This document shows positions 1-64,000 of a stretch of DNA of 64,000 nucleotides, piece after piece. Position 1 is the stretch's first letter. Each line of letters begins with the position of its first letter. A program made the translations under genes and the position numbers. The stretch lies in the NCBI RefSeq assembly GCF_034377285.1, contig NZ_CP139715.1:3022001-3086000 (forward strand). Direction: 5' to 3'. The notes below the pieces were generated by a model, which saw nothing but the letters and a program-made list of their open reading frames with translations, was not told the origin of the DNA and searched no databases. The DNA is from Thalassobaculum sp. OXR-137. GTDB taxonomy: Bacteria; Pseudomonadota; Alphaproteobacteria; Thalassobaculales; Thalassobaculaceae.

Positions 1-329
1 GGCAGATGATGGATCGCGCCGGGGAGAACCTGATCGCAGTCGCGCTCGAAGTCGGCCACCCACTCTTCCGGTAGGGCCCGAGCCAAGCGCTCCAGCAGCC
101 GGTGGGACGGCCGCCAGTCGTCATGCAGCGTTCGATGGGTCTGGCTGGTCGAGACGCCGGCCAGGAGCGCCAGCTTGTACGGCGCTATGTGATTCTCTTC
201 GAGCCAGACCCGTGCCATCTCTGTCAGTCGAAACAGGTCGAGTTCCACCTGGAACAGGGATCTCGGAATCGTCAGCTGATCCAGATCCAGTTCGAAGATG
301 GAGGACAGATCAACGGGAGCATCAGCCAT
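1..329 (-). CDS. HTH-containing protein, 5' part only (runs off left edge)
   Basis: The first 109 codons of a leftward gene are visible, starting at an ATG at 329. The translation is acidic at its N-terminus. From about residue 47 it contains LALLAGVSTSQTHRTL, which has the spacing of a helix-turn-helix (a helix, a Gly turn, then a Ser/Thr-rich recognition helix), followed by a Leu-rich helix. This suggests a small DNA-binding regulator, but the C-terminus is outside the window, so no family is assigned. No strong Shine-Dalgarno is seen upstream. The gene lies next to an AT-rich non-coding stretch. Function is inferred only from the HTH-like pattern. Confidence 0.55.
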   Translation of the reverse strand, partial: MADAPVDLSSIFELDLDQLTIPRSLFQVELDLFRLTEMARVWLEENHIAPYKLALLAGVSTSQTHRTLHDDWRPSHRLLERLARALPEEWVADFERDCDQVLPGAIHHL

Positions 330-985
330 GGTCGAGAACCTGAGAGAACCGTCGTTCGTTCATTGAAGGCCTGGGAGTCGGTTGTGTGCCTGTCTGGTCG
401 CGATCGACGGCCCGGGCGAAGCGCTATGACGAAGGCGAGGGTGGGCAAGGGAAAAGTTGGAGTGAACTACCTATATATCAATATTATTTGACGTTTATAA
501 AAGTAAAATAAGTATTAATTCGTCGAAATAAATTCAAAATCAAATAATGCATCAAAAGAAAAATATAAAATATGAGAATTATTGTCTGTATATAGGCTTA
601 AGTATTTTGTGTTTCAGTCGGATAATATTGCTTTCTACAATTTGAAGTCATATTTAAACATGAAGTACAAGAAGTAAATTTTCGATTTTCTGAAACAACC
701 GCAAGCCGCAGATTGAAAATTTTCTATTAAAGGATTTCTGGAGACGGAGAGCCTGACAATGCTTTACGCGTATTTTTGTGGTGGTTTATAATGGTTTATC
801 GTAGGATGCTCATTGGTGATGGGGTGGTGGGTTTAATATAATGAAGAGAATAAATAAATAATTGATTGGAATCATGAAGTATTCAGAAGGTATTTCTCGA
901 AAGAATGGTCGTCGGGCGATTATGTATGATGAACTTTTGTTATCGATAAAAGTTCAGGTTCCTGTCCCGTCGGCGAGGGACGGCC
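330..985. other. gene-free stretch, AT-rich from about 460 to 960
   Basis: About 650 bases carry no plausible gene. From roughly 460 to 960 the base composition is strongly AT-rich, with runs of A and T and stops in every frame, against a very GC-rich genome. It includes an imperfect inverted repeat (arms near 676-690 and 709-723, containing the palindrome GAAAATTTTC at 715-724) and a perfect 9-bp inverted repeat at 930-956. No transposase, integrase, tRNA or phage gene is visible. It could be a remnant of foreign DNA or a large regulatory region. Which one cannot be decided here. Confidence 0.6.
930..956. other. perfect 9-bp inverted repeat upstream of the gene at 986
   Basis: TGAACTTTT (930-938) and AAAAGTTCA (948-956) are exact reverse complements separated by 9 bases (GTTATCGAT). 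The repeat sits at the right border of the AT-rich stretch, 30 bases before the GTG start at 986. It could be an operator or an RNA hairpin. There is no T-run typical of an intrinsic terminator directly after it. Confidence 0.4.
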
Positions 986-1708
986 GTGTGTTTTACTGAG
1001 GATAGCCGCGAGGCGCGATCGGCAGAGCGATCGATCGCCGAAATCCGCCACCGGATCGGCGAGGTCCGCGAAAGTCTGATCGATGAAATCATGGTATCGG
1101 CGGCGGAGCGCCTCGATCCGGATCCGGGAGGGGGTGGCGGCGCAGCGGCGGCCGAATCCGCCATTCGGCTGTCGCTTGTCGACAAAGCGCTCGTCGAGTT
1201 CGCTCCGGTGGGCGACCTGCTGGAGATCGCCGCCGGAGACAGCCGGCTTTCGGCCAGGCTTTCGGACCGGATCGGGGGCGGAGTCCGAACCCTGGATCGA
1301 TCTCCGCAGGTCGGGATCGACCTGGATATGCCCTGGCCGAACGCCGCGGACTGCGTCCTCGCCCTCGATCCGTATCGCGGCACAGCCGATCCGATCCGTC
1401 TGACCCGGCGCCTCTACGGGGCCACGGCCCGCCTCCTGGTCCTGGACACCATGCTCCACGATTTTCCGTTTTCCGGCTGGATCCAGACCCTCTCGGACGC
1501 TCCGGCACCCGCCTCAGGCCCGCGCGGTCGGATGGCGATCGAATTGCAGCCGACCTATCGGGGGCTGATCGACAGCCTCTACCAGGTTGGCTTCGAGGCC
1601 GTAACCGAGGTCGTCCCGGCCCCGAGCCTGTTCGCGGCCCTGCCATATGCCACACCGTATCATGCGCATCGACGCGCGGTCTTCGTCGCCCAGAAAAGGG
1701 TGCCTTAG
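986..1708 (+). CDS. hypothetical protein, possibly methyltransferase-like
   Basis: This 240-residue protein starts at GTG 986, which has GAGGGA at 975-980 as a well-placed ribosome-binding site. A weaker alternative is ATG 1091, but that would delete the first helix. The N-terminal third is a charged helix with a Gly/Ala-rich stretch around residues 48-56. The centre has LLEIAAGDSRLSARL (about residue 78), resembling the first nucleotide-binding motif of Rossmann-type methyltransferases, and later VLDTMLHDFPFSG (about residue 150). I do not recognise the family with certainty. Codon use and GC are native, unlike the AT-rich DNA directly upstream. Soluble, no signal peptide. Confidence 0.6.
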   Translation: MCFTEDSREARSAERSIAEIRHRIGEVRESLIDEIMVSAAERLDPDPGGGGGAAAAESAIRLSLVDKALVEFAPVGDLLEIAAGDSRLSARLSDRIGGGVRTLDRSPQVGIDLDMPWPNAADCVLALDPYRGTADPIRLTRRLYGATARLLVLDTMLHDFPFSGWIQTLSDAPAPASGPRGRMAIELQPTYRGLIDSLYQVGFEAVTEVVPAPSLFAALPYATPYHAHRRAVFVAQKRVP

Positions 1709-1819
1709 AACTGGCGGTCGGCCGTCGCGCAATATTCGCGATAGCTTGGAACCGACGGCTTCTCCGGGTCGTTGTGCTATCGGGCGCATGGGCGCCGATC
1801 CCGACCTGCGGAGACAACA

Positions 1820-2008
1820 ATGGAAGAGACGGACCGGACGGCAATCGACCTCGATGCAAACGGCGTTCGCCTGAACGTGCACGCATCGTCTTTCATTTGC
1901 ACCTACAGCGTGGACAAGCTGGCCTGGCGCTCGAAGATCACGACCGAGCAGTCCATCGCGATCCTCCGGGCGGCTGGAATGGCTGGAAACCCGAATGACC
2001 GCAGCTGA
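1820..2008 (+). CDS. small hypothetical protein (62 aa)
   Basis: A short open frame begins at ATG 1820 with GGAG at 1810-1813 as ribosome-binding site. Its product starts MEETDRTAIDLDANGV and has no recognisable domain. Its last 14 bases overlap the start of the next gene (ATG 1995), which suggests translational coupling to the DUF4112 protein. The good ribosome-binding site and the overlap argue for a real gene. The short length and lack of any known family argue for caution. Confidence 0.4.
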   Translation: MEETDRTAIDLDANGVRLNVHASSFICTYSVDKLAWRSKITTEQSIAILRAAGMAGNPNDRS

Positions 2009-2399
2009 AGCTCCGGCGACGATGTCGCGTGCCCGGCGGGCGCGGCCTGCGTCGGACCTGGCCCGCGAACTCGATCGTCTCGACGGTCTCGCGGACCTGA
2101 TGGACAGCCGGTTCCGCCTACCGGGAACGAATATCCGCTTCGGACTGGACGCGATCGTCGGTTTGCTCCCCGGGATCGGCGACGGGCTGGTGACGCTGCC
2201 GGCCTTCTACATCCTCGCCCGGGCGCACCGTATGGGCGTCCCGAAGAGCCTGCTGGTGCGCATGGCCATCAATGTCGGCATCGATTTCGCCATCGGCGCC
2301 GTTCCGCTGATCGGCGACCTGATCGATGTCGGATTCCGGGCGAACCGACGCAATGTGGCGCTCCTGCGCGATCACTTCGCCAAGGCGGCGGTCGTCTAG
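1995..2399 (+). CDS. DUF4112 family membrane protein
   Basis: The 134-residue product matches the DUF4112 pattern: DLMDSRFRLPGTNIRFGLDA near residues 36-55, then a Gly/Pro-rich hydrophobic segment (VGLLPGIGDGLVTLPAF) and a second one (DFAIGAVPLIGDLIDVGFRA), ending with RNVALLRDH. Two to three membrane-associated helices are likely. Function is unknown in the family. The start overlaps the end of the preceding 62-residue frame, so the two are probably co-transcribed. Length is normal for the family. Confidence 0.85.
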   Translation: MTAAEAPATMSRARRARPASDLARELDRLDGLADLMDSRFRLPGTNIRFGLDAIVGLLPGIGDGLVTLPAFYILARAHRMGVPKSLLVRMAINVGIDFAIGAVPLIGDLIDVGFRANRRNVALLRDHFAKAAVV

Positions 2400-2429
2400 C
2401 GCCGACCGCCGACGACTGCTCCAGCCCTC

Positions 2430-3044
2430 TCAGTTCCCCCCTGCGTCGCGTCGTCGGCGCAGGGTGAAAACCCGCCACAGATACCAGGCGACAAGCACCG
2501 CGATGACGACGTTGCCGACCAGCGAGAGCGAGTTGGTCAGGACGTCCCGGCGCTCGCCCAGCCAATGTCCCGCCATGGTCAGGCCGCTGACCCAGATCAG
2601 AGAGCCGATGGTCGTGTAGAGCAGGAAAGGGACCCAGCCCATTCCAGCGACCCCGGCCGGAACCGAGATCAGGGTCCGGACCCCCGGGACCATCCGCCCG
2701 AACAGCACCGCCAGATGGCCCCAGCGCTGGAACCATTTCTGCGCGCCGTCCACATCGTCCGGCTGGATCGTCAGCCAATGGCCGTGGCGGGCGCAGAAGC
2801 GGCGGATGCGGTCGGCACCCAGGGCCAGACCGGCGACGTACCACAGGGTTGCCCCGGCGACCGAGCCGACCGTGCCGGCGATGATCACCGCGACGACGGA
2901 CAGCTCGCCCCGCGCCGCGGCCAGTCCGGCCACCGGCATCACCACTTCGGAGGGGATGGGCGGGAAGACATTCTCCACGAACATCAGGAACCCGATGGCG
3001 GGCGCCCCCCAGGTCGCGATCCAGTCATTGATAAGCTCGACCAT
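2430..3044 (-). CDS. DedA family membrane protein
   Basis: This is a 204-residue polytopic membrane protein of the DedA/SNARE-associated (VTT) family. Diagnostic segments are [19 protein letters not shown] (about residues 22-40), [19 protein letters not shown] with its conserved Arg residues (about 115-135), and several hydrophobic helices. DedA proteins are inner-membrane proteins implicated in lipid scrambling or flipping and in envelope homeostasis. I chose ATG 3044 because MVELINDW aligns with usual family N-termini; a longer open frame upstream to 3227 reads as non-coding. The gene converges on the DUF4112 gene and diverges from the SulP transporter. Confidence 0.9.
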
Positions 3045-3349
3045 GGGGCATCCTTGCTTGTGGCAGTCTTCGCAGGGACAACGGCGCGGGCGGCGCCCGG
3101 TTGCCGGATAAGAACCCGCTATGTGGGAACGGGAGGGCAGGTTCCAACGACGGAACCCTCCGAAAGGCTGTGGGAAGGGTCCGCCAAAGCACTGCCATTC
3201 CTCGAAAAAGCCGATGCTGCATTGCAATATGATCGCGTTTTGGGTACTCCCTGTCTTCCTGGCCTGACAGGTCCGCCCACCCCGGCACCCAGGAGGGTAC
3301 CTCGCTCGATACGCTCAAGAATGAATGGCTCGGCAATGTCCGCAACGAC
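3045..3349. promoter_or_regulatory. divergent intergenic region between DedA and SulP genes
   Basis: This region separates two divergent genes and should hold both promoters, but I cannot point to a convincing -35/-10 pair. GGTTCC (3140-3145) and GGAACC (3152-3157) form a 6-bp stem around a 6-base loop, extended by GAGGG/CCTC on the outside. AGGAGG at 3291-3296 is an excellent ribosome-binding site, yet no ATG, GTG or TTG follows at usable distance in the SulP frame (see the SulP entry). The frame is open from 3233 onward. Confidence 0.4.
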
Positions 3350-4780
3350 GTGCTGGCAGCCATGGTGGTGGCGCTCGCCCTGATCCCCGAAGCGATCGCC
3401 TTCTCGATCATCGCCGGCGTCGACCCCAAGGTCGGCCTCTACGCCTCGTTCTCCATCGCCGTGCTGACCGCGATCTGCGGCGGCCGCCCGGGCATGATCT
3501 CGGCGGCGACGGCGGCGACGGCGGTGCTGATGGTGACCCTGGTGCGGGACTACGGGCTGGAGTACCTGCTGGCGGCGACCGCCTTGGCCGGCCTGCTGCA
3601 GATTGCCTGCGGGTTCCTGCGGCTGGCGACCGTGATGCGGTTCGTGTCCAAAAGTGTGATGACCGGGTTCGTCAACGCGCTCGCCATCCTGATCTTCATG
3701 GCCCAGCTTCCCGAGCTGATCGACGTGCCGGGCCTGACCTATGTGATGGTGGCGGCCGGGCTGGCGGTAATCTACCTGCTGCCGCGCCTGACGACCGCCG
3801 TGCCGTCGCCACTGGTCTGCATCGTCATCCTGACGGCGGTGTCGCTCGGCTTCGGCCTGGATCTGCGCACGGTCGGCGATATGGGCGAGCTGCCGGACAC
3901 CCTGCCGATCTTCCTGCTGCCGGACGTCCCGCTGACCCTGGAGACGCTGCAGATCATCCTGCCGTATTCCGCCGGCATCGCCGTGGTCGGCCTGCTGGAA
4001 TCGCTGATGACGGCGACCATCGTCGACGATCTCACGGACACCTCGTCCAACAAACACCGCGAATGCGTCGGCCAGGGCATCGCCAATTTCGGCACCGCCT
4101 TCATCGGCGGCATGGCCGGCTGCGCGATGATCGGCCAGTCGGTGATCAACGTGAAGTCGGGCGGGCGGGGACGGCTGTCCTGTTTCCTGGCCGGCATCTT
4201 CCTGCTGATCGCCTGCGTGGTGCTCGGCGACTGGGTGAAGCAGATCCCGATGGCCGCCCTGGTGGCGATCATGATCATGGTCTCCATCGGCACGTTCAGC
4301 TGGCAGTCGATCAAGGACCTGCGGGTCCATCCGCGCAGTTCGTCGGTGGTCATGCTGGCCACGGTCGTGGTGGTAGTCGCCACCCATAATCTTGCCATCG
4401 GCGTGATCGTGGGCGTGCTGCTGTCCGGCATCTTCTTCGCCTGGAAGATCGCTCAGATCTTCCGGGTCACCTCGACCCTGTCTCCGGACGGATCGGCCCG
4501 GACTTATGTGGTGGAGGGCCAGGTGTTCTTCGCCTCGGCCGACAGCTTCCTGGCCTCCTTCGATTTCCGCGAGGCGCTGGAGAACGTCACCATCGACGTC
4601 TCGCGCGCCCATATCTGGGACATTTCCAGCGTCGCCGCCTTGGACACCGTCGTCTTGAAGTTTCGCCGCGAGGGCGCCAACGTCGAGATCGTGGGGCTGA
4701 ACAAGGCCAGCGAGACGATCGTCGACAAGCTGGCGGTACACGACAAGCCCGGGGCCATGGACCGGCTGCTCGAGCATTGA
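3350..4780 (+). CDS. SulP family inorganic anion transporter with STAS domain
   Basis: An inner-membrane SulP (SLC26-type) transporter of at least 476 residues. The hallmark [20 protein letters not shown] lies near the N-terminus, followed by about ten hydrophobic helices and a C-terminal cytoplasmic STAS domain (last ~95 residues, with a DISSVAALD-type core). Such proteins move sulfate, bicarbonate or other anions; the substrate cannot be read from sequence. The first canonical start is GTG 3350, but family homology extends upstream in frame ([15 protein letters not shown] just before it). AGGAGG at 3291-3296 points to a start near 3302-3311, where only TCG, CTC, GAT and ACG codons occur. 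The true start is therefore uncertain. It is followed after 37 bases by a universal stress protein gene, probably in one operon. Confidence 0.85.
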
Positions 4781-4817
4781 GCGGCCGAACCGGGCACGGG
4801 CAACAAGGGAGGGCGGG

Positions 4818-5675
4818 ATGAGCAAGATCGTCGCGATGATCGACGGCTCGATCTATTCGCAGAGCGTCAGCGACCACACGGCCTGGGCGGCCGAGCGGCT
4901 GGGCGCCACGGAGATCGAGCTGGTGCACGTGCTGGGCCGCCGCGAGGGGCCGAGCGCGCCCGCCGACCTGAGCGGCAGCTTCTCTGCCGGCATGCGCGAG
5001 GAACTGCTGAAGGAACTGGCAGATCTGGACGAGCTGAACGCCAAGGCGGCGCAGAAGCGGGGCCGGCTGATCCTGGAGGAGGCCCAGGCCTCGCTGAAGG
5101 CCAAGGGGATCACCACCATCGCTCCCCGGCTGCGCCACGGCGACCTGATCGAGACCCTGGCGGCGGTGGAGACCCGCGCCGACATGGTGGTGATCGGTAA
5201 GCGCGGATCGGCGGCCGATTTCGCCAAGATGCATCTCGGCTCCAACCTGGAGCGGGTGGTGCGGTCGTCGCACGTGCCGGTACTGATCACCTCGCGGGCA
5301 TTCAAGCCGATCCGGCGGTTCCTCATCGCCTTCGACGGCGGACGGACGGCGCTGAAGGCGGTGGACTACGTGGCGCGCACGGCGCTGTTCTCCGGCCTGG
5401 AGTGCCACCTGCTGACGGTGGGCGAGCGCTCGGCCGAGATCGAGCGCAACCTGGACAATGCCAGGGCGCTGCTCAAGGGCGGCAACATCCAGGTCTCGCT
5501 CGACGTGATTCCGGGCCAACCGGACCAGGTGATCGCGAAATACGTGGAGGATGTGGGCATCGACCTGCTGGTCATGGGCGCCTACAGCCATTCGCGCTTC
5601 CGCCACCTGTTCCTGGGCTCGACCACCGAGGAGACGATCCGCAACTGCCTGATTCCGGCGCTGATCTACCGGTAG
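4818..5675 (+). CDS. universal stress protein, tandem UspA domains
   Basis: The 285-residue product has two Usp domains (about 1-145 and 155-285). Each keeps the G-x2-G-x9-G-S/T nucleotide-binding signature: GKRGSAADFAKMHLGS in the first and GAYSHSRFRHLFLGST in the second. It is therefore probably of the ATP-binding class. The start ATG 4818 follows a GGGAGGGCGGG stretch. It lies 37 bases after the SulP transporter; SulP-Usp pairs recur in bacteria, so a role in regulating or responding to anion transport is plausible but not shown. No membrane segment. Confidence 0.9.
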   Translation: MSKIVAMIDGSIYSQSVSDHTAWAAERLGATEIELVHVLGRREGPSAPADLSGSFSAGMREELLKELADLDELNAKAAQKRGRLILEEAQASLKAKGITTIAPRLRHGDLIETLAAVETRADMVVIGKRGSAADFAKMHLGSNLERVVRSSHVPVLITSRAFKPIRRFLIAFDGGRTALKAVDYVARTALFSGLECHLLTVGERSAEIERNLDNARALLKGGNIQVSLDVIPGQPDQVIAKYVEDVGIDLLVMGAYSHSRFRHLFLGSTTEETIRNCLIPALIYR

Positions 5676-5725
5676 GGGGCGTACGGGTTCTCGCCGCGTT
5701 TTCGCTGAAACTCTAACCTCTCCGC

Positions 5726-5805
5726 GCTCCCCGGATTTATTCCGGGGCAAGTCTTCCGGCATGCGCGCAGGCTGAGGTCTTACCCCGGAATAAATCCGGG
5801 GAATG
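5726..5805. repeat. palindromic intergenic repeat, short copy
   Basis: The left arm CTCCCCGGATTTATTCCGGG and a right arm at about 5783-5801 are exact reverse complements over about 20 bases, about 35 bases apart. Each arm is itself a small hairpin (CCCCGGA / TCCGGGG). The interior carries GCTGAGG, corresponding to GCTGACGGG in the longer copies at 16.4, 16.7 and 20.3-21.0 kb. It sits between the convergent Usp and HAD genes and could act as a bidirectional terminator or REP-like element. Confidence 0.85.
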
Positions 5806-5835
5806 TGCAGAAGGGGGAGGGGAAAGCGGAGCGCG

Positions 5836-6558
5836 CTAAACCCGCAGCCCGTGGACGTCCTCGAGCACCAGGTCGGCCAGCGGTTCCAGCACGTCGCGGC
5901 CGCTGGCGCCGGAGAGAACGCCGATCACCAATCCGCATCCCGCCGCCCGGCCCGACGCCAGATCGGCCGGGGAATCGCCCACCATCGCCGTCTGCGCGGG
6001 CGCCAGCCCCCAGGCGGCCTGGGCGGCGCGAATCATACCCGGAGCCGGCTTCGCCCCGTGGCCGCTGTCATAACCGACGGTGAAGCTCAGATGCGGGGCG
6101 ATACCCAGACGGTCGGCGGTCTCCCGCGCGCCGGTCTCGCTGTCGTTGGTGGCGAGGCCGCAGGCCATCCCGTCGCCGCACAGGCCGGCGAACAGCGCCG
6201 GCAGCGGGTCGATCGGGGTCAGATGCGCCATCGCCTGTTCGTGCCAGATCGTGTCGAGCCAGGGGATCAGCCGCGCGTCCTCCGGCAGATCCGGAGCCAC
6301 AGCGCGCCAGAGCCGGGCGACCACGTCGGTGGTACCGGACGCGAGTTCCGTGCCGGGCAGGATGCGCCGGCGCTGGGGGCACCAGCCGCCGGCGACCATC
6401 ATCTCCTCGGCCAGTGCCGGGCGCCCCAGATCCGCCGCCAACCGCTCCGCGCTGGCCCAGAAGGCCGGCGTCCAGGTTTCCTCGAAGCGGATCAGGGTGC
6501 CGTCCTTGTCGAACACGATGCCGCGAATGCCGGCGGCCATGAGGGCAGCGTGCACCAT
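5836..6558 (-). CDS. HAD superfamily hydrolase (phosphoglycolate phosphatase-like)
   Basis: The 240-residue product has the HAD motifs in order: DKDGT (motif I, nucleophile Asp, residues about 17-21), LATND (motif II Thr), a Lys in GAKPAPG (motif III) and VGDSPADL (motif IV acidic pair). A helical cap between motifs I and II places it in subfamily I, the phosphoglycolate phosphatase type. The exact substrate is unknown. ATG 6558 and ATG 6540 are both possible starts; neither has a clear ribosome-binding site. The upstream stop lies 9 bases before the first, so translation is probably coupled to the DUF3592 gene. Confidence 0.85.
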   Translation of the reverse strand: MVHAALMAAGIRGIVFDKDGTLIRFEETWTPAFWASAERLAADLGRPALAEEMMVAGGWCPQRRRILPGTELASGTTDVVARLWRAVAPDLPEDARLIPWLDTIWHEQAMAHLTPIDPLPALFAGLCGDGMACGLATNDSETGARETADRLGIAPHLSFTVGYDSGHGAKPAPGMIRAAQAAWGLAPAQTAMVGDSPADLASGRAAGCGLVIGVLSGASGRDVLEPLADLVLEDVHGLRV

Positions 6559-6566
6559 CGCTCGAG

Positions 6567-7052
6567 TCAGTCGGCGGACGGTCCGCGCCGGGCGCGGCGG
6601 ATGCCGATCACCACGGTGATCATCCCGAACACCACCATCCACAGGGGCAGGATCCAGCGGTCGCGTGGATCCATCAGCCGTGCGTCTTCGGGATTGGCCG
6701 GATCGTAGGCCACCGACAGCATTTCCCCGGCCTGGGTCGGCCGGTAGGTGTCGGCGGCGGTGGCGGTCATGCCGCCATTGGCGGTGAGGTAGCGGACCGT
6801 CGGCCGGTAGAGGGTGAAGCCCTCGGTCGGATCGAAGGTCTCCACGGACACCACCTGCGCCTCCGCCTGTTCGGCGGAGACCAGGAAGGTGATGTGCTCG
6901 CGCAGACCGAAGACGCCGCCGGCAATCGCCAGCAACCCGACGATCACCAGGGTGCGCGGCCGGATCGCGAAGGGCGACCGAAAGCGCCTGGGCGGCGTTT
7001 CTTCAGGCTGGGTATCCGGGGACTCCGGACGGGGATCACGCGACACCTTCAC
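6567..7052 (-). CDS. DUF3592 domain membrane protein
   Basis: The 161-residue product has a cytoplasmic Pro/Arg-rich N-terminus, a membrane helix (about residues 34-50), an extracytoplasmic beta-rich domain with [10 protein letters not shown] and [14 protein letters not shown] typical of DUF3592, and a second membrane helix (about 135-152). Function is unknown. The GTG start at 7052 lies inside the end of the glutaredoxin gene (17-base overlap), so the gene is the next member of the pur-bolA-grxD transcript. Confidence 0.8.
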
Positions 7053-7386
7053 TCGGCCGGACCTCGACGCCCCGGCTGTTCAGGAGCTCCATCAGCTCGC
7101 CCGTCTCGAACATCTCGCGCACGATGTCGCAGCCGCCCACGAACTCGCCCTTCACATAGAGCTGCGGGATCGTCGGCCAGCTCGAGTACTCCTTGATCCC
7201 TTCGCGCAGGGACGGATCGTCGAGCACGTTGATGCCCTTGAACTTGGTGCCGAGATGGCTGAGCACCTGGACCACGACGGCGGAGAATCCGCATTGCGGA
7301 AAGACCGGGGTGCCCTTCATGAACAGCACGACGTCGCTGCTGGCGACTTCGTCGTCGATCCGGGTCTTGAGAGCCTCGTCGAGCAT
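7036..7386 (-). CDS. grxD: monothiol glutaredoxin, Grx4 type
   Basis: This is a 116-residue monothiol glutaredoxin with the CGFS active site ([11 protein letters not shown], about residue 31) and the glutathione-binding segments [19 protein letters not shown]. Such proteins bind and transfer [2Fe-2S] clusters and work with BolA in iron and iron-sulfur homeostasis. ATG 7386 is chosen because AGGAG lies 8 bases upstream; the GTG two codons earlier is only 2 bases from that site. The bolA gene is immediately upstream, the classical partner arrangement. Confidence 0.95.
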
Positions 7387-7419
7387 CGTCACGCTCCTTT
7401 CAGTCTCTGGCCGCGCCGG

Positions 7420-7653
7420 TCATTCCGGGGCGGCGGTTTGCAGGGCGAGCGCATGCAACTCGGTCCCCATGCGTCCCTGAAGAGCTTTGTACACCAGCTG
7501 ATGCTGCTGCACGCGGTTCTTTCCCGTGAAGGCAGACGACACGACATGGCATGCATAGTGGTCGCCGTCGCCGCGCAGATCCTCGATCGTCACATGGGCG
7601 TCCGGGAGCGCTTCCTTGATCAGGCGCTCGATTTCGTTCGCTTCCATGGCCAT
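7420..7653 (-). CDS. bolA: BolA family protein
   Basis: The 77-residue product has the class II KH-like BolA fold, with HYACHVVSSAFTGKNRVQQH and the invariant His in LHALAL. BolA binds monothiol glutaredoxins through a shared [2Fe-2S] cluster, which fits its position between purL and grxD. ATG 7653 follows GGGAG at 8 bases; ATG 7647 is an in-frame alternative. The order purL-bolA-grxD is common in Alphaproteobacteria, so co-expression with purine synthesis is expected. Confidence 0.93.
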   Translation of the reverse strand: MAMEANEIERLIKEALPDAHVTIEDLRGDGDHYACHVVSSAFTGKNRVQQHQLVYKALQGRMGTELHALALQTAAPE

Positions 7654-7678
7654 CGTCGTCTCTCCCTCTGCCGCCGTT

Positions 7679-9901
<2,223 letters not shown>

Positions 9902-9915
9902 TGTCTATCCGGTGT

Positions 9916-10599
9916 TCAGTGCAGCGCTTTGACCAGGCCGTCGAACAGGCCGCGCCCGTCGGTGCCGCCATGGAGGGCTTCGATCGCGTTCTCGGGATGC
10001 GGCATCAGGCCGAGCACCGTTTTGGTGTCGTTGTAGATGCCGGCAATGTCGCGCTGGGAGCCGTTCGGATTGCCGCCGGCGGCGCCGTCGGCCGAGACGT
10101 AGCGGAACGCGACCTGGCCGCGATCCTCCAGCCGGTCGAGGGTGTCCGGATCGGCGAAGTAGTTGCCGTCGTTATGGGCGACCGGCACCGAGATCACCTG
10201 GCCGTCGCTGTAGCCGCTGGTGAACAGGCTCTGCGAGGTCTCGACCTTCAGATGAACGGTCTTGCACACGAATTTCAGCCCGGCATTCCGCATCAGGGCT
10301 CCGGGCAGCATTCCGGCCTCGGTCAGGATCTGGAAGCCGTTGCACACACCCAGCACCGGCACGCCCTTGTCGGAGCGTTCCTTGACCGTGCGCATGGCGG
10401 GGGACAGGGCGCCCATCGCGCCGGCGCGCAGATAGTCGCCGTAGGAGAACCCGCCGGGCACGACGATCAGGTCGACGTCGGGGATCTCGGTTTCCTTGTG
10501 CCAGATCATGGCGGGGTCGCTGCCGGAGGCCTGGCGCAGGGCCATGACCATGTCGCGGTCGCGGTTAGATCCGGGGAAGACGATGATGGCCGATTTCAT
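9916..10599 (-). CDS. purQ: phosphoribosylformylglycinamidine synthase subunit PurQ
   Basis: The 227-residue class I glutamine amidotransferase supplies ammonia to PurL. The nucleophile Cys lies in [10 protein letters not shown] (about residue 88) and the His-Glu pair in LMPHPENA (about 197-201). The N-terminal [16 protein letters not shown] and [13 protein letters not shown] are diagnostic for PurQ. ATG 10599 matches the usual PurQ N-terminus; a longer upstream frame would add a non-conserved extension. purQ is separated from purS by a histidine kinase gene, which is unusual. Confidence 0.97.
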
Positions 10600-10716
10600 G
10601 GGCGCTCCAACGGCGGTTGCCCCGGCAGCTCGACGCTTCGGAGGCGGGGAGGACCTGTTTGGCGGGAAACTAGGGCCGAGCGCGTTCGTGTGCAAGCGCG
10701 GCAAGCAGGCCGGTCG

Positions 10717-12678
10717 TCAGGGGGCCTTCGGCGGCGTCCCGTCGGCGCCGATCCGGACCGTCGGCAGGCGCACGATGGCGGTGGTGCCGATGCCCAGTTC
10801 GCTTTGAATCTCAAGACTTCCGCCGTGCAGTTCCACGAAGGACTTGGACAGGGGGAGCCCCAGACCGATTCCCTCGTATTTCCGGCTCAGCGCACTGTCC
10901 ACCTGCTCGAAGGGGCGCAGCACGATGTCGATGTCGCGCGGATGGATTCCGATTCCCGTATCGCAGACCCGTATCTGCAGGCCGTCGCCGTCGATTTCCG
11001 CCTCAATCGTCACCCGCCCGTCGGCCATGGTGAACTTCGCGGCGTTGGAGATCAGGTTGAACAGGATCTGCCGGATCAGCCGTCCATCGGCCCAGATCGG
11101 CGGCAGGTCGGCCGGAATTTCCATGGCGATCGGAGCCATGGCGCCGGTCTGCCGACTGCGCACCATGCCGACCGAGGCGGCGACTTCGGTGGCGATGTCG
11201 ACCCGGCTCTCGCGCAGCATGATCTGGCCGATCTCGGCCCGGGTCAGGTCGAGCATGTCCTCGATCAGCGACAACAGGCTGTGGCCGCTCGCCTGGACGT
11301 CGCGGGCATAGGCCACGTAGTGCGGATCGCCGAGGGGGCCGAACACTTCGCTGACGAGAAGGTCCGAGAAGCCGATGATGGCGTTCAGCGGCGTGCGCAA
11401 CTCGTGGCTGACCGTGGCCAGGAACATGGATTTGGCTCGGTTCGCCGTCTCGGCGTCGTGCAGCGCCCGCTGCAGGGCCTGCTGGGCCTGCTGCAACTCC
11501 TGACGATAGTCGGTTTCATCGACCGAGGTCCCCCGATAGCCGGCGAAGGCGCCGGTTTCGTCGTAGACCGGCACGCCGGACACCCGCCAATGCCGCATCG
11601 CGCCGGTCTCGTCCATGGTGGCGTAGCGGAAGTCGCGAAACGGCTCGTGCCGTTCGAGCGTTGCCTTGTGCTCGCGCCAGACGGGGGACAAGTCGGGATT
11701 GATCCGGGCGGCCTCCCACCGGGTCCGTCCGAGGAACTGGCTCGGCGGCGCGAACCCGCTGCTCGACCGCAGGTCCATCAGCAGGGTGAAGCGCAGTTTG
11801 GCGTCCAGCTCCCAGAACCGGTCCGAGCTCGCCCGCACGAAGTCGCGCAGGCGGACATCGCTTTCCCGCAGCGCCTGTTCGGCCCGCTTCAGTTCCGTGA
11901 TGTCGCTGACGGTCGTGATCGTCCCGCCGTCCGGTAGACGGGAGTCCCGGATCAGATACCAGCGGTCTTCGGACCAGGGTATCAGGTGATCCTCGCCGCC
12001 GCGCTGATGCTGTGCGACCCGGCGCAGGATATAGGCCTCCAGATCGTCTTCCGCGTCCGGCGGCGGATTGACCCGCGTGCGTTCGCGGATGAGCTCCTCG
12101 AAGGTCATGCCGATCCGCATCGGCACCCCTGTCTCCCGCGCGATCTCCTGCATCGAGGAATTGACGTAGAGAAGGCGGTCGGCGGAGTCCCAGATTTCGA
12201 TGCCCTGCCGGCTATGCTCCAGGCCGCGGCGCAGCAGCCCGTAGCTCAGCATGGCATCGCCGATCTCCTCGATGGCGGTGGGCCCGCGCATGTCGTAGGT
12301 GATGGCGATGTTTCCCGAGGGCAGGCGGGATCCGGAAATCAGCAGCACCGAACCGTTGTCGCGCAGCCGCTCGAGCTGATAGGGCAGGGCGTTCTTGGTA
12401 AAGTTCAGGCGCTCGCGGGTCCGCGCCTCGACGTCGCCGCCGCCGTAATCGCCGCGCTCGGCGTTCCGGCGCACCAGCCGCTCGTACGGCCAGCCAGGAA
12501 CCAGCTCGGCCGGATCGACTTCGGCGAGGCGGGCGAAGCTGGAATTGCTGGCGACGAGCTTCAGGTCGGGGTCGAGAACGACGACCCCGACACTGGCGTG
12601 GGCGACTGCCTCCAGCAATACCGTGGCGTCATGGTCGAGGCGGCCGTCAGTCGGGGCGTTGGTATTCGGCGTCGGCAC
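10717..12678 (-). CDS. PAS-domain sensor histidine kinase inserted in the pur cluster
   Basis: This 653-residue hybrid-free histidine kinase has no membrane helix. Three PAS-like domains occupy about residues 18-130, 150-270 (PAS_7 type, GIEIWDSADRLLYVN) and 285-400. They are followed by a coiled-coil linker, the H-box SHELRTPLNAIIGFSDLL (His425), the N-box with Asn545, the G1 box DTGIGI (about 573) and the G2 box GIGLGLPLSKS (about 603). All catalytic boxes are intact, so it should be active. Sensing is cytoplasmic. No response regulator is encoded nearby. It lies between purS and purQ on the same strand. Similar kinases with this PAS_7 arrangement are common in alphaproteobacteria; its signal is unknown. 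Confidence 0.92.
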   Translation of the reverse strand: MPTPNTNAPTDGRLDHDATVLLEAVAHASVGVVVLDPDLKLVASNSSFARLAEVDPAELVPGWPYERLVRRNAERGDYGGGDVEARTRERLNFTKNALPYQLERLRDNGSVLLISGSRLPSGNIAITYDMRGPTAIEEIGDAMLSYGLLRRGLEHSRQGIEIWDSADRLLYVNSSMQEIARETGVPMRIGMTFEELIRERTRVNPPPDAEDDLEAYILRRVAQHQRGGEDHLIPWSEDRWYLIRDSRLPDGGTITTVSDITELKRAEQALRESDVRLRDFVRASSDRFWELDAKLRFTLLMDLRSSSGFAPPSQFLGRTRWEAARINPDLSPVWREHKATLERHEPFRDFRYATMDETGAMRHWRVSGVPVYDETGAFAGYRGTSVDETDYRQELQQAQQALQRALHDAETANRAKSMFLATVSHELRTPLNAIIGFSDLLVSEVFGPLGDPHYVAYARDVQASGHSLLSLIEDMLDLTRAEIGQIMLRESRVDIATEVAASVGMVRSRQTGAMAPIAMEIPADLPPIWADGRLIRQILFNLISNAAKFTMADGRVTIEAEIDGDGLQIRVCDTGIGIHPRDIDIVLRPFEQVDSALSRKYEGIGLGLPLSKSFVELHGGSLEIQSELGIGTTAIVRLPTVRIGADGTPPKAP

Positions 12679-12791
12679 GGGCTCGGCTCAATTGCTCCAG
12701 GCGAACAGATCTTATCGCAGAATCGTCTGGAATAGCCGCGCGAAAATTACCGTCATTGGTGTGCCGCCGGTCGGCATGCCGGAGCGGCGGC

Positions 12792-13034
12792 TCAGCCGTC
12801 GATCCGGATGCTGTAGTTCTCGATGACCGTATTGGCCAGCAGACGCTCGCACATGGCCTTCACGTCGGCCTCCGCCTTGGCGGCATCGGTCTCGTCCAGG
12901 CTGATCTCGATGACCTTGCCCTGACGCACGTCGCCCACGCCCTGGAAGCCGAGGGTGGACAGCGCGTGGCCGATGGCCTTGCCCTGGGGGTCGAGGACGC
13001 CGGACTTCAGCGTCACATGAACGGTGGCTTTCAT
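12792..13034 (-). CDS. purS: phosphoribosylformylglycinamidine synthase subunit PurS
   Basis: The 80-residue PurS (MKATVHVTLKSGVLDPQGKA) is the small structural subunit that bridges PurL and PurQ in the multi-subunit FGAM synthase. LGFQGVGDVRQGKVIEI is characteristic. It lies 56 bases downstream of purC. A histidine kinase gene, not purQ, follows after 113 bases. Confidence 0.96.
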   Translation of the reverse strand: MKATVHVTLKSGVLDPQGKAIGHALSTLGFQGVGDVRQGKVIEISLDETDAAKAEADVKAMCERLLANTVIENYSIRIDG

Positions 13035-13090
13035 CGTCTAATCCCGTCTTATGCTCGGCGCCCGTCTCAGCGCCGGTTTCTCTGCGCCCG

Positions 13091-13858
13091 TTATTGAACG
13101 GCAATCGGACCCTTGAGGTCCATCGGTCCGGCTTCCGGCAGGACGCCGAGGCGCCGGGCCACTTCCTGATAGGCTTCCTTCACGCCGCCCAGATCGCGGC
13201 GAAAGCGGTCCTTGTCCATCTTTTCGTTCGTGGCGATGTCCCAGAGCCGGCAATTGTCCGGGCTGATCTCGTCCGCGAGCACGATCTGCACCTCGTCATG
13301 CTCGTTGTACCAGCGGCCGAACTCCAGCTTGAAGTCGACGAGCCGCAGGCCGACGCCGAGGAAAAGGCCGACCAGGAAGTCGTTCACCCGCAGCGAGAGG
13401 GTGACCATGTCGTCCAGGTCCTGGGTGGTCGCCCAGCCGAAGCAGGTGATGTGCTCCTCCGAGATCATCGGGTCGCCCAGCTCGTCGGACTTGTAATAGT
13501 ACTCGATGATCGAGCGTGGGAGCTGCGCGCCTTCCTCCATGCCGAAGCGGGTCGCCAGAGAGCCGGCGACCACGTTGCGGACCACCACCTCGACCGGCAG
13601 GATCTCGACCTCGTGGACCAGCTGCTCGCGCATGTTCACGCGGCGGATGAAGTGATTGGGGATGCCGATCTCGGTCAGCTTCGTCATCAGGTATTCGCTG
13701 ATGCGGTTGTTCAGCACGCCCTTGCCGGTGATCAGGCCGTGTTTCTTGTTGTTGAATGCGGTCGCGTCGTCCTTGAAGTACTGGATGATCGTACCGGGCT
13801 CGGGACCCTCGTACATGATCTTCGCCTTGCCCTCGTAGAGCTTGCGGCGTCTGGCCAT
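13091..13858 (-). CDS. purC: phosphoribosylaminoimidazole-succinocarboxamide synthase
   Basis: The 255-residue SAICAR synthetase (PurC) ligates aspartate to CAIR using ATP. Visible signatures are [13 protein letters not shown] at the N-terminus with the nucleotide-binding Lys, [20 protein letters not shown] and [16 protein letters not shown]. It is the first gene of the leftward pur transcript; the upstream 128 bases (13859-13986) should contain the promoter, but no clear box pair is evident. Confidence 0.97.
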
Positions 13859-13986
13859 CGGATGATCTCCAAATAGGCGGATCGAACGTCGGTTCGCATG
13901 CGTCGCGAGGTGCCAGCTTGGCCAGGCTCTCTGCGCGAGAATTCGGACCCTATATCAGCAGGACCCGGGCAACTCAATCACGCGGC

Positions 13987-14793
13987 TCAGCCGGCTGTCC
14001 GTTCGTCCGGCGTTTCCGGCCAGGCGTCGATCGTCTCGTAGGGCGTCCGGTCCGGGCGTCCGGCGGCGAAGCGGAGGACCGGCCGGCCTCCGCCGGGGGC
14101 GGGGAGGGCCACCAGGCTGGAGCTGCTGGTGCCGAACCCGGTATCGCTGACCACCGTCATCGCGCCGGCCGGGCCGGCATCGGCGGCGAAGTCCCGGGAC
14201 CCGAGTAGCATGGCCCAGACGTCCCAGTCGCCCTCGCCCTCTGCACCGCCGGCCGGATCGGGGGCGGGAGCCGCCCGGAACCGATCCAGATAGCGCGCGA
14301 CCCGGGCCGAGGCCTTGCGGTCGTTCAGGTCGTGGGCGGTCAGCATGGACACGCCCTCCGGCACCTTTTCCAAAGTGATCGACGAGTCTCCCCCGTCATC
14401 CTCGCGGTTCGCGATCCAATAGGCGTCGCGGCTGTCGGCGATCAGAAGGTTGAACCCCCGATAGCTCGACGGCTCGACGGTCGCCAGTGCCCGGGCGGCG
14501 TCGGCCGCGTCCGCATGCTCCAGCGCCTCCAGCACGAGCTCGCCGCGCGAGCGCTTGCCGCTGGCGGGGCCCAGGGTGCCGTGCCGGTTCAGGATACAGG
14601 CGACGACGCCGAAATCGTTGATGCCGAACCAGCTCCCGCCGGCCAGGACGTCGAGTCCGGCGACCACCTCGGGGCGGTCCGGCCAGTGCCGACCCGGCGC
14701 TTTCCACGGCCGGTCGGCCATCTCGTCTCGGTTGGCGCCGATGAGCACGGGCCATGTGTGGCCCGGCCGGCGCAGAATGATCACGCTGCACAT
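13987..14793 (-). CDS. NRDE (TANGO2) family protein
   Basis: The 268-residue product begins MCSVIILRRPG and has the family signature GANRDEM at about residues 19-24, with the conserved N-terminal Cys2. Members are Ntn-like folds of unclear reaction; the human homologue TANGO2 is linked to lipid and heme metabolism. Start ATG 14793 is fixed by the conserved N-terminal Cys. No signal peptide or membrane segment. It stands alone between purC and the divergent DUF1476 gene. Confidence 0.88.
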   Translation of the reverse strand: MCSVIILRRPGHTWPVLIGANRDEMADRPWKAPGRHWPDRPEVVAGLDVLAGGSWFGINDFGVVACILNRHGTLGPASGKRSRGELVLEALEHADAADAARALATVEPSSYRGFNLLIADSRDAYWIANREDDGGDSSITLEKVPEGVSMLTAHDLNDRKASARVARYLDRFRAAPAPDPAGGAEGEGDWDVWAMLLGSRDFAADAGPAGAMTVVSDTGFGTSSSSLVALPAPGGGRPVLRFAAGRPDRTPYETIDAWPETPDERTAG

Positions 14794-14974
14794 GGGAGGC
14801 CATAAGTGGCCCGTCGCCGCGGTCTGGGCAAGCCCGAATGCGGCACGGCGGGGCGCGGCGAACTCCCGCGTTCACATCGCAGAGGGTGTTGTGTATGGTC
14901 CGCCCGTTTCGTCCCTACAGTGCTGCGGGCGACGCACCATATTGAGAGTTTCCGCCTAGCCTGGGAGGCGTGTG

Positions 14975-15301
14975 ATGAGCGGGTTCGACGATCGTGAGAA
15001 GGCCCAAGAGAACAAGTCCGCGCATGATGCGGAGCTGCTGTTCAAGGCGACCGCGCGCCGCAACCGGATGCTGGGCGAGTGGGTCGCCGAGGAGTTTCTG
15101 GGGCTGACCGGCGACGCGCGCACCGAGTTCGCCAAGGAAGTGGTCGCCGCCGATTTCGACCGGCCGGGCGACAGCGACGTGGTGGAGTTCGTGCAGGCCA
15201 AGGTCAGCGCCGCCGGTGGCGAGCTGTCGGAAGCCCGTCTGCGCCACAAGATGAACGAGCTGCTGGTCGTGGCCACCGCGCAGATCAGCGCCGATTCCTG
15301 A
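14975..15301 (+). CDS. DUF1476 protein, F1-ATPase inhibitor zeta subunit type
   Basis: The 108-residue product (MSGFDDREKAQENKSAHDAE) is a typical DUF1476 protein. The family includes the zeta subunit of alphaproteobacterial F1Fo-ATPase, which blocks ATP hydrolysis by insertion of its N-terminus into the catalytic interface. The helical bundle region RNRMLGEWVAEEFLGLTG is conserved. ATG 14975 is preferred over GTG 14972 because GGGAGG (14963-14968) is then 6 bases away. It is followed by the broken oxygenase gene. Confidence 0.93.
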   Translation: MSGFDDREKAQENKSAHDAELLFKATARRNRMLGEWVAEEFLGLTGDARTEFAKEVVAADFDRPGDSDVVEFVQAKVSAAGGELSEARLRHKMNELLVVATAQISADS

Positions 15302-15353
15302 GACGCCGGTCCCGAGGCCGTCGCCTTCAAGCGTGTCCGACAGATAGGCTGAC

Positions 15354-16379
15354 ATGAGCATTCCCGCCCTGCGTCCGGGCGACCGGACGCCCAACCTGAT
15401 CTTCCCGGATCTGAAGGGCCGCTCGCGGCAGCTCTACCTCGAGGTTCGCGGCGGTCCCATTCTTGTCGCGGCCGTGCCAAGCCCGAACGAGGGCGAGGGG
15501 CGCAGCGTGCTCTCCGCATTGACCCGGCGGGCGGGAGCGTTGGACAAGATCGGCGCGCACCGGTTCGTGCTCATGCGTCGGGAACCCGATGGCGAGATCG
15601 ACTCGGGCGCGATCGCGATGATCGATCCCTATGGGGACGGCATGCGGCTGTTCCGGCCGCTGCCGGAGGGCTCCGACAATGATGCGGACCGGCCGGCGGC
15701 GGCTGTCGCGGCGCTGGACGCCAACCAACGGGTGATCGCCCTCTTCACCACGGCCGACAGCCGCGACCCCGTCGGCGACGCGATCAAGGTCCTGGAAGTC
15801 GAGGCCAAGGCGGCCCGCGCCGGCGCCCAGCGGCTGGTGCGCTCGGCCCCGGCCATGATCCTGGACAAGCTGCTGCCGAATCCGCTCTGCGACGCGCTGA
15901 TCGAGGCGTGGAAAGCGGACAACGTCGAGGGCACGGTCAACGACGGCTTCAAGAACGTCACCGACGACGCGGTGAAGCGCAACCGCGAGCACGTCGTCCG
16001 CGACCCGGAGATGCAGCGCACCATCGCCCAGCAGATCGGTCCGCGGGTGATGACCGAGATCCAGAAGGTCTTCAACTTCCGGTCGGCCCTCCGCTTCGAG
16101 ATGCTGACGGTTCTGGGCTATGGCGAGGACCGCAAGGATTTCTTCGCCCCCCACCGCGACAGCCTGCGCTCCGAGCAGCGCCGCCGGTTCGCGGTCTCGC
16201 TTAACCTGAACGAGGGTTACGAGGGCGGGTAACTGACCTTTCCGGAATACGGTCCGCATCTCTACGCCCCGCCGAAAGGGGCCGGCGCGGTCTTCGGCTG
16301 CGAGGTTCTGCACGAGGCCAAGCCGGTGACCAAGGGCCAGCGCTGGGTGCTGACGACCTTCCTGATCGATCCTAAGTGA
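15354..16379 (+). pseudogene. peroxiredoxin-like / 2OG-Fe(II) oxygenase gene with in-frame TAA
   Basis: The frame runs from ATG 15354 to TGA 16377-16379 (would be 341 residues) but is cut by one TAA at 16230-16232 (codon 293). Residues 1-145 resemble a thioredoxin/AhpC-type fold without an obvious peroxidatic Cys. Residues 165-341 form a prolyl-4-hydroxylase-like 2OG-Fe(II) domain. Iron ligands His267 and Asp269 (APHRD) precede the stop; the distal His320 (LHEAKPV) and Arg330 (KGQRW) follow it. A truncated 292-residue product would lack these and be inactive. Homologues read Glu at the stop, so a single G-to-T change (GAA to TAA) explains it. The rest of the frame is undamaged, pointing to a recent event. 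Confidence 0.85.
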
Positions 16380-16416
16380 CGGCGCCGTGCGCCGTCATCC
16401 CGGACCCATCCGGGAT
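16377..16416. terminator. two consecutive hairpins after the broken oxygenase gene
   Basis: TGACGGCGC (16377-16385) pairs with GCGCCGTCA (16389-16397) around a 3-base loop. ATCCCGGA (16397-16404) pairs with TCCGGGAT (16409-16416) around a 4-base loop. They start on the stop codon of the oxygenase frame. No T-run follows, so intrinsic termination is possible but not certain. Confidence 0.5.
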
Positions 16417-16439
16417 CTGACTCCGCCTCCCCCAAACCA

Positions 16440-16551
16440 CACTCCCCGGATCTATTCCGGGGCCCGCGGTTCAGCGTGACCCGCCGTTGGATGGAGACCT
16501 CCAACGTTGACGCGGGCTGACGGGTAGGCCCCGGAATAAATCCGGGGAGTG
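16440..16551. repeat. palindromic intergenic repeat, copy at 16.44 kb
   Basis: The left arm CACTCCCCGGATCTATTCCG and right arm CGGAATAAATCCGGGGAGTG pair almost perfectly, giving a 112-bp element. The interior has GGATGGAGACCTCCAACG and GCTGACGGG, shared with the copy at 16706-16817 (the latter motif also with the 20-kb array, where it reads the same). It lies in a gene-free stretch between the oxygenase and GNAT genes. Confidence 0.9.
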
Positions 16552-16866
16552 TGAATGGTGGTTCGGCAGTGAGCTGGAGGGTGGGGCGCCGAGACAACGG
16601 CTCTCGCCTTTGGGCCCGCGTCGGTTCAGCGTCCGAGGTTCAGCGTCCGTTCGGTCCCTGGTGACCGTTCTCCTCGGCAACCATTCTCCACCACTCCCAC
16701 ACCCCCACTCCCCGGATTTATTCCGGGGCCCACGGTTCAGAGCGACCTGCCGCTGGATGGAGACCTCCAACGTTGACGCGTGCTCACGGGTAGGTCCCGG
16801 AATACATCCCGGGAGTGTGATTGGTGGTAGGAGCGAACACAGGAAGCGGCAGAACCCCCGCCGGCC
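16552..16866. other. rest of the gene-free stretch 16380-16866
   Basis: No credible gene is seen here. The stretch lies between two copies of the palindromic repeat and runs to the end of the leftward GNAT gene. It contains short repeats of GGTTCAGCGTCCG near 16622-16650. Short open frames in it read as low-complexity Arg/Pro/Ser-rich peptides and are not convincing. Confidence 0.6.
16706..16817. repeat. palindromic intergenic repeat, copy at 16.71 kb
   Basis: This 112-bp element is closely related to 16440-16551. The left arm is CACTCCCCGGATTTATTCCG; the right arm is slightly decayed (GGAATACATCCCGGGAGTG). The interior again has GGATGGAGACCTCCAACG. The two copies are in the same orientation, 266 bases apart. 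Confidence 0.88.
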
Positions 16867-17781
16867 CTAGCTCCCCGTCAGCTCCAGCACCTCGTCCTCG
16901 CCGACCCGGCGGCCGGTCTGGTGCCAGCCCAGGTGCCGGTAGACGGCCGAGGCCCGCAGGTTCGGATCCGGCGTGGCGCAGAGCCAGATCGGCGAGCAGC
17001 CCTCTTCACGCAGCCACGCCACCGCCAGCTCCAGCAGACGGCGGCCGATGCCGAACCCCTCGTAGCCCGGACGCACCGCCAGCACCTCCACCTCGCCGTC
17101 GCTGCGGTCGGCCATGCTGAACCCCACCACCTGGCCATCCGACTCGCAGAGCCAGCCCTTCAACTCGGCCGAGAGTCGCGGGATCAGGCTCTCGACCGTC
17201 ACGCCGTAGTCTCGCTCCAACCGTTCCGGCGTGATCGCATTCTCGTTGGTGGTGAACCGCATCTCCAGCGCCGGGGCGATATCCGCGACTTCCATCTCGC
17301 GAAACGTCAGCGCCGGCGCGGCGAACTGGCTGCCGTCGGCGCGCCAGAGATAGCGCACGTCCGGCGTCTTCTCCTCGTTGCCGGCGCCGTCGGTGACCTC
17401 CACGGCCCGGAAGCCGTGGCGTTCGTAGAATCGGCGGGCCGGCATGTTCCGCTGGAAGGCCCAGAGCTGAAGCTGCGCGGACTCCCCCTGGGCACGGCGC
17501 AGCAGCTCGGTGCCGATGCCGCGGCGCCAGTGGGTGGGCAGCAGATACAGGTGCTCGATCCAGTCCCCGCCCGCACTGAGCGCCATGTAACCAACGCTGT
17601 CGCCGGAGTCCGTCGCGACCGTCACCCGGCCGTCGGGGAGCAGCCGGTTCTCCACGAACCAGAGGTCTTCTTCGGGGGTGTGAAGGTCGGGCAGCCAGGG
17701 CATCGCCGTCCGCATGGAGCGGCGCAGGATGCGGGCGATGGCCGGGGCGTCGGAGGCGAGGGCGGGCCGGTAGTCGATCAT
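16867..17781 (-). CDS. tandem GNAT-domain acetyltransferase
   Basis: The 304-residue product carries two GNAT N-acetyltransferase domains. The first (about 1-145) has YLLPTHWRRGIGTELLRRA as its acetyl-CoA-binding motif A. The second (about 160-304) has AVRPGYEGFGIGRRLLELAV. Both have the R/Q-x-x-G-x-G/A signature, so both may bind acetyl-CoA. The substrate is unknown; the fusion could act on an amino group of a small molecule or protein. It lies 24 bases downstream of purB on the same strand and is probably co-transcribed. Confidence 0.88.
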   Translation of the reverse strand: MIDYRPALASDAPAIARILRRSMRTAMPWLPDLHTPEEDLWFVENRLLPDGRVTVATDSGDSVGYMALSAGGDWIEHLYLLPTHWRRGIGTELLRRAQGESAQLQLWAFQRNMPARRFYERHGFRAVEVTDGAGNEEKTPDVRYLWRADGSQFAAPALTFREMEVADIAPALEMRFTTNENAITPERLERDYGVTVESLIPRLSAELKGWLCESDGQVVGFSMADRSDGEVEVLAVRPGYEGFGIGRRLLELAVAWLREEGCSPIWLCATPDPNLRASAVYRHLGWHQTGRRVGEDEVLELTGS

Positions 17782-17805
17782 GCCTGCCCTCGCATCCCTT
17801 TCGGT

Positions 17806-19107
<1,302 letters not shown>

Positions 19108-19217
19108 GCGGGTAGGACTCCGGTGGCGAATATGAAGACAGGGTCATATCATCCGCCCCCGCCGGAGTCACCCGAACGAAGCGCCAGCCGCTGCCGGCAT
19201 GCGGAGGAAATGAGACG

Positions 19218-20318
19218 ATGAAGGTCAACGGAATCCACTACCGCCCGATCTGGCAGGCCAAGGACGGCACGGCGGTCGAGATCATCGACCAGACGAAGCT
19301 GCCGCACGCCTTCGAGACGCTTCGGCTGTCGTCCATGGCCGACGCGGCCCATGCCATCAAGGCGATGCTGGTGCGCGGGGCGCCGCTGATCGGCGCGACG
19401 GCCGCCTGGGGCCTGTGGCTGGCGATGCGCGAGGATGCGTCGGACGGCAATCTGGAGAAGGCGTACACCACGCTGATGGCGACGCGACCTACGGCGGTGA
19501 ACCTGCGCTGGGCGCTGGATGCCGGCCGGGCAAAGCTGGCACCGCTGGCCCCCGACGCGCGGGTGGCGGCGGCCAAGGCCTTTGCCGAGCAGGTCTGCGA
19601 CGAGGATGCCGAGCTGAACCATGAGATCGGCCGTCACGGGCTGGAGATCATCCGCGCCATCGCGGCGAAGAAGCCGGACAAGACCGTCAACATCCTGACC
19701 CACTGCAACGCCGGCTGGCTGGCGACGGTGGATTGGGGGACGGCGACCTCGCCGATCTACCAGGCGCATGACGAGGGGATTCCGGTACATGTCTGGGTCG
19801 ACGAGACCCGGCCGCGCAACCAGGGCGCCTTCCTCACCGCCTGGGAGCTGAACAATCACGGGGTGCCGCACACGGTGATCGTCGACAATGCCGGCGGCCA
19901 CCTGATGCAGCACGGCCAGGTCGACATGGTCATCACCGGCACCGACCGGGTGACGGCAAATGGCGACGTGGCCAACAAGATCGGGACGTATTTGAAGGCG
20001 CTCGCCGCCTATGACAACGGCGTGCCGTTCTACGTGGCGCTGCCCAGTCCGACGATCGACTGGACGCTGGATGACGGCATGAAGATCGAGATCGAGGAGC
20101 GCTCCGGCGAGGAGGTCACGAAAATCCCCGGCCGGTTGGACGACGGGACGCTGGCGTCGGTGACGATCACGCCGAAGGGCTCGCCGGCGGGCAATCCGGC
20201 CTTCGACGTGACGCCCGCGCGGCTGGTGACGGGGCTGATCACCGAGCGCGGCGTGTGCGAGGCGACCCCCACGGGGCTGCTCTCGCTGTTCCCGGAACAC
20301 CGGGCGGCGGGGGAGTAG
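19218..20318 (+). CDS. mtnA: S-methyl-5-thioribose-1-phosphate isomerase
   Basis: The 366-residue MtnA converts methylthioribose-1-phosphate to methylthioribulose-1-phosphate in the methionine salvage pathway. The active-site Cys lies in [11 protein letters not shown] (about residue 160) and the Asp in [20 protein letters not shown] (about 240). The N-terminal [13 protein letters not shown] (about 54-66) is a family hallmark and separates it from eIF2B subunits. No other mtn genes are nearby. The downstream 1 kb consists of repeats. Confidence 0.96.
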
Positions 20319-20349
20319 GGGGCGCGGACGACCCTCTTCCGCTGTAGGT

Positions 20350-20462
20350 CACTCCCCGGATTTATTCCGGGGTGATCGGTGGGAGCGGGCGTGGTCGTCG
20401 GGAGGAGATCTGCGGCGCCCGCCCAAGCTGACGGGATCGCCCCGGAATGAATCCGGGGAGTG
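20350..20462. repeat. tandem palindromic repeat, copy 1
   Basis: The left arm CACTCCCCGGATTTATTCCG and right arm CGGAATGAATCCGGGGAGTG pair over about 22 bases with one G-T type mismatch. The interior reads TGATCGGTGGGAGCGGGC and GCTGACGGGATCGC. Total 113 bases. Confidence 0.95.
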
Positions 20463-20530
20463 TTCTTTGGGGGGTGAGGCTGGTTCATCCGTTTCCGCGT
20501 CGTCTGCACCTGCTAGCTCCTAATTCAACG

Positions 20531-20643
20531 CACTCCCCGGATTTATTCCGGGGTGATCGGTGGGAGCGGGCGTGGCCGTGGAGAGGCGATCTGCGGCGGC
20601 TGCCCAGGCTGACGGGATTGCCCCGGAATGAATCCGGGGAGTG
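20531..20643. repeat. tandem palindromic repeat, copy 2
   Basis: A 113-bp copy with the same arms as copy 1, 181 bases downstream. The interior differs from copy 1 at a few positions (for example GGCTGCCCAGGCTGACGGG). Confidence 0.95.
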
Positions 20644-20711
20644 TTCTTTGGGGGGTGAGGCTGGTTCATCCGTTTCCGCGTCGTCTGCACCTGCTAGCTC
20701 CTAATTCAACG

Positions 20712-20824
20712 CACTCCCCGGATTTATTCCGGGGTGATCGGTGGGAGCGGGCGTGGCCGCCGGGAGGAGATCTGTAGCGCCCGCCCAAGCTGACGGGATG
20801 GCCCCGGAATGAATCCGGGGAGTG
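20712..20824. repeat. tandem palindromic repeat, copy 3
   Basis: A 113-bp copy 181 bases after copy 2. Arms are unchanged; the spacer that follows it has diverged from the two identical earlier spacers. Confidence 0.95.
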
Positions 20825-20889
20825 TCCTTTTGGGGGGTGAGGGTGGTTTATCCGTTTCCGTGCCGTCTGCTCCCGAAACCTCCTAAACG

Positions 20890-21002
20890 CACTCCCCGGA
20901 TTTATTCCGGGGCAATCGGTGGGCTCAGGCGTGGTCGTCGGAAGGAGACCCCCGGCGCCCGCTCAAGCTGACGGGATCGCCCCGGAATGAATCCGGGGAG
21001 TG
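20890..21002. repeat. tandem palindromic repeat, copy 4
   Basis: A 113-bp copy 178 bases after copy 3. Arms are intact. The interior is the most divergent of the four (GCAATCGGTGGGCTCAGG), suggesting it is the oldest end of the array. Confidence 0.95.
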
Positions 21003-21354
21003 TTCTTTTGTGTGGGGGAGGGGAGTTCATCCGTTACCGAGCCGCCTGCACCTGCCGGCTCCTCCTCAACGCACTCGCCGCATTCCTTCCCGGAAGCGTC
21101 GGAAACGGGAGCGCCGGGGTCCGGGCGGTCGCGGCGTCCGGCGGCGGCTTGGGGGCGATGGCCGTCGGAGCGCGGGCCGGCGCGGACCCCGGCAGGGAAA
21201 CGGCGGCGCGAGGAACCCGGTCTGCCCCGTGCCCGTCTCCCCCGACCCTTGCATGGACGGGCCAGAGGCGTTTTCCCGCATCCGGCGGCGCCTCGATAAT
21301 TGACCCGCCGGGCCGCAGCCCTATCCTCCAGCTCTGGCAACACGAGGTCCGACC

Positions 21355-23025
21355 ATGCGCCGCCGCTTCCTGCTCGCCCTGTCCGCCTTCCTTCTCCTGC
21401 TGCCGGGGCTCGCCGCCGCGCGGGATACGCTGACCATCGGCGTGAGCCAGTATCCCTCGACCCTGAACCCGATGATCGACGCGATGCTGGCCAAGTCCTA
21501 CGTGCTGGCCGCCACCCAGCGCCAGCTAACCATCGAGGGCCATGACTGGGAGACGGTCTGCCAGCTCTGCGTCAAGCTGCCGAGCCTGGAGGAGGGCGAT
21601 GCCGAGACCTTCCCGTCCAAGACCGAGGAGGGCGAGCCGGTCACCGGCGTGCGCAAGACCTACGCGATCCGCGACGACGCGTTCTGGGCCGACGGCACAC
21701 CCGTCACCACCGACGACGTGCTGTTCGCCTGGGAGATGGGCCGCAATCCGGAGACCGGGGTCGACACCCTGAAGGCCTATCAGGACGTGCTCGACATCGA
21801 GGTGGACGGACCCAAGCGCTTCACCATCGTCAGCCGCAAGCTGGACTACCGCTACCGCTCCATGGGCGATTTCGCGGTCATGCCGGCCCATCTCGACCGC
21901 CCGGCCTTCGCCGAGCCGAAGGAATACCGCAACCGCACCCTGTACCAGACCGACCCGACCAATCCGGGCCTGTGGAATGGGCCGTACCGGGTCGCCGAGG
22001 TGCAGGTCGGCAGCCAGATCGTCCTGGCCCGCAACGAGCACTGGAAGGGCACGCCGCCGGCCTTCGACCGGGTGGTGATCCGCGCCATCGAGAACACCTC
22101 CGCCCTGGAGGCCAACCTGCTCTCGGGATCCATCGACATGATCGCCGGCGAGAGCGGCCTCGCCATCGACCAGGCCATCGCCTTCGAGAAGCGCCACGGC
22201 GACGCCTACACCGTGATCTATCAGCCGGGTCTGATCTACGAGCACCTGGACGTCATGCTGTCCAACCCGATCCTGGGCGACCTGAAGGTGCGCCAGGCGC
22301 TGCTGCACGCGGTCGACCGGGAGGCGATCAACAACCGCCTGTTCGCCGGCAAGCAGCCGGTGGCGACCGGCTCGGTCAATCCGCTGGACTGGACCTACAC
22401 GACCGAGGGCGTGCCGACGTATCCCTACGATCCGGCGGCGGCCGAGGCGCTGCTGGAGGCGGCCGGCTGGACACCGGGGCCGGGCGGCATCCGGGTCAAT
22501 GCCGAGGGCCAGAAGCTCTCCGTCTCGCTGATGACCACCGCCGGCAACCGCACCCGCGAGTTGGTGCAGCAGGTGCTGGCCGATTACTGGAAGCGGGTCG
22601 GGGTCGAGACCGTGATCCGCAACGAGCCGCCGCGGGTGTTCTTCGGCGAGACCGTCTCCAAGCGCCGCTTCACCGGGCTCGCCATGTTCGCCTGGCTGTC
22701 GGCGCCCGAGCACCTGCCGCGCACCACCCTGCATTCGGAGTCGATCCCGACCGAGGCGAACAACTGGGGTGGCCAGAACTACACCGGCTATGCCAGCCCG
22801 GAGATGGACCGGCTGATCGACGCGATCCAGATCGAGCTGGACCGGGACAAGCGGGGCGCGCTCTGGGCGGAGTTCCAGCGGCTCTACGCCACCGACCTGC
22901 CCGTCCTGCCGCTGTATTTCCGGGCCGACAGCTACATTCTGCCCAAATGGCTGGAAGGCGTGCGGCCGACGGGGCACAAATACACCACCACCAACTGGAT
23001 CGAAGAGTGGCGGGTGGCGGAGTAG
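21355..23025 (+). CDS. ABC transporter substrate-binding protein, family 5 (oligopeptide type)
   Basis: The 556-residue product has a signal peptide (MRRRFLLALSAFLLLLPGLAAA, cleavage about residue 22) and an SBP_bac_5 domain. Typical segments are RDDAFWADGTPVTTDDVLFAWE (about 100-120), PYRVAEVQVGSQIVLARNEHW and LYFRADSYILPKWLEGVRPTG near the C-terminus. It should be periplasmic and bind peptides or a related solute. No permease or ATPase genes adjoin it, so the partner transporter lies elsewhere or the protein works as an orphan receptor. The PAS_5 gene follows after 12 bases. Confidence 0.9.
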   Translation: MRRRFLLALSAFLLLLPGLAAARDTLTIGVSQYPSTLNPMIDAMLAKSYVLAATQRQLTIEGHDWETVCQLCVKLPSLEEGDAETFPSKTEEGEPVTGVRKTYAIRDDAFWADGTPVTTDDVLFAWEMGRNPETGVDTLKAYQDVLDIEVDGPKRFTIVSRKLDYRYRSMGDFAVMPAHLDRPAFAEPKEYRNRTLYQTDPTNPGLWNGPYRVAEVQVGSQIVLARNEHWKGTPPAFDRVVIRAIENTSALEANLLSGSIDMIAGESGLAIDQAIAFEKRHGDAYTVIYQPGLIYEHLDVMLSNPILGDLKVRQALLHAVDREAINNRLFAGKQPVATGSVNPLDWTYTTEGVPTYPYDPAAAEALLEAAGWTPGPGGIRVNAEGQKLSVSLMTTAGNRTRELVQQVLADYWKRVGVETVIRNEPPRVFFGETVSKRRFTGLAMFAWLSAPEHLPRTTLHSESIPTEANNWGGQNYTGYASPEMDRLIDAIQIELDRDKRGALWAEFQRLYATDLPVLPLYFRADSYILPKWLEGVRPTGHKYTTTNWIEEWRVAE

Positions 23026-23037
23026 CGGGGAGAGGTC

Positions 23038-23547
23038 GTGACGGGGGAACGGAATACATCGGGCGCGCGGACGACCGTCCGGGCGGACGTGGCGTGGGAT
23101 GGGGTCGGCCATCCGCTGCTGAGCGGCCTATACGCCTATTGGGACGCCAAGCGCGGCGACCGCCTGATGCCGGCGCGCGCGGATCTCGATCCGCTGGATA
23201 TCCCCCAGGTCCTCAGCCACCTGATCCTGCTCGACGTGACCCACGACCCGCTGCGCTTCCGGGTGCGGCTCTACGGCACCGAGGTCGCCGACCTGCGGGG
23301 CCGCGACCTGACCGGGCGCTATCTGTACGAGGGCGCGCCCACCAGCATCGGCGAGACCACCCGCCCCTGGAACCTCGCCACGGTGGAGACCCGCCGACCG
23401 CACTACGTGACCGGACCGTACGAGGACATCAGCAACGAACGGATCGGCACCTTCCACCGCCTGGGCCTGCCGCTCTCGGTGCGCGGGGAGCGGGTGGACA
23501 TGCTGATGATCGCCCTGGTGCGGGAGTGGGAGGACGATATGACTTGA
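23038..23547 (+). CDS. PAS_5-type protein
   Basis: The 169-residue product is a stand-alone PAS-like domain of the PAS_5 family, common in Rhodospirillales. Signatures are HPLLSGLYAYWDAKRGDRLMP near residue 25 and the core FRVRLYGTEVADLRGRDLTG. No output domain is attached, and the ligand and role are unknown. The start is GTG 23038. The gene ends 5 bases before the low-GC nuclease gene on the opposite strand. A second PAS_5 gene lies on the other side of that gene (25280-25864). Confidence 0.8.
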   Translation: MTGERNTSGARTTVRADVAWDGVGHPLLSGLYAYWDAKRGDRLMPARADLDPLDIPQVLSHLILLDVTHDPLRFRVRLYGTEVADLRGRDLTGRYLYEGAPTSIGETTRPWNLATVETRRPHYVTGPYEDISNERIGTFHRLGLPLSVRGERVDMLMIALVREWEDDMT

Positions 23548-23552
23548 ATTGA

Positions 23553-25194
23553 CTACATCAGTTCACGGGATTGCTTGCTTAGTGATTTTTCACAAATATC
23601 GAGTACTGACTTCCAATATGTAGTCCATTCTTCAGGTTTTGAGTTCATAATTTTTTCTGAAAAGAATTTTAGATAAGAATTTTTACTTCCATCTTTAATT
23701 TTGAAGGGCATAATGGTGCCCTGGGCGTCTTCCGAGTAGCTGTCGAACCATCCGGGGTGAGCTTGAGCTGCTTCTTTAACCCATTTGTCTGGAAGCAATC
23801 CTTCTATCGCAAAACGGTCTCTAACAACTACAAAATCTACATTTGGTGCAAATGGGATATTTTTATTCGAGAAATAGTTCTGTAGAGATCTTCTTACACT
23901 GTCGCCGGCATCGTCCCCATCTAAAATACAAATTGACGCTCGTTCTTTTCTGATAAATTCATGGGTGGCCTTTAGGAACCCCTCTATCCCTTTTACTCCG
24001 CCAAAATCATGAATATAAGTATTTTGAGAAAATAATATAGGGTACTGCTTTCGAAAGCGTTCATGTTTTTTCAAGCTATTTATCACTAAATCAAGATACA
24101 TTCTATCTGTTGATCCCTCCACAAGAATGTTGTATTTTGAAAAATTGTAAAAGTCAGAGAAGCGAACGCCTAGAGATTGCCTAATATGACTTGTGGCCTC
24201 GAAATATGTTTTAAATCGGTTTGTTTTGGTCCACCCTTTTTCCAGGGTAACACCAACAGCTTTGGTTGGGTCTTGAGGTACAAATCCTAAGGAATGAGTG
24301 GTTACGATTATTTGAGAGTACTGAGATAAGACGTCCAGTAATGCTATGCATTGCGTGGCTAATTCTGGATGAAGGTAAGATTCGGGTTCCTCTAATAACC
24401 AAAGCGATAATTTTCCTTCATTTTTTTCTTTCTGAGCGATCCAGCAAAAACTACTAAGAAGAACTGCAGATTGAATTCCCATTCCTTTTTGAAAAACGCT
24501 TGTTGTATTGTTATCCTTTAGATTAAATTCGATTTTTCGGAAAAAATCTTCTGGATTGTTTGGGAGTCGAAAAGAGGCGTCTAGGTTGTTTAAGTTGGAA
24601 GATTTTAGGAATCTGTTGATTTCATCGGATGCTTCATTAAGTGCGGCGTTCAGCGCCTCCAAATGAGGTGCGATAACTTTATGCATTCTTTCAAAAAGAA
24701 CTGGCATAACCAGATTATTGTAGAGATCCGATATGCTTTTCTCAGAAGGAATATAGTGAATAGAAAGTTTAGACAGTATGTAATCAAATAGTCGTCTTTC
24801 TAATCTAGAGTAAGATGCACCGTCAGCGCCTTTTGGACGCTTTAAATTTGGAAAGATGCGGTATACTGGATTCGAATTTTCGGAAAATGTCAAATATAAA
24901 GTGATTTCATCTTCGCTATGTGTTGGAGCTCCAAGGGATGTTCTTGCTTGGTCAACAATTCCTCGTAATTCTTCGTCATGTAAATCTTCTTCAATTTTTA
25001 TTTTAACTTGTATATTTGTTCTTAAAGATCTTTCTCCTTTGCACATATCCTGTAGAAAAGTAATGAATTGCTTTTAGGGTGTTTGTTTTTCCAGAATTAT
25101 TTGGGCCTACTAGAGTTATTGCCTGATCTAAATCAAAATTTAATTCTTCTTTTATTGTTCTGTAGCCTCTAACGCTGATATTAGATATTTTCAT
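23553..25194 (-). pseudogene. OLD-type ATPase/TOPRIM nuclease gene with a single-base frameshift
   Basis: Two overlapping frames (ATG 25194 and the frame ending at 23553) join into one 546-residue protein if one T is removed from the TTTT run at 25056-25059. Merged, it shows Walker A GPNNSGKT (30-37), a signature-like GMGIQSAVLLSSF (about 237), Walker B LWLLEEPES (about 264-272), an H-loop VTTHS (His300), and a C-terminal TOPRIM domain with NILVEGSTD (Glu359) and ILDGDDAGD (Asp425/Asp427). This is the layout of overcoming-lysogenization-defect (OLD) nucleases, several of which act in phage defence. No UvrD-type helicase partner is present, so it resembles the stand-alone class. The gene is strikingly AT-rich against its surroundings and was probably acquired. 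It may be inactive, slippery, or affected by a sequencing error. Confidence 0.85.
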
Positions 25195-25279
25195 TTTCTT
25201 GTCCTGCGAATTTTGAATCAATATAAGGTAGAATTATCGCGGAATGAAAATCAAAGTGTCAAGTTGCGTCGTTGTCTGC

Positions 25280-25864
25280 TCACGTATACCGCCTGAAACT
25301 CCCCTCCACCTTGACCGTCCCGGTCTGCGACACCACGACGATGCAAAGGACGAAACTGTCGATCGTCTGGCCGTCCCTGGCAAACGGCAGGATCAGGCGG
25401 TCGTAGCGCAGCTCGCTGGTGCCGTCGCCGATGGGGAAGACGCGTTGGGAGAAATGCGGGGCGCGGGAGACCAGGATCTCCTTGTAGGTCTGCTTCGCCG
25501 TCTCCAGATAGGCGCCCTGGTACAGCGCGTCGAAGGTCTTGCCGGTCGGGTCGCGGCCGGCGCGGGAGACGATCTCGGTGCCGGCCAGACGGTAGCGGAA
25601 AGACCGGGTCACCGGCGCGTCGGCCGGGATCCCGGCGGCGAGGGCTGCCGGGTCGACCCGCTCGCCGTTCAGCACATGGCAGGGCTCGATCACCGCGATG
25701 CGCGGCAGCATGGCGCGGAACGCCGCCGGCTCGAAGCTATCGCGCGACGGCAATCCGCCCTCGGGGCGGGCCGCCTGCCAGAAATCCAGCAGCGCCCGGT
25801 GGTCCGGATGCTGCACGGCGCTCAGTGCCGCGACTTCCGAGGCATAATTTCTATCATCGCTCAT
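25280..25864 (-). CDS. PAS_5-type protein
   Basis: The 194-residue product is another stand-alone PAS_5 protein. Signatures are HPDHRALLDFWQAARPEGGLPSR and the core FRYRLAGTEIVSRAGRDPTGK, which parallels the core of the protein at 23038-23547. No output domain is present. It is transcribed toward that gene, with the AT-rich nuclease gene between the two. GC content is native. Confidence 0.82.
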   Translation of the reverse strand: MSDDRNYASEVAALSAVQHPDHRALLDFWQAARPEGGLPSRDSFEPAAFRAMLPRIAVIEPCHVLNGERVDPAALAAGIPADAPVTRSFRYRLAGTEIVSRAGRDPTGKTFDALYQGAYLETAKQTYKEILVSRAPHFSQRVFPIGDGTSELRYDRLILPFARDGQTIDSFVLCIVVVSQTGTVKVEGSFRRYT

Positions 25865-26050
25865 TGCCGACCAAACCTATACCGGCGGCGCCGATTGACC
25901 AGGGGGACCGGAAATCTTCCGGCGGCGTGCATGCCGATTGCGCTGCCCGACCCCGGGGAGTAGGTCTGCGCCGGCGACGTGCCGCCCCGACCGGTCCTGG
26001 ATCGGCAGACCGGCGTCCGCGCCTTCCGATCCAGCCGAAAGATCAAGATC

Positions 26051-26359
26051 TTGCCCGATGAAAATGAAGAATACGTCTACGACGAGGCCACCGGCGAATG
26101 GCTGCCGGCCTCCGAGGCGGCCACGGCCGCATCCGGCGCCGAGGCGGTGGTGGTCAAGGATGCCGCCGGGACGGTCCTGGCGGACGGAGATTCGGTGACG
26201 CTGATCAAGGACCTCAAGGTGAAGGGCGCGAACCAGACCCTGAAGCAGGGCACGGTCATCAAGTTGATCCGCCTGACCGCCGATCCCGAGGAGATCGACT
26301 GCCGCCACGAGAGCATCAAGGGCCTGGTCCTGCGCACCGAGTTCGTGCGCAAGCGCTGA
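26051..26359 (+). CDS. PhnA-domain (alkylphosphonate utilization-like) protein
   Basis: The product ends with the PhnA/YjdM C-terminal domain: VVVKDAAGTVLADGDSVTLI, KDLKVKGANQTLKQGT and HESIKGLVLRTEFVRKR. The N-terminal zinc-ribbon half of classical PhnA is replaced by a short acidic leader with YDEATGEWLPASEAA. Despite the name, the family has no proven phosphonate role. The start is uncertain: TTG 26051 (DENEEYVYDEATGEW follows closely) gives 102 residues and matches expected family length; GTG 25979 would add an Arg-rich leader that reads as non-coding. Confidence 0.75.
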   Translation: MPDENEEYVYDEATGEWLPASEAATAASGAEAVVVKDAAGTVLADGDSVTLIKDLKVKGANQTLKQGTVIKLIRLTADPEEIDCRHESIKGLVLRTEFVRKR

Positions 26360-26510
26360 TCGCCGCCGATCCCCGCCGACCGCCAGCGATCTCGGGCGGC
26401 GGCGGGCGACCCAGCCGATCGATTCCCTGTATTTTCCCTGCATTGTCGTCGGCGCGAGCCGTCTGCTAGCGTCCCTGTCCTTTCAGAACGGTCCTCGCAG
26501 GGAGCGCGTC

Positions 26511-27209
26511 ATGGCCATTACCTTCTACGATCTGTGCGGCAAGGATGGAGCGCGGTTCAGCCCCTACGGCTGGCGCACCCGCATGGCGCTGGCCCATAAG
26601 GGGCTGGACTACACGCTGGAGCTGGTGAAGTTCACCGAGAAGGAGAAGCTCGCCTTCACCGGCCAGAAGCTGGTGCCGGTGATCCAGTACGGCGAGACCG
26701 TGGTGAACGACAGCTTCGCCATCGCCTGCTTCCTGGAGGACGCCTTCCCGGACAAGCCGTCCCTGTTCAGCGGAGAGGCCGGGCGCGGCATGGCCAAGAC
26801 GATCAACGGCTTCGTCGACCGCATGGTGCAGCCGCTGATCGCGCCGCTGATCGTCGCCGACGTGTTGGACTGCGTGGACGAGAGCTGCAAGGAGTACTTC
26901 CGCAGCTCGCGCGAGCAGCGCTTCGGCATGACGCTGCAGGAGTTCCAGTCGAAGCGGGACGAGAAAGTGGCCGCCTTCCGCACCGCCCTGGAGCCGATCC
27001 GGATGGTGGTGAAGGACCAGCGGTTCATCGGCGGCTCGGCCCCGACCTATGCCGACTACATCCTGTTCGACTCCATGCAGTGGGCGCGGCTGACCTCGAC
27101 CTTCCAACTGGTGGAGGGCGACGATCCGATCCATGCTTGGTTCGAGCGCGTGCTCGACAGCAATGGCGGCATCGCCCGCGAGGAACCGATCGCCGCGACG
27201 GCCGCCTGA
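26511..27209 (+). CDS. glutathione S-transferase family protein
   Basis: The 232-residue product has an N-terminal thioredoxin-fold GST domain (FYDLCGKDGARFSPYGWRTR, about 5-24; KLVPVIQYGETVVNDSFAI, with the Val-Pro cis turn and glutathione-binding Asp-Ser) and a C-terminal helical domain with the conserved Ala-Asp-Tyr N-capping motif (APTYADYILF). The N-terminal pattern resembles the LigE/LigF beta-etherase-like branch, but specificity cannot be claimed. Start ATG 26511 follows GGGAGCG. It heads a three-gene same-strand cluster with a decarboxylase-like and an enoyl reductase-like gene. Confidence 0.88.
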   Translation: MAITFYDLCGKDGARFSPYGWRTRMALAHKGLDYTLELVKFTEKEKLAFTGQKLVPVIQYGETVVNDSFAIACFLEDAFPDKPSLFSGEAGRGMAKTINGFVDRMVQPLIAPLIVADVLDCVDESCKEYFRSSREQRFGMTLQEFQSKRDEKVAAFRTALEPIRMVVKDQRFIGGSAPTYADYILFDSMQWARLTSTFQLVEGDDPIHAWFERVLDSNGGIAREEPIAATAA

Positions 27210-27264
27210 AGCGCCCAAGAAGAACCGACAAGAACAGCCAACAAGAATAACCGGAGGAAACCGC

Positions 27265-27831
27265 ATGCCCCCCGTCCTGCCGCCGCCGCGCCTGACGCTG
27301 CCCGAGCCCGACAAGCTGTCGCCCGAGCAGCGGCGCATCCACGACGAGATCGCCGCCGGCCCGCGCGGCAAGGTGCAGGGGCCGCTGGCGATCTGGCTGA
27401 CCTCGCCGGATCTGGCCGACAAGGCGCAGCAGCTCGGCGCCTTCTGCCGCTATGGCTCGTCGCTGGAGCCGCGGCTGTCGGAGCTGGCGATCCTGGTGAC
27501 CGGCCGCTATTGGGGCGCGCAGTTCGAATGGACCGTGCACAAGCCGATCGCGCTCAAGGCCGGCCTGTCGGAGGCGGTGGTGGAAGCCGTCCGCACCCGC
27601 CAGACCCCGCCCTTCGAGACGGAGGACGAGCGGGTGGTGCACGACTTCGCCCAGGCCCTGCACCGCGACCGCAAGGTGACCGACGAGTTGTACGCCGAGG
27701 CGGTGCGGGTGCTGGGCGAGCGGGGCGTGGTCGATCTGGTCGGTATCCTCGGCTACTACACCCTGATTTCCATGACCCTGAACGCGTTCAACGTCCCACT
27801 GGAGGGCGATGCCCAGCCCGAGCTGGACTGA
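27265..27831 (+). CDS. carboxymuconolactone decarboxylase family protein
   Basis: The 188-residue all-helical protein shows the family core RLSELAILVTGRYWGAQFEWTV (about 70-90) and an EW-x-x-H pattern. It lacks the CxxC of AhpD, so it is not an AhpD-type peroxidase. Members act as small lyases or hydrolases in aromatic degradation, or are of unknown role. GGAGG lies 7 bases before ATG 27265. The gene sits between the GST and the reductase, 55 and 34 bases from its neighbours. Confidence 0.86.
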   Translation: MPPVLPPPRLTLPEPDKLSPEQRRIHDEIAAGPRGKVQGPLAIWLTSPDLADKAQQLGAFCRYGSSLEPRLSELAILVTGRYWGAQFEWTVHKPIALKAGLSEAVVEAVRTRQTPPFETEDERVVHDFAQALHRDRKVTDELYAEAVRVLGERGVVDLVGILGYYTLISMTLNAFNVPLEGDAQPELD

Positions 27832-27865
27832 CGCGACAAGACACGACCTGACGGAGGAGACGGCG

Positions 27866-28849
27866 ATGCTGGCAGCGGAACTCACGGCCATCGGCCCGGC
27901 GCATGAGGTGGTGAAGGCCATCGAGGTGGCAGCGCCCGGCGCCCCCGCCGCCGACGAGATCGTCGTCTCCCTGTCCGCCTGTTCGATCAACCCGGCCGAC
28001 CTGCTGCTGATCGAGGGCAAATACGCCAGCCTGCCGCCGGTGCCCTCGCGCCTCGGGATCGAGGGGGTGGGGACGGTCGAGGCGGTGGGGGCCGATATCG
28101 ACCACCTGGCGCCGGGCGACGTGGTGCTCAGCCTGGGGCGCACCAACTGGGCGCACAAGGTGGTGCTGAAGGGCACCCAGGCGGTCAAGCTGCCGGCCGA
28201 TATCGATGTCGAGCAGGCCGCCATGCTGAAGGTCAACGGCGCCACCGCCTATCGGATGCTGAAGGATTACGTGGACCTCGCCCCCGGCGACTGGGTGATC
28301 CAGGACGCGGCCAATTCCGGGGTCGGGGTGAACCTGATCCGGCTGGCGGCGGCGGCCGGCATCCGTACGGTCAACGTGGTGCGCCGTCCCGAGCTGATCG
28401 AGCCGCTGATGGACCAGGGCGCCGATGTGGTGGTGGTCGACGGCCCGGACCTGGTGCAGCACGTGCACGACGCCACCGGCGGGGCGGAGATCCGGCTCGG
28501 CATCGACGCGGTGGCCGGCAGCATGGTGCGCCGCATGGCCGACTGCCTGGCGCCGGGCGGGGTGATCGTCAACTACGGCCTGCTGTCCGGCGATCCCTGC
28601 GAGATCACCGCCGACCATCTGGTGTTCAAGGGGCTGAGCCTGACCGGCTTCTGGCTCGCCAAGGTCGCCTCGGGCATGAGTTACGAGGAGGTGGCCGAGA
28701 TGTATCAGGCCCTGGCCGAGCGCATCCAGGACAGGACCCTCGCGGTGCCGGTCGAGGCGCGCTACCCGCTGGAGCGGATCGAGGAGGCGATGCGCCACGC
28801 CGGCACCTATGGCCGCGGTGGGAAGGTGCTGCTCCGGCCGGATCGGTGA
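27866..28849 (+). CDS. MDR-superfamily quinone/enoyl reductase
   Basis: The 327-residue zinc-free medium-chain dehydrogenase/reductase has the MECR-like (trans-2-enoyl reductase) signature NGATAYRMLKDYVDLAPGDW followed by QDAANSGVGVNLIRLAA, the NADPH-binding turn. The catalytic-domain start SACSINPADLLLIEGKY is also typical. It probably reduces an enoyl thioester or quinone with NADPH. ATG 27866 has GGAGGAG 7 bases upstream. As the last gene of the GST cluster it may share a xenobiotic or aromatic detoxification role, which is inferred from context. Confidence 0.87.
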   Translation: MLAAELTAIGPAHEVVKAIEVAAPGAPAADEIVVSLSACSINPADLLLIEGKYASLPPVPSRLGIEGVGTVEAVGADIDHLAPGDVVLSLGRTNWAHKVVLKGTQAVKLPADIDVEQAAMLKVNGATAYRMLKDYVDLAPGDWVIQDAANSGVGVNLIRLAAAAGIRTVNVVRRPELIEPLMDQGADVVVVDGPDLVQHVHDATGGAEIRLGIDAVAGSMVRRMADCLAPGGVIVNYGLLSGDPCEITADHLVFKGLSLTGFWLAKVASGMSYEEVAEMYQALAERIQDRTLAVPVEARYPLERIEEAMRHAGTYGRGGKVLLRPDR

Positions 28850-28982
28850 GCGACTCACGCCGGTGAGTAACTGACGGCAGTCAATTGCCACTAGACGTCG
28901 TGGGGATTTAGATGCAATCTTTTTCACAAAGATGTATCTGATTTTCATCTGACCCGTCAGACAAGCTCCCGAGAGTGGCGTC

Positions 28983-29294
28983 ATGGATTCGACGAAGGTT
29001 GTCGCCGTGCTTTCGGCGTTGGCGCAGGAAACCCGTCTCGGAATCTTCCGATTGCTGATGAAGGCCGGCCCCGACGGCATGTCCGCAGGCGCGATCGCCA
29101 AGGAGCTCGGCGTGGTGGCCTCGACCCTGTCGCACCACCTCAGTCTGCTGGAGCATGCCCATCTGGTGACCTCCACCCGCAGCGGCCGGCACGTGATCTA
29201 TGCCAGCAACCTGGACGGCGCCCGGCTGCTCATCGATTTCCTGACCGAGGACGCCATCGACGTGCAGCCGTCGATCGGCTGTGCGGCGGAGTAG
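28983..29294 (+). CDS. ArsR family transcriptional regulator
   Basis: The 103-residue winged-helix protein has the ArsR core ALAQETRLGIFRLLMKAGPD, the recognition helix VASTLSHHLSLLEHAHLV, and a wing TRSGRHVIYAS. The arsenic-type ELCVC motif in the recognition helix is absent; only one Cys occurs near the C-terminus. It is therefore probably not an arsenite sensor. The upstream 133 bases (28850-28982) include GTGAGCGACTCAC (28846-28858), a small palindrome that could be an operator. Possible targets are itself, the preceding GST cluster or the following DUF454 gene. Confidence 0.9.
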   Translation: MDSTKVVAVLSALAQETRLGIFRLLMKAGPDGMSAGAIAKELGVVASTLSHHLSLLEHAHLVTSTRSGRHVIYASNLDGARLLIDFLTEDAIDVQPSIGCAAE

Positions 29295-29363
29295 GCGGGC
29301 GGCCCTTGACCGCGGTGTCGCCGTTAACCTTGTATTGAGGGGTTTCAGCGACACTTTATCGCC

Positions 29364-29801
29364 ATGACCCAGGATCCCAGGCCCCCCGAAGACACCGAGA
29401 TCGAGCTGCCGGCCGAGCTATGCGGTGCCGCGAAACTCGGGTTGCAAGTGCTTGGGTTCGTCTGTCTGGCCATCGGCATCGCCGGGGTGATCCTGCCCGG
29501 GCTGCCGGGGACGGTGTTCCTGATCGTGGCGCTCTGGGCGTTCTCGCGCTCCTCCCACCGGGTCCATCTCTGGCTCTACAGCCATCCGCGGTTCGGCGCC
29601 GGATTACGGGCCTGGCACCGACACCGGGTGATCCCGACCCGGGCGAAGATCGCCGCCGTCGCCGCGATGACGCTGGCCGCCGCCATGCTGATCGCCGCCT
29701 TCCCGACGAATGCGTGGATCCCCGGCATCGGCATCGCGATCATGCTCGCTGTGGCCGGCTGGATCGTCACCCGACCGGGGCGCATCGCCGATCCGAGCTG
29801 A
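29364..29801 (+). CDS. DUF454 (YbaN) family membrane protein
   Basis: The 145-residue product has the DUF454 signature GIAGVILPGLPGTVFLIVALWAF split over a membrane helix, then SHPRFGAGLRAWHRHRVIP and two further membrane helices. Function of the family is unknown. It lies 69 bases after the ArsR regulator and 80 bases before the RNA methyltransferase. Confidence 0.9.
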   Translation: MTQDPRPPEDTEIELPAELCGAAKLGLQVLGFVCLAIGIAGVILPGLPGTVFLIVALWAFSRSSHRVHLWLYSHPRFGAGLRAWHRHRVIPTRAKIAAVAAMTLAAAMLIAAFPTNAWIPGIGIAIMLAVAGWIVTRPGRIADPS

Positions 29802-29881
29802 CAGGCTGGCTCCGGGCCCTCTCTTCGGCTAAACCGTTGGGCCATTGTGCCTCCCGGGGCTGAGAGAAAGTCTGGTCTGCC

Positions 29882-31243
29882 ATGCCACCGCGCCGCCGTC
29901 GCCCTGCGCCGACCCCGATCAAGAAAGGCCGCATTCCCGCCAATGCCGGGCCGGTCGATATTGAGATCGAGTCCGTCGGCGGCCGCGGCGACGGGGTGGG
30001 CCGGGCCACCGTCAAGATCGGCTATGACGAGCGCGAACGGCTGGTCTTCGTGCCCTTCACCCTGCCGGGCGAGCGGGTGCGCGCCCGTCCGGTGGCAGAC
30101 CGGGGCGAGGGGGTGGCGGCCGAGCCCATGGAGCTGCTGTCCACCGTCGAAGACCGGGTCGACGCCGCCTGTCCCCATTTCATGACCTGCGGCGGCTGCG
30201 CCCTGCAGCATTGGCGCGACGAGGCCTATCAGGATTGGAAGGTCGCCCAGATCCGCCAGCATCTGTCACGGGTCGGGCTGGAAACCTTCCACATGGCACC
30301 GCTGGTGGCGGCCGAGCCCGGCACGCGCCGCCGCGCCGACTTCGCCGTGCGCCGGCTCTCCGACCGCACCGTCCTCGGCTTCCATGAGCGTGGTGGGAAC
30401 AAGATCGTCCCGCTCGACACCTGCCCGGTGTTGACCTCGCCGCTGCAGGCACTCCTGCACCCGTTCAGCGACCAGATGCATCGTGTTCTGGAGCCGGGGG
30501 AGGGGGCGGACGTCATCCTCAACCACCTGCACACCGGCATCGACGCGCTGGTGGTGCTGCCGCACAGCCCCGATCTCGCACAGCGCGAGGCCTGGGCCGA
30601 GTTTGCCGATACCGAGGGGCTGGCCCGGCTGTCGATGCGGGTCGCCGGCGATCCCGACCCGATGCCGGAGCCGCTGGCGGCCCGTCACGCGGCGACGATC
30701 CGCCTGGGCTCGGTCGACGTCGCGCCGCCGCCGGGGGCCTTCCTGCAGGCCACAGCCGCCGGCGAGACCGCGATCCGGGAGGCGATGATGGCCGCGGCGC
30801 GCAAGACCAAGCGCCGGCTCGACCTGTTCAGCGGCATCGGCACCCTGTCGCTGCCGCTGGCCGCCGACGGTCCGGTGCTGGCGGTCGATGGCGATGCGGC
30901 CGCGATCCGGGCGCTGCGCTCGGCGGCCGATGCTGCCGGACTGGGGACCGCCCGGCTGAAGACCGAGACCCGCGACCTGTTCAACCTGCCACTGGAAGGG
31001 GCGGAGCTGGACGGCTTCGACCTCGCGGTGTTCGATCCGCCGCGCGCCGGGGCGAAGGCTCAGGCCGCCGCCCTCGCCGCCAGCAAGATCCCGACCATCG
31101 TCTCGGTGTCCTGCAACCCGGCCACCTTCGCCCGCGATGCGGCGGCCCTGGTCGAGGGCGGATACGCCCTCGAACGGCTCGTGCCGATTGACCAGTTTCT
31201 GTGGTCTCCCCACATCGAGTTGGTCGCCGTGTTCCGGCGCTGA
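29882..31243 (+). CDS. 23S rRNA (uracil-5-)-methyltransferase RumA/RlmD-type
   Basis: The 453-residue protein has an N-terminal TRAM domain (about 20-85), an iron-sulfur Cys cluster [10 protein letters not shown] (about 98-107), and a Rossmann methyltransferase domain with [13 protein letters not shown] (motif I, about 313). The catalytic Cys lies in [12 protein letters not shown] (about 411) and DPPRAGAK is motif IV. The family makes 5-methyluridine in rRNA or tRNA. Which position is modified (RlmC, RlmD or RlmCD-like) is not decidable here. It is followed by fumC after 25 bases. Confidence 0.92.
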
Positions 31244-31268
31244 CACTTCACCGATCCAAGGAGACCCC

Positions 31269-32663
31269 ATGGCCGCCACCCGTGACGAAACCGACAGCCT
31301 GGGGGCCATCGCCGTCCCGGCCGAGCGGTACTGGGGCGCGCAGACCCAGCGCAGCCTGGAGAACTTCCCGATCGGCGGCGATCGGATGCCGGTCTCCCTC
31401 ATTCACGCCTTCGCCCTGCAGAAGCAGGCATCCGCCCGCGCCAATCGCCGGCTCGGCACCCTTGAGGCGGATCTGGCCGAGGCGATCGAGACGGCGGCCG
31501 CCGCGATCGCCGCCGGGAAGCATGACGCCGAGTTCCCGCTGGTGGTCTGGCAGACCGGCTCGGGCACCCAGACCAACATGAACCTCAACGAGGTGATCTC
31601 GAACCTGGCGAACGAGATTTTGGGCAGCGCGCGGGGCACCAAGAGCCCGGTCCATCCGAACGATCACGTGAACCGCGGCCAGTCCTCGAACGACAGCTTC
31701 CCGACCGCCATGCATATCGCGGCGGTGCGCGAGATCCACGGCCGGTTGCTTCCCGGCCTGCGCCGGCTGCACAAGGCCCTGGCCGCCAAGGCCGAGGCGT
31801 TCCACGACATCGTCAAGATCGGCCGTACCCATCTGCAGGACGCCACGCCGCTGCGCCTGGGCGACGCGGTGGGCGCCTGGGCCTTTCAGGTCGAGACCGG
31901 CATCGCCCGGGTGGAGGCGGCCATGCCGCGCCTGTCGGCCCTGGCCCAGGGGGGCACGGCGGTCGGCACCGGCGTGAACACCGAGCCGGGCTTCGCCGAG
32001 GCGTTCGTGGAGGAGCTGCGGGCGCTCACCGACCTGCCCTTCACCTCAGCCCCGAACAAGTTCGAAGCGCTCGCCGCCCACGACGCCATGGTCGAGATGT
32101 CCGGCGCTCTGAACACCGTGGCGGCCTCGCTGATGAAGGTGGCGAACGATGTGCGGATGCTCGGCTCCGGGCCGCGCTGCGGCATCGGCGAGCTGATGCT
32201 GCCGGCGAATGAGCCCGGCTCCTCGATCATGCCCGGCAAGGTGAACCCGACCCAGGCCGAGGCGCTGACCCAGGTCTGCGCCCGGGTGATGGGCAACCAC
32301 ACGACCATCACCGTCGCCGGGGCGACGGGGCATTTCGAGCTCAACGTGTTCAAGCCGGTGATGGCCGACGCCCTGCTGCAGTCGATCCGCCTGCTGGGCG
32401 ACGCGTCGGCCAGTTTCGCCGAGCGCTGCGTAGAGGGCATGGAGGCCGACCGCGCCCGCATCGCCGACCTGGTGGGCCGGAGCCTGATGCTGGTGACGGC
32501 CCTGGCGCCGCATATCGGCTACGACGCGGCCGCCAAGATCGCCAAGAAGGCGCATGAGGACGGCACCACCCTGAAGGAGGCCGCCCTCGCACTGGACCTG
32601 GTCTCCGACGCCGATTTCGATCGCTGGGTGCGCCCGGAGGCGATGCTGGGGCCCGAGGGGTGA
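31269..32663 (+). CDS. fumC: class II fumarate hydratase
   Basis: The 464-residue tetrameric, iron-free fumarase interconverts fumarate and malate in the TCA cycle. Signatures are [36 protein letters not shown] with the B-site/active His residues, [11 protein letters not shown] and the loop [13 protein letters not shown]. The start ATG 31269 follows AAGGAGA. Its stop overlaps the ATG of the RHH gene by one base (TGATG), so the two are translationally coupled. Confidence 0.97.
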
Positions 32664-32926
32664 TGCCCTCGGCGGAGGGCGCAGCCGATCCGGCGGCGCC
32701 GCGCAAACGCTCGGTGATGATCGCCGGTCATGCGACCAGCGTCTCCATGGAGCAGGCGTTCTGGGATCTGCTGACCGCTTTCGCCGAGGACCAGGGCGTC
32801 TCGCTCAACGCCCTGGTGACCGACATCGACCGGACGCGCACGGCCAACCTGTCGAGCGCCATCCGCGTCTGGGTGCTGCGCGAATGCGCCCGGCGGGCCG
32901 GGCTTTCCGAAGACGTCTCGGATTAG
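32663..32926 (+). CDS. ribbon-helix-helix domain protein
   Basis: The 87-residue product has the RHH_4 pattern RKRSVMIAGHATSVSMEQAFWD then LNALVTDIDRTR and SSAIRVWVLREC, the beta-strand and two-helix DNA-binding fold. It follows fumC with a one-base overlap; the fumC-RHH pairing is common in Alphaproteobacteria, but its regulatory target is unknown. The last four bases overlap the end of the convergent DUF1217 gene. Confidence 0.88.
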   Translation: MPSAEGAADPAAPRKRSVMIAGHATSVSMEQAFWDLLTAFAEDQGVSLNALVTDIDRTRTANLSSAIRVWVLRECARRAGLSEDVSD

Positions 32927-35445
32927 ACCACGAAGTTCAGCAGGCCGTTGCCCTGGGGCAGGATCGAGCCGATCTGGCTGGCCAGGGCGGCGTCGGCATT
33001 GTAGGTCGAGTTCACGCTGAAGCCCTGGGATTCCAGGTCTTTCTGGATCAGATAGCGCTCGATGAACTTCCGTGCCGCATCGGTGAATTCGATCGGCTTC
33101 AGGAAGTCGCCGGCGGTCCCGCCTTCGCCTTCGATCGCGGTTTTCTCTTCGCCGATGATCTGCTTCTGGATGTTCAGCGCGTAGGTTTCCGCCTTCAGAC
33201 GCCCCAGCGTGCCCTGGGCGACGAACAGCGCGTCGTTCAGCGCGCTCACCCGGGCGGTATCGTCGCCGGCGCTCGCCGCCACGTAGTCGAAGCCTTCCAG
33301 CGCGGTGCGGAAGTTGCTCTCGAAGGAGGTCTGGGCGTCGATGGTGATCGTCGAGCCCAGGGAGTCGAGCGCCACCTTGATGTCGCGCGAGAACTCGCCG
33401 AGCAGGTTCTGGCCGTCCTTGCCGGACTTGGCGATCACGTCGTCGAGTTCGACCCGCAGCGCGCGCACCTCACTGTCCAGGCGGCCGCGGGGATCGGCCT
33501 GCTCCAGGGCAAAGGCGATGACGGTGCGGTCCCGTTCGAGCTGGGAGGTGAGGTCTTCCAGCGCCGGCTTCAGGTCGCTGTCGAGCTGGGTGACCAGGGC
33601 CTCTCCGGCGGCCGCGTCGCCGATAGTCGCCGGCAGCAGGCTGTAGATCGACGCCGCCAGATCGCCGCCTTCGGCGCGGGCCTGGGCTCCGCCCACCACG
33701 GTGTAGTTGAAGGTGCCGTCGGCCAGCAGGTTGTCGAGGTCGATGGAATTGGTGCCATCGCTGACGCTGCCGGGCGTGTTGATGAGCTGATCCAGTTCCC
33801 CCAGCCGGGCGGTGTAGTAGGCGTTGATCTCGGTCAGATCCGCGCCGTCCTTCTGAGCGTCCTTTCCGAGCTGCCGGATGTCGGACAGCACGCGCTCGAT
33901 GGTCGTGGCGCGGTCCAGGCTGTCGTCGATGGAAAGCAGACCGGTGCTCAGCGACTGGGTGTCCAGTTCCACCGCGAAATCGAGATTGCTCAGCGCGTTC
34001 GAGATGCTGACGACGTTGATCGAGGTCTGGCTCTCGGAGGTCTTGAACGCCGCGTTGGCGGTGTCGTAGCTGGCGTCGACCGCGTCGATATCGGCCGAGC
34101 GGGTGGCGAAGGTCGCCCCGCTCACGGCATCGCGAGCGGCCTGGAGATCGGTCAGGAACCCGGCCAGATCGGTCGACCGGGTGATCGCCCGGGTGCCGTC
34201 GCTGGCGACCTGGGTGGAGATCTGCGCGGCCGTCGCGTCGGTGCCGGGCGGCAGGGCACCGGCGGTGCCGTTGCGCAGCAGATTCTGGGTCTGCCCGGTG
34301 GCGGGGTCGTAGAACGTGGCGCTGTTGATGAACCCGTCGTCGCCGAGGATCTTGTCCGCGAGATCGAGATACTGGGCCTGCAGCTCGGCGAATTCGTCGG
34401 TATCCTCCGCGTTGCGCAGCTTGGCGGCCAGCGAGTCCAGGTCGTTCAGCGCGCTCCGGGTACTCTTGGTCGCCTCGTCGGCGGCGGCGACCAGGCCGCG
34501 TTGGCGCAGAAGGTCGGGGATCGCGGCTTCCTGGATCGGAATTTCGGCGGCGTTGACGCCCGCCGGATCGGTGATGGCGCCGATATCCTCGTACTTCGTC
34601 CGCACGGCCTCCAATTTGCTGACGATGCTGGTCAGCGTGGCAACGGCGGCGCTGATGGCCTTGGAGCCATCGCCGATCTTCGTGAGGTCGCCGGAGAGGA
34701 CTTCCAATCGGCTCAGATCGGAGGCCGAATTGGAATTCAGCTTGAGGGCGTCGAGGTTGAGGCCTCTCTCCACGAGGGAGGCCTGCTTCTCCACCGACTG
34801 GTTGGCAATCTGGGCCGGCAGGTTGAGCGCGTCGGTAACGATCGCGCGCAGGGCCGAGTCACCGAGAATCTGGAAGGTATTCTCAACCGAATTGATCCGG
34901 CGCAGGAAGAACAGTGCGTCGCGGGCGGCGGAGTTCTGCGAGCCGAGGCTGCGCTCGAACTGGACCGTCAGGTACTTGTCGGTGAGTTCGGACTGCTTGG
35001 AGTTGAGCTGGACGTTCTTGACGCCGAATTCGGCGGTATCCAGGAACTTCGCCAGTTCGCCGTAGCGGGTGTCGGCCAGGCGGTTGGCGAAGGAGTTGAG
35101 ATCGTCCGGGTCGCTCTCGATGACCTTGCGGATCTTGCCGATATTGTTGATGTCGGCATCGAGACCGAAGGAGGTCAGCACATATTGCAGCGTGTCGCGG
35201 TCGTCGAGCAGATCGTCGACGGTTTCAAGCTTGGACGCCCCAGACTTGAAGTCGGAGATTGCGGCCTGGACGTCGTTTCTGTCGAGGAAGGCCTGACGGG
35301 CGGCAACCTGATCGCGCTCGTAGCTGCGCCAGGCAGCGATTGCCGACATGGAAGACCCGCCGCCGCCATAGGCGGCACCGAGAAGTCCGCCACCTCCTCC
35401 GGAGGCGCCTCCCAGAATGGCCGATGCGGCTGCAAAATTCGACAC
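32923..35445 (-). CDS. very large DUF1217 domain protein, helical
   Basis: The 840-residue product starts at GTG 35445, where AGGAG lies 9 bases upstream. Residues 1-40 are Ala/Gly-rich. About 45-190 match DUF1217 (DVQAAISDFKSG, TVDDLLDDRDTLQYVLTSFG, NRLADTRYGELAKFL). The rest is almost entirely helical, with many heptad-like Leu/Ala stretches, suggesting a long coiled-coil rod, plus a second related segment near the C-terminus (FIERYLIQKDLESQ, about 795-810). No signal peptide or membrane segment. DUF1217 proteins are often found near flagellar genes in alphaproteobacteria (from memory); fliL lies 2.8 kb away. The great length compared with most members is unusual. Confidence 0.8.
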   Translation of the reverse strand: MSNFAAASAILGGASGGGGGLLGAAYGGGGSSMSAIAAWRSYERDQVAARQAFLDRNDVQAAISDFKSGASKLETVDDLLDDRDTLQYVLTSFGLDADINNIGKIRKVIESDPDDLNSFANRLADTRYGELAKFLDTAEFGVKNVQLNSKQSELTDKYLTVQFERSLGSQNSAARDALFFLRRINSVENTFQILGDSALRAIVTDALNLPAQIANQSVEKQASLVERGLNLDALKLNSNSASDLSRLEVLSGDLTKIGDGSKAISAAVATLTSIVSKLEAVRTKYEDIGAITDPAGVNAAEIPIQEAAIPDLLRQRGLVAAADEATKSTRSALNDLDSLAAKLRNAEDTDEFAELQAQYLDLADKILGDDGFINSATFYDPATGQTQNLLRNGTAGALPPGTDATAAQISTQVASDGTRAITRSTDLAGFLTDLQAARDAVSGATFATRSADIDAVDASYDTANAAFKTSESQTSINVVSISNALSNLDFAVELDTQSLSTGLLSIDDSLDRATTIERVLSDIRQLGKDAQKDGADLTEINAYYTARLGELDQLINTPGSVSDGTNSIDLDNLLADGTFNYTVVGGAQARAEGGDLAASIYSLLPATIGDAAAGEALVTQLDSDLKPALEDLTSQLERDRTVIAFALEQADPRGRLDSEVRALRVELDDVIAKSGKDGQNLLGEFSRDIKVALDSLGSTITIDAQTSFESNFRTALEGFDYVAASAGDDTARVSALNDALFVAQGTLGRLKAETYALNIQKQIIGEEKTAIEGEGGTAGDFLKPIEFTDAARKFIERYLIQKDLESQGFSVNSTYNADAALASQIGSILPQGNGLLNFVV

Positions 35446-35676
35446 GGCGGAAAACTCCTGTTTTTGCCGTAGATTTGGGAGAAACACCCCCAAACCGGTC
35501 GGTTCTCGACCACCTTCTACTATAGGGCTCCCGCTGCATTTCCACAACGGGATTCACTTTTCTTCACTCGGCGGTCTGCGGTGGGAGCCGTCGCCGGGCA
35601 GTTCTTGCCGGGCGAATGCCCCCGCTTCTATAGTGTCGACCGATCCCATGCGAAAACTGTTCCAAGAGTCTGCGCC

Positions 35677-37467
35677 ATGTTCACGACGCGCCCGGAAATC
35701 CGCGGCACATTCGGAGTTGTTGCTTCCACCCACTGGCTTGCGTCCGCCGTCGGCATGCGGGCCCTGGAGCGGGGCGGCAACGCCTTCGACGCCGCGGTCG
35801 CCAGCGGTTTCACCCTGCAGGTGGTCGAGCCGCATCTGAACGGCCCGGGCGGCGACCTTCCAGCCCTGTTCTACAGCAAGAAGACCGGCAAGCTCGAAGC
35901 GCTCTGCGCCCAGGGACCGAGCCCGGCGGCGATGACCATGGAGGCGATCCGCGGCCTCGGTCTGGACCTCGTACCCGGCAGCGGATTCCTGCCCGCCGTC
36001 GTCCCCGGCGCCTTCGACGGCTGGCTGCGGCTGCTGCGCGACCACGGCACTATGACCCTGGCCGAGGTGCTGGAGCCGGCGATCGACTACGCGATCAACG
36101 GCTACCCGGCGGTCGGCCGCATCGCCGCGACCATCAACACCGTGAAGGAGCTGTTCGAAACCGAATGGCCGACCTCGGCGGCTATCTACCTGAAGAACGG
36201 CCAGCCGCCCGCGCCAGGCAGCCTGTTCGCCAACCCGACGATGGGCGAGACCTATATCCGCATCGTCAAGGAGGCGGAAGCCGGCGGCGGCTCGCGCGAG
36301 GCGGTGATCGATCGGGCGCGCGACATCTGGTACCGCGGCTGGGTGGCCGAAGCGATCGACGCCTATTTCCACGCGGCACCGATGATGGACGTCTCCGGCC
36401 GCCGCCATCTGGGCCTGCTGACCGCCGACGACCTGGCGGGCTGGGAGTCCCATTACGAGGAGCCGACCACCTACGAATGGGGCCGCTACACCGTCGCCAA
36501 GTGCGGACCCTGGAGCCAGGGCCCGTCCATGCTGCAGCAGCTCGCCCTGCTCGACGGCATGGGGGTGGCGGACATGGATCCGACCGGCCCGGACTTCGTG
36601 CACAGCGTGGTCGAGGCGATCAAGCTCGCCATGGCCGACCGCGAGGCGTTCTACGGCGATCCGGACTTCACCGACGTGCCGATGCAGACCCTGCTGTCGC
36701 CGGAATACAATGCCGAACGGCGCAAGCTGATCGGCGAGACCGCCTCCATGGACCTGCGTCCGGGCACCATCGAGGGCTATCTGGGCTCGATCGATGCGGC
36801 AATGGGTGTCGATGTGGAACTCGATCCGCGCGAGATGGAGCGCATGGGCATCGGCGAGCCGACCGTGTCGAAGAGCGGGGCGATGAAGGGCGACACCGTC
36901 CATATCGACATCATCGACAAGGACGGCAACATGTTCTCCGCCACGCCGAGCGGCGGCTGGCTGCAGTCCTCCCCGATCATCCCGGAGCTCGGCTTCTGCA
37001 TGGGCAACCGGGCGCAGATGTTCTGGCTGGACGAGCGCTCGCCGTCCGCGCTCGGTCCGAAGCGCCGGCCGCGCACCACCCTGTCGCCGAGCTTCGCCCT
37101 GCGCGACGGCGAGCCCTACATGGCGTTCGGCACCCCGGGTGGCGACCAGCAGGACCAGTGGCAGACCCTGATGTTCCTGCACCATGCCGCCCAGGGCATG
37201 AACCTGCAGGAGTCGATCGACTGCCCGGCCTTCCACAGCGAGCATTTCCCGAGCTCGTTCTGGCCGCGCGGCCGCAAGCCCGGCAAGCTGGTGCTGGAGG
37301 GGCGGTTCCCGGAAGCGACGGTGAAGGAGCTTCAGCGCCGGGGCCATGACGTCCAGGTTGGCGAGGACTGGTCGGAAGGCCGTCTCAGCGCCGCGGCGAA
37401 GGACGGCCGCATGCTCAAGGCCGGAGCCAATCCGCGTGGCATGCAGGGTTATGCGGTCGGCCGTTGA
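35677..37467 (+). CDS. gamma-glutamyltransferase family protein
   Basis: The 596-residue Ntn-hydrolase proenzyme has the autoprocessing site and nucleophile Thr in KGDTVHIDIIDKDGNM (about residue 407), with downstream SGGWLQSSP. N-terminal motifs include GGNAFDAAVASGFTLQVVEP and GPGGDLPALF. Without a signal peptide it should be cytoplasmic and resembles the GGT-like acylase branch more than classical periplasmic GGT. Substrate unknown. The start ATG 35677 matches the family; an upstream frame extension reads as non-coding. Confidence 0.9.
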   Translation: MFTTRPEIRGTFGVVASTHWLASAVGMRALERGGNAFDAAVASGFTLQVVEPHLNGPGGDLPALFYSKKTGKLEALCAQGPSPAAMTMEAIRGLGLDLVPGSGFLPAVVPGAFDGWLRLLRDHGTMTLAEVLEPAIDYAINGYPAVGRIAATINTVKELFETEWPTSAAIYLKNGQPPAPGSLFANPTMGETYIRIVKEAEAGGGSREAVIDRARDIWYRGWVAEAIDAYFHAAPMMDVSGRRHLGLLTADDLAGWESHYEEPTTYEWGRYTVAKCGPWSQGPSMLQQLALLDGMGVADMDPTGPDFVHSVVEAIKLAMADREAFYGDPDFTDVPMQTLLSPEYNAERRKLIGETASMDLRPGTIEGYLGSIDAAMGVDVELDPREMERMGIGEPTVSKSGAMKGDTVHIDIIDKDGNMFSATPSGGWLQSSPIIPELGFCMGNRAQMFWLDERSPSALGPKRRPRTTLSPSFALRDGEPYMAFGTPGGDQQDQWQTLMFLHHAAQGMNLQESIDCPAFHSEHFPSSFWPRGRKPGKLVLEGRFPEATVKELQRRGHDVQVGEDWSEGRLSAAAKDGRMLKAGANPRGMQGYAVGR

Positions 37468-37856
37468 TCGACAGCATTCTGTACAGCGAAACGGAGGGGG
37501 TGGTCCGTGTCACCCTCTCCGGATCGTTCTCTGTGGACGATTTCGGGCAGGCGATGGGCGAGGTGGTCCACATCCGGCAGACCGTCGGGCCGACCCATGC
37601 GATCTGGGACGTGACGGCCCTGGATTTCTCGCGGATCGATCTTCACGTCCTGCGGCAGACCAGCCAGGTGCGGGCGGCTTTCACGCCGCGGCGGGTGCAG
37701 GAGCGGGTGGCGGTGATCGCCTCCGGCGAGATCGAGAGCTCGCTGATGAAGCTGTTCCTCGACCTCTCGGAGGATCCCGGCACCTGCCAGCGGGTGTTCA
37801 CCGCCCGTGCGGAGGCGGAAAGCTGGTGCCTGACGGGCACCGACGCACCCGCCTAG
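37464..37856 (+). CDS. STAS/SpoIIAA-like hypothetical protein
   Basis: The 130-residue protein starts at TTG 37464, overlapping the previous stop (TTGA), so it is coupled to the gamma-glutamyltransferase gene. Its layout (ILYSETEGVVRVTLSGSFSV then a helix, then HAIWDVTALDFSRID) resembles a SpoIIAA-like/STAS fold. No further function can be read. Its stop overlaps the end of the convergent gene at 37853 by four bases. Confidence 0.65.
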   Translation: MIDSILYSETEGVVRVTLSGSFSVDDFGQAMGEVVHIRQTVGPTHAIWDVTALDFSRIDLHVLRQTSQVRAAFTPRRVQERVAVIASGEIESSLMKLFLDLSEDPGTCQRVFTARAEAESWCLTGTDAPA

Positions 37857-38110
37857 GGCTCTTCCGGCATCCCGATCGTGGCCAGGGCGTTCGACAGGTA
37901 TTCGCGCAGATAGAAGGCGGTGTCGGGGGTCAGTTCCACCAGCGCCACCCGGCCGTCCTCGCGCTTGATCTTGAGGATCAGGTTCTCGCCCGACAGCTCG
38001 ATGATGAAGGACTCCGCCCGCGCCGCCACGCCGGGCGCGCGCTCGCGCTCCGCCACGCTGGGCTGCGCGCGCGCGAATTTCGTCCAGTCACTTTCAGCCG
38101 GCTTCACCAT
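37853..38110 (-). CDS. hypothetical protein (85 aa)
   Basis: The product (MVKPAESDWTKFARAQPS) has a charged N-terminus and a beta-rich core ESFIIELSGENLILKIKRED then a C-terminal helix FYLREYLSNALATIG. No family is recognised. It converges on the STAS-like gene with overlapping stops. GC-rich codon use argues for a real gene. Confidence 0.6.
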   Translation of the reverse strand: MVKPAESDWTKFARAQPSVAERERAPGVAARAESFIIELSGENLILKIKREDGRVALVELTPDTAFYLREYLSNALATIGMPEEP

Positions 38111-38224
38111 GGCGCTTGGGAATGATCATCCTCGTGTCGGCTCGCAATCCGTGATTATATAGAATTTGAAAGTGTTTGACTGCTATTTCCTGCGGAACCG
38201 GACGAGGGCGAGAGCCGAGTCGCC

Positions 38225-38719
38225 ATGAAGAAGCTTCTACTGTTCGTTCTGCTGCCCCTGTTGCTGCTCATCGGGGCCGGCGCGGGCGCCTTCGTGGCCG
38301 GGCTGATTCCCGGCTTCGGCCCCCAGCCGCCGGCGGAACTCACCGCAGAGCAGAAGGCGGAGATGGAGCGCCTGGCCAATATCGCCCCCTCCGCCGCCAA
38401 GCCCAGTCCGGTCGGCGCGGTGTTCCATACCCTCGACGAATTCGTCGTGAATTTGCGGTCCAACAGCGGGTATCCGGTCTTCCTGCTGCTCAGCCTGACC
38501 ATCGAGCTGTCGAACGATCAGGCGGTGGCGGCCATCACCGCGCGCGAGCCGCAGATCCGCGACGCCCTGATCGTCTACCTGTCGAACCTGACCCCACAGC
38601 AATTGAACGGCTATGACGGCATCCAGAAGGTACGCGACAATGCCTGGAGGATGTTGCGCGAGCAGGTCGATCCGTCGTTGATCGTGAACGTTCAGGTCGC
38701 CAAGCTCACCGTCAAGTAA
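38225..38719 (+). CDS. fliL: flagellar basal body-associated protein FliL
   Basis: The 164-residue product has a single N-terminal membrane helix (about 4-28), a periplasmic Pro-rich linker, and a stomatin-like C-terminal domain with FHTLDEFVVNLRSNSGYPVF and QIRDALIVYLSN, ending VNVQVAKLTVK. FliL supports stator function at the flagellar motor. No fliM, motA or other flagellar operon genes are next to it, so it is an isolated copy or part of a dispersed set. Confidence 0.88.
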   Translation: MKKLLLFVLLPLLLLIGAGAGAFVAGLIPGFGPQPPAELTAEQKAEMERLANIAPSAAKPSPVGAVFHTLDEFVVNLRSNSGYPVFLLLSLTIELSNDQAVAAITAREPQIRDALIVYLSNLTPQQLNGYDGIQKVRDNAWRMLREQVDPSLIVNVQVAKLTVK

Positions 38720-38787
38720 GCCGGCCGCGCGGGAGATCGCCCCGGTGGCGTCCGCCCCAAACGCTCTTACGATCCAAGGAGAATCCG

Positions 38788-39777
38788 ATGTCCCGCATGC
38801 TCGCCGTCGCCCGCGAAAGCTGGCCGATCCGCGGAGTGTTCCGCATTTCGCGCGGTGCGCGCACCGAGGCGGAGGTGGTCACGGTGACCATCAGCGAGGG
38901 CGACACGGTGGGACGCGGCGAATGCGTCCCTTATACCCGCTACGGTGAATCCATCGACAGCGTGATCGAACAGATCCAGAGCGTGGCCGAGGCAATCGCC
39001 GGCGGCATGGATCGGCTGGCGCTGCTGGATGCCCTGCCGGCCGGTGCCGCCCGCAACGCGGTCGACTGCGCCCTGTGGGATCTGGAGGCCAAGAGCAAGG
39101 GAGTGCCCGCCTGGAAACTGGCCGGTCTGGCGAACGCGCCGGAGCCGGTGACAACGGTCTATACCCTGTCGGTCGACACGCCGGACGCCATGGGCGCGGC
39201 CGCCGCCGAGAACGCCCACCGGCCGCGCCTGAAGCTGAAGATGACCGGCGACGGCGAGGATCTGGCGCGGGTGACGAAGATCCGCGAGAACGCGCCGGGC
39301 GTGGACCTGGTGGTGGACGCCAACGAGGCCTGGACCATCGACAGCTATCTGGAGATCGCGCCGAAGCTGGCCGAGCTCGGCGTGTCGATGATCGAGCAGC
39401 CGCTGCCGGCCGGCGACGATGCCGCCCTGATCGGCGTGCCGCGGGCGACGGCGGTCTGTGCCGATGAGAGCTGTCACGACACCGCGACCCTCGACGGGCT
39501 CGAGGGCAAGTACGACATGATCAACATCAAGCTCGACAAGACCGGTGGCCTGACAGAGGCGCTGCGGCTGAAGGCCGAGGCGGAGAAGCGCGGCTTCCGG
39601 GTGATGGTCGGCTGCATGATCGGCACCTCGCTCGCCATGGCGCCCGGCATGATCGTGTCCCAGGGGGCCGAACTGGTCGACCTGGACGCGCCGCTGCTGC
39701 TGGCCAAGGACCGCGACCCCTGCATGACCTACAACGGCAGCACGGTGATGCCGCCCGACGCCGCCCTGTGGGGCTGA
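38788..39777 (+). CDS. dipeptide epimerase / N-acetyl-D-glutamate racemase-type enolase
   Basis: The 329-residue enolase-superfamily (MLE subgroup) enzyme shows the KxK catalytic pair in RLKLKMTG (about residue 150), metal-ligand Asp in VVDANEAW (about 176), Glu in IEQPLP, Asp in CADESCHD and the distal Lys in INIKLDKTGG (about 250). This is the L-Ala-D/L-Glu epimerase (YcjG) or DgcA type, which acts on muropeptide-derived or D-glutamate compounds. It is followed by a methyltransferase after 4 bases. Confidence 0.88.
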   Translation: MSRMLAVARESWPIRGVFRISRGARTEAEVVTVTISEGDTVGRGECVPYTRYGESIDSVIEQIQSVAEAIAGGMDRLALLDALPAGAARNAVDCALWDLEAKSKGVPAWKLAGLANAPEPVTTVYTLSVDTPDAMGAAAAENAHRPRLKLKMTGDGEDLARVTKIRENAPGVDLVVDANEAWTIDSYLEIAPKLAELGVSMIEQPLPAGDDAALIGVPRATAVCADESCHDTATLDGLEGKYDMINIKLDKTGGLTEALRLKAEAEKRGFRVMVGCMIGTSLAMAPGMIVSQGAELVDLDAPLLLAKDRDPCMTYNGSTVMPPDAALWG

Positions 39778-39781
39778 GGCG

Positions 39782-40609
39782 ATGAGCGGCGTCGCCGAGC
39801 ATTACGAGCGCAGCGGGCTGGTCGAGCAGCTGGTCGCCCGGCTGGCCGAGCATGGGATCACCGAACCGACGCGGGCCGACTTCTCCGTCCTCGACCAGAT
39901 GCACATGCGCGGCGAGACCGGCACCGAGGACGTGATCGCCGCCACGGGAATGGCGGCCGGGATGGCGGTGGCCGATTTGGGCTCCGGCCTGGGCGGCTCT
40001 GCCCGGATCTTCGCCGACACGGTCGGCGCCCGGGTGACGGCGGTGGACCTCACGCCGAGCTTCTGTGCAGCTGCCGAGGCGATCAATGCGATGGTTGGCC
40101 TGTCCGACCGGATCACCGTGGTGCAGGGTGATGCCACCGCGACCGGCCTGCCGGCGGAGACGTTCGACGTGGTGACCACCCTGCATGCCTGCATGAACAT
40201 TCCGGACAAGGCCGGGGTGTACGGCGAGGCGTTCCGTCTGCTGAAGCCGGGCGGGCGGTTCTGCTTCTACGACATCGTTCTCGGGCCGGGCGGCGATCCC
40301 CGCTACCCGACCCCCTGGGCCGAGCGGCCGGCGCTCAGCCACCTGGTCCCGCCGCAGGAGATGCAGGCCCTGTGCGAGGCCGCCGGATTCCGTACCCTGG
40401 AGCTGCGCGACTACACCGACGAGGCCAAGGCGGGCTCGGTGAAGCGGCGCGAGGAGGCGAAGCGCCGGGCGGAGACGGGCGCGCCGGCACCACTGCAGGC
40501 CGGCGACATCCTGATGGGCGCCACCGCCGGCGAGAAGATGCGCAACATGGCGTTCAACTTCGACGGCGCCCATGTGGGCGTGACGCTGGGGCTGTTCGAG
40601 AAGCCGTAG
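39782..40609 (+). CDS. class I SAM-dependent methyltransferase
   Basis: The 275-residue protein has motif I VADLGSGLGGSARIFAD (about 60-76), an acidic end of beta-2 (VTAVDLTP), and VVTTLHACMNIPDK with LLKPGGRFCFYDIV as the methyltransferase core. The overall pattern is of the UbiE / sarcosine-dimethylglycine type, but the substrate is unknown. The ATG 39782 lies 4 bases after the epimerase stop, and the two are presumably co-transcribed. It ends at the hairpin terminator 40625-40652. Confidence 0.87.
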   Translation: MSGVAEHYERSGLVEQLVARLAEHGITEPTRADFSVLDQMHMRGETGTEDVIAATGMAAGMAVADLGSGLGGSARIFADTVGARVTAVDLTPSFCAAAEAINAMVGLSDRITVVQGDATATGLPAETFDVVTTLHACMNIPDKAGVYGEAFRLLKPGGRFCFYDIVLGPGGDPRYPTPWAERPALSHLVPPQEMQALCEAAGFRTLELRDYTDEAKAGSVKRREEAKRRAETGAPAPLQAGDILMGATAGEKMRNMAFNFDGAHVGVTLGLFEKP

Positions 40610-40618
40610 GGCAAGGCG

Positions 40619-40652
40619 AAAAAAAGAGCCGCGGTAGGGGGACCGCGGCTCT
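40619..40652 (-). terminator. intrinsic terminator (11-bp stem with U-tract) for the leftward epimerase gene
   Basis: AGAGCCGCGGT (40625-40635) pairs with ACCGCGGCTCT (40642-40652) around a 6-base loop. Read leftward, it is followed by a T-run (the A-run at 40619-40625), the classical intrinsic terminator form. It lies 115 bases after the stop at 40767. It may also slow transcription from the right-going methyltransferase gene. Confidence 0.85.
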
Positions 40653-40766
40653 TGCGACATGTCCGCAAGGGACGGAGGAAGCCCAGGGTGGACCTCAGTC
40701 GTTGGAGAAGTTTAACGATAGGTCGCGTGACATGTCAATGCATGCGCGCATTGCGTGTTCAATAAA

Positions 40767-41750
40767 CTATTCGACCGGGTAGGGGCCGTCCGCGAAGACC
40801 GTGTCGTGATAGCCCTTGCTGCCGACCGCCCGGGCCAGTGGACTGCCGATGGGCTCGCCGCGGGAGAGTTGGTCGAGCACCCGGGCGAAATCGTATTCGG
40901 GTCGCCAGCCGAGCTCCCGGCGTGCCTTGGCATTGTCGTAGACCCGGTCGATCTCGTCGAACATCCGGTAGCCGAGGCGGCCGTAGATCTCCTCGAAATT
41001 TGGGAACAGCCGGCCGACGACGGCGCCCGGGTCCCGGCGCAGGGCCGGAAGGTCGGCGCGGGTGAAGGCTGTGGTGGCGCTGACGATGTATCGCCCGAAC
41101 CCGATCTCCGCCGCCCGGTCCAACGCACACAGATGCGCCTCGGCCGCGTCCGCCAGGTCGACCCGTCGGAACAGGAACTCGTTGGCCTTGGCATTGGCGT
41201 CGGCATAGAGCGTACGGCGCTTCCGGTTGTCGTCCTCCTCCGGGAAGAAGCGGGAGGTGCGCAGGATCAGGCAGGGCAGGCCGTGGCGCCGATGGAACAG
41301 CTCGCACAGGTCCTCGGCGGCCGTCTTGGTCACGCCGTAGATGTTCTTCGGCGTCCCGCGCACGCTCTCGTCGATCCAAGCCGCCGGCTGTCCGGGCTCT
41401 GGCGTAAGGGCGCCGCCGAAGGCGCTGGTGGTGCTGGTGAACACGAAGGCGGAGACGCCGCAACGCACCGCCTCCTCCAGCAGGGTGAGGGTGCCGGTGA
41501 TGTTGGCATCGACGAAAGCCTGCCGGCGGTGCGTCCCGACATGTGGCTTGTGCAGGGTGGCCGTGTGCAGGACGGCGTCCACACTCTGCGTGGTGCCCGC
41601 CACCACGTCCGGATCGGCGACGGAACCCACGATCTGGGTAAAGGGGCCGGGCTTGATGTCGATGCCGACCGCCTCGTGCGGGCCGCCCGCCAGCACCCGC
41701 ATCAGGGCCTCGCCGAGATGGCCGCTGCTCCCGGTCACCAGGATCCGCAT
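40767..41750 (-). CDS. NAD-dependent epimerase/dehydratase family protein
   Basis: The 327-residue short-chain dehydrogenase-type protein has the NAD(P)-binding GSSGHLGEAL (about 7-16), a catalytic Ser/Thr region VFTSTTSAFGG (about 102), and the Tyr-x3-Lys motif NIYGVTKTAAEDL (about 135). The C-terminal GYRMFDEIDRVYDN replaces the longer sugar-binding domain. The substrate is unknown; the fold is shared with sugar-nucleotide epimerases and related reductases. It is a single-gene unit, ended by the terminator at 40619-40652. Confidence 0.88.
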   Translation of the reverse strand: MRILVTGSSGHLGEALMRVLAGGPHEAVGIDIKPGPFTQIVGSVADPDVVAGTTQSVDAVLHTATLHKPHVGTHRRQAFVDANITGTLTLLEEAVRCGVSAFVFTSTTSAFGGALTPEPGQPAAWIDESVRGTPKNIYGVTKTAAEDLCELFHRRHGLPCLILRTSRFFPEEDDNRKRRTLYADANAKANEFLFRRVDLADAAEAHLCALDRAAEIGFGRYIVSATTAFTRADLPALRRDPGAVVGRLFPNFEEIYGRLGYRMFDEIDRVYDNAKARRELGWRPEYDFARVLDQLSRGEPIGSPLARAVGSKGYHDTVFADGPYPVE

Positions 41751-41824
41751 CGTTCCTCCAGCCGTGCTTCAGTGACGATCAGGGCGTGGAGGATAGGGAT
41801 GGGGCAGGGAGACTCTACGAATAT

Positions 41825-42682
41825 TTAATACCCGACCTCCGCCTTCCACAGCTCGTCGTTCACCTCGCGCATGGTGCGGTCGTGGGCGCTTTCCAGGCAG
41901 CCGCGCAGGGTCAGCTTGAAGCCCATCTCGGCGTATTGGCCGCAGCGGTCGAGCTCTCCCTTGGCGCGGGCGATGCCGTCGGAGGACAGGCCCGCCAGAG
42001 CGCCGGACTCCGCCACGCTGCTCCATAGCGCCGCGCGCTTGAACGGATCGACGGCCCGCGGATCGACGCCGCCCGACATGGCGGTCGGCAGGGCGTTGAT
42101 CATCCGCGTCAGGGTCACTGCCGCATCGGGCCGTGTCTTGCCCGGATGGAAGAAGTCCGATGCGGTGAACCGCGGCTCGCCATAGGCCGTCTCGGCGTCC
42201 CGCTGGGCGATCTCGGTCGGCAGCGGGGCATCCGTGACCGGCACGAGCGAGACCATCGGCGCGATGCGCACGGACACCTCGGTCGCGTCGAGCGAGGCGA
42301 GACGGGCGCTGTCCATCGTGATCCGGGTGCGGGTGAAATGTCCGTCGCTGACATAGCCGAGCAGGCCCGCTCCGGAGAATTCCCGCGTGCTGCCGTCGGA
42401 CTTGCGCACCAGCAGGGTCACGTCGCCGGCCCCCGCCGTCTCGTACACCTGTCCGTCGCCGGGCGGTGGTCGGTGTTCCTGCAGACAGAATGAGGAGACC
42501 AGCGCCTGGCAGATCCCCCCTTCGCATGTCAGCGGCACGGGTGTCGCGTGGGCGACGAGGCCCAGGACCTGGGGTGGCTGCGCGATTTCCGCGGAAGCGC
42601 GGGCGGAGGCGGGAACGGAGAACGCGGCGGCGATGCCCGTCAGGGCGGCTGCGGCGAGAAGCATCGGGCGTTGCATGCCCAT
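41825..42682 (-). CDS. hypothetical exported protein
   Basis: The 285-residue product starts with a signal peptide (MLLAAAALTGIAAAF, cleavage near Ala-Ser-Ala at about 25-30). The mature part has four or five Cys residues (CEGGIC, SFCLQEH, LDRCGQY, LRGCLES) that could form disulfides in the periplasm, and a C-terminal helical region RAKGELDRCG / ESAHDRTMREVNDEL. I do not recognise the family. It stands alone between the epimerase gene and the divergent MttB gene. Confidence 0.7.
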   Translation of the reverse strand: MGMQRPMLLAAAALTGIAAAFSVPASARASAEIAQPPQVLGLVAHATPVPLTCEGGICQALVSSFCLQEHRPPPGDGQVYETAGAGDVTLLVRKSDGSTREFSGAGLLGYVSDGHFTRTRITMDSARLASLDATEVSVRIAPMVSLVPVTDAPLPTEIAQRDAETAYGEPRFTASDFFHPGKTRPDAAVTLTRMINALPTAMSGGVDPRAVDPFKRAALWSSVAESGALAGLSSDGIARAKGELDRCGQYAEMGFKLTLRGCLESAHDRTMREVNDELWKAEVGY

Positions 42683-42895
42683 GGGACCTCCCTCGGGCGG
42701 ATCCGACGGGACGCCTGCCGCCCTGGCTGTCGTTATGGGAAAAGTATGGATCCGGCCGACACACCCGGCAAGTCACGAAACCCGGAGCTTCGGGACGCGC
42801 GTTGTCCAAGGGCGACGGATTTCTGTCGCGCGCGGCGAAGAACGATTGTCGCGGGCGCGCATGATCGGACCCTGGCGCGGTGTTGGAGACGGACC

Positions 42896-44503
42896 ATGAG
42901 CGACGATCTGACCGAAACTTTGGGGATGGACGGGGCAGGGGACGCTGGTTCGGACGCCGGTGGTCGCCGCGAGAGGCGGGGCCGCTCGGGCGGCGGCGGG
43001 CGCGATGCGCGCCGGGCCGCGCGGGGCCGTCCCTCGACCCTCTATACCCCCTTCATCACCCGCAATATCGGGACCTTCGACGTGCTGTCGCAGGAAGGGC
43101 TGGAGATCATCGAGAACAATGCCGAGATCATCCTGGAGGAGATCGGCATCGAGTTCCGCGACGACGCCGAGTCCCTGCAGATGTGGCGGGACGCTGGCGC
43201 CGACGTGGACGGCGAGCGGGTGCACATTCCCCGCGGCATGGCCCGCGACCTGATCAAGACCGCGCCCTCCAGCTTCACCCAGCACGCCCGCAATCCGGAG
43301 CGCTCGGTGGAGATCGGCGGCGGCAACACCGTCTTCGCCCCGGTCTACGGGCCGCCCTTCGTCAGCGACATCGACGGCGGCCGTCGCTACGCGACCATCG
43401 AGGACTTCAACAATTTCGTGAAGCTCGCCTATGCCCATCCGGGCATGCACCATTCGGGCGGCACCGTGTGCGAGCCGGTCGACCTGCCGGTGAACAAGCG
43501 GCATTTCGATATGGTCTATGCCCATATCAAGTATTCCGACAAACCCTTCATGGGCTCGGTCACTCACCCGGATCGCGCGCTGGACACGCTGGAGATGGCG
43601 AAGATCGTCTTCGGCGCCGATTTCCTCGACGCCAACACGGTGCTGGTCTCGCTGATCAACGCCAACTCGCCGATGACCTGGGACGCCACCATGCTCGGCG
43701 CGCTCAAGAATTACGCGCGGGCCAATCAGGCGGTGATCACGACGCCGTTCATCCTGGCCGGTGCGATGTCGCCGGTCACGGTGGCCGGCACGCTGGCCCA
43801 GACCCTGGCCGAGGCGATGGCCGGCATGGCATTCGCCCAGCTCTGCCGCCCCGGTGCGCCGGTTATCTTCGGCAGCTTCGCGTCGTCCATTTCCATGCAG
43901 TCGGGCGCCCCGACCTTCGGCACGCCGGAGCCGGCGCTGGTGCTGTACGGCTGCGCCCAGCTCGCCCGGCGGCTGAATGTGCCGTTCCGGTCCGGCGGCT
44001 CGCTCTGCGGCTCCAAGGTGCCGGACGCCCAGGCGGCGTTCGAGAGCGCCAACACCCTGCTGCCGACGGTGATGGGCGGGGTGAACTTCGTTCTGCACGC
44101 CGCAGGCTGGCTGGAGGGCGGGCTGGTCAGCTCCTACGAGAAGTTCATGATGGACGCCGACCAGTGCGCCATGATGCGCACCATGCTGGAAGGCGTGGAC
44201 CTGACCGAGAACGGGCAGGCGATGGACGCGATCCGCGAGGTCGGGCCGGGAGCCCACTTCCTCGGCTGCTCCCACACCCAGGCGAATTTCGAGAAGGCGT
44301 TCTACCGCTCCTCCATCGCCGACAATGCAACCTTCGAGCAATGGGAAGCGGAAGGGAGCCGGGATACCTATCAGCGCTCCGCCGAGCTGGTGAAGAAGAC
44401 CCTGGCGGAGTACGAGGCCCCGGCGCTGGATCCGGCGGTGGACGACGCGCTGATCGAATTCATGGCGAAGAAGAAGGCGAGCTTCCCCGACAGCAACGTC
44501 TGA
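42896..44503 (+). CDS. trimethylamine methyltransferase (MttB) family protein, non-pyrrolysine
   Basis: The 535-residue protein has an Arg/Gly-rich N-terminal extension (about 20-45) then a full MttB TIM-barrel: LYTPFITRNIGTFDVLSQEG, IIENNAEIILEEIGIEF, HSGGTVCEPVDLPVN, FGTPEPALVLYGCAQLARRL, LVSSYEKFMMDADQC. There is no in-frame UAG, so it lacks pyrrolysine and belongs with the glycine betaine or related quaternary-amine:corrinoid methyltransferases (MtgB type). No cognate corrinoid protein is nearby. Substrate is inferred only by family. ATG 42896 is preceded by GGAGAC. Confidence 0.9.
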   Translation: MSDDLTETLGMDGAGDAGSDAGGRRERRGRSGGGGRDARRAARGRPSTLYTPFITRNIGTFDVLSQEGLEIIENNAEIILEEIGIEFRDDAESLQMWRDAGADVDGERVHIPRGMARDLIKTAPSSFTQHARNPERSVEIGGGNTVFAPVYGPPFVSDIDGGRRYATIEDFNNFVKLAYAHPGMHHSGGTVCEPVDLPVNKRHFDMVYAHIKYSDKPFMGSVTHPDRALDTLEMAKIVFGADFLDANTVLVSLINANSPMTWDATMLGALKNYARANQAVITTPFILAGAMSPVTVAGTLAQTLAEAMAGMAFAQLCRPGAPVIFGSFASSISMQSGAPTFGTPEPALVLYGCAQLARRLNVPFRSGGSLCGSKVPDAQAAFESANTLLPTVMGGVNFVLHAAGWLEGGLVSSYEKFMMDADQCAMMRTMLEGVDLTENGQAMDAIREVGPGAHFLGCSHTQANFEKAFYRSSIADNATFEQWEAEGSRDTYQRSAELVKKTLAEYEAPALDPAVDDALIEFMAKKKASFPDSNV

Positions 44504-44521
44504 GGCTCGAACGTCTGTGGC

Positions 44522-45388
44522 TCAGGCGGTGGCCCGGCCCTTGCCCGCGTGGTAGCGGCCGGTGCCCCGGTGCAGGACCGTGTCGGTGTCGAGAACGTCG
44601 TCGGGGGCCAGGTCCGGCTCTGAGTCCAGCCGGGCGTAGATCGGGGTGAAATCGACCTCGGTGGCGCGGCGCAGGGCCTCGAAACCGTCGATGACGAAAT
44701 AGGTCTCCTGGAAGTCGTCGATCCGGTAGTCGGTGCGCATCACCCGGTCCAGGTCGAAGCCGATGCGGTTGGGCGAGGGGTCGTCCAGGGCGAAGACCGT
44801 CTCGCCCTTGGACGAGGCGATGCCGGCGCCGAAGATCCGCAGCCCGTCCTCCGACTTGGTCAGCCCGAACTCCACGGTGTACCAGTAGAGCCGGGACAGC
44901 CGCCGCAGCGCCCCCTGGCCGTCGGCCTTCAGCCCGCCCTTGCCGTATTCCTGCATGTAGTCGGCATAGACAGGGTCGAGCAGCAGCGGCACATGGCCGA
45001 ACACGTCATGGAAGACGTCCGGCTCCTCCAGATAGTCCAACTCGTCCATGGAGCGGATGAAGCAGGTGGCCGGGAACCGGCGGTTGGCCAGATGGTCGAA
45101 GAACACCGCGTCGGGCACGAGGCCCGGCACCGCGACCACGTTCCAGCCGGTCTCCGCCTCCAGCACCTCGTTCAGGCGTCGGAAGTCCGGTACGCCCCCA
45201 CCGCCCATGCTGAGCGCGTCCACATGGGCGAGGAATTCCGGCACCACCCGGTCCTTCAGCAGCGGGACCTGGCGCTCGGCCAACACCCGCCAGGTGGCGT
45301 GCTCCTCGTCGGTATAGGCGTCCCAGTGCTGGTCGATCGTGAAATCGGCCTTCAGGCCGGCCATGTCGCGGTGGATCTCGACGGGCAT
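44522..45388 (-). CDS. phhA: phenylalanine 4-monooxygenase
   Basis: The 288-residue monomeric bacterial phenylalanine hydroxylase converts phenylalanine to tyrosine with pterin and oxygen. The ferrous iron ligands are the two His in VFHDVFGHVPLLL (about 127-132) and the Glu in YWYTVEFGLTKSE (about 173). No regulatory ACT domain is present, as is usual in bacterial forms. It converges on the MttB gene. Pterin recycling enzyme (PhhB) is not adjacent. Confidence 0.95.
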   Translation of the reverse strand: MPVEIHRDMAGLKADFTIDQHWDAYTDEEHATWRVLAERQVPLLKDRVVPEFLAHVDALSMGGGGVPDFRRLNEVLEAETGWNVVAVPGLVPDAVFFDHLANRRFPATCFIRSMDELDYLEEPDVFHDVFGHVPLLLDPVYADYMQEYGKGGLKADGQGALRRLSRLYWYTVEFGLTKSEDGLRIFGAGIASSKGETVFALDDPSPNRIGFDLDRVMRTDYRIDDFQETYFVIDGFEALRRATEVDFTPIYARLDSEPDLAPDDVLDTDTVLHRGTGRYHAGKGRATA

Positions 45389-45449
45389 GGATGCCTCCTG
45401 TCGGTGGTTTCGGATCTCCCTCCCCGCAGATGGTGCCGGTCGCCCGCGA

Positions 45450-45836
45450 TCAGAGGAAATCGCCCGCGCCGACGATCGGCTCGTCGTTGGACAGTTTCAG
45501 CCAACCCTTAACCACCCGGTAGATCAGCCAGAGATAGGCGAAGCCGATCAGCAGGAAGCCGAGGCCGAAGACCCACCAGGTCAGGCCGCCGACCACCGTC
45601 ATCAGCAGCCAGAGCCAGAAGGTGCGGATCTGCCAGCGCACATGGGTTTCCAGGAAGGTTCCTTCGACGTCGCCGCGCTTCAGATAGGCGATGATCACCG
45701 CGAGGAGGATGGGGATCTGGAAGATCAGGTTGGCCGCGTAGAGCGCGTAGATCACATGCACCGCCAGCCGGTCGTTCTCCGGGGCGGAGAGCTTGAACGG
45801 CAGATTGCGGCGCTGCATGGTCTGGGTGTCGGACAT
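45450..45836 (-). CDS. DUF4870-like membrane protein
   Basis: The 128-residue product has three or four membrane helices: NDRLAVHVIYALYAANLIFQ, IPILLAVIIAYLKRG, IRTFWLWLLMTVVGGLTWWV and LGFLLIGFAYLWLIYRVVKG. The pattern with ETHVRWQIRTFW after the second helix is typical of DUF4870 / YidH-like small membrane proteins. Function unknown. It lies 61 bases upstream of phhA on the same strand. Confidence 0.82.
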   Translation of the reverse strand: MSDTQTMQRRNLPFKLSAPENDRLAVHVIYALYAANLIFQIPILLAVIIAYLKRGDVEGTFLETHVRWQIRTFWLWLLMTVVGGLTWWVFGLGFLLIGFAYLWLIYRVVKGWLKLSNDEPIVGAGDFL

Positions 45837-45926
45837 CCGGTCTTTCTCCTCGCTCGATCACCGCTTTAAAGTGTGGACGCACTCGGCGTTTCGCAACGTC
45901 CAGCCGTCAACATCCGGAGTCTCCCC

Positions 45927-46991
45927 ATGGTCTCGTCCAACCCGACCGCCCAGCCCCGCGTCAATCTGCACAGCGACACCGCCACGCGCCCGACCGACGG
46001 CATGCGCAAGGCGATCTACGAGGCGGAGGTTGGCGACGAGCAGGCGGGCGAGGATCCCACCGCCATCCGGCTCCAGGAGAAGGTGGCCGAGCTGCTGGGC
46101 AAGGAGGCGGCCGTTTTCCTGCCGAGCGGGACCATGTGCAACGAGATCTCCTACCGGGTGTGGTGCGACCACGGCGATGAGATCATCCTGGAGGAGAACA
46201 GCCACGCCCTGCATTACGAGGTCGGCGGCCCCGGCGCGCTGGCCGGCGTGATGACCCGCACGATCAAGGGCACCAAGGGCTGGTTTACCGCCGATCAGGT
46301 CGAAGCGCTGATCCGCCCGAAATCCCGCCACATGCCGCGCCAGAAGCTGGTCTCAGTGGAGAACACCGCCAACATGGCCGGCGGCATGATCTGGCCGCTC
46401 GAGACCTTGAAGGACGTCGCCGGAGCCGCCCGCAAGCATGGCATGCGGGTTCATATGGACGGAGCGCGGCTGCCGAACGCGGTGGTCGCCTCGGGCGTCT
46501 CCTTCGCCCAGTTCGCCGATCCCTGCGACAGCGCCTGGATCGACCTGTCCAAGGGGCTGGGCTGTCCGATCGGCGGCGTGCTGGCCGGGAGCCGGGACTT
46601 CATCGAGGAGTGCTGGCGCTTCAAGCACCAGTTCGGCGGGGCCCTGCGCCAGTCGGGCATCGTCGCGGCGGCGGGCGTCTACGCGCTTGATCACCATGTG
46701 GAGCGGCTGGCCGACGACCACGCCCGCGCCCGGCGTCTGGCCGAGGGCATCGAGGATGTGGAGGGGATCGTCGTCGATCCGGCCTCGGTGGAGACCAACA
46801 TGGTGTTCTTCGACATCGGGGGCACGGGGATCAACGCGCCGGAATTCTCCCGCCGGCTGATGACCGAGCACGAAGTGAAGATCAGCGCGGTGCAGCCGAC
46901 GGTGCTGCGGGCGGTGACCTATCTCGGCATCGAGGACCCGGACATCGAATTCGCCATCGCCGCCATCCGCGCCGTGGCGGCGGAGGCCTGA
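45927..46991 (+). CDS. low-specificity L-threonine aldolase family protein
   Basis: The 354-residue fold-type I PLP enzyme has LHSDTATRPTDGMRKAI at the N-terminus, GKEAAVFLPSGTMCNEIS, HMDGARLPNA and the PLP Lys in WIDLSKGLGCPIGGV (about 209). The family cleaves L-threonine or allo-threonine to glycine and acetaldehyde; exact stereospecificity is not readable. ATG 45927 is preceded by GGAG at 45915-45918. Confidence 0.93.
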   Translation: MVSSNPTAQPRVNLHSDTATRPTDGMRKAIYEAEVGDEQAGEDPTAIRLQEKVAELLGKEAAVFLPSGTMCNEISYRVWCDHGDEIILEENSHALHYEVGGPGALAGVMTRTIKGTKGWFTADQVEALIRPKSRHMPRQKLVSVENTANMAGGMIWPLETLKDVAGAARKHGMRVHMDGARLPNAVVASGVSFAQFADPCDSAWIDLSKGLGCPIGGVLAGSRDFIEECWRFKHQFGGALRQSGIVAAAGVYALDHHVERLADDHARARRLAEGIEDVEGIVVDPASVETNMVFFDIGGTGINAPEFSRRLMTEHEVKISAVQPTVLRAVTYLGIEDPDIEFAIAAIRAVAAEA

Positions 46992-47075
46992 GGGTGAGAG
47001 CGTCCGTTTAGTGCGGGGCAGTGGGCCGTCGGCGCTGTGGATTGCTTTCCAGGTATGACGCGGCGGTAGGGATTA

Positions 47076-47098
47076 CCCCGGAATAAATCCGGGGAGTG
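47076..47098. repeat. isolated single arm of the palindromic repeat
   Basis: CCCCGGAATAAATCCGGGGA followed by GTG matches the right arm of the elements at 5.7, 16.4 and 16.7 kb. No matching left arm is found within 120 bases upstream, so this is a decayed or partial copy. Confidence 0.85.
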
Positions 47099-47175
47099 TG
47101 AGAGGAGAGGGAGGTCGGCGTGGGGACACTGCGCCGGATTTCCGCATCCGTTTCGCTCGTCCCCCATTTCACACT

Positions 47176-47194
47176 GCCCGGCCTTGTGCCGGGC
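47176..47194. terminator. 7-bp GC hairpin between convergent genes
   Basis: GCCCGGC (47176-47182) pairs with GCCGGGC (47188-47194) around CTTGT. It lies between the convergent threonine aldolase and hpnE genes. No strong T-run, so the assignment as terminator is tentative. Confidence 0.45.
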
Positions 47195-47295
47195 CAAGGC
47201 CGGCGGCGTGACGGATCGTTTCAGATGTGAAGCGCCGTCAAGGGCAGTCCTCGAATGCGTTCGGGCGGAGTTGAAGAATGCCCCGCGTCGCGGGT

Positions 47296-48549
47296 TCAGC
47301 CGGCGCGACCGCTCAGGGCGTCGGCGGCCTGTCTGCCCGAACGGATGGCGCCTTCGATGGTCGCGGGCAGACCGGTATCGGTCCAGTCGCCCGCCAGGAC
47401 GAGGTTGCGCCAGGAGGTCCGGGCCGGCGGCCTTCGGGACAGGGAGCGCGGGTCCTGGCGGAAGGTGGCGCGCTTCTCCTTGACGATCCGGCCCGGCGGC
47501 TGCGGTGCCGCCAGCAGTCCCAGCACCGGCGCGATCTCCGACCACAGGGTCGAGGCGAGCTCCTCGCCGGACCGGTCGAGAAGGGTCTCGGCGGCGCTCA
47601 CCGTCACGCTGGCGACGGGTCCGCGCAGGAAAATCCACTGGGCCGTACCGCCGGTCAGGCCCATCAGATGGCCGCCGCCGGACAGACGGGCGGGGGCGTC
47701 GAGACGGAAATGGGCGTTCACGATCGCCGAGGCGGCCTCCGGCACAGGCAGGTCCGGCAGCAGTCCGGCCGCCACCTGAGGCGGTACGGCAAGCACCAGC
47801 CAGTCCTCGGACGACAGATCGACCGTGTCTGTGGGAAAATGCAGGGCGACGGCCCGGTCGGCTCCCAGCTCGATCGACCTGAGGCGGCGGCCGAATCCGA
47901 CCCTCACGCCGCGCACCGCCAGCACCGCCAGGGCGGGATCGACGAAGCTCTCGCTCAGACCGTCGCGGGCCGTCAGCGGCGTCGCCTCGCCCGTTACGAT
48001 CACCTCGCGCATCACATCGCGCAGCAGCCGTGCGGCGGCGATCTCGGGTTCGGCATTCAGGATCGCGACGGTCATCGGGCGCCAGAACCGCTCCATCAGG
48101 ACGCCTGGACCGAGCGCCTGCATCACGGTGGTTTCCCGACCGGCCATCGCCAGCCGGACCATGCCCAGCGCATCGGGCGCGCGCGCTCCCGGAACCTGGC
48201 GCATCGGTGCGGTCAGGCGCCGCCAGAGACCGCCCTCGCCGGGCCGCACGGTCCATTGGAGGCCGCTAGGAAGGTCCTGGAACGGGAAGGTTGGCGCGGA
48301 GGCGGTCAGCGACCCGCTCGCCCCGATCTCGGAGAGATAGGCCAGAGCGGCGTGGTTGGCCGAGAGCAGCAGGTGGTTGCCGTTGTCGATCCGGCACCCG
48401 ATCGTGCTGTCGAGATAGGACCGGCACCGTCCGCCGGCATGGCCCGCCGCTTCGTGCAGAACGACCGACCGGCCGCTGCCGCTGAGCGACAGCGCGGCCG
48501 CCAGTCCGGCCAGTCCGGCGCCGACGACATGCACGGTTCCGCCGCTCAC
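47296..48549 (-). CDS. hpnE: hydroxysqualene dehydroxylase HpnE
   Basis: The 417-residue FAD-dependent amine-oxidase-fold enzyme reduces hydroxysqualene to squalene, the last step of the HpnCDE route. The dinucleotide-binding motif VVGAGLAGLAAALSLSGSG (about 7-25) and GGRCRSYLDSTIGCRIDNGNH are typical; the C-terminal LAGDWTDTGLPATIEGAIRS is the second FAD-binding segment. It ends the hpnC-hpnD-hpnE block; its ATG lies 10 bases after the hpnD stop. No hopene cyclase follows. Confidence 0.94.
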   Translation of the reverse strand: MSGGTVHVVGAGLAGLAAALSLSGSGRSVVLHEAAGHAGGRCRSYLDSTIGCRIDNGNHLLLSANHAALAYLSEIGASGSLTASAPTFPFQDLPSGLQWTVRPGEGGLWRRLTAPMRQVPGARAPDALGMVRLAMAGRETTVMQALGPGVLMERFWRPMTVAILNAEPEIAAARLLRDVMREVIVTGEATPLTARDGLSESFVDPALAVLAVRGVRVGFGRRLRSIELGADRAVALHFPTDTVDLSSEDWLVLAVPPQVAAGLLPDLPVPEAASAIVNAHFRLDAPARLSGGGHLMGLTGGTAQWIFLRGPVASVTVSAAETLLDRSGEELASTLWSEIAPVLGLLAAPQPPGRIVKEKRATFRQDPRSLSRRPPARTSWRNLVLAGDWTDTGLPATIEGAIRSGRQAADALSGRAG

Positions 48550-48559
48550 CGCCCGGCGC

Positions 48560-49417
48560 TCACCGGAAGAGGTGGCGCAACAGCACCAGCCGGCGCCAGC
48601 CGGAGAGCGATACCCGGCGCCGCGGCTCTCGCCAGTCGCCCTCCTCCATTCGGTCCAGCAGCGCCTCGTAGCCGACCATCATCATCACGGCGGAGCGCAT
48701 GGCCCGGCGGTCGCAGCGGGCGATGAGCGCTTTCGCCTCGGCGTAGCGGCTGCGTGCCTGGGCGGCGAGCTCGCGGCACAGGGCCGGGAGGTTGGGATGG
48801 TCGACCACCGCCTGCGGGGCGCGGCTGGCGATCCCGTGCTTCTGCAGCAGCTCCTCGGGCAGATAGAGCCGGCCGTCGGCCGCATCCTCGCCCAGGTCGC
48901 GCAGGATGTTGGTGAGCTGCATCGCCTCGCCGAGCGCGACGGCGGCGGCATCGGCCTCCGGCTGCTCGGCGCCGAAGCAGCGCATGGACAGCAGCCCCAC
49001 CGCGCCCGCGACCCGGCGGCAGTAGAGCCGGAGTTCCGCCATGCCCGGGGCCACGTTTCGCCCTTGCAGGTCGGTCTCCATCCCGTCGATCAGGGCGTCG
49101 AACTCCGCCCTGGGCAGGCGATAGCGCTGGATCGCGGGGGCCAGGGCACGGCCGATCGGTTCGCGCGGCACCTCCGCAGCATAAAGGCGGGCAATCTCGT
49201 CGCGCCATCCGTCCAGACGCGCCTGCCGCACGGCGAGATCCCCCGGCTCGTCGGCGATGTCGTCGATGATCCGGCAGAAGGCGTAGACCGCGTACATGGC
49301 GCGCCGCCGGTCCGGGGGCAGGATACGCATGCCCCAGCGGAACGAGGTTCCGGACGCCTCGACCACGGCTCTGGCTTCCGCCTGAGCCTGCGGATCCTCG
49401 AAATCGACGGCGCTCAT
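48560..49417 (-). CDS. hpnD: presqualene diphosphate synthase HpnD
   Basis: The 285-residue squalene/phytoene synthase-family enzyme couples two farnesyl diphosphates to presqualene diphosphate. Both Asp-rich motifs are present: CRIIDDIADEPGD (about 50-60) and TNILRDLGEDAADGRLYLP (about 170-188). The ATG 49417 overlaps the hpnC stop (ATGA), showing translational coupling. The reading frame is open far upstream, but that part overlaps hpnC and is not coding. Confidence 0.94.
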   Translation of the reverse strand: MSAVDFEDPQAQAEARAVVEASGTSFRWGMRILPPDRRRAMYAVYAFCRIIDDIADEPGDLAVRQARLDGWRDEIARLYAAEVPREPIGRALAPAIQRYRLPRAEFDALIDGMETDLQGRNVAPGMAELRLYCRRVAGAVGLLSMRCFGAEQPEADAAAVALGEAMQLTNILRDLGEDAADGRLYLPEELLQKHGIASRAPQAVVDHPNLPALCRELAAQARSRYAEAKALIARCDRRAMRSAVMMMVGYEALLDRMEEGDWREPRRRVSLSGWRRLVLLRHLFR

Positions 49418-50280
49418 GCCGGCGACCGGCGGGCGGGCCTGCCGGCGGACAGCGTGCGCCGCCACAGGCATCGCAGGGCCGCCCAGGCGCCGACAGCCAG
49501 CATGGCCGGCCGCGACAGTCGGACCCGACGGGCCAAAGGGTCCTCGCGCTTCAACCGCGCGGCGAGGGCGACGGCGAGCGCCAGGACCGCCGCCGATTCC
49601 AGAGCGAGACGGGTGGAGCGCATCTGCAGGGGCAGCGGGGCCGCCCTGTCCAGCAGATGCTCGACCTCGTCCAGGCACCGATCCAGCACCTCGCGCAGGC
49701 CGGGCGTCGTCTGGGCGCCGGACAGCGCGCTTTCGGCGACACCCTCTGCCTGAAGCCAGTCGGCGGGCAGGTAGATCCGGTCCAGCAGCCGGTAGTCTTC
49801 GCCGCAATCCTGCAGATGGTTCAGCACCTGCAGCGCCGTGCACAGGGCGTCGGAGGCCGGATAGCCGGCGGCATCCTCGCCATGCAGATCGAGCAGGAAG
49901 CGGCCCACGGGATTGGCGGAGTCGGCGCAATAGGCCATCAGCGCCTCCCAGTCGGCGCAGCGCGGTTGGATCGCGTCGCGGCGAAACGCCCGAAGGAGCT
50001 GCCGCAGCCGACCGATGGCAGGCTCCGACAGAGTGTCGCGGGCGTGGTGTGCCGGCGCCAGATCGGCCGCCTCCATGTCGCCGATCAGCACCGCCTCGAA
50101 GCGGTCGAGCTGCCTCAGTTTTTCGGTACCGCTCAGGGCGGGATCGTCGGCGATATCGTCGGACGCCCGGGCGGCGTCGTAGAACCGCAGGACAGAAGGG
50201 CGCAGGCGCGCCGCGATCAGCAGGGAGCCGACCGGGAAGTTCTCGCCTGAAGCGGTGCGCGTCGGCGTCCGGCCGATCAT
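49414..50280 (-). CDS. hpnC: hydroxysqualene synthase HpnC
   Basis: The 288-residue squalene/phytoene synthase-family enzyme converts presqualene diphosphate to hydroxysqualene. Motifs are ENFPVGSLLIAARLRPSVLRF, ASDDIADDPALSG (first Asp-rich) and LQVLNHLQDCGEDYRLLDR (second). ATG 50280 overlaps the stop of the catalase-like gene (ATGA) and is preferred over the ATG three codons upstream. Part of the six-gene coupled block 53532-47296. Confidence 0.93.
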   Translation of the reverse strand: MIGRTPTRTASGENFPVGSLLIAARLRPSVLRFYDAARASDDIADDPALSGTEKLRQLDRFEAVLIGDMEAADLAPAHHARDTLSEPAIGRLRQLLRAFRRDAIQPRCADWEALMAYCADSANPVGRFLLDLHGEDAAGYPASDALCTALQVLNHLQDCGEDYRLLDRIYLPADWLQAEGVAESALSGAQTTPGLREVLDRCLDEVEHLLDRAAPLPLQMRSTRLALESAAVLALAVALAARLKREDPLARRVRLSRPAMLAVGAWAALRCLWRRTLSAGRPARRSPA

Positions 50281-51272
50281 CCCGGGCACCCCGGTGGCGC
50301 CGTTGCCTCTGCGCCGCGGTTGGCGGCCGAGGCGGCATAGGCGGCGCGGCGCAACGCGTTGATCGAGCCCAACGGCTCATGGGCGGAAAGGCAGTTCCAG
50401 GGGGCGAAGGTGAGGCGGTCGCCGAGAGCGACGGTCGCCGCCACGTCCTGGGGCGGGATTTCGAGGCGGCCCACCGTCACGCTCGGGCTGTGCCAGGCCC
50501 GCCGAACGTCTTCCATCGGGTCGCTTTCGAGGACGCGCGGCTGGAGCCGGAAGTCGAAGCGGATCGGACCCTTGTCGAGGGTGGCCTGTAGCTTGCCGGC
50601 GAGATCCTTGCCTTTGGCCGGACGCCTGTTCCTGGCGTCGATGTCGGGCACCAGCGCGAACTTCATGGCCCCGTCGCCCAACCGGTAGGGTGTCACGCTG
50701 CCGTAGGAAAGCTGCGCCAGATCGCGACCGCGCAGATGCCGCAGGCTGGAAGCGCTAAGGAAAGCGAAATACCGCCAGCGTGCGCGCCAGGGCAGAAGGC
50801 TGGGAAACATATAGCGGGGCGCTGCGACGGCGAAGGGCGTGGCGCGGCGGATGCCGTCCAGGGCGCGGAACAGCGCCAGCGCCTCGCTCGCGTCCCGGGC
50901 TGGACCGGTCTCGGCATTCATCAGCACGAAGTCCTGCTGGCCCGGCGGTGCGCCATCGCAAACCGGGCCCTCGACGCCCATCACCTTGACGGCCAGACCA
51001 CGCAGGTCCGGATGATTATCCTCGGCGAAGAAGGAGTTTGAGAACCGCACCAGAGCGTCATAGCGGCCGGGCCGGGCAAACAGGCCATGGCGGACCCCCG
51101 GATCCTCCGGGGGATCGACCGTCAGGGTTGCCCGCAGGCAGGCGTGGGTCTTGCGGTGGAATTGCCGCGGAAGCCGTCCGTCGGGTTCCGGTTGTTGGAA
51201 GGTCCGGGCGCAGATCGCCAGCAACTCGTCGCGTTGTGCCGGGTCGACCGGACAGGAGACCGGTCTACTCAT
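50277..51272 (-). CDS. catalase-like heme protein
   Basis: The 331-residue protein has the minimal catalase fold: an N-terminal FHRKTHACLRATLTV with the distal-side His, LVRFSNSFFAEDNHPDLRGL and AVKVMGVEG, and QDFVLMNAETG. It is shorter than true catalases (about 480-700) and resembles catalase-related peroxidases and allene-oxide-synthase-like heme proteins that act on lipid hydroperoxides. Real activity unknown. Its start overlaps the sulfotransferase stop and its stop overlaps the hpnC start (both ATGA), so it belongs to the squalene block. The association is unusual. Confidence 0.82.
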   Translation of the reverse strand: MSRPVSCPVDPAQRDELLAICARTFQQPEPDGRLPRQFHRKTHACLRATLTVDPPEDPGVRHGLFARPGRYDALVRFSNSFFAEDNHPDLRGLAVKVMGVEGPVCDGAPPGQQDFVLMNAETGPARDASEALALFRALDGIRRATPFAVAAPRYMFPSLLPWRARWRYFAFLSASSLRHLRGRDLAQLSYGSVTPYRLGDGAMKFALVPDIDARNRRPAKGKDLAGKLQATLDKGPIRFDFRLQPRVLESDPMEDVRRAWHSPSVTVGRLEIPPQDVAATVALGDRLTFAPWNCLSAHEPLGSINALRRAAYAASAANRGAEATAPPGCPG

Positions 51273-52321
51273 AGCGGGTATCCGAGCCGTTCGAGCCCCG
51301 GCGCACAGGCGCTGGTCAGGGTGGTTTGCACCTCCTCGGGCAGGGTCTGGAACTTGGAGCGGGCCGGCCGCGGGATCGCCGCGACCTCGTCGAGCCAGGC
51401 GTCGTCCGCCAGCGACGGGTCGATGAAGCGGATCAACTCGTCCAACTTCCTCCTCGGGTCGGATTGAACATCCTCGAAGCGGAGATTCAGCAGACGCTCG
51501 GACGGCAACCCGGCGAAACACTCCAGGCCGATCAGGATCAGGTCGCTCCAGAACCGGCCGAAATCCTCGAGTGTCGGCAGGGCGGCGGTCTTCTCGATGT
51601 CCAGAACCGTGAACACGATCCGTTCGATCAGCGGATTCAACCGGCTTCCCCGGTCGGCGCTGAAGCCCTGTTGCGGATCGATGCCCAAGCGCCGGCAGCG
51701 CAGGATGGCGCCGACCAGCACCCGGAAATTGTGATGCTGGCTCATCGACATCGCCGTGTCGCGCCCGTCCCGGTAGACATGGACGACCCGGGCGTCCGGG
51801 AACATCCGAAGCAGCTTGGCGGCGTGCATCAGGGTGCCGCCGGAGCGCTCGATCCAGACCCTGCGGTCCAGCATCTCGGCCAGATCGCCGAACAGGGCCC
51901 GGTACTGCTCGGCAATCGGCATGCGGGGCCGGGCGCGGACCCGGGGCTCCAGCGCGTCCAGCAGCGCTTCCGGCGTATCGGTCAGGTGCGGCAGGGTGAC
52001 GGCGATGATCGGCGGCATGTCGGCCGCCCCGTAGCGCGACGCAGGGTCGTCGTAGGGATACAGTGTCTCCTCGACCACGTGGCCGTCCTTGAGCATGGCG
52101 TGCAGGCCGGCGCTCTGGGTCGTCAGCAGCCGCCACATGCGGTCGCCGTCCGGCCGGCGCAGGGAGAAGGCGTCGGCGCCGAGCGTGACGAAGAATTCCG
52201 AGAGGCTGAGGATCTGCGGATGCCGGTTCAGCAGGTCGGATACCATGGTCGATCCGCATCGGCCCGTGCTGAGGATCAGAACCGGAGGAATCGTCAGGCC
52301 GCTCGGGGCAGTGTCGCTCAC
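51269..52321 (-). CDS. sulfotransferase family protein
   Basis: The 350-residue protein has the 5'-phosphosulfate loop LSTGRCGSTMVSDLLNR (about 17-33) and the 3'-phosphate-binding segment VVHVYRDGRDTAMSMSQHH (about 170-190) of PAPS-dependent sulfotransferases. It should transfer sulfate to a hydroxyl of a small molecule or lipid and release PAP. The start is GTG 52321, overlapping the stop of the MpaB gene (GTGA). cysQ, which hydrolyses PAP, is 1.7 kb upstream in the same direction. Acceptor unknown. Confidence 0.85.
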   Translation of the reverse strand: MSDTAPSGLTIPPVLILSTGRCGSTMVSDLLNRHPQILSLSEFFVTLGADAFSLRRPDGDRMWRLLTTQSAGLHAMLKDGHVVEETLYPYDDPASRYGAADMPPIIAVTLPHLTDTPEALLDALEPRVRARPRMPIAEQYRALFGDLAEMLDRRVWIERSGGTLMHAAKLLRMFPDARVVHVYRDGRDTAMSMSQHHNFRVLVGAILRCRRLGIDPQQGFSADRGSRLNPLIERIVFTVLDIEKTAALPTLEDFGRFWSDLILIGLECFAGLPSERLLNLRFEDVQSDPRRKLDELIRFIDPSLADDAWLDEVAAIPRPARSKFQTLPEEVQTTLTSACAPGLERLGYPL

Positions 52322-53532
52322 AGCAATCCGTCCTTCTCCGCATGGGCATGCTGGGGCAGACGATAGCTCGCGCCCTGCTCCCCATACAGCGATACGGTCA
52401 GCATGGTCTGGAACTGGCTCGCGCGGCGGCGCGCACCCAGGCTGGGAGCGATGCGATACAGCACCTGCTCCGCGCCGTTCTTGAGCCGCAGCAGTGCCAA
52501 TGTCCCCCGGGTGTTCATCGGCGGATAATTGAGTTGATCGGCAAGATCGTCTCCGATCATGGCCCGCGAGATCCGGTAGATCTTGCGGGCGAGCGCCCGC
52601 CGCGATTTCGGCTCGGTGAAGCCGGCTACGAGCGGGGCGGAGTTGATCAGGCCGTTGGCCAGGATGATGGATTCCATGGTCGGCGGCGGCTCGCAGGTCG
52701 ACCCGATCCGGTGCAGCCACAGGGCCTCGTCCTCCGAGGTGAACAGCAGGTCGTGGGGCACGCCCATCAGGTGGGCGGAATAGCGCCATACCTGCATGAA
52801 GGACGTCCGCTCCTCGTCGGACAGGGTCACGCCCAGCATCGCCGCGCGCTTCAGCAGCAGACCGGAGAACGAGGCGGTGGCATAGGCCATATGCGCTGCA
52901 CTCAACGGTGTGCCCCAGGCGCTCTCGTCCCACTCCGGGTCCTGCGCCAGAAGCTGTCGGATGCGGGCATGGACCAGGCGGACGCGGACTGACAGCTTCC
53001 AGCCGTCGCCGGTGCGGTCGAGCCCGCCGGGCAGGAAGATCTCCACGAGCTGCCGGTTGTTCTGCTTCAGGCGGCGGACCCCCTGGTCGACGATCCGGCC
53101 GGTGATGCTGAACGACTGGCTGATCAGCGTGGAGAAACCCTCGATCAGCACGGCGGCGACGAAGGCGCCGACGAACATCTCGGAATTGCGGTGAAAGGCG
53201 CGGCATCCGGGCAGGAAGCCGGCCCGGTCGACCCAGGGGGGCGTGGCGTCGATATCGGCGAAGAACGCCCTCACGCTCTCCGGCGCATCGTCCAGGGCGG
53301 ATGGGTCGCCTTCGATCCCCCGGGCGATCCAGGATTGCGCGTCGACCGGATTGTGCCGCTGCAGCTCGGCCATCAACGCGTCGGCTTCCGGGTCGCCGAT
53401 GCGGGTCGCGGCCACGTACCGATCGGCGAGCGCCCGATCGACGCCGGCCGCCCGGGCGTACCCCTCCAGATAGGCCGTCGGCATCGCGGGCGTTGCGACA
53501 GGGCCTGGCTGGGGTGGAACGGGCTGGGTCAC
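52318..53532 (-). CDS. MpaB / latex-clearing-type oxygenase family protein
   Basis: The 404-residue protein belongs to the oxygenase MpaB family (DUF2236; ER-bound oxygenase mpaB and rubber oxygenase Lcp share this fold). Diagnostic segments are PPWVDRAGFLPGCRAFHR, TGDGWKLSVRVRLVHARIR with the His expected to ligate heme, and WGTPLSAAHMAYATASFSG. Known members cleave polyprenyl double bonds oxidatively (MpaB, Lcp). It heads the tightly coupled block with a sulfotransferase, catalase-like protein and hpnCDE, so a squalene-type or other isoprenoid substrate is a reasonable inference. No signal peptide. Confidence 0.82.
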   Translation of the reverse strand: MTQPVPPQPGPVATPAMPTAYLEGYARAAGVDRALADRYVAATRIGDPEADALMAELQRHNPVDAQSWIARGIEGDPSALDDAPESVRAFFADIDATPPWVDRAGFLPGCRAFHRNSEMFVGAFVAAVLIEGFSTLISQSFSITGRIVDQGVRRLKQNNRQLVEIFLPGGLDRTGDGWKLSVRVRLVHARIRQLLAQDPEWDESAWGTPLSAAHMAYATASFSGLLLKRAAMLGVTLSDEERTSFMQVWRYSAHLMGVPHDLLFTSEDEALWLHRIGSTCEPPPTMESIILANGLINSAPLVAGFTEPKSRRALARKIYRISRAMIGDDLADQLNYPPMNTRGTLALLRLKNGAEQVLYRIAPSLGARRRASQFQTMLTVSLYGEQGASYRLPQHAHAEKDGLL

Positions 53533-53596
53533 GGAGACAGGCCTGATCGCTGGTGGGTCGCCGAGTGGCGGGGTCAGAAAGTCTTAACCCATCCAG

Positions 53597-53980
53597 CTAG
53601 TTGACGTCGATGGTGCCGGGCGAGGTTCGGATCGTGCCGGGGCGCGTGTCGATCGTTCCGGCCGGCGCCGGGGGTTCCACCTGGCGAATTTTCGGCGGCT
53701 CCGTCTGGATCGGCTTCGACGGCCTGGGCGTCGGGTTGGGTTCGATCCTGGGCGGCTGCGTCGGCTGCCGGGACGGCCGCTGAACCGGCTCGGTGGGCGC
53801 GATCGGGCGCGTGGGCTCAGGTTGCTGCGCCGCAGGGGCCGGCGGTACGATCTCGCTCACCGGCTTGCCCTCGGAGATCGGATGGCGCGGGGCCTGCGGC
53901 GCTGGCTTCACCTCGGCCGCCTGCGCGCCGGACGCGGCCAACGCGAGCAGGGCCGCGCCCCAAAGCAGGGTCTTCCTCAT
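53597..53980 (-). CDS. proline-rich exported protein
   Basis: The 127-residue product has a signal peptide (MRKTLLWGAALLALAASGAQA, cleavage about residue 21). The mature part is nearly a third proline, with repeats of PP/PxP and Arg, and a C-terminal repeat of (D/G)TIxTRPGT type (TIDTRPGTIRTSPGTIDVN). It is probably a disordered periplasmic spacer. It lies 3 bases after cysQ and 64 bases before the MpaB gene. No family is recognised. Confidence 0.7.
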   Translation of the reverse strand: MRKTLLWGAALLALAASGAQAAEVKPAPQAPRHPISEGKPVSEIVPPAPAAQQPEPTRPIAPTEPVQRPSRQPTQPPRIEPNPTPRPSKPIQTEPPKIRQVEPPAPAGTIDTRPGTIRTSPGTIDVN

Positions 53981-53983
53981 GCT

Positions 53984-54772
53984 TCACCCACCGCGGGCAA
54001 TGAAATGCCCGTTGCGGAAATCCGGTTTGCCGTAGTCGAAGGGGGTGCCGTCGAATTTGGTCATCGACCCGCCGGCGGCCAGCAGAACCGCATGGCCGGC
54101 GGCCGTGTCCCACTCCATCGTCGGACCGGTCCGCGGATAGAGATCGGCATCGCCCCTTGCGACGAGACAGAACTTCAGGGCGGAGCCGCGCGATACGCTT
54201 TCCTTAACATCCATAGTTTCGATATAGGCTTCCAACTCTGGATTGCGATGGCTGCGGCTGGCGACGATGGTCAGGCCGTCGGGCCCGGGCTTGCGCACCG
54301 AGATCGGCGTGCGGGTGCCGTCGGCGCTCTCCTCCCAGGCCCCTTCGCCCAGGATTCCGCCCCAGACCATGCCGTCGACCGGCGTGTGCAGGGCGCCCAG
54401 GACCGGCACGCCGTCCCAGATCAGGCCGATATTTACGGTGAAGTCGGTGCTCTTGTTGATGAACTCCTTGGTGCCGTCCAGCGGGTCCACCAGCCAGAAC
54501 CGGCCGCCGGAGACGTCGGGGATGTCGCCGGCCTCCACGCTCTCCTCGGCCACAACTGGGATGCCGGGGGTGAGCGCCTTCAGCACCGGCACGATATGGG
54601 CGTCGGCCGCCCGGTCGGCGGCGGTCACCGGGCTGCCGTCCATCTTGTCGATCACCGCGGTGTCGGAGCGGTAATAGGGCAGGATGATCTTTCCCGCCTC
54701 GCGGGCGAGGACGGCGATGGCGTCGAGCAGGGCGATCCGGTTGGCCGGATCGACCGCTGTAACTGAAGGCAT
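53984..54772 (-). CDS. cysQ: 3'(2'),5'-bisphosphate nucleotidase CysQ-type
   Basis: The 262-residue inositol monophosphatase-superfamily enzyme has the metal-binding triad: Glu in VAEESVEAG (about 75), LVDPLDGTKEF (about 94-102), and TMEWDTAAGHAVL (about 223). CysQ dephosphorylates PAP, the toxic by-product of PAPS use. Its place close to a sulfotransferase gene on the same strand fits this role well, though CysQ also serves sulfate assimilation. ATG 54772 lies 5 bases after the upstream gene's stop. Confidence 0.92.
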   Translation of the reverse strand: MPSVTAVDPANRIALLDAIAVLAREAGKIILPYYRSDTAVIDKMDGSPVTAADRAADAHIVPVLKALTPGIPVVAEESVEAGDIPDVSGGRFWLVDPLDGTKEFINKSTDFTVNIGLIWDGVPVLGALHTPVDGMVWGGILGEGAWEESADGTRTPISVRKPGPDGLTIVASRSHRNPELEAYIETMDVKESVSRGSALKFCLVARGDADLYPRTGPTMEWDTAAGHAVLLAAGGSMTKFDGTPFDYGKPDFRNGHFIARGG

Positions 54773-54777
54773 AAAGT

Positions 54778-57108
54778 CTACTCCGCTGCTGCCGCCGGCC
54801 GTGCCGCCTGAAGCGCCGCCCAGATGCGGTCGGGCGTGGCCGGCATGTCGATATCGGTGACGCCGGCCGGGGCCAGGGCATCGAGGATTGCGTTGATCAC
54901 CGCCGGCGGTGCGCCGATGGCACCGGCCTCGCCGCAGCCCTTCACCCCCAGCGGGTTGGTGGCGCAGCGCGTCGGGCTCATCGAGAAACTCACCGGCGGG
55001 ACATCGACCGAGCGCGGAATGCAGTAGTCCACCAGCGACCCGGTCACGAGCTGCCCAGTATCGTCATAGACGGTGCGTTCGTACAGCGCCTGTCCCACCC
55101 CCTGGGCCACGCCGCCATGGACCTGGCCTTCCAGCAGGGTCGGGTTCACCACCTCGCCGAAATCGTCGACCACGGTGAACTGGATCAGCTTGACCTTGCC
55201 GGTATCCGGATCGACCTCGACCTCGCAGACATGGGTGCCGTTCGGGTAGGTCGACGCCGTCGGCTTGTACATTTCCTTCGCCTCCAGCCCCGGCTCGATG
55301 CCCTCCGGCAGTCTGGACGGATCGTTGGCGGCAGCGGCGACTTCGCCCAGGGTGATCGACCGGTCGGTGCCGACCACGGTGAACTTGCCGTCGGCCAGCT
55401 CCAGATCCGAATCGGCCGCCTCCAGCAAATAGCTCGCCAGCATCCGCGCCTTCGCGGAGACGCTCTGGATGGCCATGTGCAGGGCCGAGCCGCCCGCCGG
55501 CAGGGAGCGCGAGCCGTCGGTGCCGGAGCCGTTCTCGATGGCGGCAGTGTCGCCCTGGATCACCTTCACCATCTCGTTGTCGACGCCGAACGCCTCGGAG
55601 ACGAGCTGGGTATAGGCGGTCTCGTGGCCCTGGCCGGTGGAGCGGGTGCCGATCGGCACGACGATGGTGCCGTCCGGCTCGATCCGCATGTCGGACCACT
55701 CGGGCCCGCCGCCGCCGCAGGCTTCCACATAGGTGGAGATACCGATGCCGCGCAGCTTGCCGGCCTTGGCACTCTCCGCCTTGCGGGCGTCGATCCCGGC
55801 CCAGTCGGCCTTAACCAGCGCCTTGTTCAGATGGGCGCCGAAATCGCCGCTGTCATAGGTCTCGCCCAGCGCCGTGGTGAACGGCATGGAGGAGGTGGGG
55901 ATGAAGTTGCGCCGGCGGATCTCGTCGCGCGGCAGGCCGGCGACCTTGGCCGCGACATCCACCAGGCGCTCCACCAGGTAAGCCGCCTCCGGGCGCCCGG
56001 CACCGCGATAGGCGTCCACCGGAAGGGTGTTGGTGAAATAGTTGCGCACCCGCACATGGATCGCCGGGGTGGTGTAGAGGCCGGCCAGCATGCCGGAACC
56101 GGCAATCGTCGGGATCGCCGGGCCGTAGAGCGACAGATAGGCGCCGAGATCGGCCTTGGTATCGACCGACAGAGCAAGGAACTTGCCGTTCTCGTCCATC
56201 GCCAGCCTGGCGTGGGAGACATGATCGCGACCCTGGGTGTCGGAGACGAAGGCCTCGCTGCGGTCGGAGATCCACTTCACCGGCTGCCCGAGCTTGGTCG
56301 CTGCCCAGAGCACCAGGGCGTGTTCGCGGTAGGGGAAGATCTTCATCCCGAAGCCGCCGCCCACATCGGGCGAGACGCAGCGGAGTTTGGCGGCATCCAT
56401 GTTCAGCACGTCGGCGATCACGTCGCGCACCCCGTGCGGGCCCTGGGTGGAGACGTAGAGCGTGCTCTCGCCGGTCGCAGGGTCGACCACGGCGGCGGCA
56501 CCCCGCGGCTCGATGGAGTTCACGATGATGCGGTTGTTGACCAGCTTCAGTTCGGCGACCTTGGCGGCCTTGGCGAAGCCCTTTTCCACCGCTTCGGCAT
56601 CGCCGGTTTCCCAGTCCAGGCACAGGTTGCCCGGAGCCGCGTCCCAGATCGTGGTGCCGTTGTCGACGGCGGCGAGGCCCGGCACCGCCGGCAGTTCGGC
56701 GTAGTCGATCTCGATCAGCTCGGCGGCGTCGCGGGCCTGGTCCATGGTTTCGGCCACGATCAGCGCCACCGCATCGCCCACATGCCGGACCCGGTCGGTC
56801 ACCAGCAGGGGATAGTCCGGCCCGACCGCCTTCTTGCCGCCGATTCCCTTCAGCAGGGCGCCGCAGGGCATCGGCTTCAGCCCGTCGCCGGCCACGTCGG
56901 CGCCGGTCAGCACGAGCTTCACCCCCGGCGCGGATCTGGCGGCGGAGACGTCGAGGGCGGTGATGTCGCCATGGGCGATCGGGCTGCGCAGCACGTAGGC
57001 GGTCAGCACGCCGTCGATCGGCACATCGTCGGTATACTGACCGGTGCCGGTGAGGAAGCGCTGGTCCTCCAGCCGCTTCATTGTCTGTCCGATCCCGAAC
57101 TTCGCCAT
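54778..57108 (-). CDS. xanthine dehydrogenase / CoxL family molybdenum-binding subunit
   Basis: The 776-residue protein is a molybdenum hydroxylase large subunit. It carries the active-site loop VDAYRGAGRPE, which is the form II (AYRGAGR) pattern rather than the AYxCSFR loop of form I CO dehydrogenase. N-terminal LEDQRFLTGTGQYTDDV and C-terminal GCGEAGAIGAPPAV (with the catalytic Glu) are also diagnostic. It should hydroxylate an aldehyde, purine-like or aromatic substrate, which is unknown. The FAD (CoxM) and iron-sulfur (CoxS) subunits are not nearby. It starts the leftward run ending at hpnE. Confidence 0.92.
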   Translation of the reverse strand: MAKFGIGQTMKRLEDQRFLTGTGQYTDDVPIDGVLTAYVLRSPIAHGDITALDVSAARSAPGVKLVLTGADVAGDGLKPMPCGALLKGIGGKKAVGPDYPLLVTDRVRHVGDAVALIVAETMDQARDAAELIEIDYAELPAVPGLAAVDNGTTIWDAAPGNLCLDWETGDAEAVEKGFAKAAKVAELKLVNNRIIVNSIEPRGAAAVVDPATGESTLYVSTQGPHGVRDVIADVLNMDAAKLRCVSPDVGGGFGMKIFPYREHALVLWAATKLGQPVKWISDRSEAFVSDTQGRDHVSHARLAMDENGKFLALSVDTKADLGAYLSLYGPAIPTIAGSGMLAGLYTTPAIHVRVRNYFTNTLPVDAYRGAGRPEAAYLVERLVDVAAKVAGLPRDEIRRRNFIPTSSMPFTTALGETYDSGDFGAHLNKALVKADWAGIDARKAESAKAGKLRGIGISTYVEACGGGGPEWSDMRIEPDGTIVVPIGTRSTGQGHETAYTQLVSEAFGVDNEMVKVIQGDTAAIENGSGTDGSRSLPAGGSALHMAIQSVSAKARMLASYLLEAADSDLELADGKFTVVGTDRSITLGEVAAAANDPSRLPEGIEPGLEAKEMYKPTASTYPNGTHVCEVEVDPDTGKVKLIQFTVVDDFGEVVNPTLLEGQVHGGVAQGVGQALYERTVYDDTGQLVTGSLVDYCIPRSVDVPPVSFSMSPTRCATNPLGVKGCGEAGAIGAPPAVINAILDALAPAGVTDIDMPATPDRIWAALQAARPAAAAE

Positions 57109-57206
57109 TGCCTGCCTCGCCGGTTCGCGGTTGGGTTGGGAAGATCGTACTGCCGCTCCCCGTTGCCGCCAAGCAACGAGCGGCAGGAAGAAAGGGTATT
57201 GGATCG

Positions 57207-57935
57207 ATGTGTGGCCGCTACAGCATCACCACGGCACCGGACGCCATGCGCCGGCTGTTCGATGTGGATACGGCGCTGAACCTGGAGCCGCGCTGGAACA
57301 TGGCGCCGACCCAGGCGGCCCCGGTGATCAAGCTGATGACCGAAGGGCCGGCCAAGGGGCACCGGGTGCTGGCGATGATGCGCTGGGGGCTGGTGCCGGC
57401 CTGGGCCAAGGACATCGATATCGGGGTGAAGATGATCAACGCGCGGGCCGAAACGGTGGACGAGAAGCCGGCCTTCCGCGGCGCCTACCGGTATCGCCGC
57501 TGCGTCATCCCCGCCGACGGCTTCTACGAATGGCGTAGCGAGGGCAAGGTCAAGCAGCCCTACCGGGTCGTCCGAAAGGACCGCGCGCCGTTCGGCTTCG
57601 CCGGGTTGTGGGAGTTGTGGGAGGGGACGGGCGAGGGGAGTGCCCTGGAGACCTTCACCATCGTGACCACCGAGGCGACGGAGAGCATCGCCCATATCCA
57701 TCACCGCATGCCGGTGATGCTGTTCGACAAGGCCGCCTTCGCCACCTGGATGGGGCCGGACAAGGATGCGGCGGGGCAATTGATGTTGCCCTGCGATCCG
57801 GGACTGGTGGAAGCCTATCCGGTCGATCGGCGCGTGGGCAATGTGCGCAACGACGATGCGGGGCTGGTGGAGCCGGCAGCGGTTCAGGAGCCGGTGCAAG
57901 CTGCGCCCAAGCCGGTGCAGGGATCGTTGTTCTGA
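57207..57935 (+). CDS. SRAP domain protein (YedK/HMCES type)
   Basis: The 242-residue protein covalently protects abasic sites in single-stranded DNA. It has the required N-terminus MCGRYS with catalytic Cys2, the Asn in KMINARAETV, Glu in DGFYEW, and His in HHRMPVM. ATG 57207 is fixed by the need for Cys at position 2; a longer frame upstream would bury it. It is divergent from the CoxL-type gene, and the intergenic 98 bases should contain both promoters. Confidence 0.95.
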   Translation: MCGRYSITTAPDAMRRLFDVDTALNLEPRWNMAPTQAAPVIKLMTEGPAKGHRVLAMMRWGLVPAWAKDIDIGVKMINARAETVDEKPAFRGAYRYRRCVIPADGFYEWRSEGKVKQPYRVVRKDRAPFGFAGLWELWEGTGEGSALETFTIVTTEATESIAHIHHRMPVMLFDKAAFATWMGPDKDAAGQLMLPCDPGLVEAYPVDRRVGNVRNDDAGLVEPAAVQEPVQAAPKPVQGSLF

Positions 57936-57945
57936 TCCCGCTGTC

Positions 57946-58194
57946 TTAGAGCGCCCAGGACGTGATCATGCTGAGGGCGATCATCGAGGCCGAGGCGGCA
58001 GACGCCAGGGCAGCGCGGCGGTTGAGGATGGCGGCGCGATGGAGCGCGACGACGATCCGGTTGAGGTCGGCCGCGTCCAATTCCTCGTCGCCGGAGATCC
58101 GGCGCGGCGGCCTGTCGCCGGCTCGATACCAGTACCAGGCGGCAAGCAGTGCCGCGGCGATGGCCAGGAGTTCCAGGATCTGCACGAGTGCCAT
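57946..58194 (-). CDS. small hypothetical membrane protein (82 aa)
   Basis: The product has an N-terminal membrane helix (QILELLAIAAALLAAWYW), a charged middle DRPPRRISGDEELDAADLNR, and a second weakly hydrophobic Ala-rich segment (ALASAASASMIALSMITSW). No family recognised. It ends 11 bases from the stop of the convergent SRAP gene and lies downstream of the DddP-like gene on the same strand, 28 bases away. Confidence 0.6.
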   Translation of the reverse strand: MALVQILELLAIAAALLAAWYWYRAGDRPPRRISGDEELDAADLNRIVVALHRAAILNRRAALASAASASMIALSMITSWAL

Positions 58195-58222
58195 GTAGGT
58201 CTTTCCGGTCGGCCGTTAACGC

Positions 58223-59485
58223 TCAAGACTCTTGCAGCAACGCGTCCTCGAACGGGAAGTCGCTGAGAAGCTCGATCCCCGTCTCGGTCACCAGGATCTG
58301 CTGTTCCAGCTTCACCCCTTCGCCGCCGTCATTGTGGCCGATGAAGCTCTCCACGCAGAGGGTCATGCCCGGCTCGATCACCCCGTCATAGCCGGACTCC
58401 GCGAAATCGGCCCGGTGATAGAGATACGGATACTCCCCGGACATGCCGCAGCCATGGGCCGAGAGATAGTACCGGTGATCGGCATATTGCTCGGGGATGT
58501 CCCAGGCGCGCTCGGAATACTCCCGGAAGGTCAGGCCCGGCTCGATGATGCTCATGTTGTGCTGCACCTGTTCGTAGGCGGTCCGGTAGAGCGTGCGCTG
58601 ATGCTCGCTCGGCCGGTCCGGGCCGGCATGGAAGGTGCGGGAGAAGTCGCTGTAATAGCCGTGGCAGCCGACCACATCGGTGTCCAGCGCGATCAGTTCG
58701 TTCGGCGCGATGACCTTGGAGGAGGTCTCCTGGAACCAGGGATTGGTCCGTGCGCCGGAGTTCAGCAGCCTTGTCTCGCAATAATCCGCGTTGGCGGCGA
58801 TCACCGATTGCTGGAGGACCGACCACAGCTCCGCCTCGGTCTGCCCGGGCCAGATGGCCGCGCGCATTTCGGCCACCCCGGCTTCGGTCGCCCGCAGCGA
58901 GGCGCGCACGCATTTCATTTCCTCGGCGGACTTGATGCAGCGTGCCATTTCCACGGGCTCTTGCGCGTCGACCAGGCGCAGTCCTTCGTCGGCCAGCGCG
59001 ATGGCGACCCCGGCGTTCAGCCTCTCCACACCGACCACCGGGTCGCGGCCGCACATCTCGCGCAGCGTCGATGCCATCTCCCGGGCCCAGGACCGCTCCT
59101 TGTCGACGATGGCGGCACCGGCGGCGACAAAGCTGGCGGTCGAGCTCGGGCGCACCTCGTCGACCGTCTCGTAGCCCGCGCCGAGATGCATAGCGCCGGT
59201 GAATTCGTACAGGATCGAGCGGTCCGCGGTCAGGAGCAGGTAGCGCGAGGGCTGGTTGCGGCCGGTGAAGACCTGCATGTTCCGCGTGCCGGTGGCGTAG
59301 CGGATGTTGATCGCGTCGCTCAGGATTAGGGCGGCGATCCTGCGCCGGGCCATCTCGGCCCGAACCCGGTCCTGGCGGTACAGACGGACGGCGCGCAGAT
59401 CGATGCCGTCGCTCTCCGGGGCGCGGTCGAGCAGGGCGAGATCCGGATGGGTTCCGCGGTCGGCATGCCAGTCGAGAACGGTCAC
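58223..59485 (-). CDS. M24 family protein, DddP-like (DMSP lyase or Xaa-Pro-type)
   Basis: The 420-residue protein has a creatinase-type N-terminal domain (ALILSDAINIRYATGTRNMQ) and a pita-bread M24 domain. All six metal ligands of the DddP pattern are present: Asp268, Asp270 (ALDTDVV), Asp280 (YSDFSRT), His344 (SAHGCGM), Glu379 (CVESF), Glu394 (VKLEQQ). ETRLLNSGARTNPWFQE and the C-terminal LLSDFPFEDALL closely resemble marine DMSP lyase DddP as I recall it. DddP cleaves dimethylsulfoniopropionate to DMS and acrylate. Close paralogues with other substrates exist, so the name is tentative. It starts a leftward transcript with the small membrane protein. Confidence 0.8.
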   Translation of the reverse strand: MTVLDWHADRGTHPDLALLDRAPESDGIDLRAVRLYRQDRVRAEMARRRIAALILSDAINIRYATGTRNMQVFTGRNQPSRYLLLTADRSILYEFTGAMHLGAGYETVDEVRPSSTASFVAAGAAIVDKERSWAREMASTLREMCGRDPVVGVERLNAGVAIALADEGLRLVDAQEPVEMARCIKSAEEMKCVRASLRATEAGVAEMRAAIWPGQTEAELWSVLQQSVIAANADYCETRLLNSGARTNPWFQETSSKVIAPNELIALDTDVVGCHGYYSDFSRTFHAGPDRPSEHQRTLYRTAYEQVQHNMSIIEPGLTFREYSERAWDIPEQYADHRYYLSAHGCGMSGEYPYLYHRADFAESGYDGVIEPGMTLCVESFIGHNDGGEGVKLEQQILVTETGIELLSDFPFEDALLQES

Positions 59486-59519
59486 GGGTGCGCCTCCGGC
59501 GGGGCGCTCGGTCCGGCCG

Positions 59520-60560
59520 TCAGGACGGGCAACGGGTGTAGACCTCTGACGTGCGCTGGGTGAAACCGACGGGGGTCGTGTCGCCGATCATCTGGATGTC
59601 GTCGGCCCCGAGCTTCTGGAAATGTTCGACCAGGGTCTCGGACCGGCGGATGTACCACGTGTACTCGTCCTCCAGGGTTTCGACCACCGGAACGGCGACG
59701 GACGGATCCCGGCCGTCGGCCTTCACGACGAAGGAGTCGGGGCCGAATTCGATGTACTCACCGTCGCAGTTGCCCGAGGACCAGCGGCCCTGCAGATCGG
59801 GCGCGACCCCCGCATGACGTTCGGTCTCGCCGGCGGTCTGCGGCATCACCCCTTGGGAGTCGGCCGGTGCGTCGTGCGCGCCGCCGATTGTTGAGTCCTT
59901 CCAGTGCCGCAGCATCTCGATATAGCGCGGGGCCGGGTCGACCTTGAAGGCGACCATCAGCGCCGCGGCCGCCCCGAGGATCAGGATAAGGGCGATCACA
60001 ACGGTGCCGATCATAAAATAGGCGCGGCCGCTGCGCCGGGGTTCCGGGCGGAAGTCCGGCGGCGGGCCGACGGGTTCATCCTCTTCCGCATGGTCGTGAC
60101 GGAATCGAAGCGATCTGAGGTCTTCGTTCTCGCCGGCGGTGTCGTCGTAGGAGGACCGGCGCCGGGTCGGCGGCGCCTCGCTGGCGGTCAGCGCCGGATC
60201 CAGATAGCTGTCGCTTCCCTCCCGCGCATCGGCTTCGCGCCGCGCCGCATGGATCGCTTCGGCGAAGGAGCCCCCGGTGGCGGACGGCGCGCCGTCGCCC
60301 GACTCCTCTTCCTCTCCGGACGACGGTTCGGCCAGGGACAGATCGATGGAGCCGCGATCGACGAAGAAGATCTGGCTGAATTCCCATTCGCCGACGGTGG
60401 CGTTCCAGTCGCCGCCGACGACGCGCAGTTCCGCGTCTTCCTCTCCGTCGAACTCGCGGATCATGGAGGAGACGAGAACGGAAGCGCTTTGTGCCCGCTC
60501 GACGGTTTCCCATCCGGCGGCGTCACGCTTCTGCAGAAAATACACATCGAACCGGCGCAT
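59520..60560 (-). CDS. hypothetical single-pass membrane protein
   Basis: The 346-residue protein has a soluble N-terminal domain (MRRFDVYFLQKRDAAGWETV to about residue 75), a long acidic, Ser/Glu-rich disordered region (about 75-175), one membrane helix (FMIGTVVIALILILGAAAAL, about 182-203) and a periplasmic C-terminal domain with LQGRWSSGNCDGEYIEFGPD and a final Cys (CPS), possibly forming a disulfide. No family is recognised. It is 12 bases downstream of the GGDEF-EAL gene and probably co-transcribed, so a link to c-di-GMP output is conceivable. Confidence 0.7.
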   Translation of the reverse strand: MRRFDVYFLQKRDAAGWETVERAQSASVLVSSMIREFDGEEDAELRVVGGDWNATVGEWEFSQIFFVDRGSIDLSLAEPSSGEEEESGDGAPSATGGSFAEAIHAARREADAREGSDSYLDPALTASEAPPTRRRSSYDDTAGENEDLRSLRFRHDHAEEDEPVGPPPDFRPEPRRSGRAYFMIGTVVIALILILGAAAALMVAFKVDPAPRYIEMLRHWKDSTIGGAHDAPADSQGVMPQTAGETERHAGVAPDLQGRWSSGNCDGEYIEFGPDSFVVKADGRDPSVAVPVVETLEDEYTWYIRRSETLVEHFQKLGADDIQMIGDTTPVGFTQRTSEVYTRCPS

Positions 60561-60572
60561 CGCGTCGAGCCC

Positions 60573-63056
60573 CTACCAGCTTCTGTTCTCGTCCAGTAAC
60601 CGCTCGACTGCGTTCACGTCCAGGGGCGGGGAGAACAGAAAACCCTGGGCATAGCCGCAACCGATGGCCCGCAACTGGGCAAGCTGCTCGGGAGTCTCAA
60701 CGCCTTCGGCGATCACGTCCAGTCTCAGGTTCTGCGCGAGCAGGCAGATCGTCCGCACGATCTCCAGGTTGTGCCGGTTCCGCCCCATATCCTGCACGAA
60801 GGATTTGTCGATCTTCAGGGTGTCGATCGGGAAGGTGTGCAGGTAGCTAAGCGAGCTGTATCTGGTTCCAAAATCGTCGACACAAACCTGAATTTTCAGA
60901 GACTTGAGATCGTTCAGCATCTGCGCCGACAGATGCGCGTTCTCCATCAGCGCGCTCTCGGTGATCTCCAGCTTCAAGGTGCTGGGGTCCATGCCGGTCC
61001 CGTCGAGGCTGTTGGTCACCATGCGCACCAGGTCGTACTGATTGAATTGCCGGCTGGAGAGATTGACGCTGATCTCCAGCGCGTCGGCCCGCGGGTATTT
61101 CTCATGCCAGCGCACGCTCTGTTCGCAGGCGGTCCGCAGCACCCATTGGCCGATCTCGACGATCATCCCGGTTTCCTCGGCCAGCGGGATGAAGTCGGCA
61201 GGCTGCACTTCGCCGCGCTTGGAATGGGTCCAGCGGGTGAGCGCCTCGAACCCCTGGATGCGGCCGGTCGCGAGCGAGATGATCGGTTGGAACCGCAGGG
61301 TCAGCTCCCCGCGCTCGATCGCCCGGCGCAAGTCGGTCTCCATGTCCAGCGGCGTGACCGTATTGCCCCGCATGTTCGGATCGAAGGCGACGGCCTGCGC
61401 CTTGCCCAGTTCCTTGGCCTTGTACATGGCGAGTTCGGCGTCGCGCAGGATGTCCTCCGGCCGGCCGTAGCCCTCGCTGGCATGGGCCGCCCCCATGGAC
61501 GCGGTGGTGAAGATCTCCTTGCCGCTCAGAGTGAAGGGGGAGGCGAGCGCCTTCTGCAGCATGTCGCAGACGGCGACGGCATCGCCCTTGTTCGACACGT
61601 CTTCCAGAAGCATGGCGAACTCGTCGCCGCCCAGCCGGGCGACGGTGTCGCCGAATTTCAGATTGTGTTCCAGCCGGCGCGCGGCGGCGATGATGAGGTC
61701 GTCGCCGTGAATGTGGCCGAGGCTCTCGTTGACCACCTTGAAGCGGTCGAGGTCGAGATACACGACGCCGAAGCTGGCGGAGGCGTTTCGGCGGAACCGC
61801 GCCAGGGCCTGGCGCACCCGCTCCAGGAATAGCGTCCGGTTCGGCAGACCCGTCAGATTGTCGTGCAGCGCATCGTGGATCGACTGTTCCTCGACACGCT
61901 TGCGGTCGGTGATGTCGGTCATCGAGCCGGCGATGCGGTAGGCATGCCCGGAGGTGTCGCGGACCGCGAGGCCGCGCACGAGCATCCAGCGGTAGGTGCC
62001 GTCGCGATGGCGAACCCGGTGCTCGCTCTCGAAATTGCCGACGGCGCCGCTGAGATGCGCGTCGAGCTGGGCGGTGACCCGCTGGACGTCCTCGGGGTGG
62101 ATCCTGCTGAACCACTCCTCCGCCCCGTCGCCGACGTCCTGCTCAGTATGGCCGAGCATCTGCTTCCAGCGCGTCGACAGGTAGATCGAGTTCGACGCGA
62201 GATCCCAGTCCCAAAGACCGTCGTTGGAGCCGGCCGCCGCCAGGGCGTAGCGCTCCTCGCTCTGCCTCAGCGCGCGCTGAGCGTCTTGGCGGGCCGAGAT
62301 GTCGTCATAGACGATCACAGCACCGCCGTTCGGGATCGGCCGGATCCGGATTTCCATCTGGCGGCCGTCCCGGTTGGGCCGCTCGTAGACCCTGCCTTGG
62401 GTGGTCCGGATCATGTCCAGGACCTCGGCGGCGCGGTGGGCCGGATTGCCTTCGCCGTATTCTCCCTGCGCCGCCAGATGATGGACGATGTCAGACAGAG
62501 GCGTTCCGACACTGGCAAACGCCGTCGGCAGGCGCAGCAGATCGAAGAAGCGCGAGTTCCAGGTCAGCAGCCGCCAGTCGGCGTCGAAGGCACAGATGCC
62601 CTGGGTGATCGTCTCCAGCGTGCTCTGCAGGAGCAAGGTGAAGTGGGCCGCCGTGTCGGTGTTGCGTCGGTCGTCGGTCACGTCGCGGTACTGGATTAGC
62701 CGTCCGCCGTCCGCCGTCTCCCGGTCGAGGATCCGGACCCAACGGCCGTCCGGCAGGCGCTCGTCGACCAGGCCGTGGGGACGGGTGTGGGCCTCCATCC
62801 GCCGCTCGAGCCAATCCTGAGCGTCGTCGGCGAAGACCGAGCCGAGTTTGGTGGCGACCTCCTGCTGGACCAGGCTGGTGAAGCGTGCGCCCGGTTCCAG
62901 GAGATCGGTCAGGTAGGGAAAGAAGCCCAGGACGGGACGCGTGAACCAGACCACCCGATCCTGCGGGTCGAGCAACAGGAAACCGTCTTCGATCTCGTCC
63001 AGCGTACAGACGGGAAGCCCTGTCCGGTCCAGGGTCGGTTTGTTGGCCATACTCAT
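60573..63056 (-). CDS. PAS-GGDEF-EAL c-di-GMP signalling protein
   Basis: The 827-residue cytoplasmic protein has several PAS domains (about 15-385, the last one with its PAC segment before VEEQSIHDALHDNLTGLPNR), an intact GGDEF domain (RLGGDEF, 476-480) and an intact EAL domain (GFEALTRW, about 602-609; ISVNLS, EITES, VDDFGTRYSS, AEGVET, GYAQGFLFS). Active-site residues for both diguanylate cyclase and phosphodiesterase are present, so it could make or degrade c-di-GMP. No membrane helix. It may regulate motility or attachment. The membrane protein at 59520 follows. Confidence 0.93.
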   Translation of the reverse strand: MSMANKPTLDRTGLPVCTLDEIEDGFLLLDPQDRVVWFTRPVLGFFPYLTDLLEPGARFTSLVQQEVATKLGSVFADDAQDWLERRMEAHTRPHGLVDERLPDGRWVRILDRETADGGRLIQYRDVTDDRRNTDTAAHFTLLLQSTLETITQGICAFDADWRLLTWNSRFFDLLRLPTAFASVGTPLSDIVHHLAAQGEYGEGNPAHRAAEVLDMIRTTQGRVYERPNRDGRQMEIRIRPIPNGGAVIVYDDISARQDAQRALRQSEERYALAAAGSNDGLWDWDLASNSIYLSTRWKQMLGHTEQDVGDGAEEWFSRIHPEDVQRVTAQLDAHLSGAVGNFESEHRVRHRDGTYRWMLVRGLAVRDTSGHAYRIAGSMTDITDRKRVEEQSIHDALHDNLTGLPNRTLFLERVRQALARFRRNASASFGVVYLDLDRFKVVNESLGHIHGDDLIIAAARRLEHNLKFGDTVARLGGDEFAMLLEDVSNKGDAVAVCDMLQKALASPFTLSGKEIFTTASMGAAHASEGYGRPEDILRDAELAMYKAKELGKAQAVAFDPNMRGNTVTPLDMETDLRRAIERGELTLRFQPIISLATGRIQGFEALTRWTHSKRGEVQPADFIPLAEETGMIVEIGQWVLRTACEQSVRWHEKYPRADALEISVNLSSRQFNQYDLVRMVTNSLDGTGMDPSTLKLEITESALMENAHLSAQMLNDLKSLKIQVCVDDFGTRYSSLSYLHTFPIDTLKIDKSFVQDMGRNRHNLEIVRTICLLAQNLRLDVIAEGVETPEQLAQLRAIGCGYAQGFLFSPPLDVNAVERLLDENRSW

Positions 63057-63241
63057 GCGCGACCGCTCTTCCGGCGGCGGACGGAACCGGCTGGCTGTCC
63101 GACATGGTGGCGGATGGCCCCGATCAGCATATCCCCCGCTTTGTCCACGTCACCGGTTTCCAAATGCATTCGTAATGTCTTTGCTTGAAATTCAACACTA
63201 TCAGAGCCCCCGGCGCGCGACCAGCAGCCAGCGGCTGCATC
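63057..63241. other. intergenic region, nothing recognised
   Basis: 185 bases between the GGDEF-EAL start and the end of the glycosylase gene. I see no gene, repeat or clear hairpin. The region around 63130-63200 is slightly less GC-rich and should hold the promoter of the GGDEF-EAL gene. Confidence 0.5.
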
Positions 63242-63877
63242 TCACCGATCCGCACCGAGCACCGCAACCCCGCGTCGCACGCGGTACAGCCGCCACAATA
63301 AATGGGCGGCAGCACTTCGATGAGGCGCCCAATCCGCCGATACAGCATCGGAGCCGGCGATGTCCGGCCGGGTCTCCGATCCGCGAAGCATCCGGATGCC
63401 CTCGCGCAGGGCGACGTCGCCGGAGGGGAAGACGTCCGGGTCGCCCAGCGCGAACATCCGGTAGATCTCCGCCGTCCACCGCCCGATACCCGGCACGGCG
63501 ACCAGGGCGGCATGGGCGGCCTCCGAGGCCTCGCCGCTCAGGCGCTCGAGGGGAAGCCGGCCGTCCAGCACCCGCTCGGCCAGCGCGCGGCCGTAACGCA
63601 TCTTCGCCCGGGAAAAGCCGATCGCGCCGAGTTGGGCATCGTCGAACGCGGCAAACGTCTCCGCGTCGAGACCGCCGGCGGCGGCCAGCCGGGCCAGGAT
63701 GGCGGCGGCAGAGGCGGTCGAAACCTGCTGGCCGACGATGATGCGGATCAGCGCCGCGAAGCCCGGCTCCAGAACGCGCGGTTCCGGAGCCCCCGCCTCG
63801 GCCAGCGCCGCGGCGACATCCGGGTCCCGGTCGGCCAAGGCCCGCAATCCGTCGTCCAGCGCCTTCTGGCGGGTCAT
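63242..63877 (-). CDS. AlkA/HhH-GPD DNA-3-methyladenine glycosylase
   Basis: The 211-residue HhH-GPD protein removes alkylated bases. It has IIVGQQVSTASAAAIL (helix entering the DNA-binding groove), the helix-hairpin-helix VAVPGIGRWTAEIY (about 121-134) and the catalytic Asp in FPSGDVALREG (about 154). The AlkA N-terminal domain is absent, which is usual for short MAG2-type enzymes. No iron-sulfur Cys cluster. ATG 63877 overlaps the stop of the upstream gene (ATGA). Confidence 0.9.
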   Translation of the reverse strand: MTRQKALDDGLRALADRDPDVAAALAEAGAPEPRVLEPGFAALIRIIVGQQVSTASAAAILARLAAAGGLDAETFAAFDDAQLGAIGFSRAKMRYGRALAERVLDGRLPLERLSGEASEAAHAALVAVPGIGRWTAEIYRMFALGDPDVFPSGDVALREGIRMLRGSETRPDIAGSDAVSADWAPHRSAAAHLLWRLYRVRRGVAVLGADR

Positions 63878-64000
63878 GCGGGCGCCGTGCCGAGACGGTC
63901 GGCGGCTTCCGCCGCGACCTCGTCCATGGTGGCGAAGCCGGCCCCGCCGTCGCGCAGATGCCGGATCAGCGCTTCCATCGCCATCATCCGATGGCCCCGC
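63874..64000 (-). CDS. polysaccharide deacetylase family protein, C-terminal end only
   Basis: The last 41 codons of a leftward gene that starts beyond the right edge. The translation begins GHRMMAMEALIRHLRDG and continues AGFATMDEVAAEAADRL, the end of the NodB-like polysaccharide deacetylase / allantoinase-like PuuE branch (usual form GRGHRMMALE... then FATMGEIA). The catalytic part is not visible. Its stop overlaps the glycosylase start by four bases. Confidence 0.75.
   Translation of the reverse strand, partial: RGHRMMAMEALIRHLRDGGAGFATMDEVAAEAADRLGTAPA

Follow-up and report, generated by a model that had tools for sequence, protein, structure and literature searches.

In the marine bacterium Thalassobaculum sp. 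OXR-137, the three genes for squalene synthesis (hpnC, hpnD and hpnE) stand in one block with genes for an MpaB/Lcp-type oxygenase, a PAPS sulfotransferase and a catalase-related haem protein, and at the genome level the subfamily of this oxygenase is linked to Alphaproteobacteria that have the squalene genes and no squalene-hopene cyclase, which is a new finding. We tentatively propose that squalene or a related prenyl chain is oxygenated or cleaved and then sulfated to an amphiphilic lipid in these bacteria without hopanoids. This is the explanation we favour, at a probability somewhat below one half.

The window analysed here is the whole stretch of 64,000 nucleotides (positions 3,022,001 to 3,086,000 of contig NZ_CP139715.1), in which the block of six ORFs occupies 47296-53532 on the minus strand (Table 1). 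Re-reading of the ORFs on that strand gave exactly the coordinates listed in the first-pass annotation, including four overlaps of 4 bases and a gap of 10 bases between hpnD and hpnE, and its enzyme classes proved right by Pfam and NCBIfam profiles and, for the catalase-like protein, by a PDB match. Overlaps of 4 bases (ATGA/GTGA) are frequent in bacterial operons, and thus they argue for co-transcription and not for a shared pathway. The MpaB ORF starts at GTG 53532 or ATG 53484. HpnD and HpnE scored 325.7 bits (cut-off 278.6) and 354.2 bits (cut-off 283.05) with TIGR03465 and TIGR03467, respectively, and HpnC scored 245.7 bits with TIGR03464, about 5 under the cut-off of 250.45, this model being clearly the top one. 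A scan for promoters and terminators gave nothing beyond chance, and an extra hidden gene (minus-strand ORF 46919-48256) was rejected, as it has no family and overlaps hpnE in another frame. In addition, two genes precede the block. The CysQ gene is found at the same position in T. litoreum and not in a Thalassobaculaceae MAG (G027), and the small proline-rich protein has a 58% identical copy in the same place in T. litoreum. CysQ would remove the PAP left by the sulfotransferase, with an uncertain association with the block.

Table 1. Features of the six-gene block and of the two genes preceding it (positions in the window)
Feature	Position	Strand	Basis
MpaB/Lcp-type (PF09995) haem oxygenase, predicted	52318..53532	-	PF09995; Lcp fold match; invariant H188
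PAPS sulfotransferase (Sulfotransfer_3)	51269..52321	-	PF13469 and conserved motifs
Catalase-related haem protein (MAP-2744c / allene oxide synthase fold)	50277..51272	-	PDB 3e4w match; invariant haem residues
HpnC, squalene synthase	49414..50280	-	TIGR03464
HpnD, presqualene diphosphate synthase	48560..49417	-	TIGR03465
HpnE, hydroxysqualene dehydroxylase	47296..48549	-	TIGR03467
CysQ, 3'(2'),5'-bisphosphate nucleotidase; association uncertain	53984..54772	-	TIGR01331, 284 bits
Small proline-rich secreted protein, between CysQ and MpaB; association uncertain	53597..53980	-	no family

The MpaB protein matches PF09995 with 75.3 bits (cut-off 23), and its AlphaFold2 model (pLDDT 84) is closest to the latex clearing protein Lcp (5o1l/5o1m; Foldseek E 2e-8, TM 0.63-0.66), with t-anethole oxygenase 8s1j in second place (E 0.04). 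H188, which corresponds to the proximal haem histidine His198 of Lcp, is invariant in 19 homologous sequences. Among four further residues of Lcp (PMC5522427), Arg164 is retained as R154, and Glu148, Lys167 and Thr168 are replaced by I137, Q157 and N158 in a profile alignment with a gap nearby, in which the positions are approximate. This suggests that the chemistry of the MpaB protein may differ. The sulfotransferase matches Sulfotransfer_3 (PF13469) with 66 bits (cut-off 27), and its 5'-PSB loop STGRCGST and 3'-phosphate motif FPxARxxHxxRDGR are kept in 10 homologues.

The catalase-like protein has no match in Pfam and NCBIfam, and it was recognised by sequence comparison with PDB 3e4w (E 1e-7). 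In the structure prediction proposed earlier as a check, the model of the catalase-like protein also matches 3e4w/3e4y, as well as CatF and 1u5u/3dy5, and with its low confidence (pLDDT 57) it is usable for the overall fold match alone. R36, H39, R76, Y190 and R197 of this protein are invariant in six homologues and correspond, by motif and spacing, to the haem residues R64, H67, R102, Y353 and R360 of allene oxide synthase (PMC5617202). The kept haem residues and the resemblance in fold to MAP-2744c and allene oxide synthase, together with a KatG gene beside MpaB in genome G396, could mean that the trio handles hydroperoxides of fatty acids or other lipids in an oxylipin-type pathway, squalene being the membrane end product itself. 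However, the operon has no lipoxygenase, F38 and Q112/Q113 seem, by motif, to take the places of the distal residues Thr66 and Asn137 in allene oxide synthase (PMC5617202), and the catalase-like gene is missing from the MpaB-sulfotransferase loci L070, L071 and L075, so that we regard this as very unlikely.

The first-pass annotation had found no hopene cyclase in the window, and this holds for the whole genome: TIGR01507 is absent from OXR-137 (G000), and PF13243 is absent from G000, G025, G026 and G027. This agrees with the placing of Thalassobaculum among the genera without shc (PMC12583986). A hopanoid operon was rejected on this ground, and no mpaB homologues were found in hopanoid clusters, where their presence had been named as weakening a novel pathway. 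A cyclase-independent fate of squalene is known from Azospirillum brasilense, in which hpnCDE supplies C30 carotenoids (PMC13274349), and Methylobacterium extorquens also produces a C30 carotenoid (PMC10448405). The cassette might then modify a C30 carotenoid from the squalene route (hpnCDE and crtNP) into a cleaved or sulfated one, which we consider improbable, since strain OXR-137 carries a set of C40 crt genes in a cluster of the photosynthesis type (L015) and no crtNP lies near hpnCDE in any locus read.

In a sample of 385 Alphaproteobacteria genomes, 143 bear HpnE, and 42 of these have no cyclase, their use of squalene being only partly explained. The MpaB-sulfotransferase pair is present in 8 of these 42 genomes, in none of the 101 genomes with both HpnE and cyclase and in none of the 242 without hpnE (Fisher 1e-8, without phylogenetic correction). 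Moreover, 15 of the 42 have a member of the MpaB subfamily, against none of 35 comparators, which are hand-picked large genomes; counted by family, the subfamily occurs in 8 of 22 families against none of 23 (Fisher 0.0015), where some families are counted in both groups and the statistics ignore phylogeny. The contrasts within families f16 and f35 agree with this association, and the HpnE-bearing, cyclase-less genomes with MpaB have complete hpnCDE and no cyclase nearby. This co-occurrence is a hint that squalene has a use not yet described.

In T. litoreum DSM 18839 (71-84% identity) and in the MAG G027 the six genes stand in the same order, which is therefore not due to chance. Thus the three upstream genes do not stand beside hpnCDE in this genome only, the case that had been put forward as evidence against a novel pathway. 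A search of gene neighbourhoods for the six families found the order kept in three Thalassobaculum genomes, whereas in the loci read outside Thalassobaculum the cassette never adjoins hpnCDE. The MpaB and sulfotransferase genes, often with the catalase-like gene, form a cassette of their own in five or more other genomes of Alphaproteobacteria; thus the notions that the trio is unique to strain OXR-137 and that it is always tied to hpnCDE were both rejected. Weak sulfotransferase matches without MpaB (33-37%; G126, G260, G334 and G400) were left out, and no additional orthologue of the sulfotransferase came out of a phylum-wide sample at E 1e-30. The exception to the co-occurrence is MAG HXMU1429-12, which has the trio, hpnCDE and cyclase, its standard hopanoid cluster lying on a different contig from the cassette. 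Its cassette is 71-72% identical to that of Thalassobaculum and its hpnCDE only 45-48%, so that the cassette looks independently mobile. Furthermore, genome G026, of the same genus as strain OXR-137, has hpnCDE with neither trio nor cyclase, and many other HpnE-bearing, cyclase-less genomes likewise have no trio.

This apparent mobility, and the restriction of the hpnCDE adjacency to one genus, would suit a neighbourhood accident, in which functionally unrelated genes are co-transcribed in one genus and the co-occurrence results from lineage and genome size. Such an accident seems unlikely to us, because the order is kept even at the 63-76% identity of the MAG and the family-level association extends across eight families. 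The autonomy of the cassette in other genomes would also fit a different endogenous prenyl lipid as its substrate, for example a polyprenol or the tail of ubiquinone, which would be oxidised and sulfated in the manner of mycobacterial sulfomenaquinone, with hpnCDE as a co-regulated neighbour. There are precedents: CYP128 and Stf3 oxidise and sulfate menaquinone-9 (PMC7404182), and in mycophenolic acid biosynthesis MpaB cuts the farnesyl tail carried by an aromatic ring (PMC12724181). We rate this as the strongest rival, albeit a doubtful one. Nearly all of these bacteria should contain ubiquinone, and therefore this rival explains neither the bias towards HpnE-bearing, cyclase-less genomes nor the operon with hpnCDE.

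Gene order, protein families, folds, kept haem residues, the missing cyclase and the genome-level co-occurrence are observations; for the preferred reading, modification of squalene, we infer the substrate, the sequence of steps, the product and the role as follows. In Thalassobaculum, a self-contained, putatively lipid-modifying cassette (Lcp-fold oxygenase, PAPS sulfotransferase and catalase-related enzyme) is joined to the squalene operon. Squalene is made by HpnC, HpnD and HpnE via hydroxysqualene, and the MpaB protein would put O2 across or beside one of the double bonds in the C30 chain. The catalase-related protein may act on a hydroperoxide intermediate or protect against one, and the resulting alcohol, whether it arises directly or from an aldehyde reduced by an unlinked reductase, would be sulfated, giving an anionic amphiphilic squalene-derived lipid. 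The Thalassobaculum operon has no reductase. In G216, an SDR gene overlaps a distant MpaB by 4 bases beside two sulfotransferases, which fits a route from aldehyde to alcohol to sulfate. In families f66 and f76, MpaB lies upstream of an MMPL/RND exporter that has a weak relationship to HpnN, and in one locus LolA-like and DUF1302 proteins come next, an arrangement compatible with a lipid product being exported.

The idea of oxidation or cleavage followed by sulfation, already put forward in the first-pass annotation, is thus partly supported: it is strengthened by the enzyme classes, the missing cyclase, the conserved order in three genomes, the co-occurrence, the Lcp match, the SDR and the exporter, and weakened by the Thalassobaculum-only adjacency, HXMU1429-12 with its hopanoid cluster, G026, the lost Lcp residues, the lack of a reductase and the uncorrected co-occurrence. 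A wider scheme, in which the oxygenase and the sulfotransferase turn squalene into an exported anionic terpenoid lipid replacing envelope hopanoids in cyclase-less Alphaproteobacteria, with all genes in one operon in Thalassobaculum, is rather unlikely. If the preferred reading is right, hopanoids, sterols and C30 carotenoids would be joined by a squalene lipid that is open-chain and oxidised or sulfated, and the Lcp/MpaB family would gain a biological, non-rubber substrate. A defined oxygenase subfamily is now linked to cyclase-less Alphaproteobacteria with squalene genes, and the operon of the culturable type strain T. litoreum DSM 18839 makes the question approachable.

In the literature searched, as the first-pass annotation had supposed, no pathway is described with MpaB, sulfotransferase, catalase-like protein and hpnCDE together, and the known systems resemble the block in parts. 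Hopanoid hpn clusters share the hpnCDE squalene module, while here the genome has no cyclase, hpnG and hpnH are absent from the block, and the MpaB subfamily occurs in none of 18 cyclase-bearing comparators. The allene oxide synthase and MAP-2744c have the fold and the haem-residue spacing (R36-H39, Y190-R197) in common with the catalase-like protein, which differs at the distal Thr and Asn positions and has no lipoxygenase partner. The rubber oxygenase Lcp, whose class cleaves isoprene chains, shares family, fold and proximal haem histidine with the MpaB protein, but the two are 20% identical, the three Lcp residues are replaced, and MpaB is operonic with squalene synthesis. The bacterial and fungal MpaB-type oxygenases MpaB, Nro1 and t-anethole oxygenase belong to the same Pfam family or fold, and C=C cleavage with b-type haem is reported for MpaB-type members (PMC12724181); the fold match to 8s1j is weaker than that to Lcp, and the protein studied here represents a distinct subfamily with a sulfotransferase or RND partner. 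The CYP128-Stf3 sulfomenaquinone pathway of M. tuberculosis likewise has an oxygenase and a PAPS sulfotransferase encoded together and acting on a prenylated lipid (PMC7404182), but it uses menaquinone and a P450, of which there is none in the cassette, in place of MpaB, and has no hpnCDE.

Re-reading of the window reproduced exactly what the first-pass annotation had given for six genes (see the table): their positions, four overlaps of 4 bases each and one gap of 10 bases. Family searches upheld the identities of MpaB/Lcp, the sulfotransferase (Sulfotransfer_3), HpnC, HpnD and HpnE; the remaining product, described as catalase-like, has no Pfam family, yet it matches PDB 3e4w, the 33-kDa catalase-related protein of Mycobacterium avium. 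The six-gene block is a real operon.

Features of the block, of the host genome (G000) and of loci read in other genomes
Locus	Positions	Strand	Feature
Window	47296-53532	minus	mpaB, sulfotransferase, catalase-like gene, hpnC, hpnD, hpnE
Window	directly upstream of block	minus	small secreted protein
Window	directly upstream of block	minus	CysQ, PAP phosphatase
G000			squalene/phytoene synthase-like genes 1 and 2: HpnC, HpnD
L015 (G000:C1:2477500-2497400)	about 4957-15521		photosynthesis-type cluster: bchD-like, crtI, crtB (synthase-like gene 3), tspO, crtC, crtD, crtE, crtF
L016 (G000)			synthase-like gene 4, housekeeping surroundings
L081 (G026)	7132-8408		reductase that by eye looks like divinyl chlorophyllide reductase, divergent from hpnC
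L126	10236-11969		HpnC and HpnD as one ~577-residue fused protein; divergent HpnE adjoining
L129	7573-9303		as L126
L158	8911-14626		MpaB homologue, MMPL/RND transporter, then LolA-like and DUF1302 proteins
L161	6105-9861		KatG catalase-peroxidase gene immediately upstream of MpaB homologue

The six-gene order is conserved in Thalassobaculum litoreum DSM 18839, which shares the genus label of the host (71–84% identity), and in a Thalassobaculaceae MAG, G027 (63–76%); beyond Thalassobaculum this conservation fails, the loci read having the cassette (MpaB, sulfotransferase and catalase-related genes) without adjoining hpnCDE. The congeneric G026 has hpnCDE alone, and in HXMU1429-12 (G416) the trio (71–72% identity) has no hpn gene adjoining, hpnCDE and a squalene-hopene cyclase gene lying together on a different contig. 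G169 and G307 carry the complete cassette by itself, G068, G293 and G294 only the sulfotransferase and one or two copies of MpaB, and G216 an SDR and a distant MpaB together with a pair of sulfotransferases. The cassette is thus an independent unit, joined to squalene synthesis only in Thalassobaculum among the loci read. Two further genomes that carry the genus label of the 5.6-Mb host genome, G023 and G024 (1.5 Mb each, rated 99% complete), yielded no sulfotransferase gene and no catalase-like gene.

The lack of a hopene cyclase, first noticed in the window, is borne out genome-wide: two models found none in the host, in agreement with a published survey listing Thalassobaculum with genera without shc (PMC12583986). 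The host has four squalene/phytoene synthase-like genes, the third being the crtB of a crtI-crtB-crtC-crtD-crtE-crtF cluster that also holds a bchD-like gene (names assigned by eye from translations); this cluster represents C40 carotenoid genes and possibly bacteriochlorophyll genes.

In a single 385-genome class sample searched alike for sulfotransferase, HpnE and cyclase, a close sulfotransferase orthologue with MpaB beside or near it occurred in 8/42 HpnE-positive, cyclase-negative genomes, 0/101 with both and 0/242 without HpnE, some HpnE matches being partial or below cut-off and absences from draft genomes never being certain. All eight genomes with the pair have HpnE and none a cyclase, counting as positive G068 and G293 (242 bits against a cut-off of 283), where an HpnC-HpnD fusion lies next door. 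A separate search of 80 chosen genomes found the MpaB subfamily (≥44% identity) in 15 of the 42 HpnE-positive, cyclase-negative genomes, three of the 15 (G219, G389, G396) having a distant cyclase-like protein (~190 bits) not counted as SHC, versus 0/18 cyclase-bearing and 0/17 HpnE-negative comparators, and further in G027 and the exception G416. Counted per family this is 8/22 versus 0/23 (p 0.0015, with comparators chosen by size); all these co-occurrence counts are without tree-based correction. The subfamily is associated, across families, with squalene-making bacteria without hopene cyclase. The distant squalene-cyclase-like C-terminal domain (~190 bits) occurs in those three genomes and in G398 and G002, in most cases within a very long open frame (1100–1600 aa).

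In two families (f66 and f76) the gene after MpaB codes for an MMPL/RND transporter weakly similar to HpnN, which transports hopanoids, and the transporter-linked clade is supported (97/97) and separate from the sulfotransferase-linked rows in the MpaB tree. Were MpaB to make an envelope lipid, an exporter of membrane lipids would be an expected neighbour. An MpaB homologue with a weakly HpnN/BstA-like MMPL/RND transporter after it was seen in L158, L159, L160, L162, L164 and L165, the transporter being fragmentary in L165.

Squalene synthesis by HpnCDE homologues is established (reviewed in PMC12583986); from the protein families, we propose that the cassette oxygenates its substrate, deals with a hydroperoxide and adds sulfate. 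If MpaB cleaves its substrate in the manner of its family, the product would be a ketone or aldehyde requiring reduction ahead of sulfation; the SDR of G216 could perform that reduction, whereas in Thalassobaculum the reductase would have to be encoded elsewhere. The alcohol hydroxysqualene, an intermediate of the HpnCDE route, could be sulfated directly. Both PAPS motifs are retained in the sulfotransferase.

The predicted structure of the window MpaB (pLDDT 84) matches first the open and closed forms of the latex clearing protein Lcp (E 2e-8) and next t-anethole oxygenase. It is an MpaB/Lcp-family haem protein and not an Lcp, because the haem His is invariant and one Arg aligns with Lcp Arg164, whereas Glu148, Lys167 and Thr168 of Lcp (PMC5522427) align with Ile, Gln and Asn. 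In the catalase-related protein, Arg/His/Arg/Tyr/Arg are retained and spaced as in allene oxide synthase (PMC5617202), although the distal Thr and Asn of that enzyme are different residues here.
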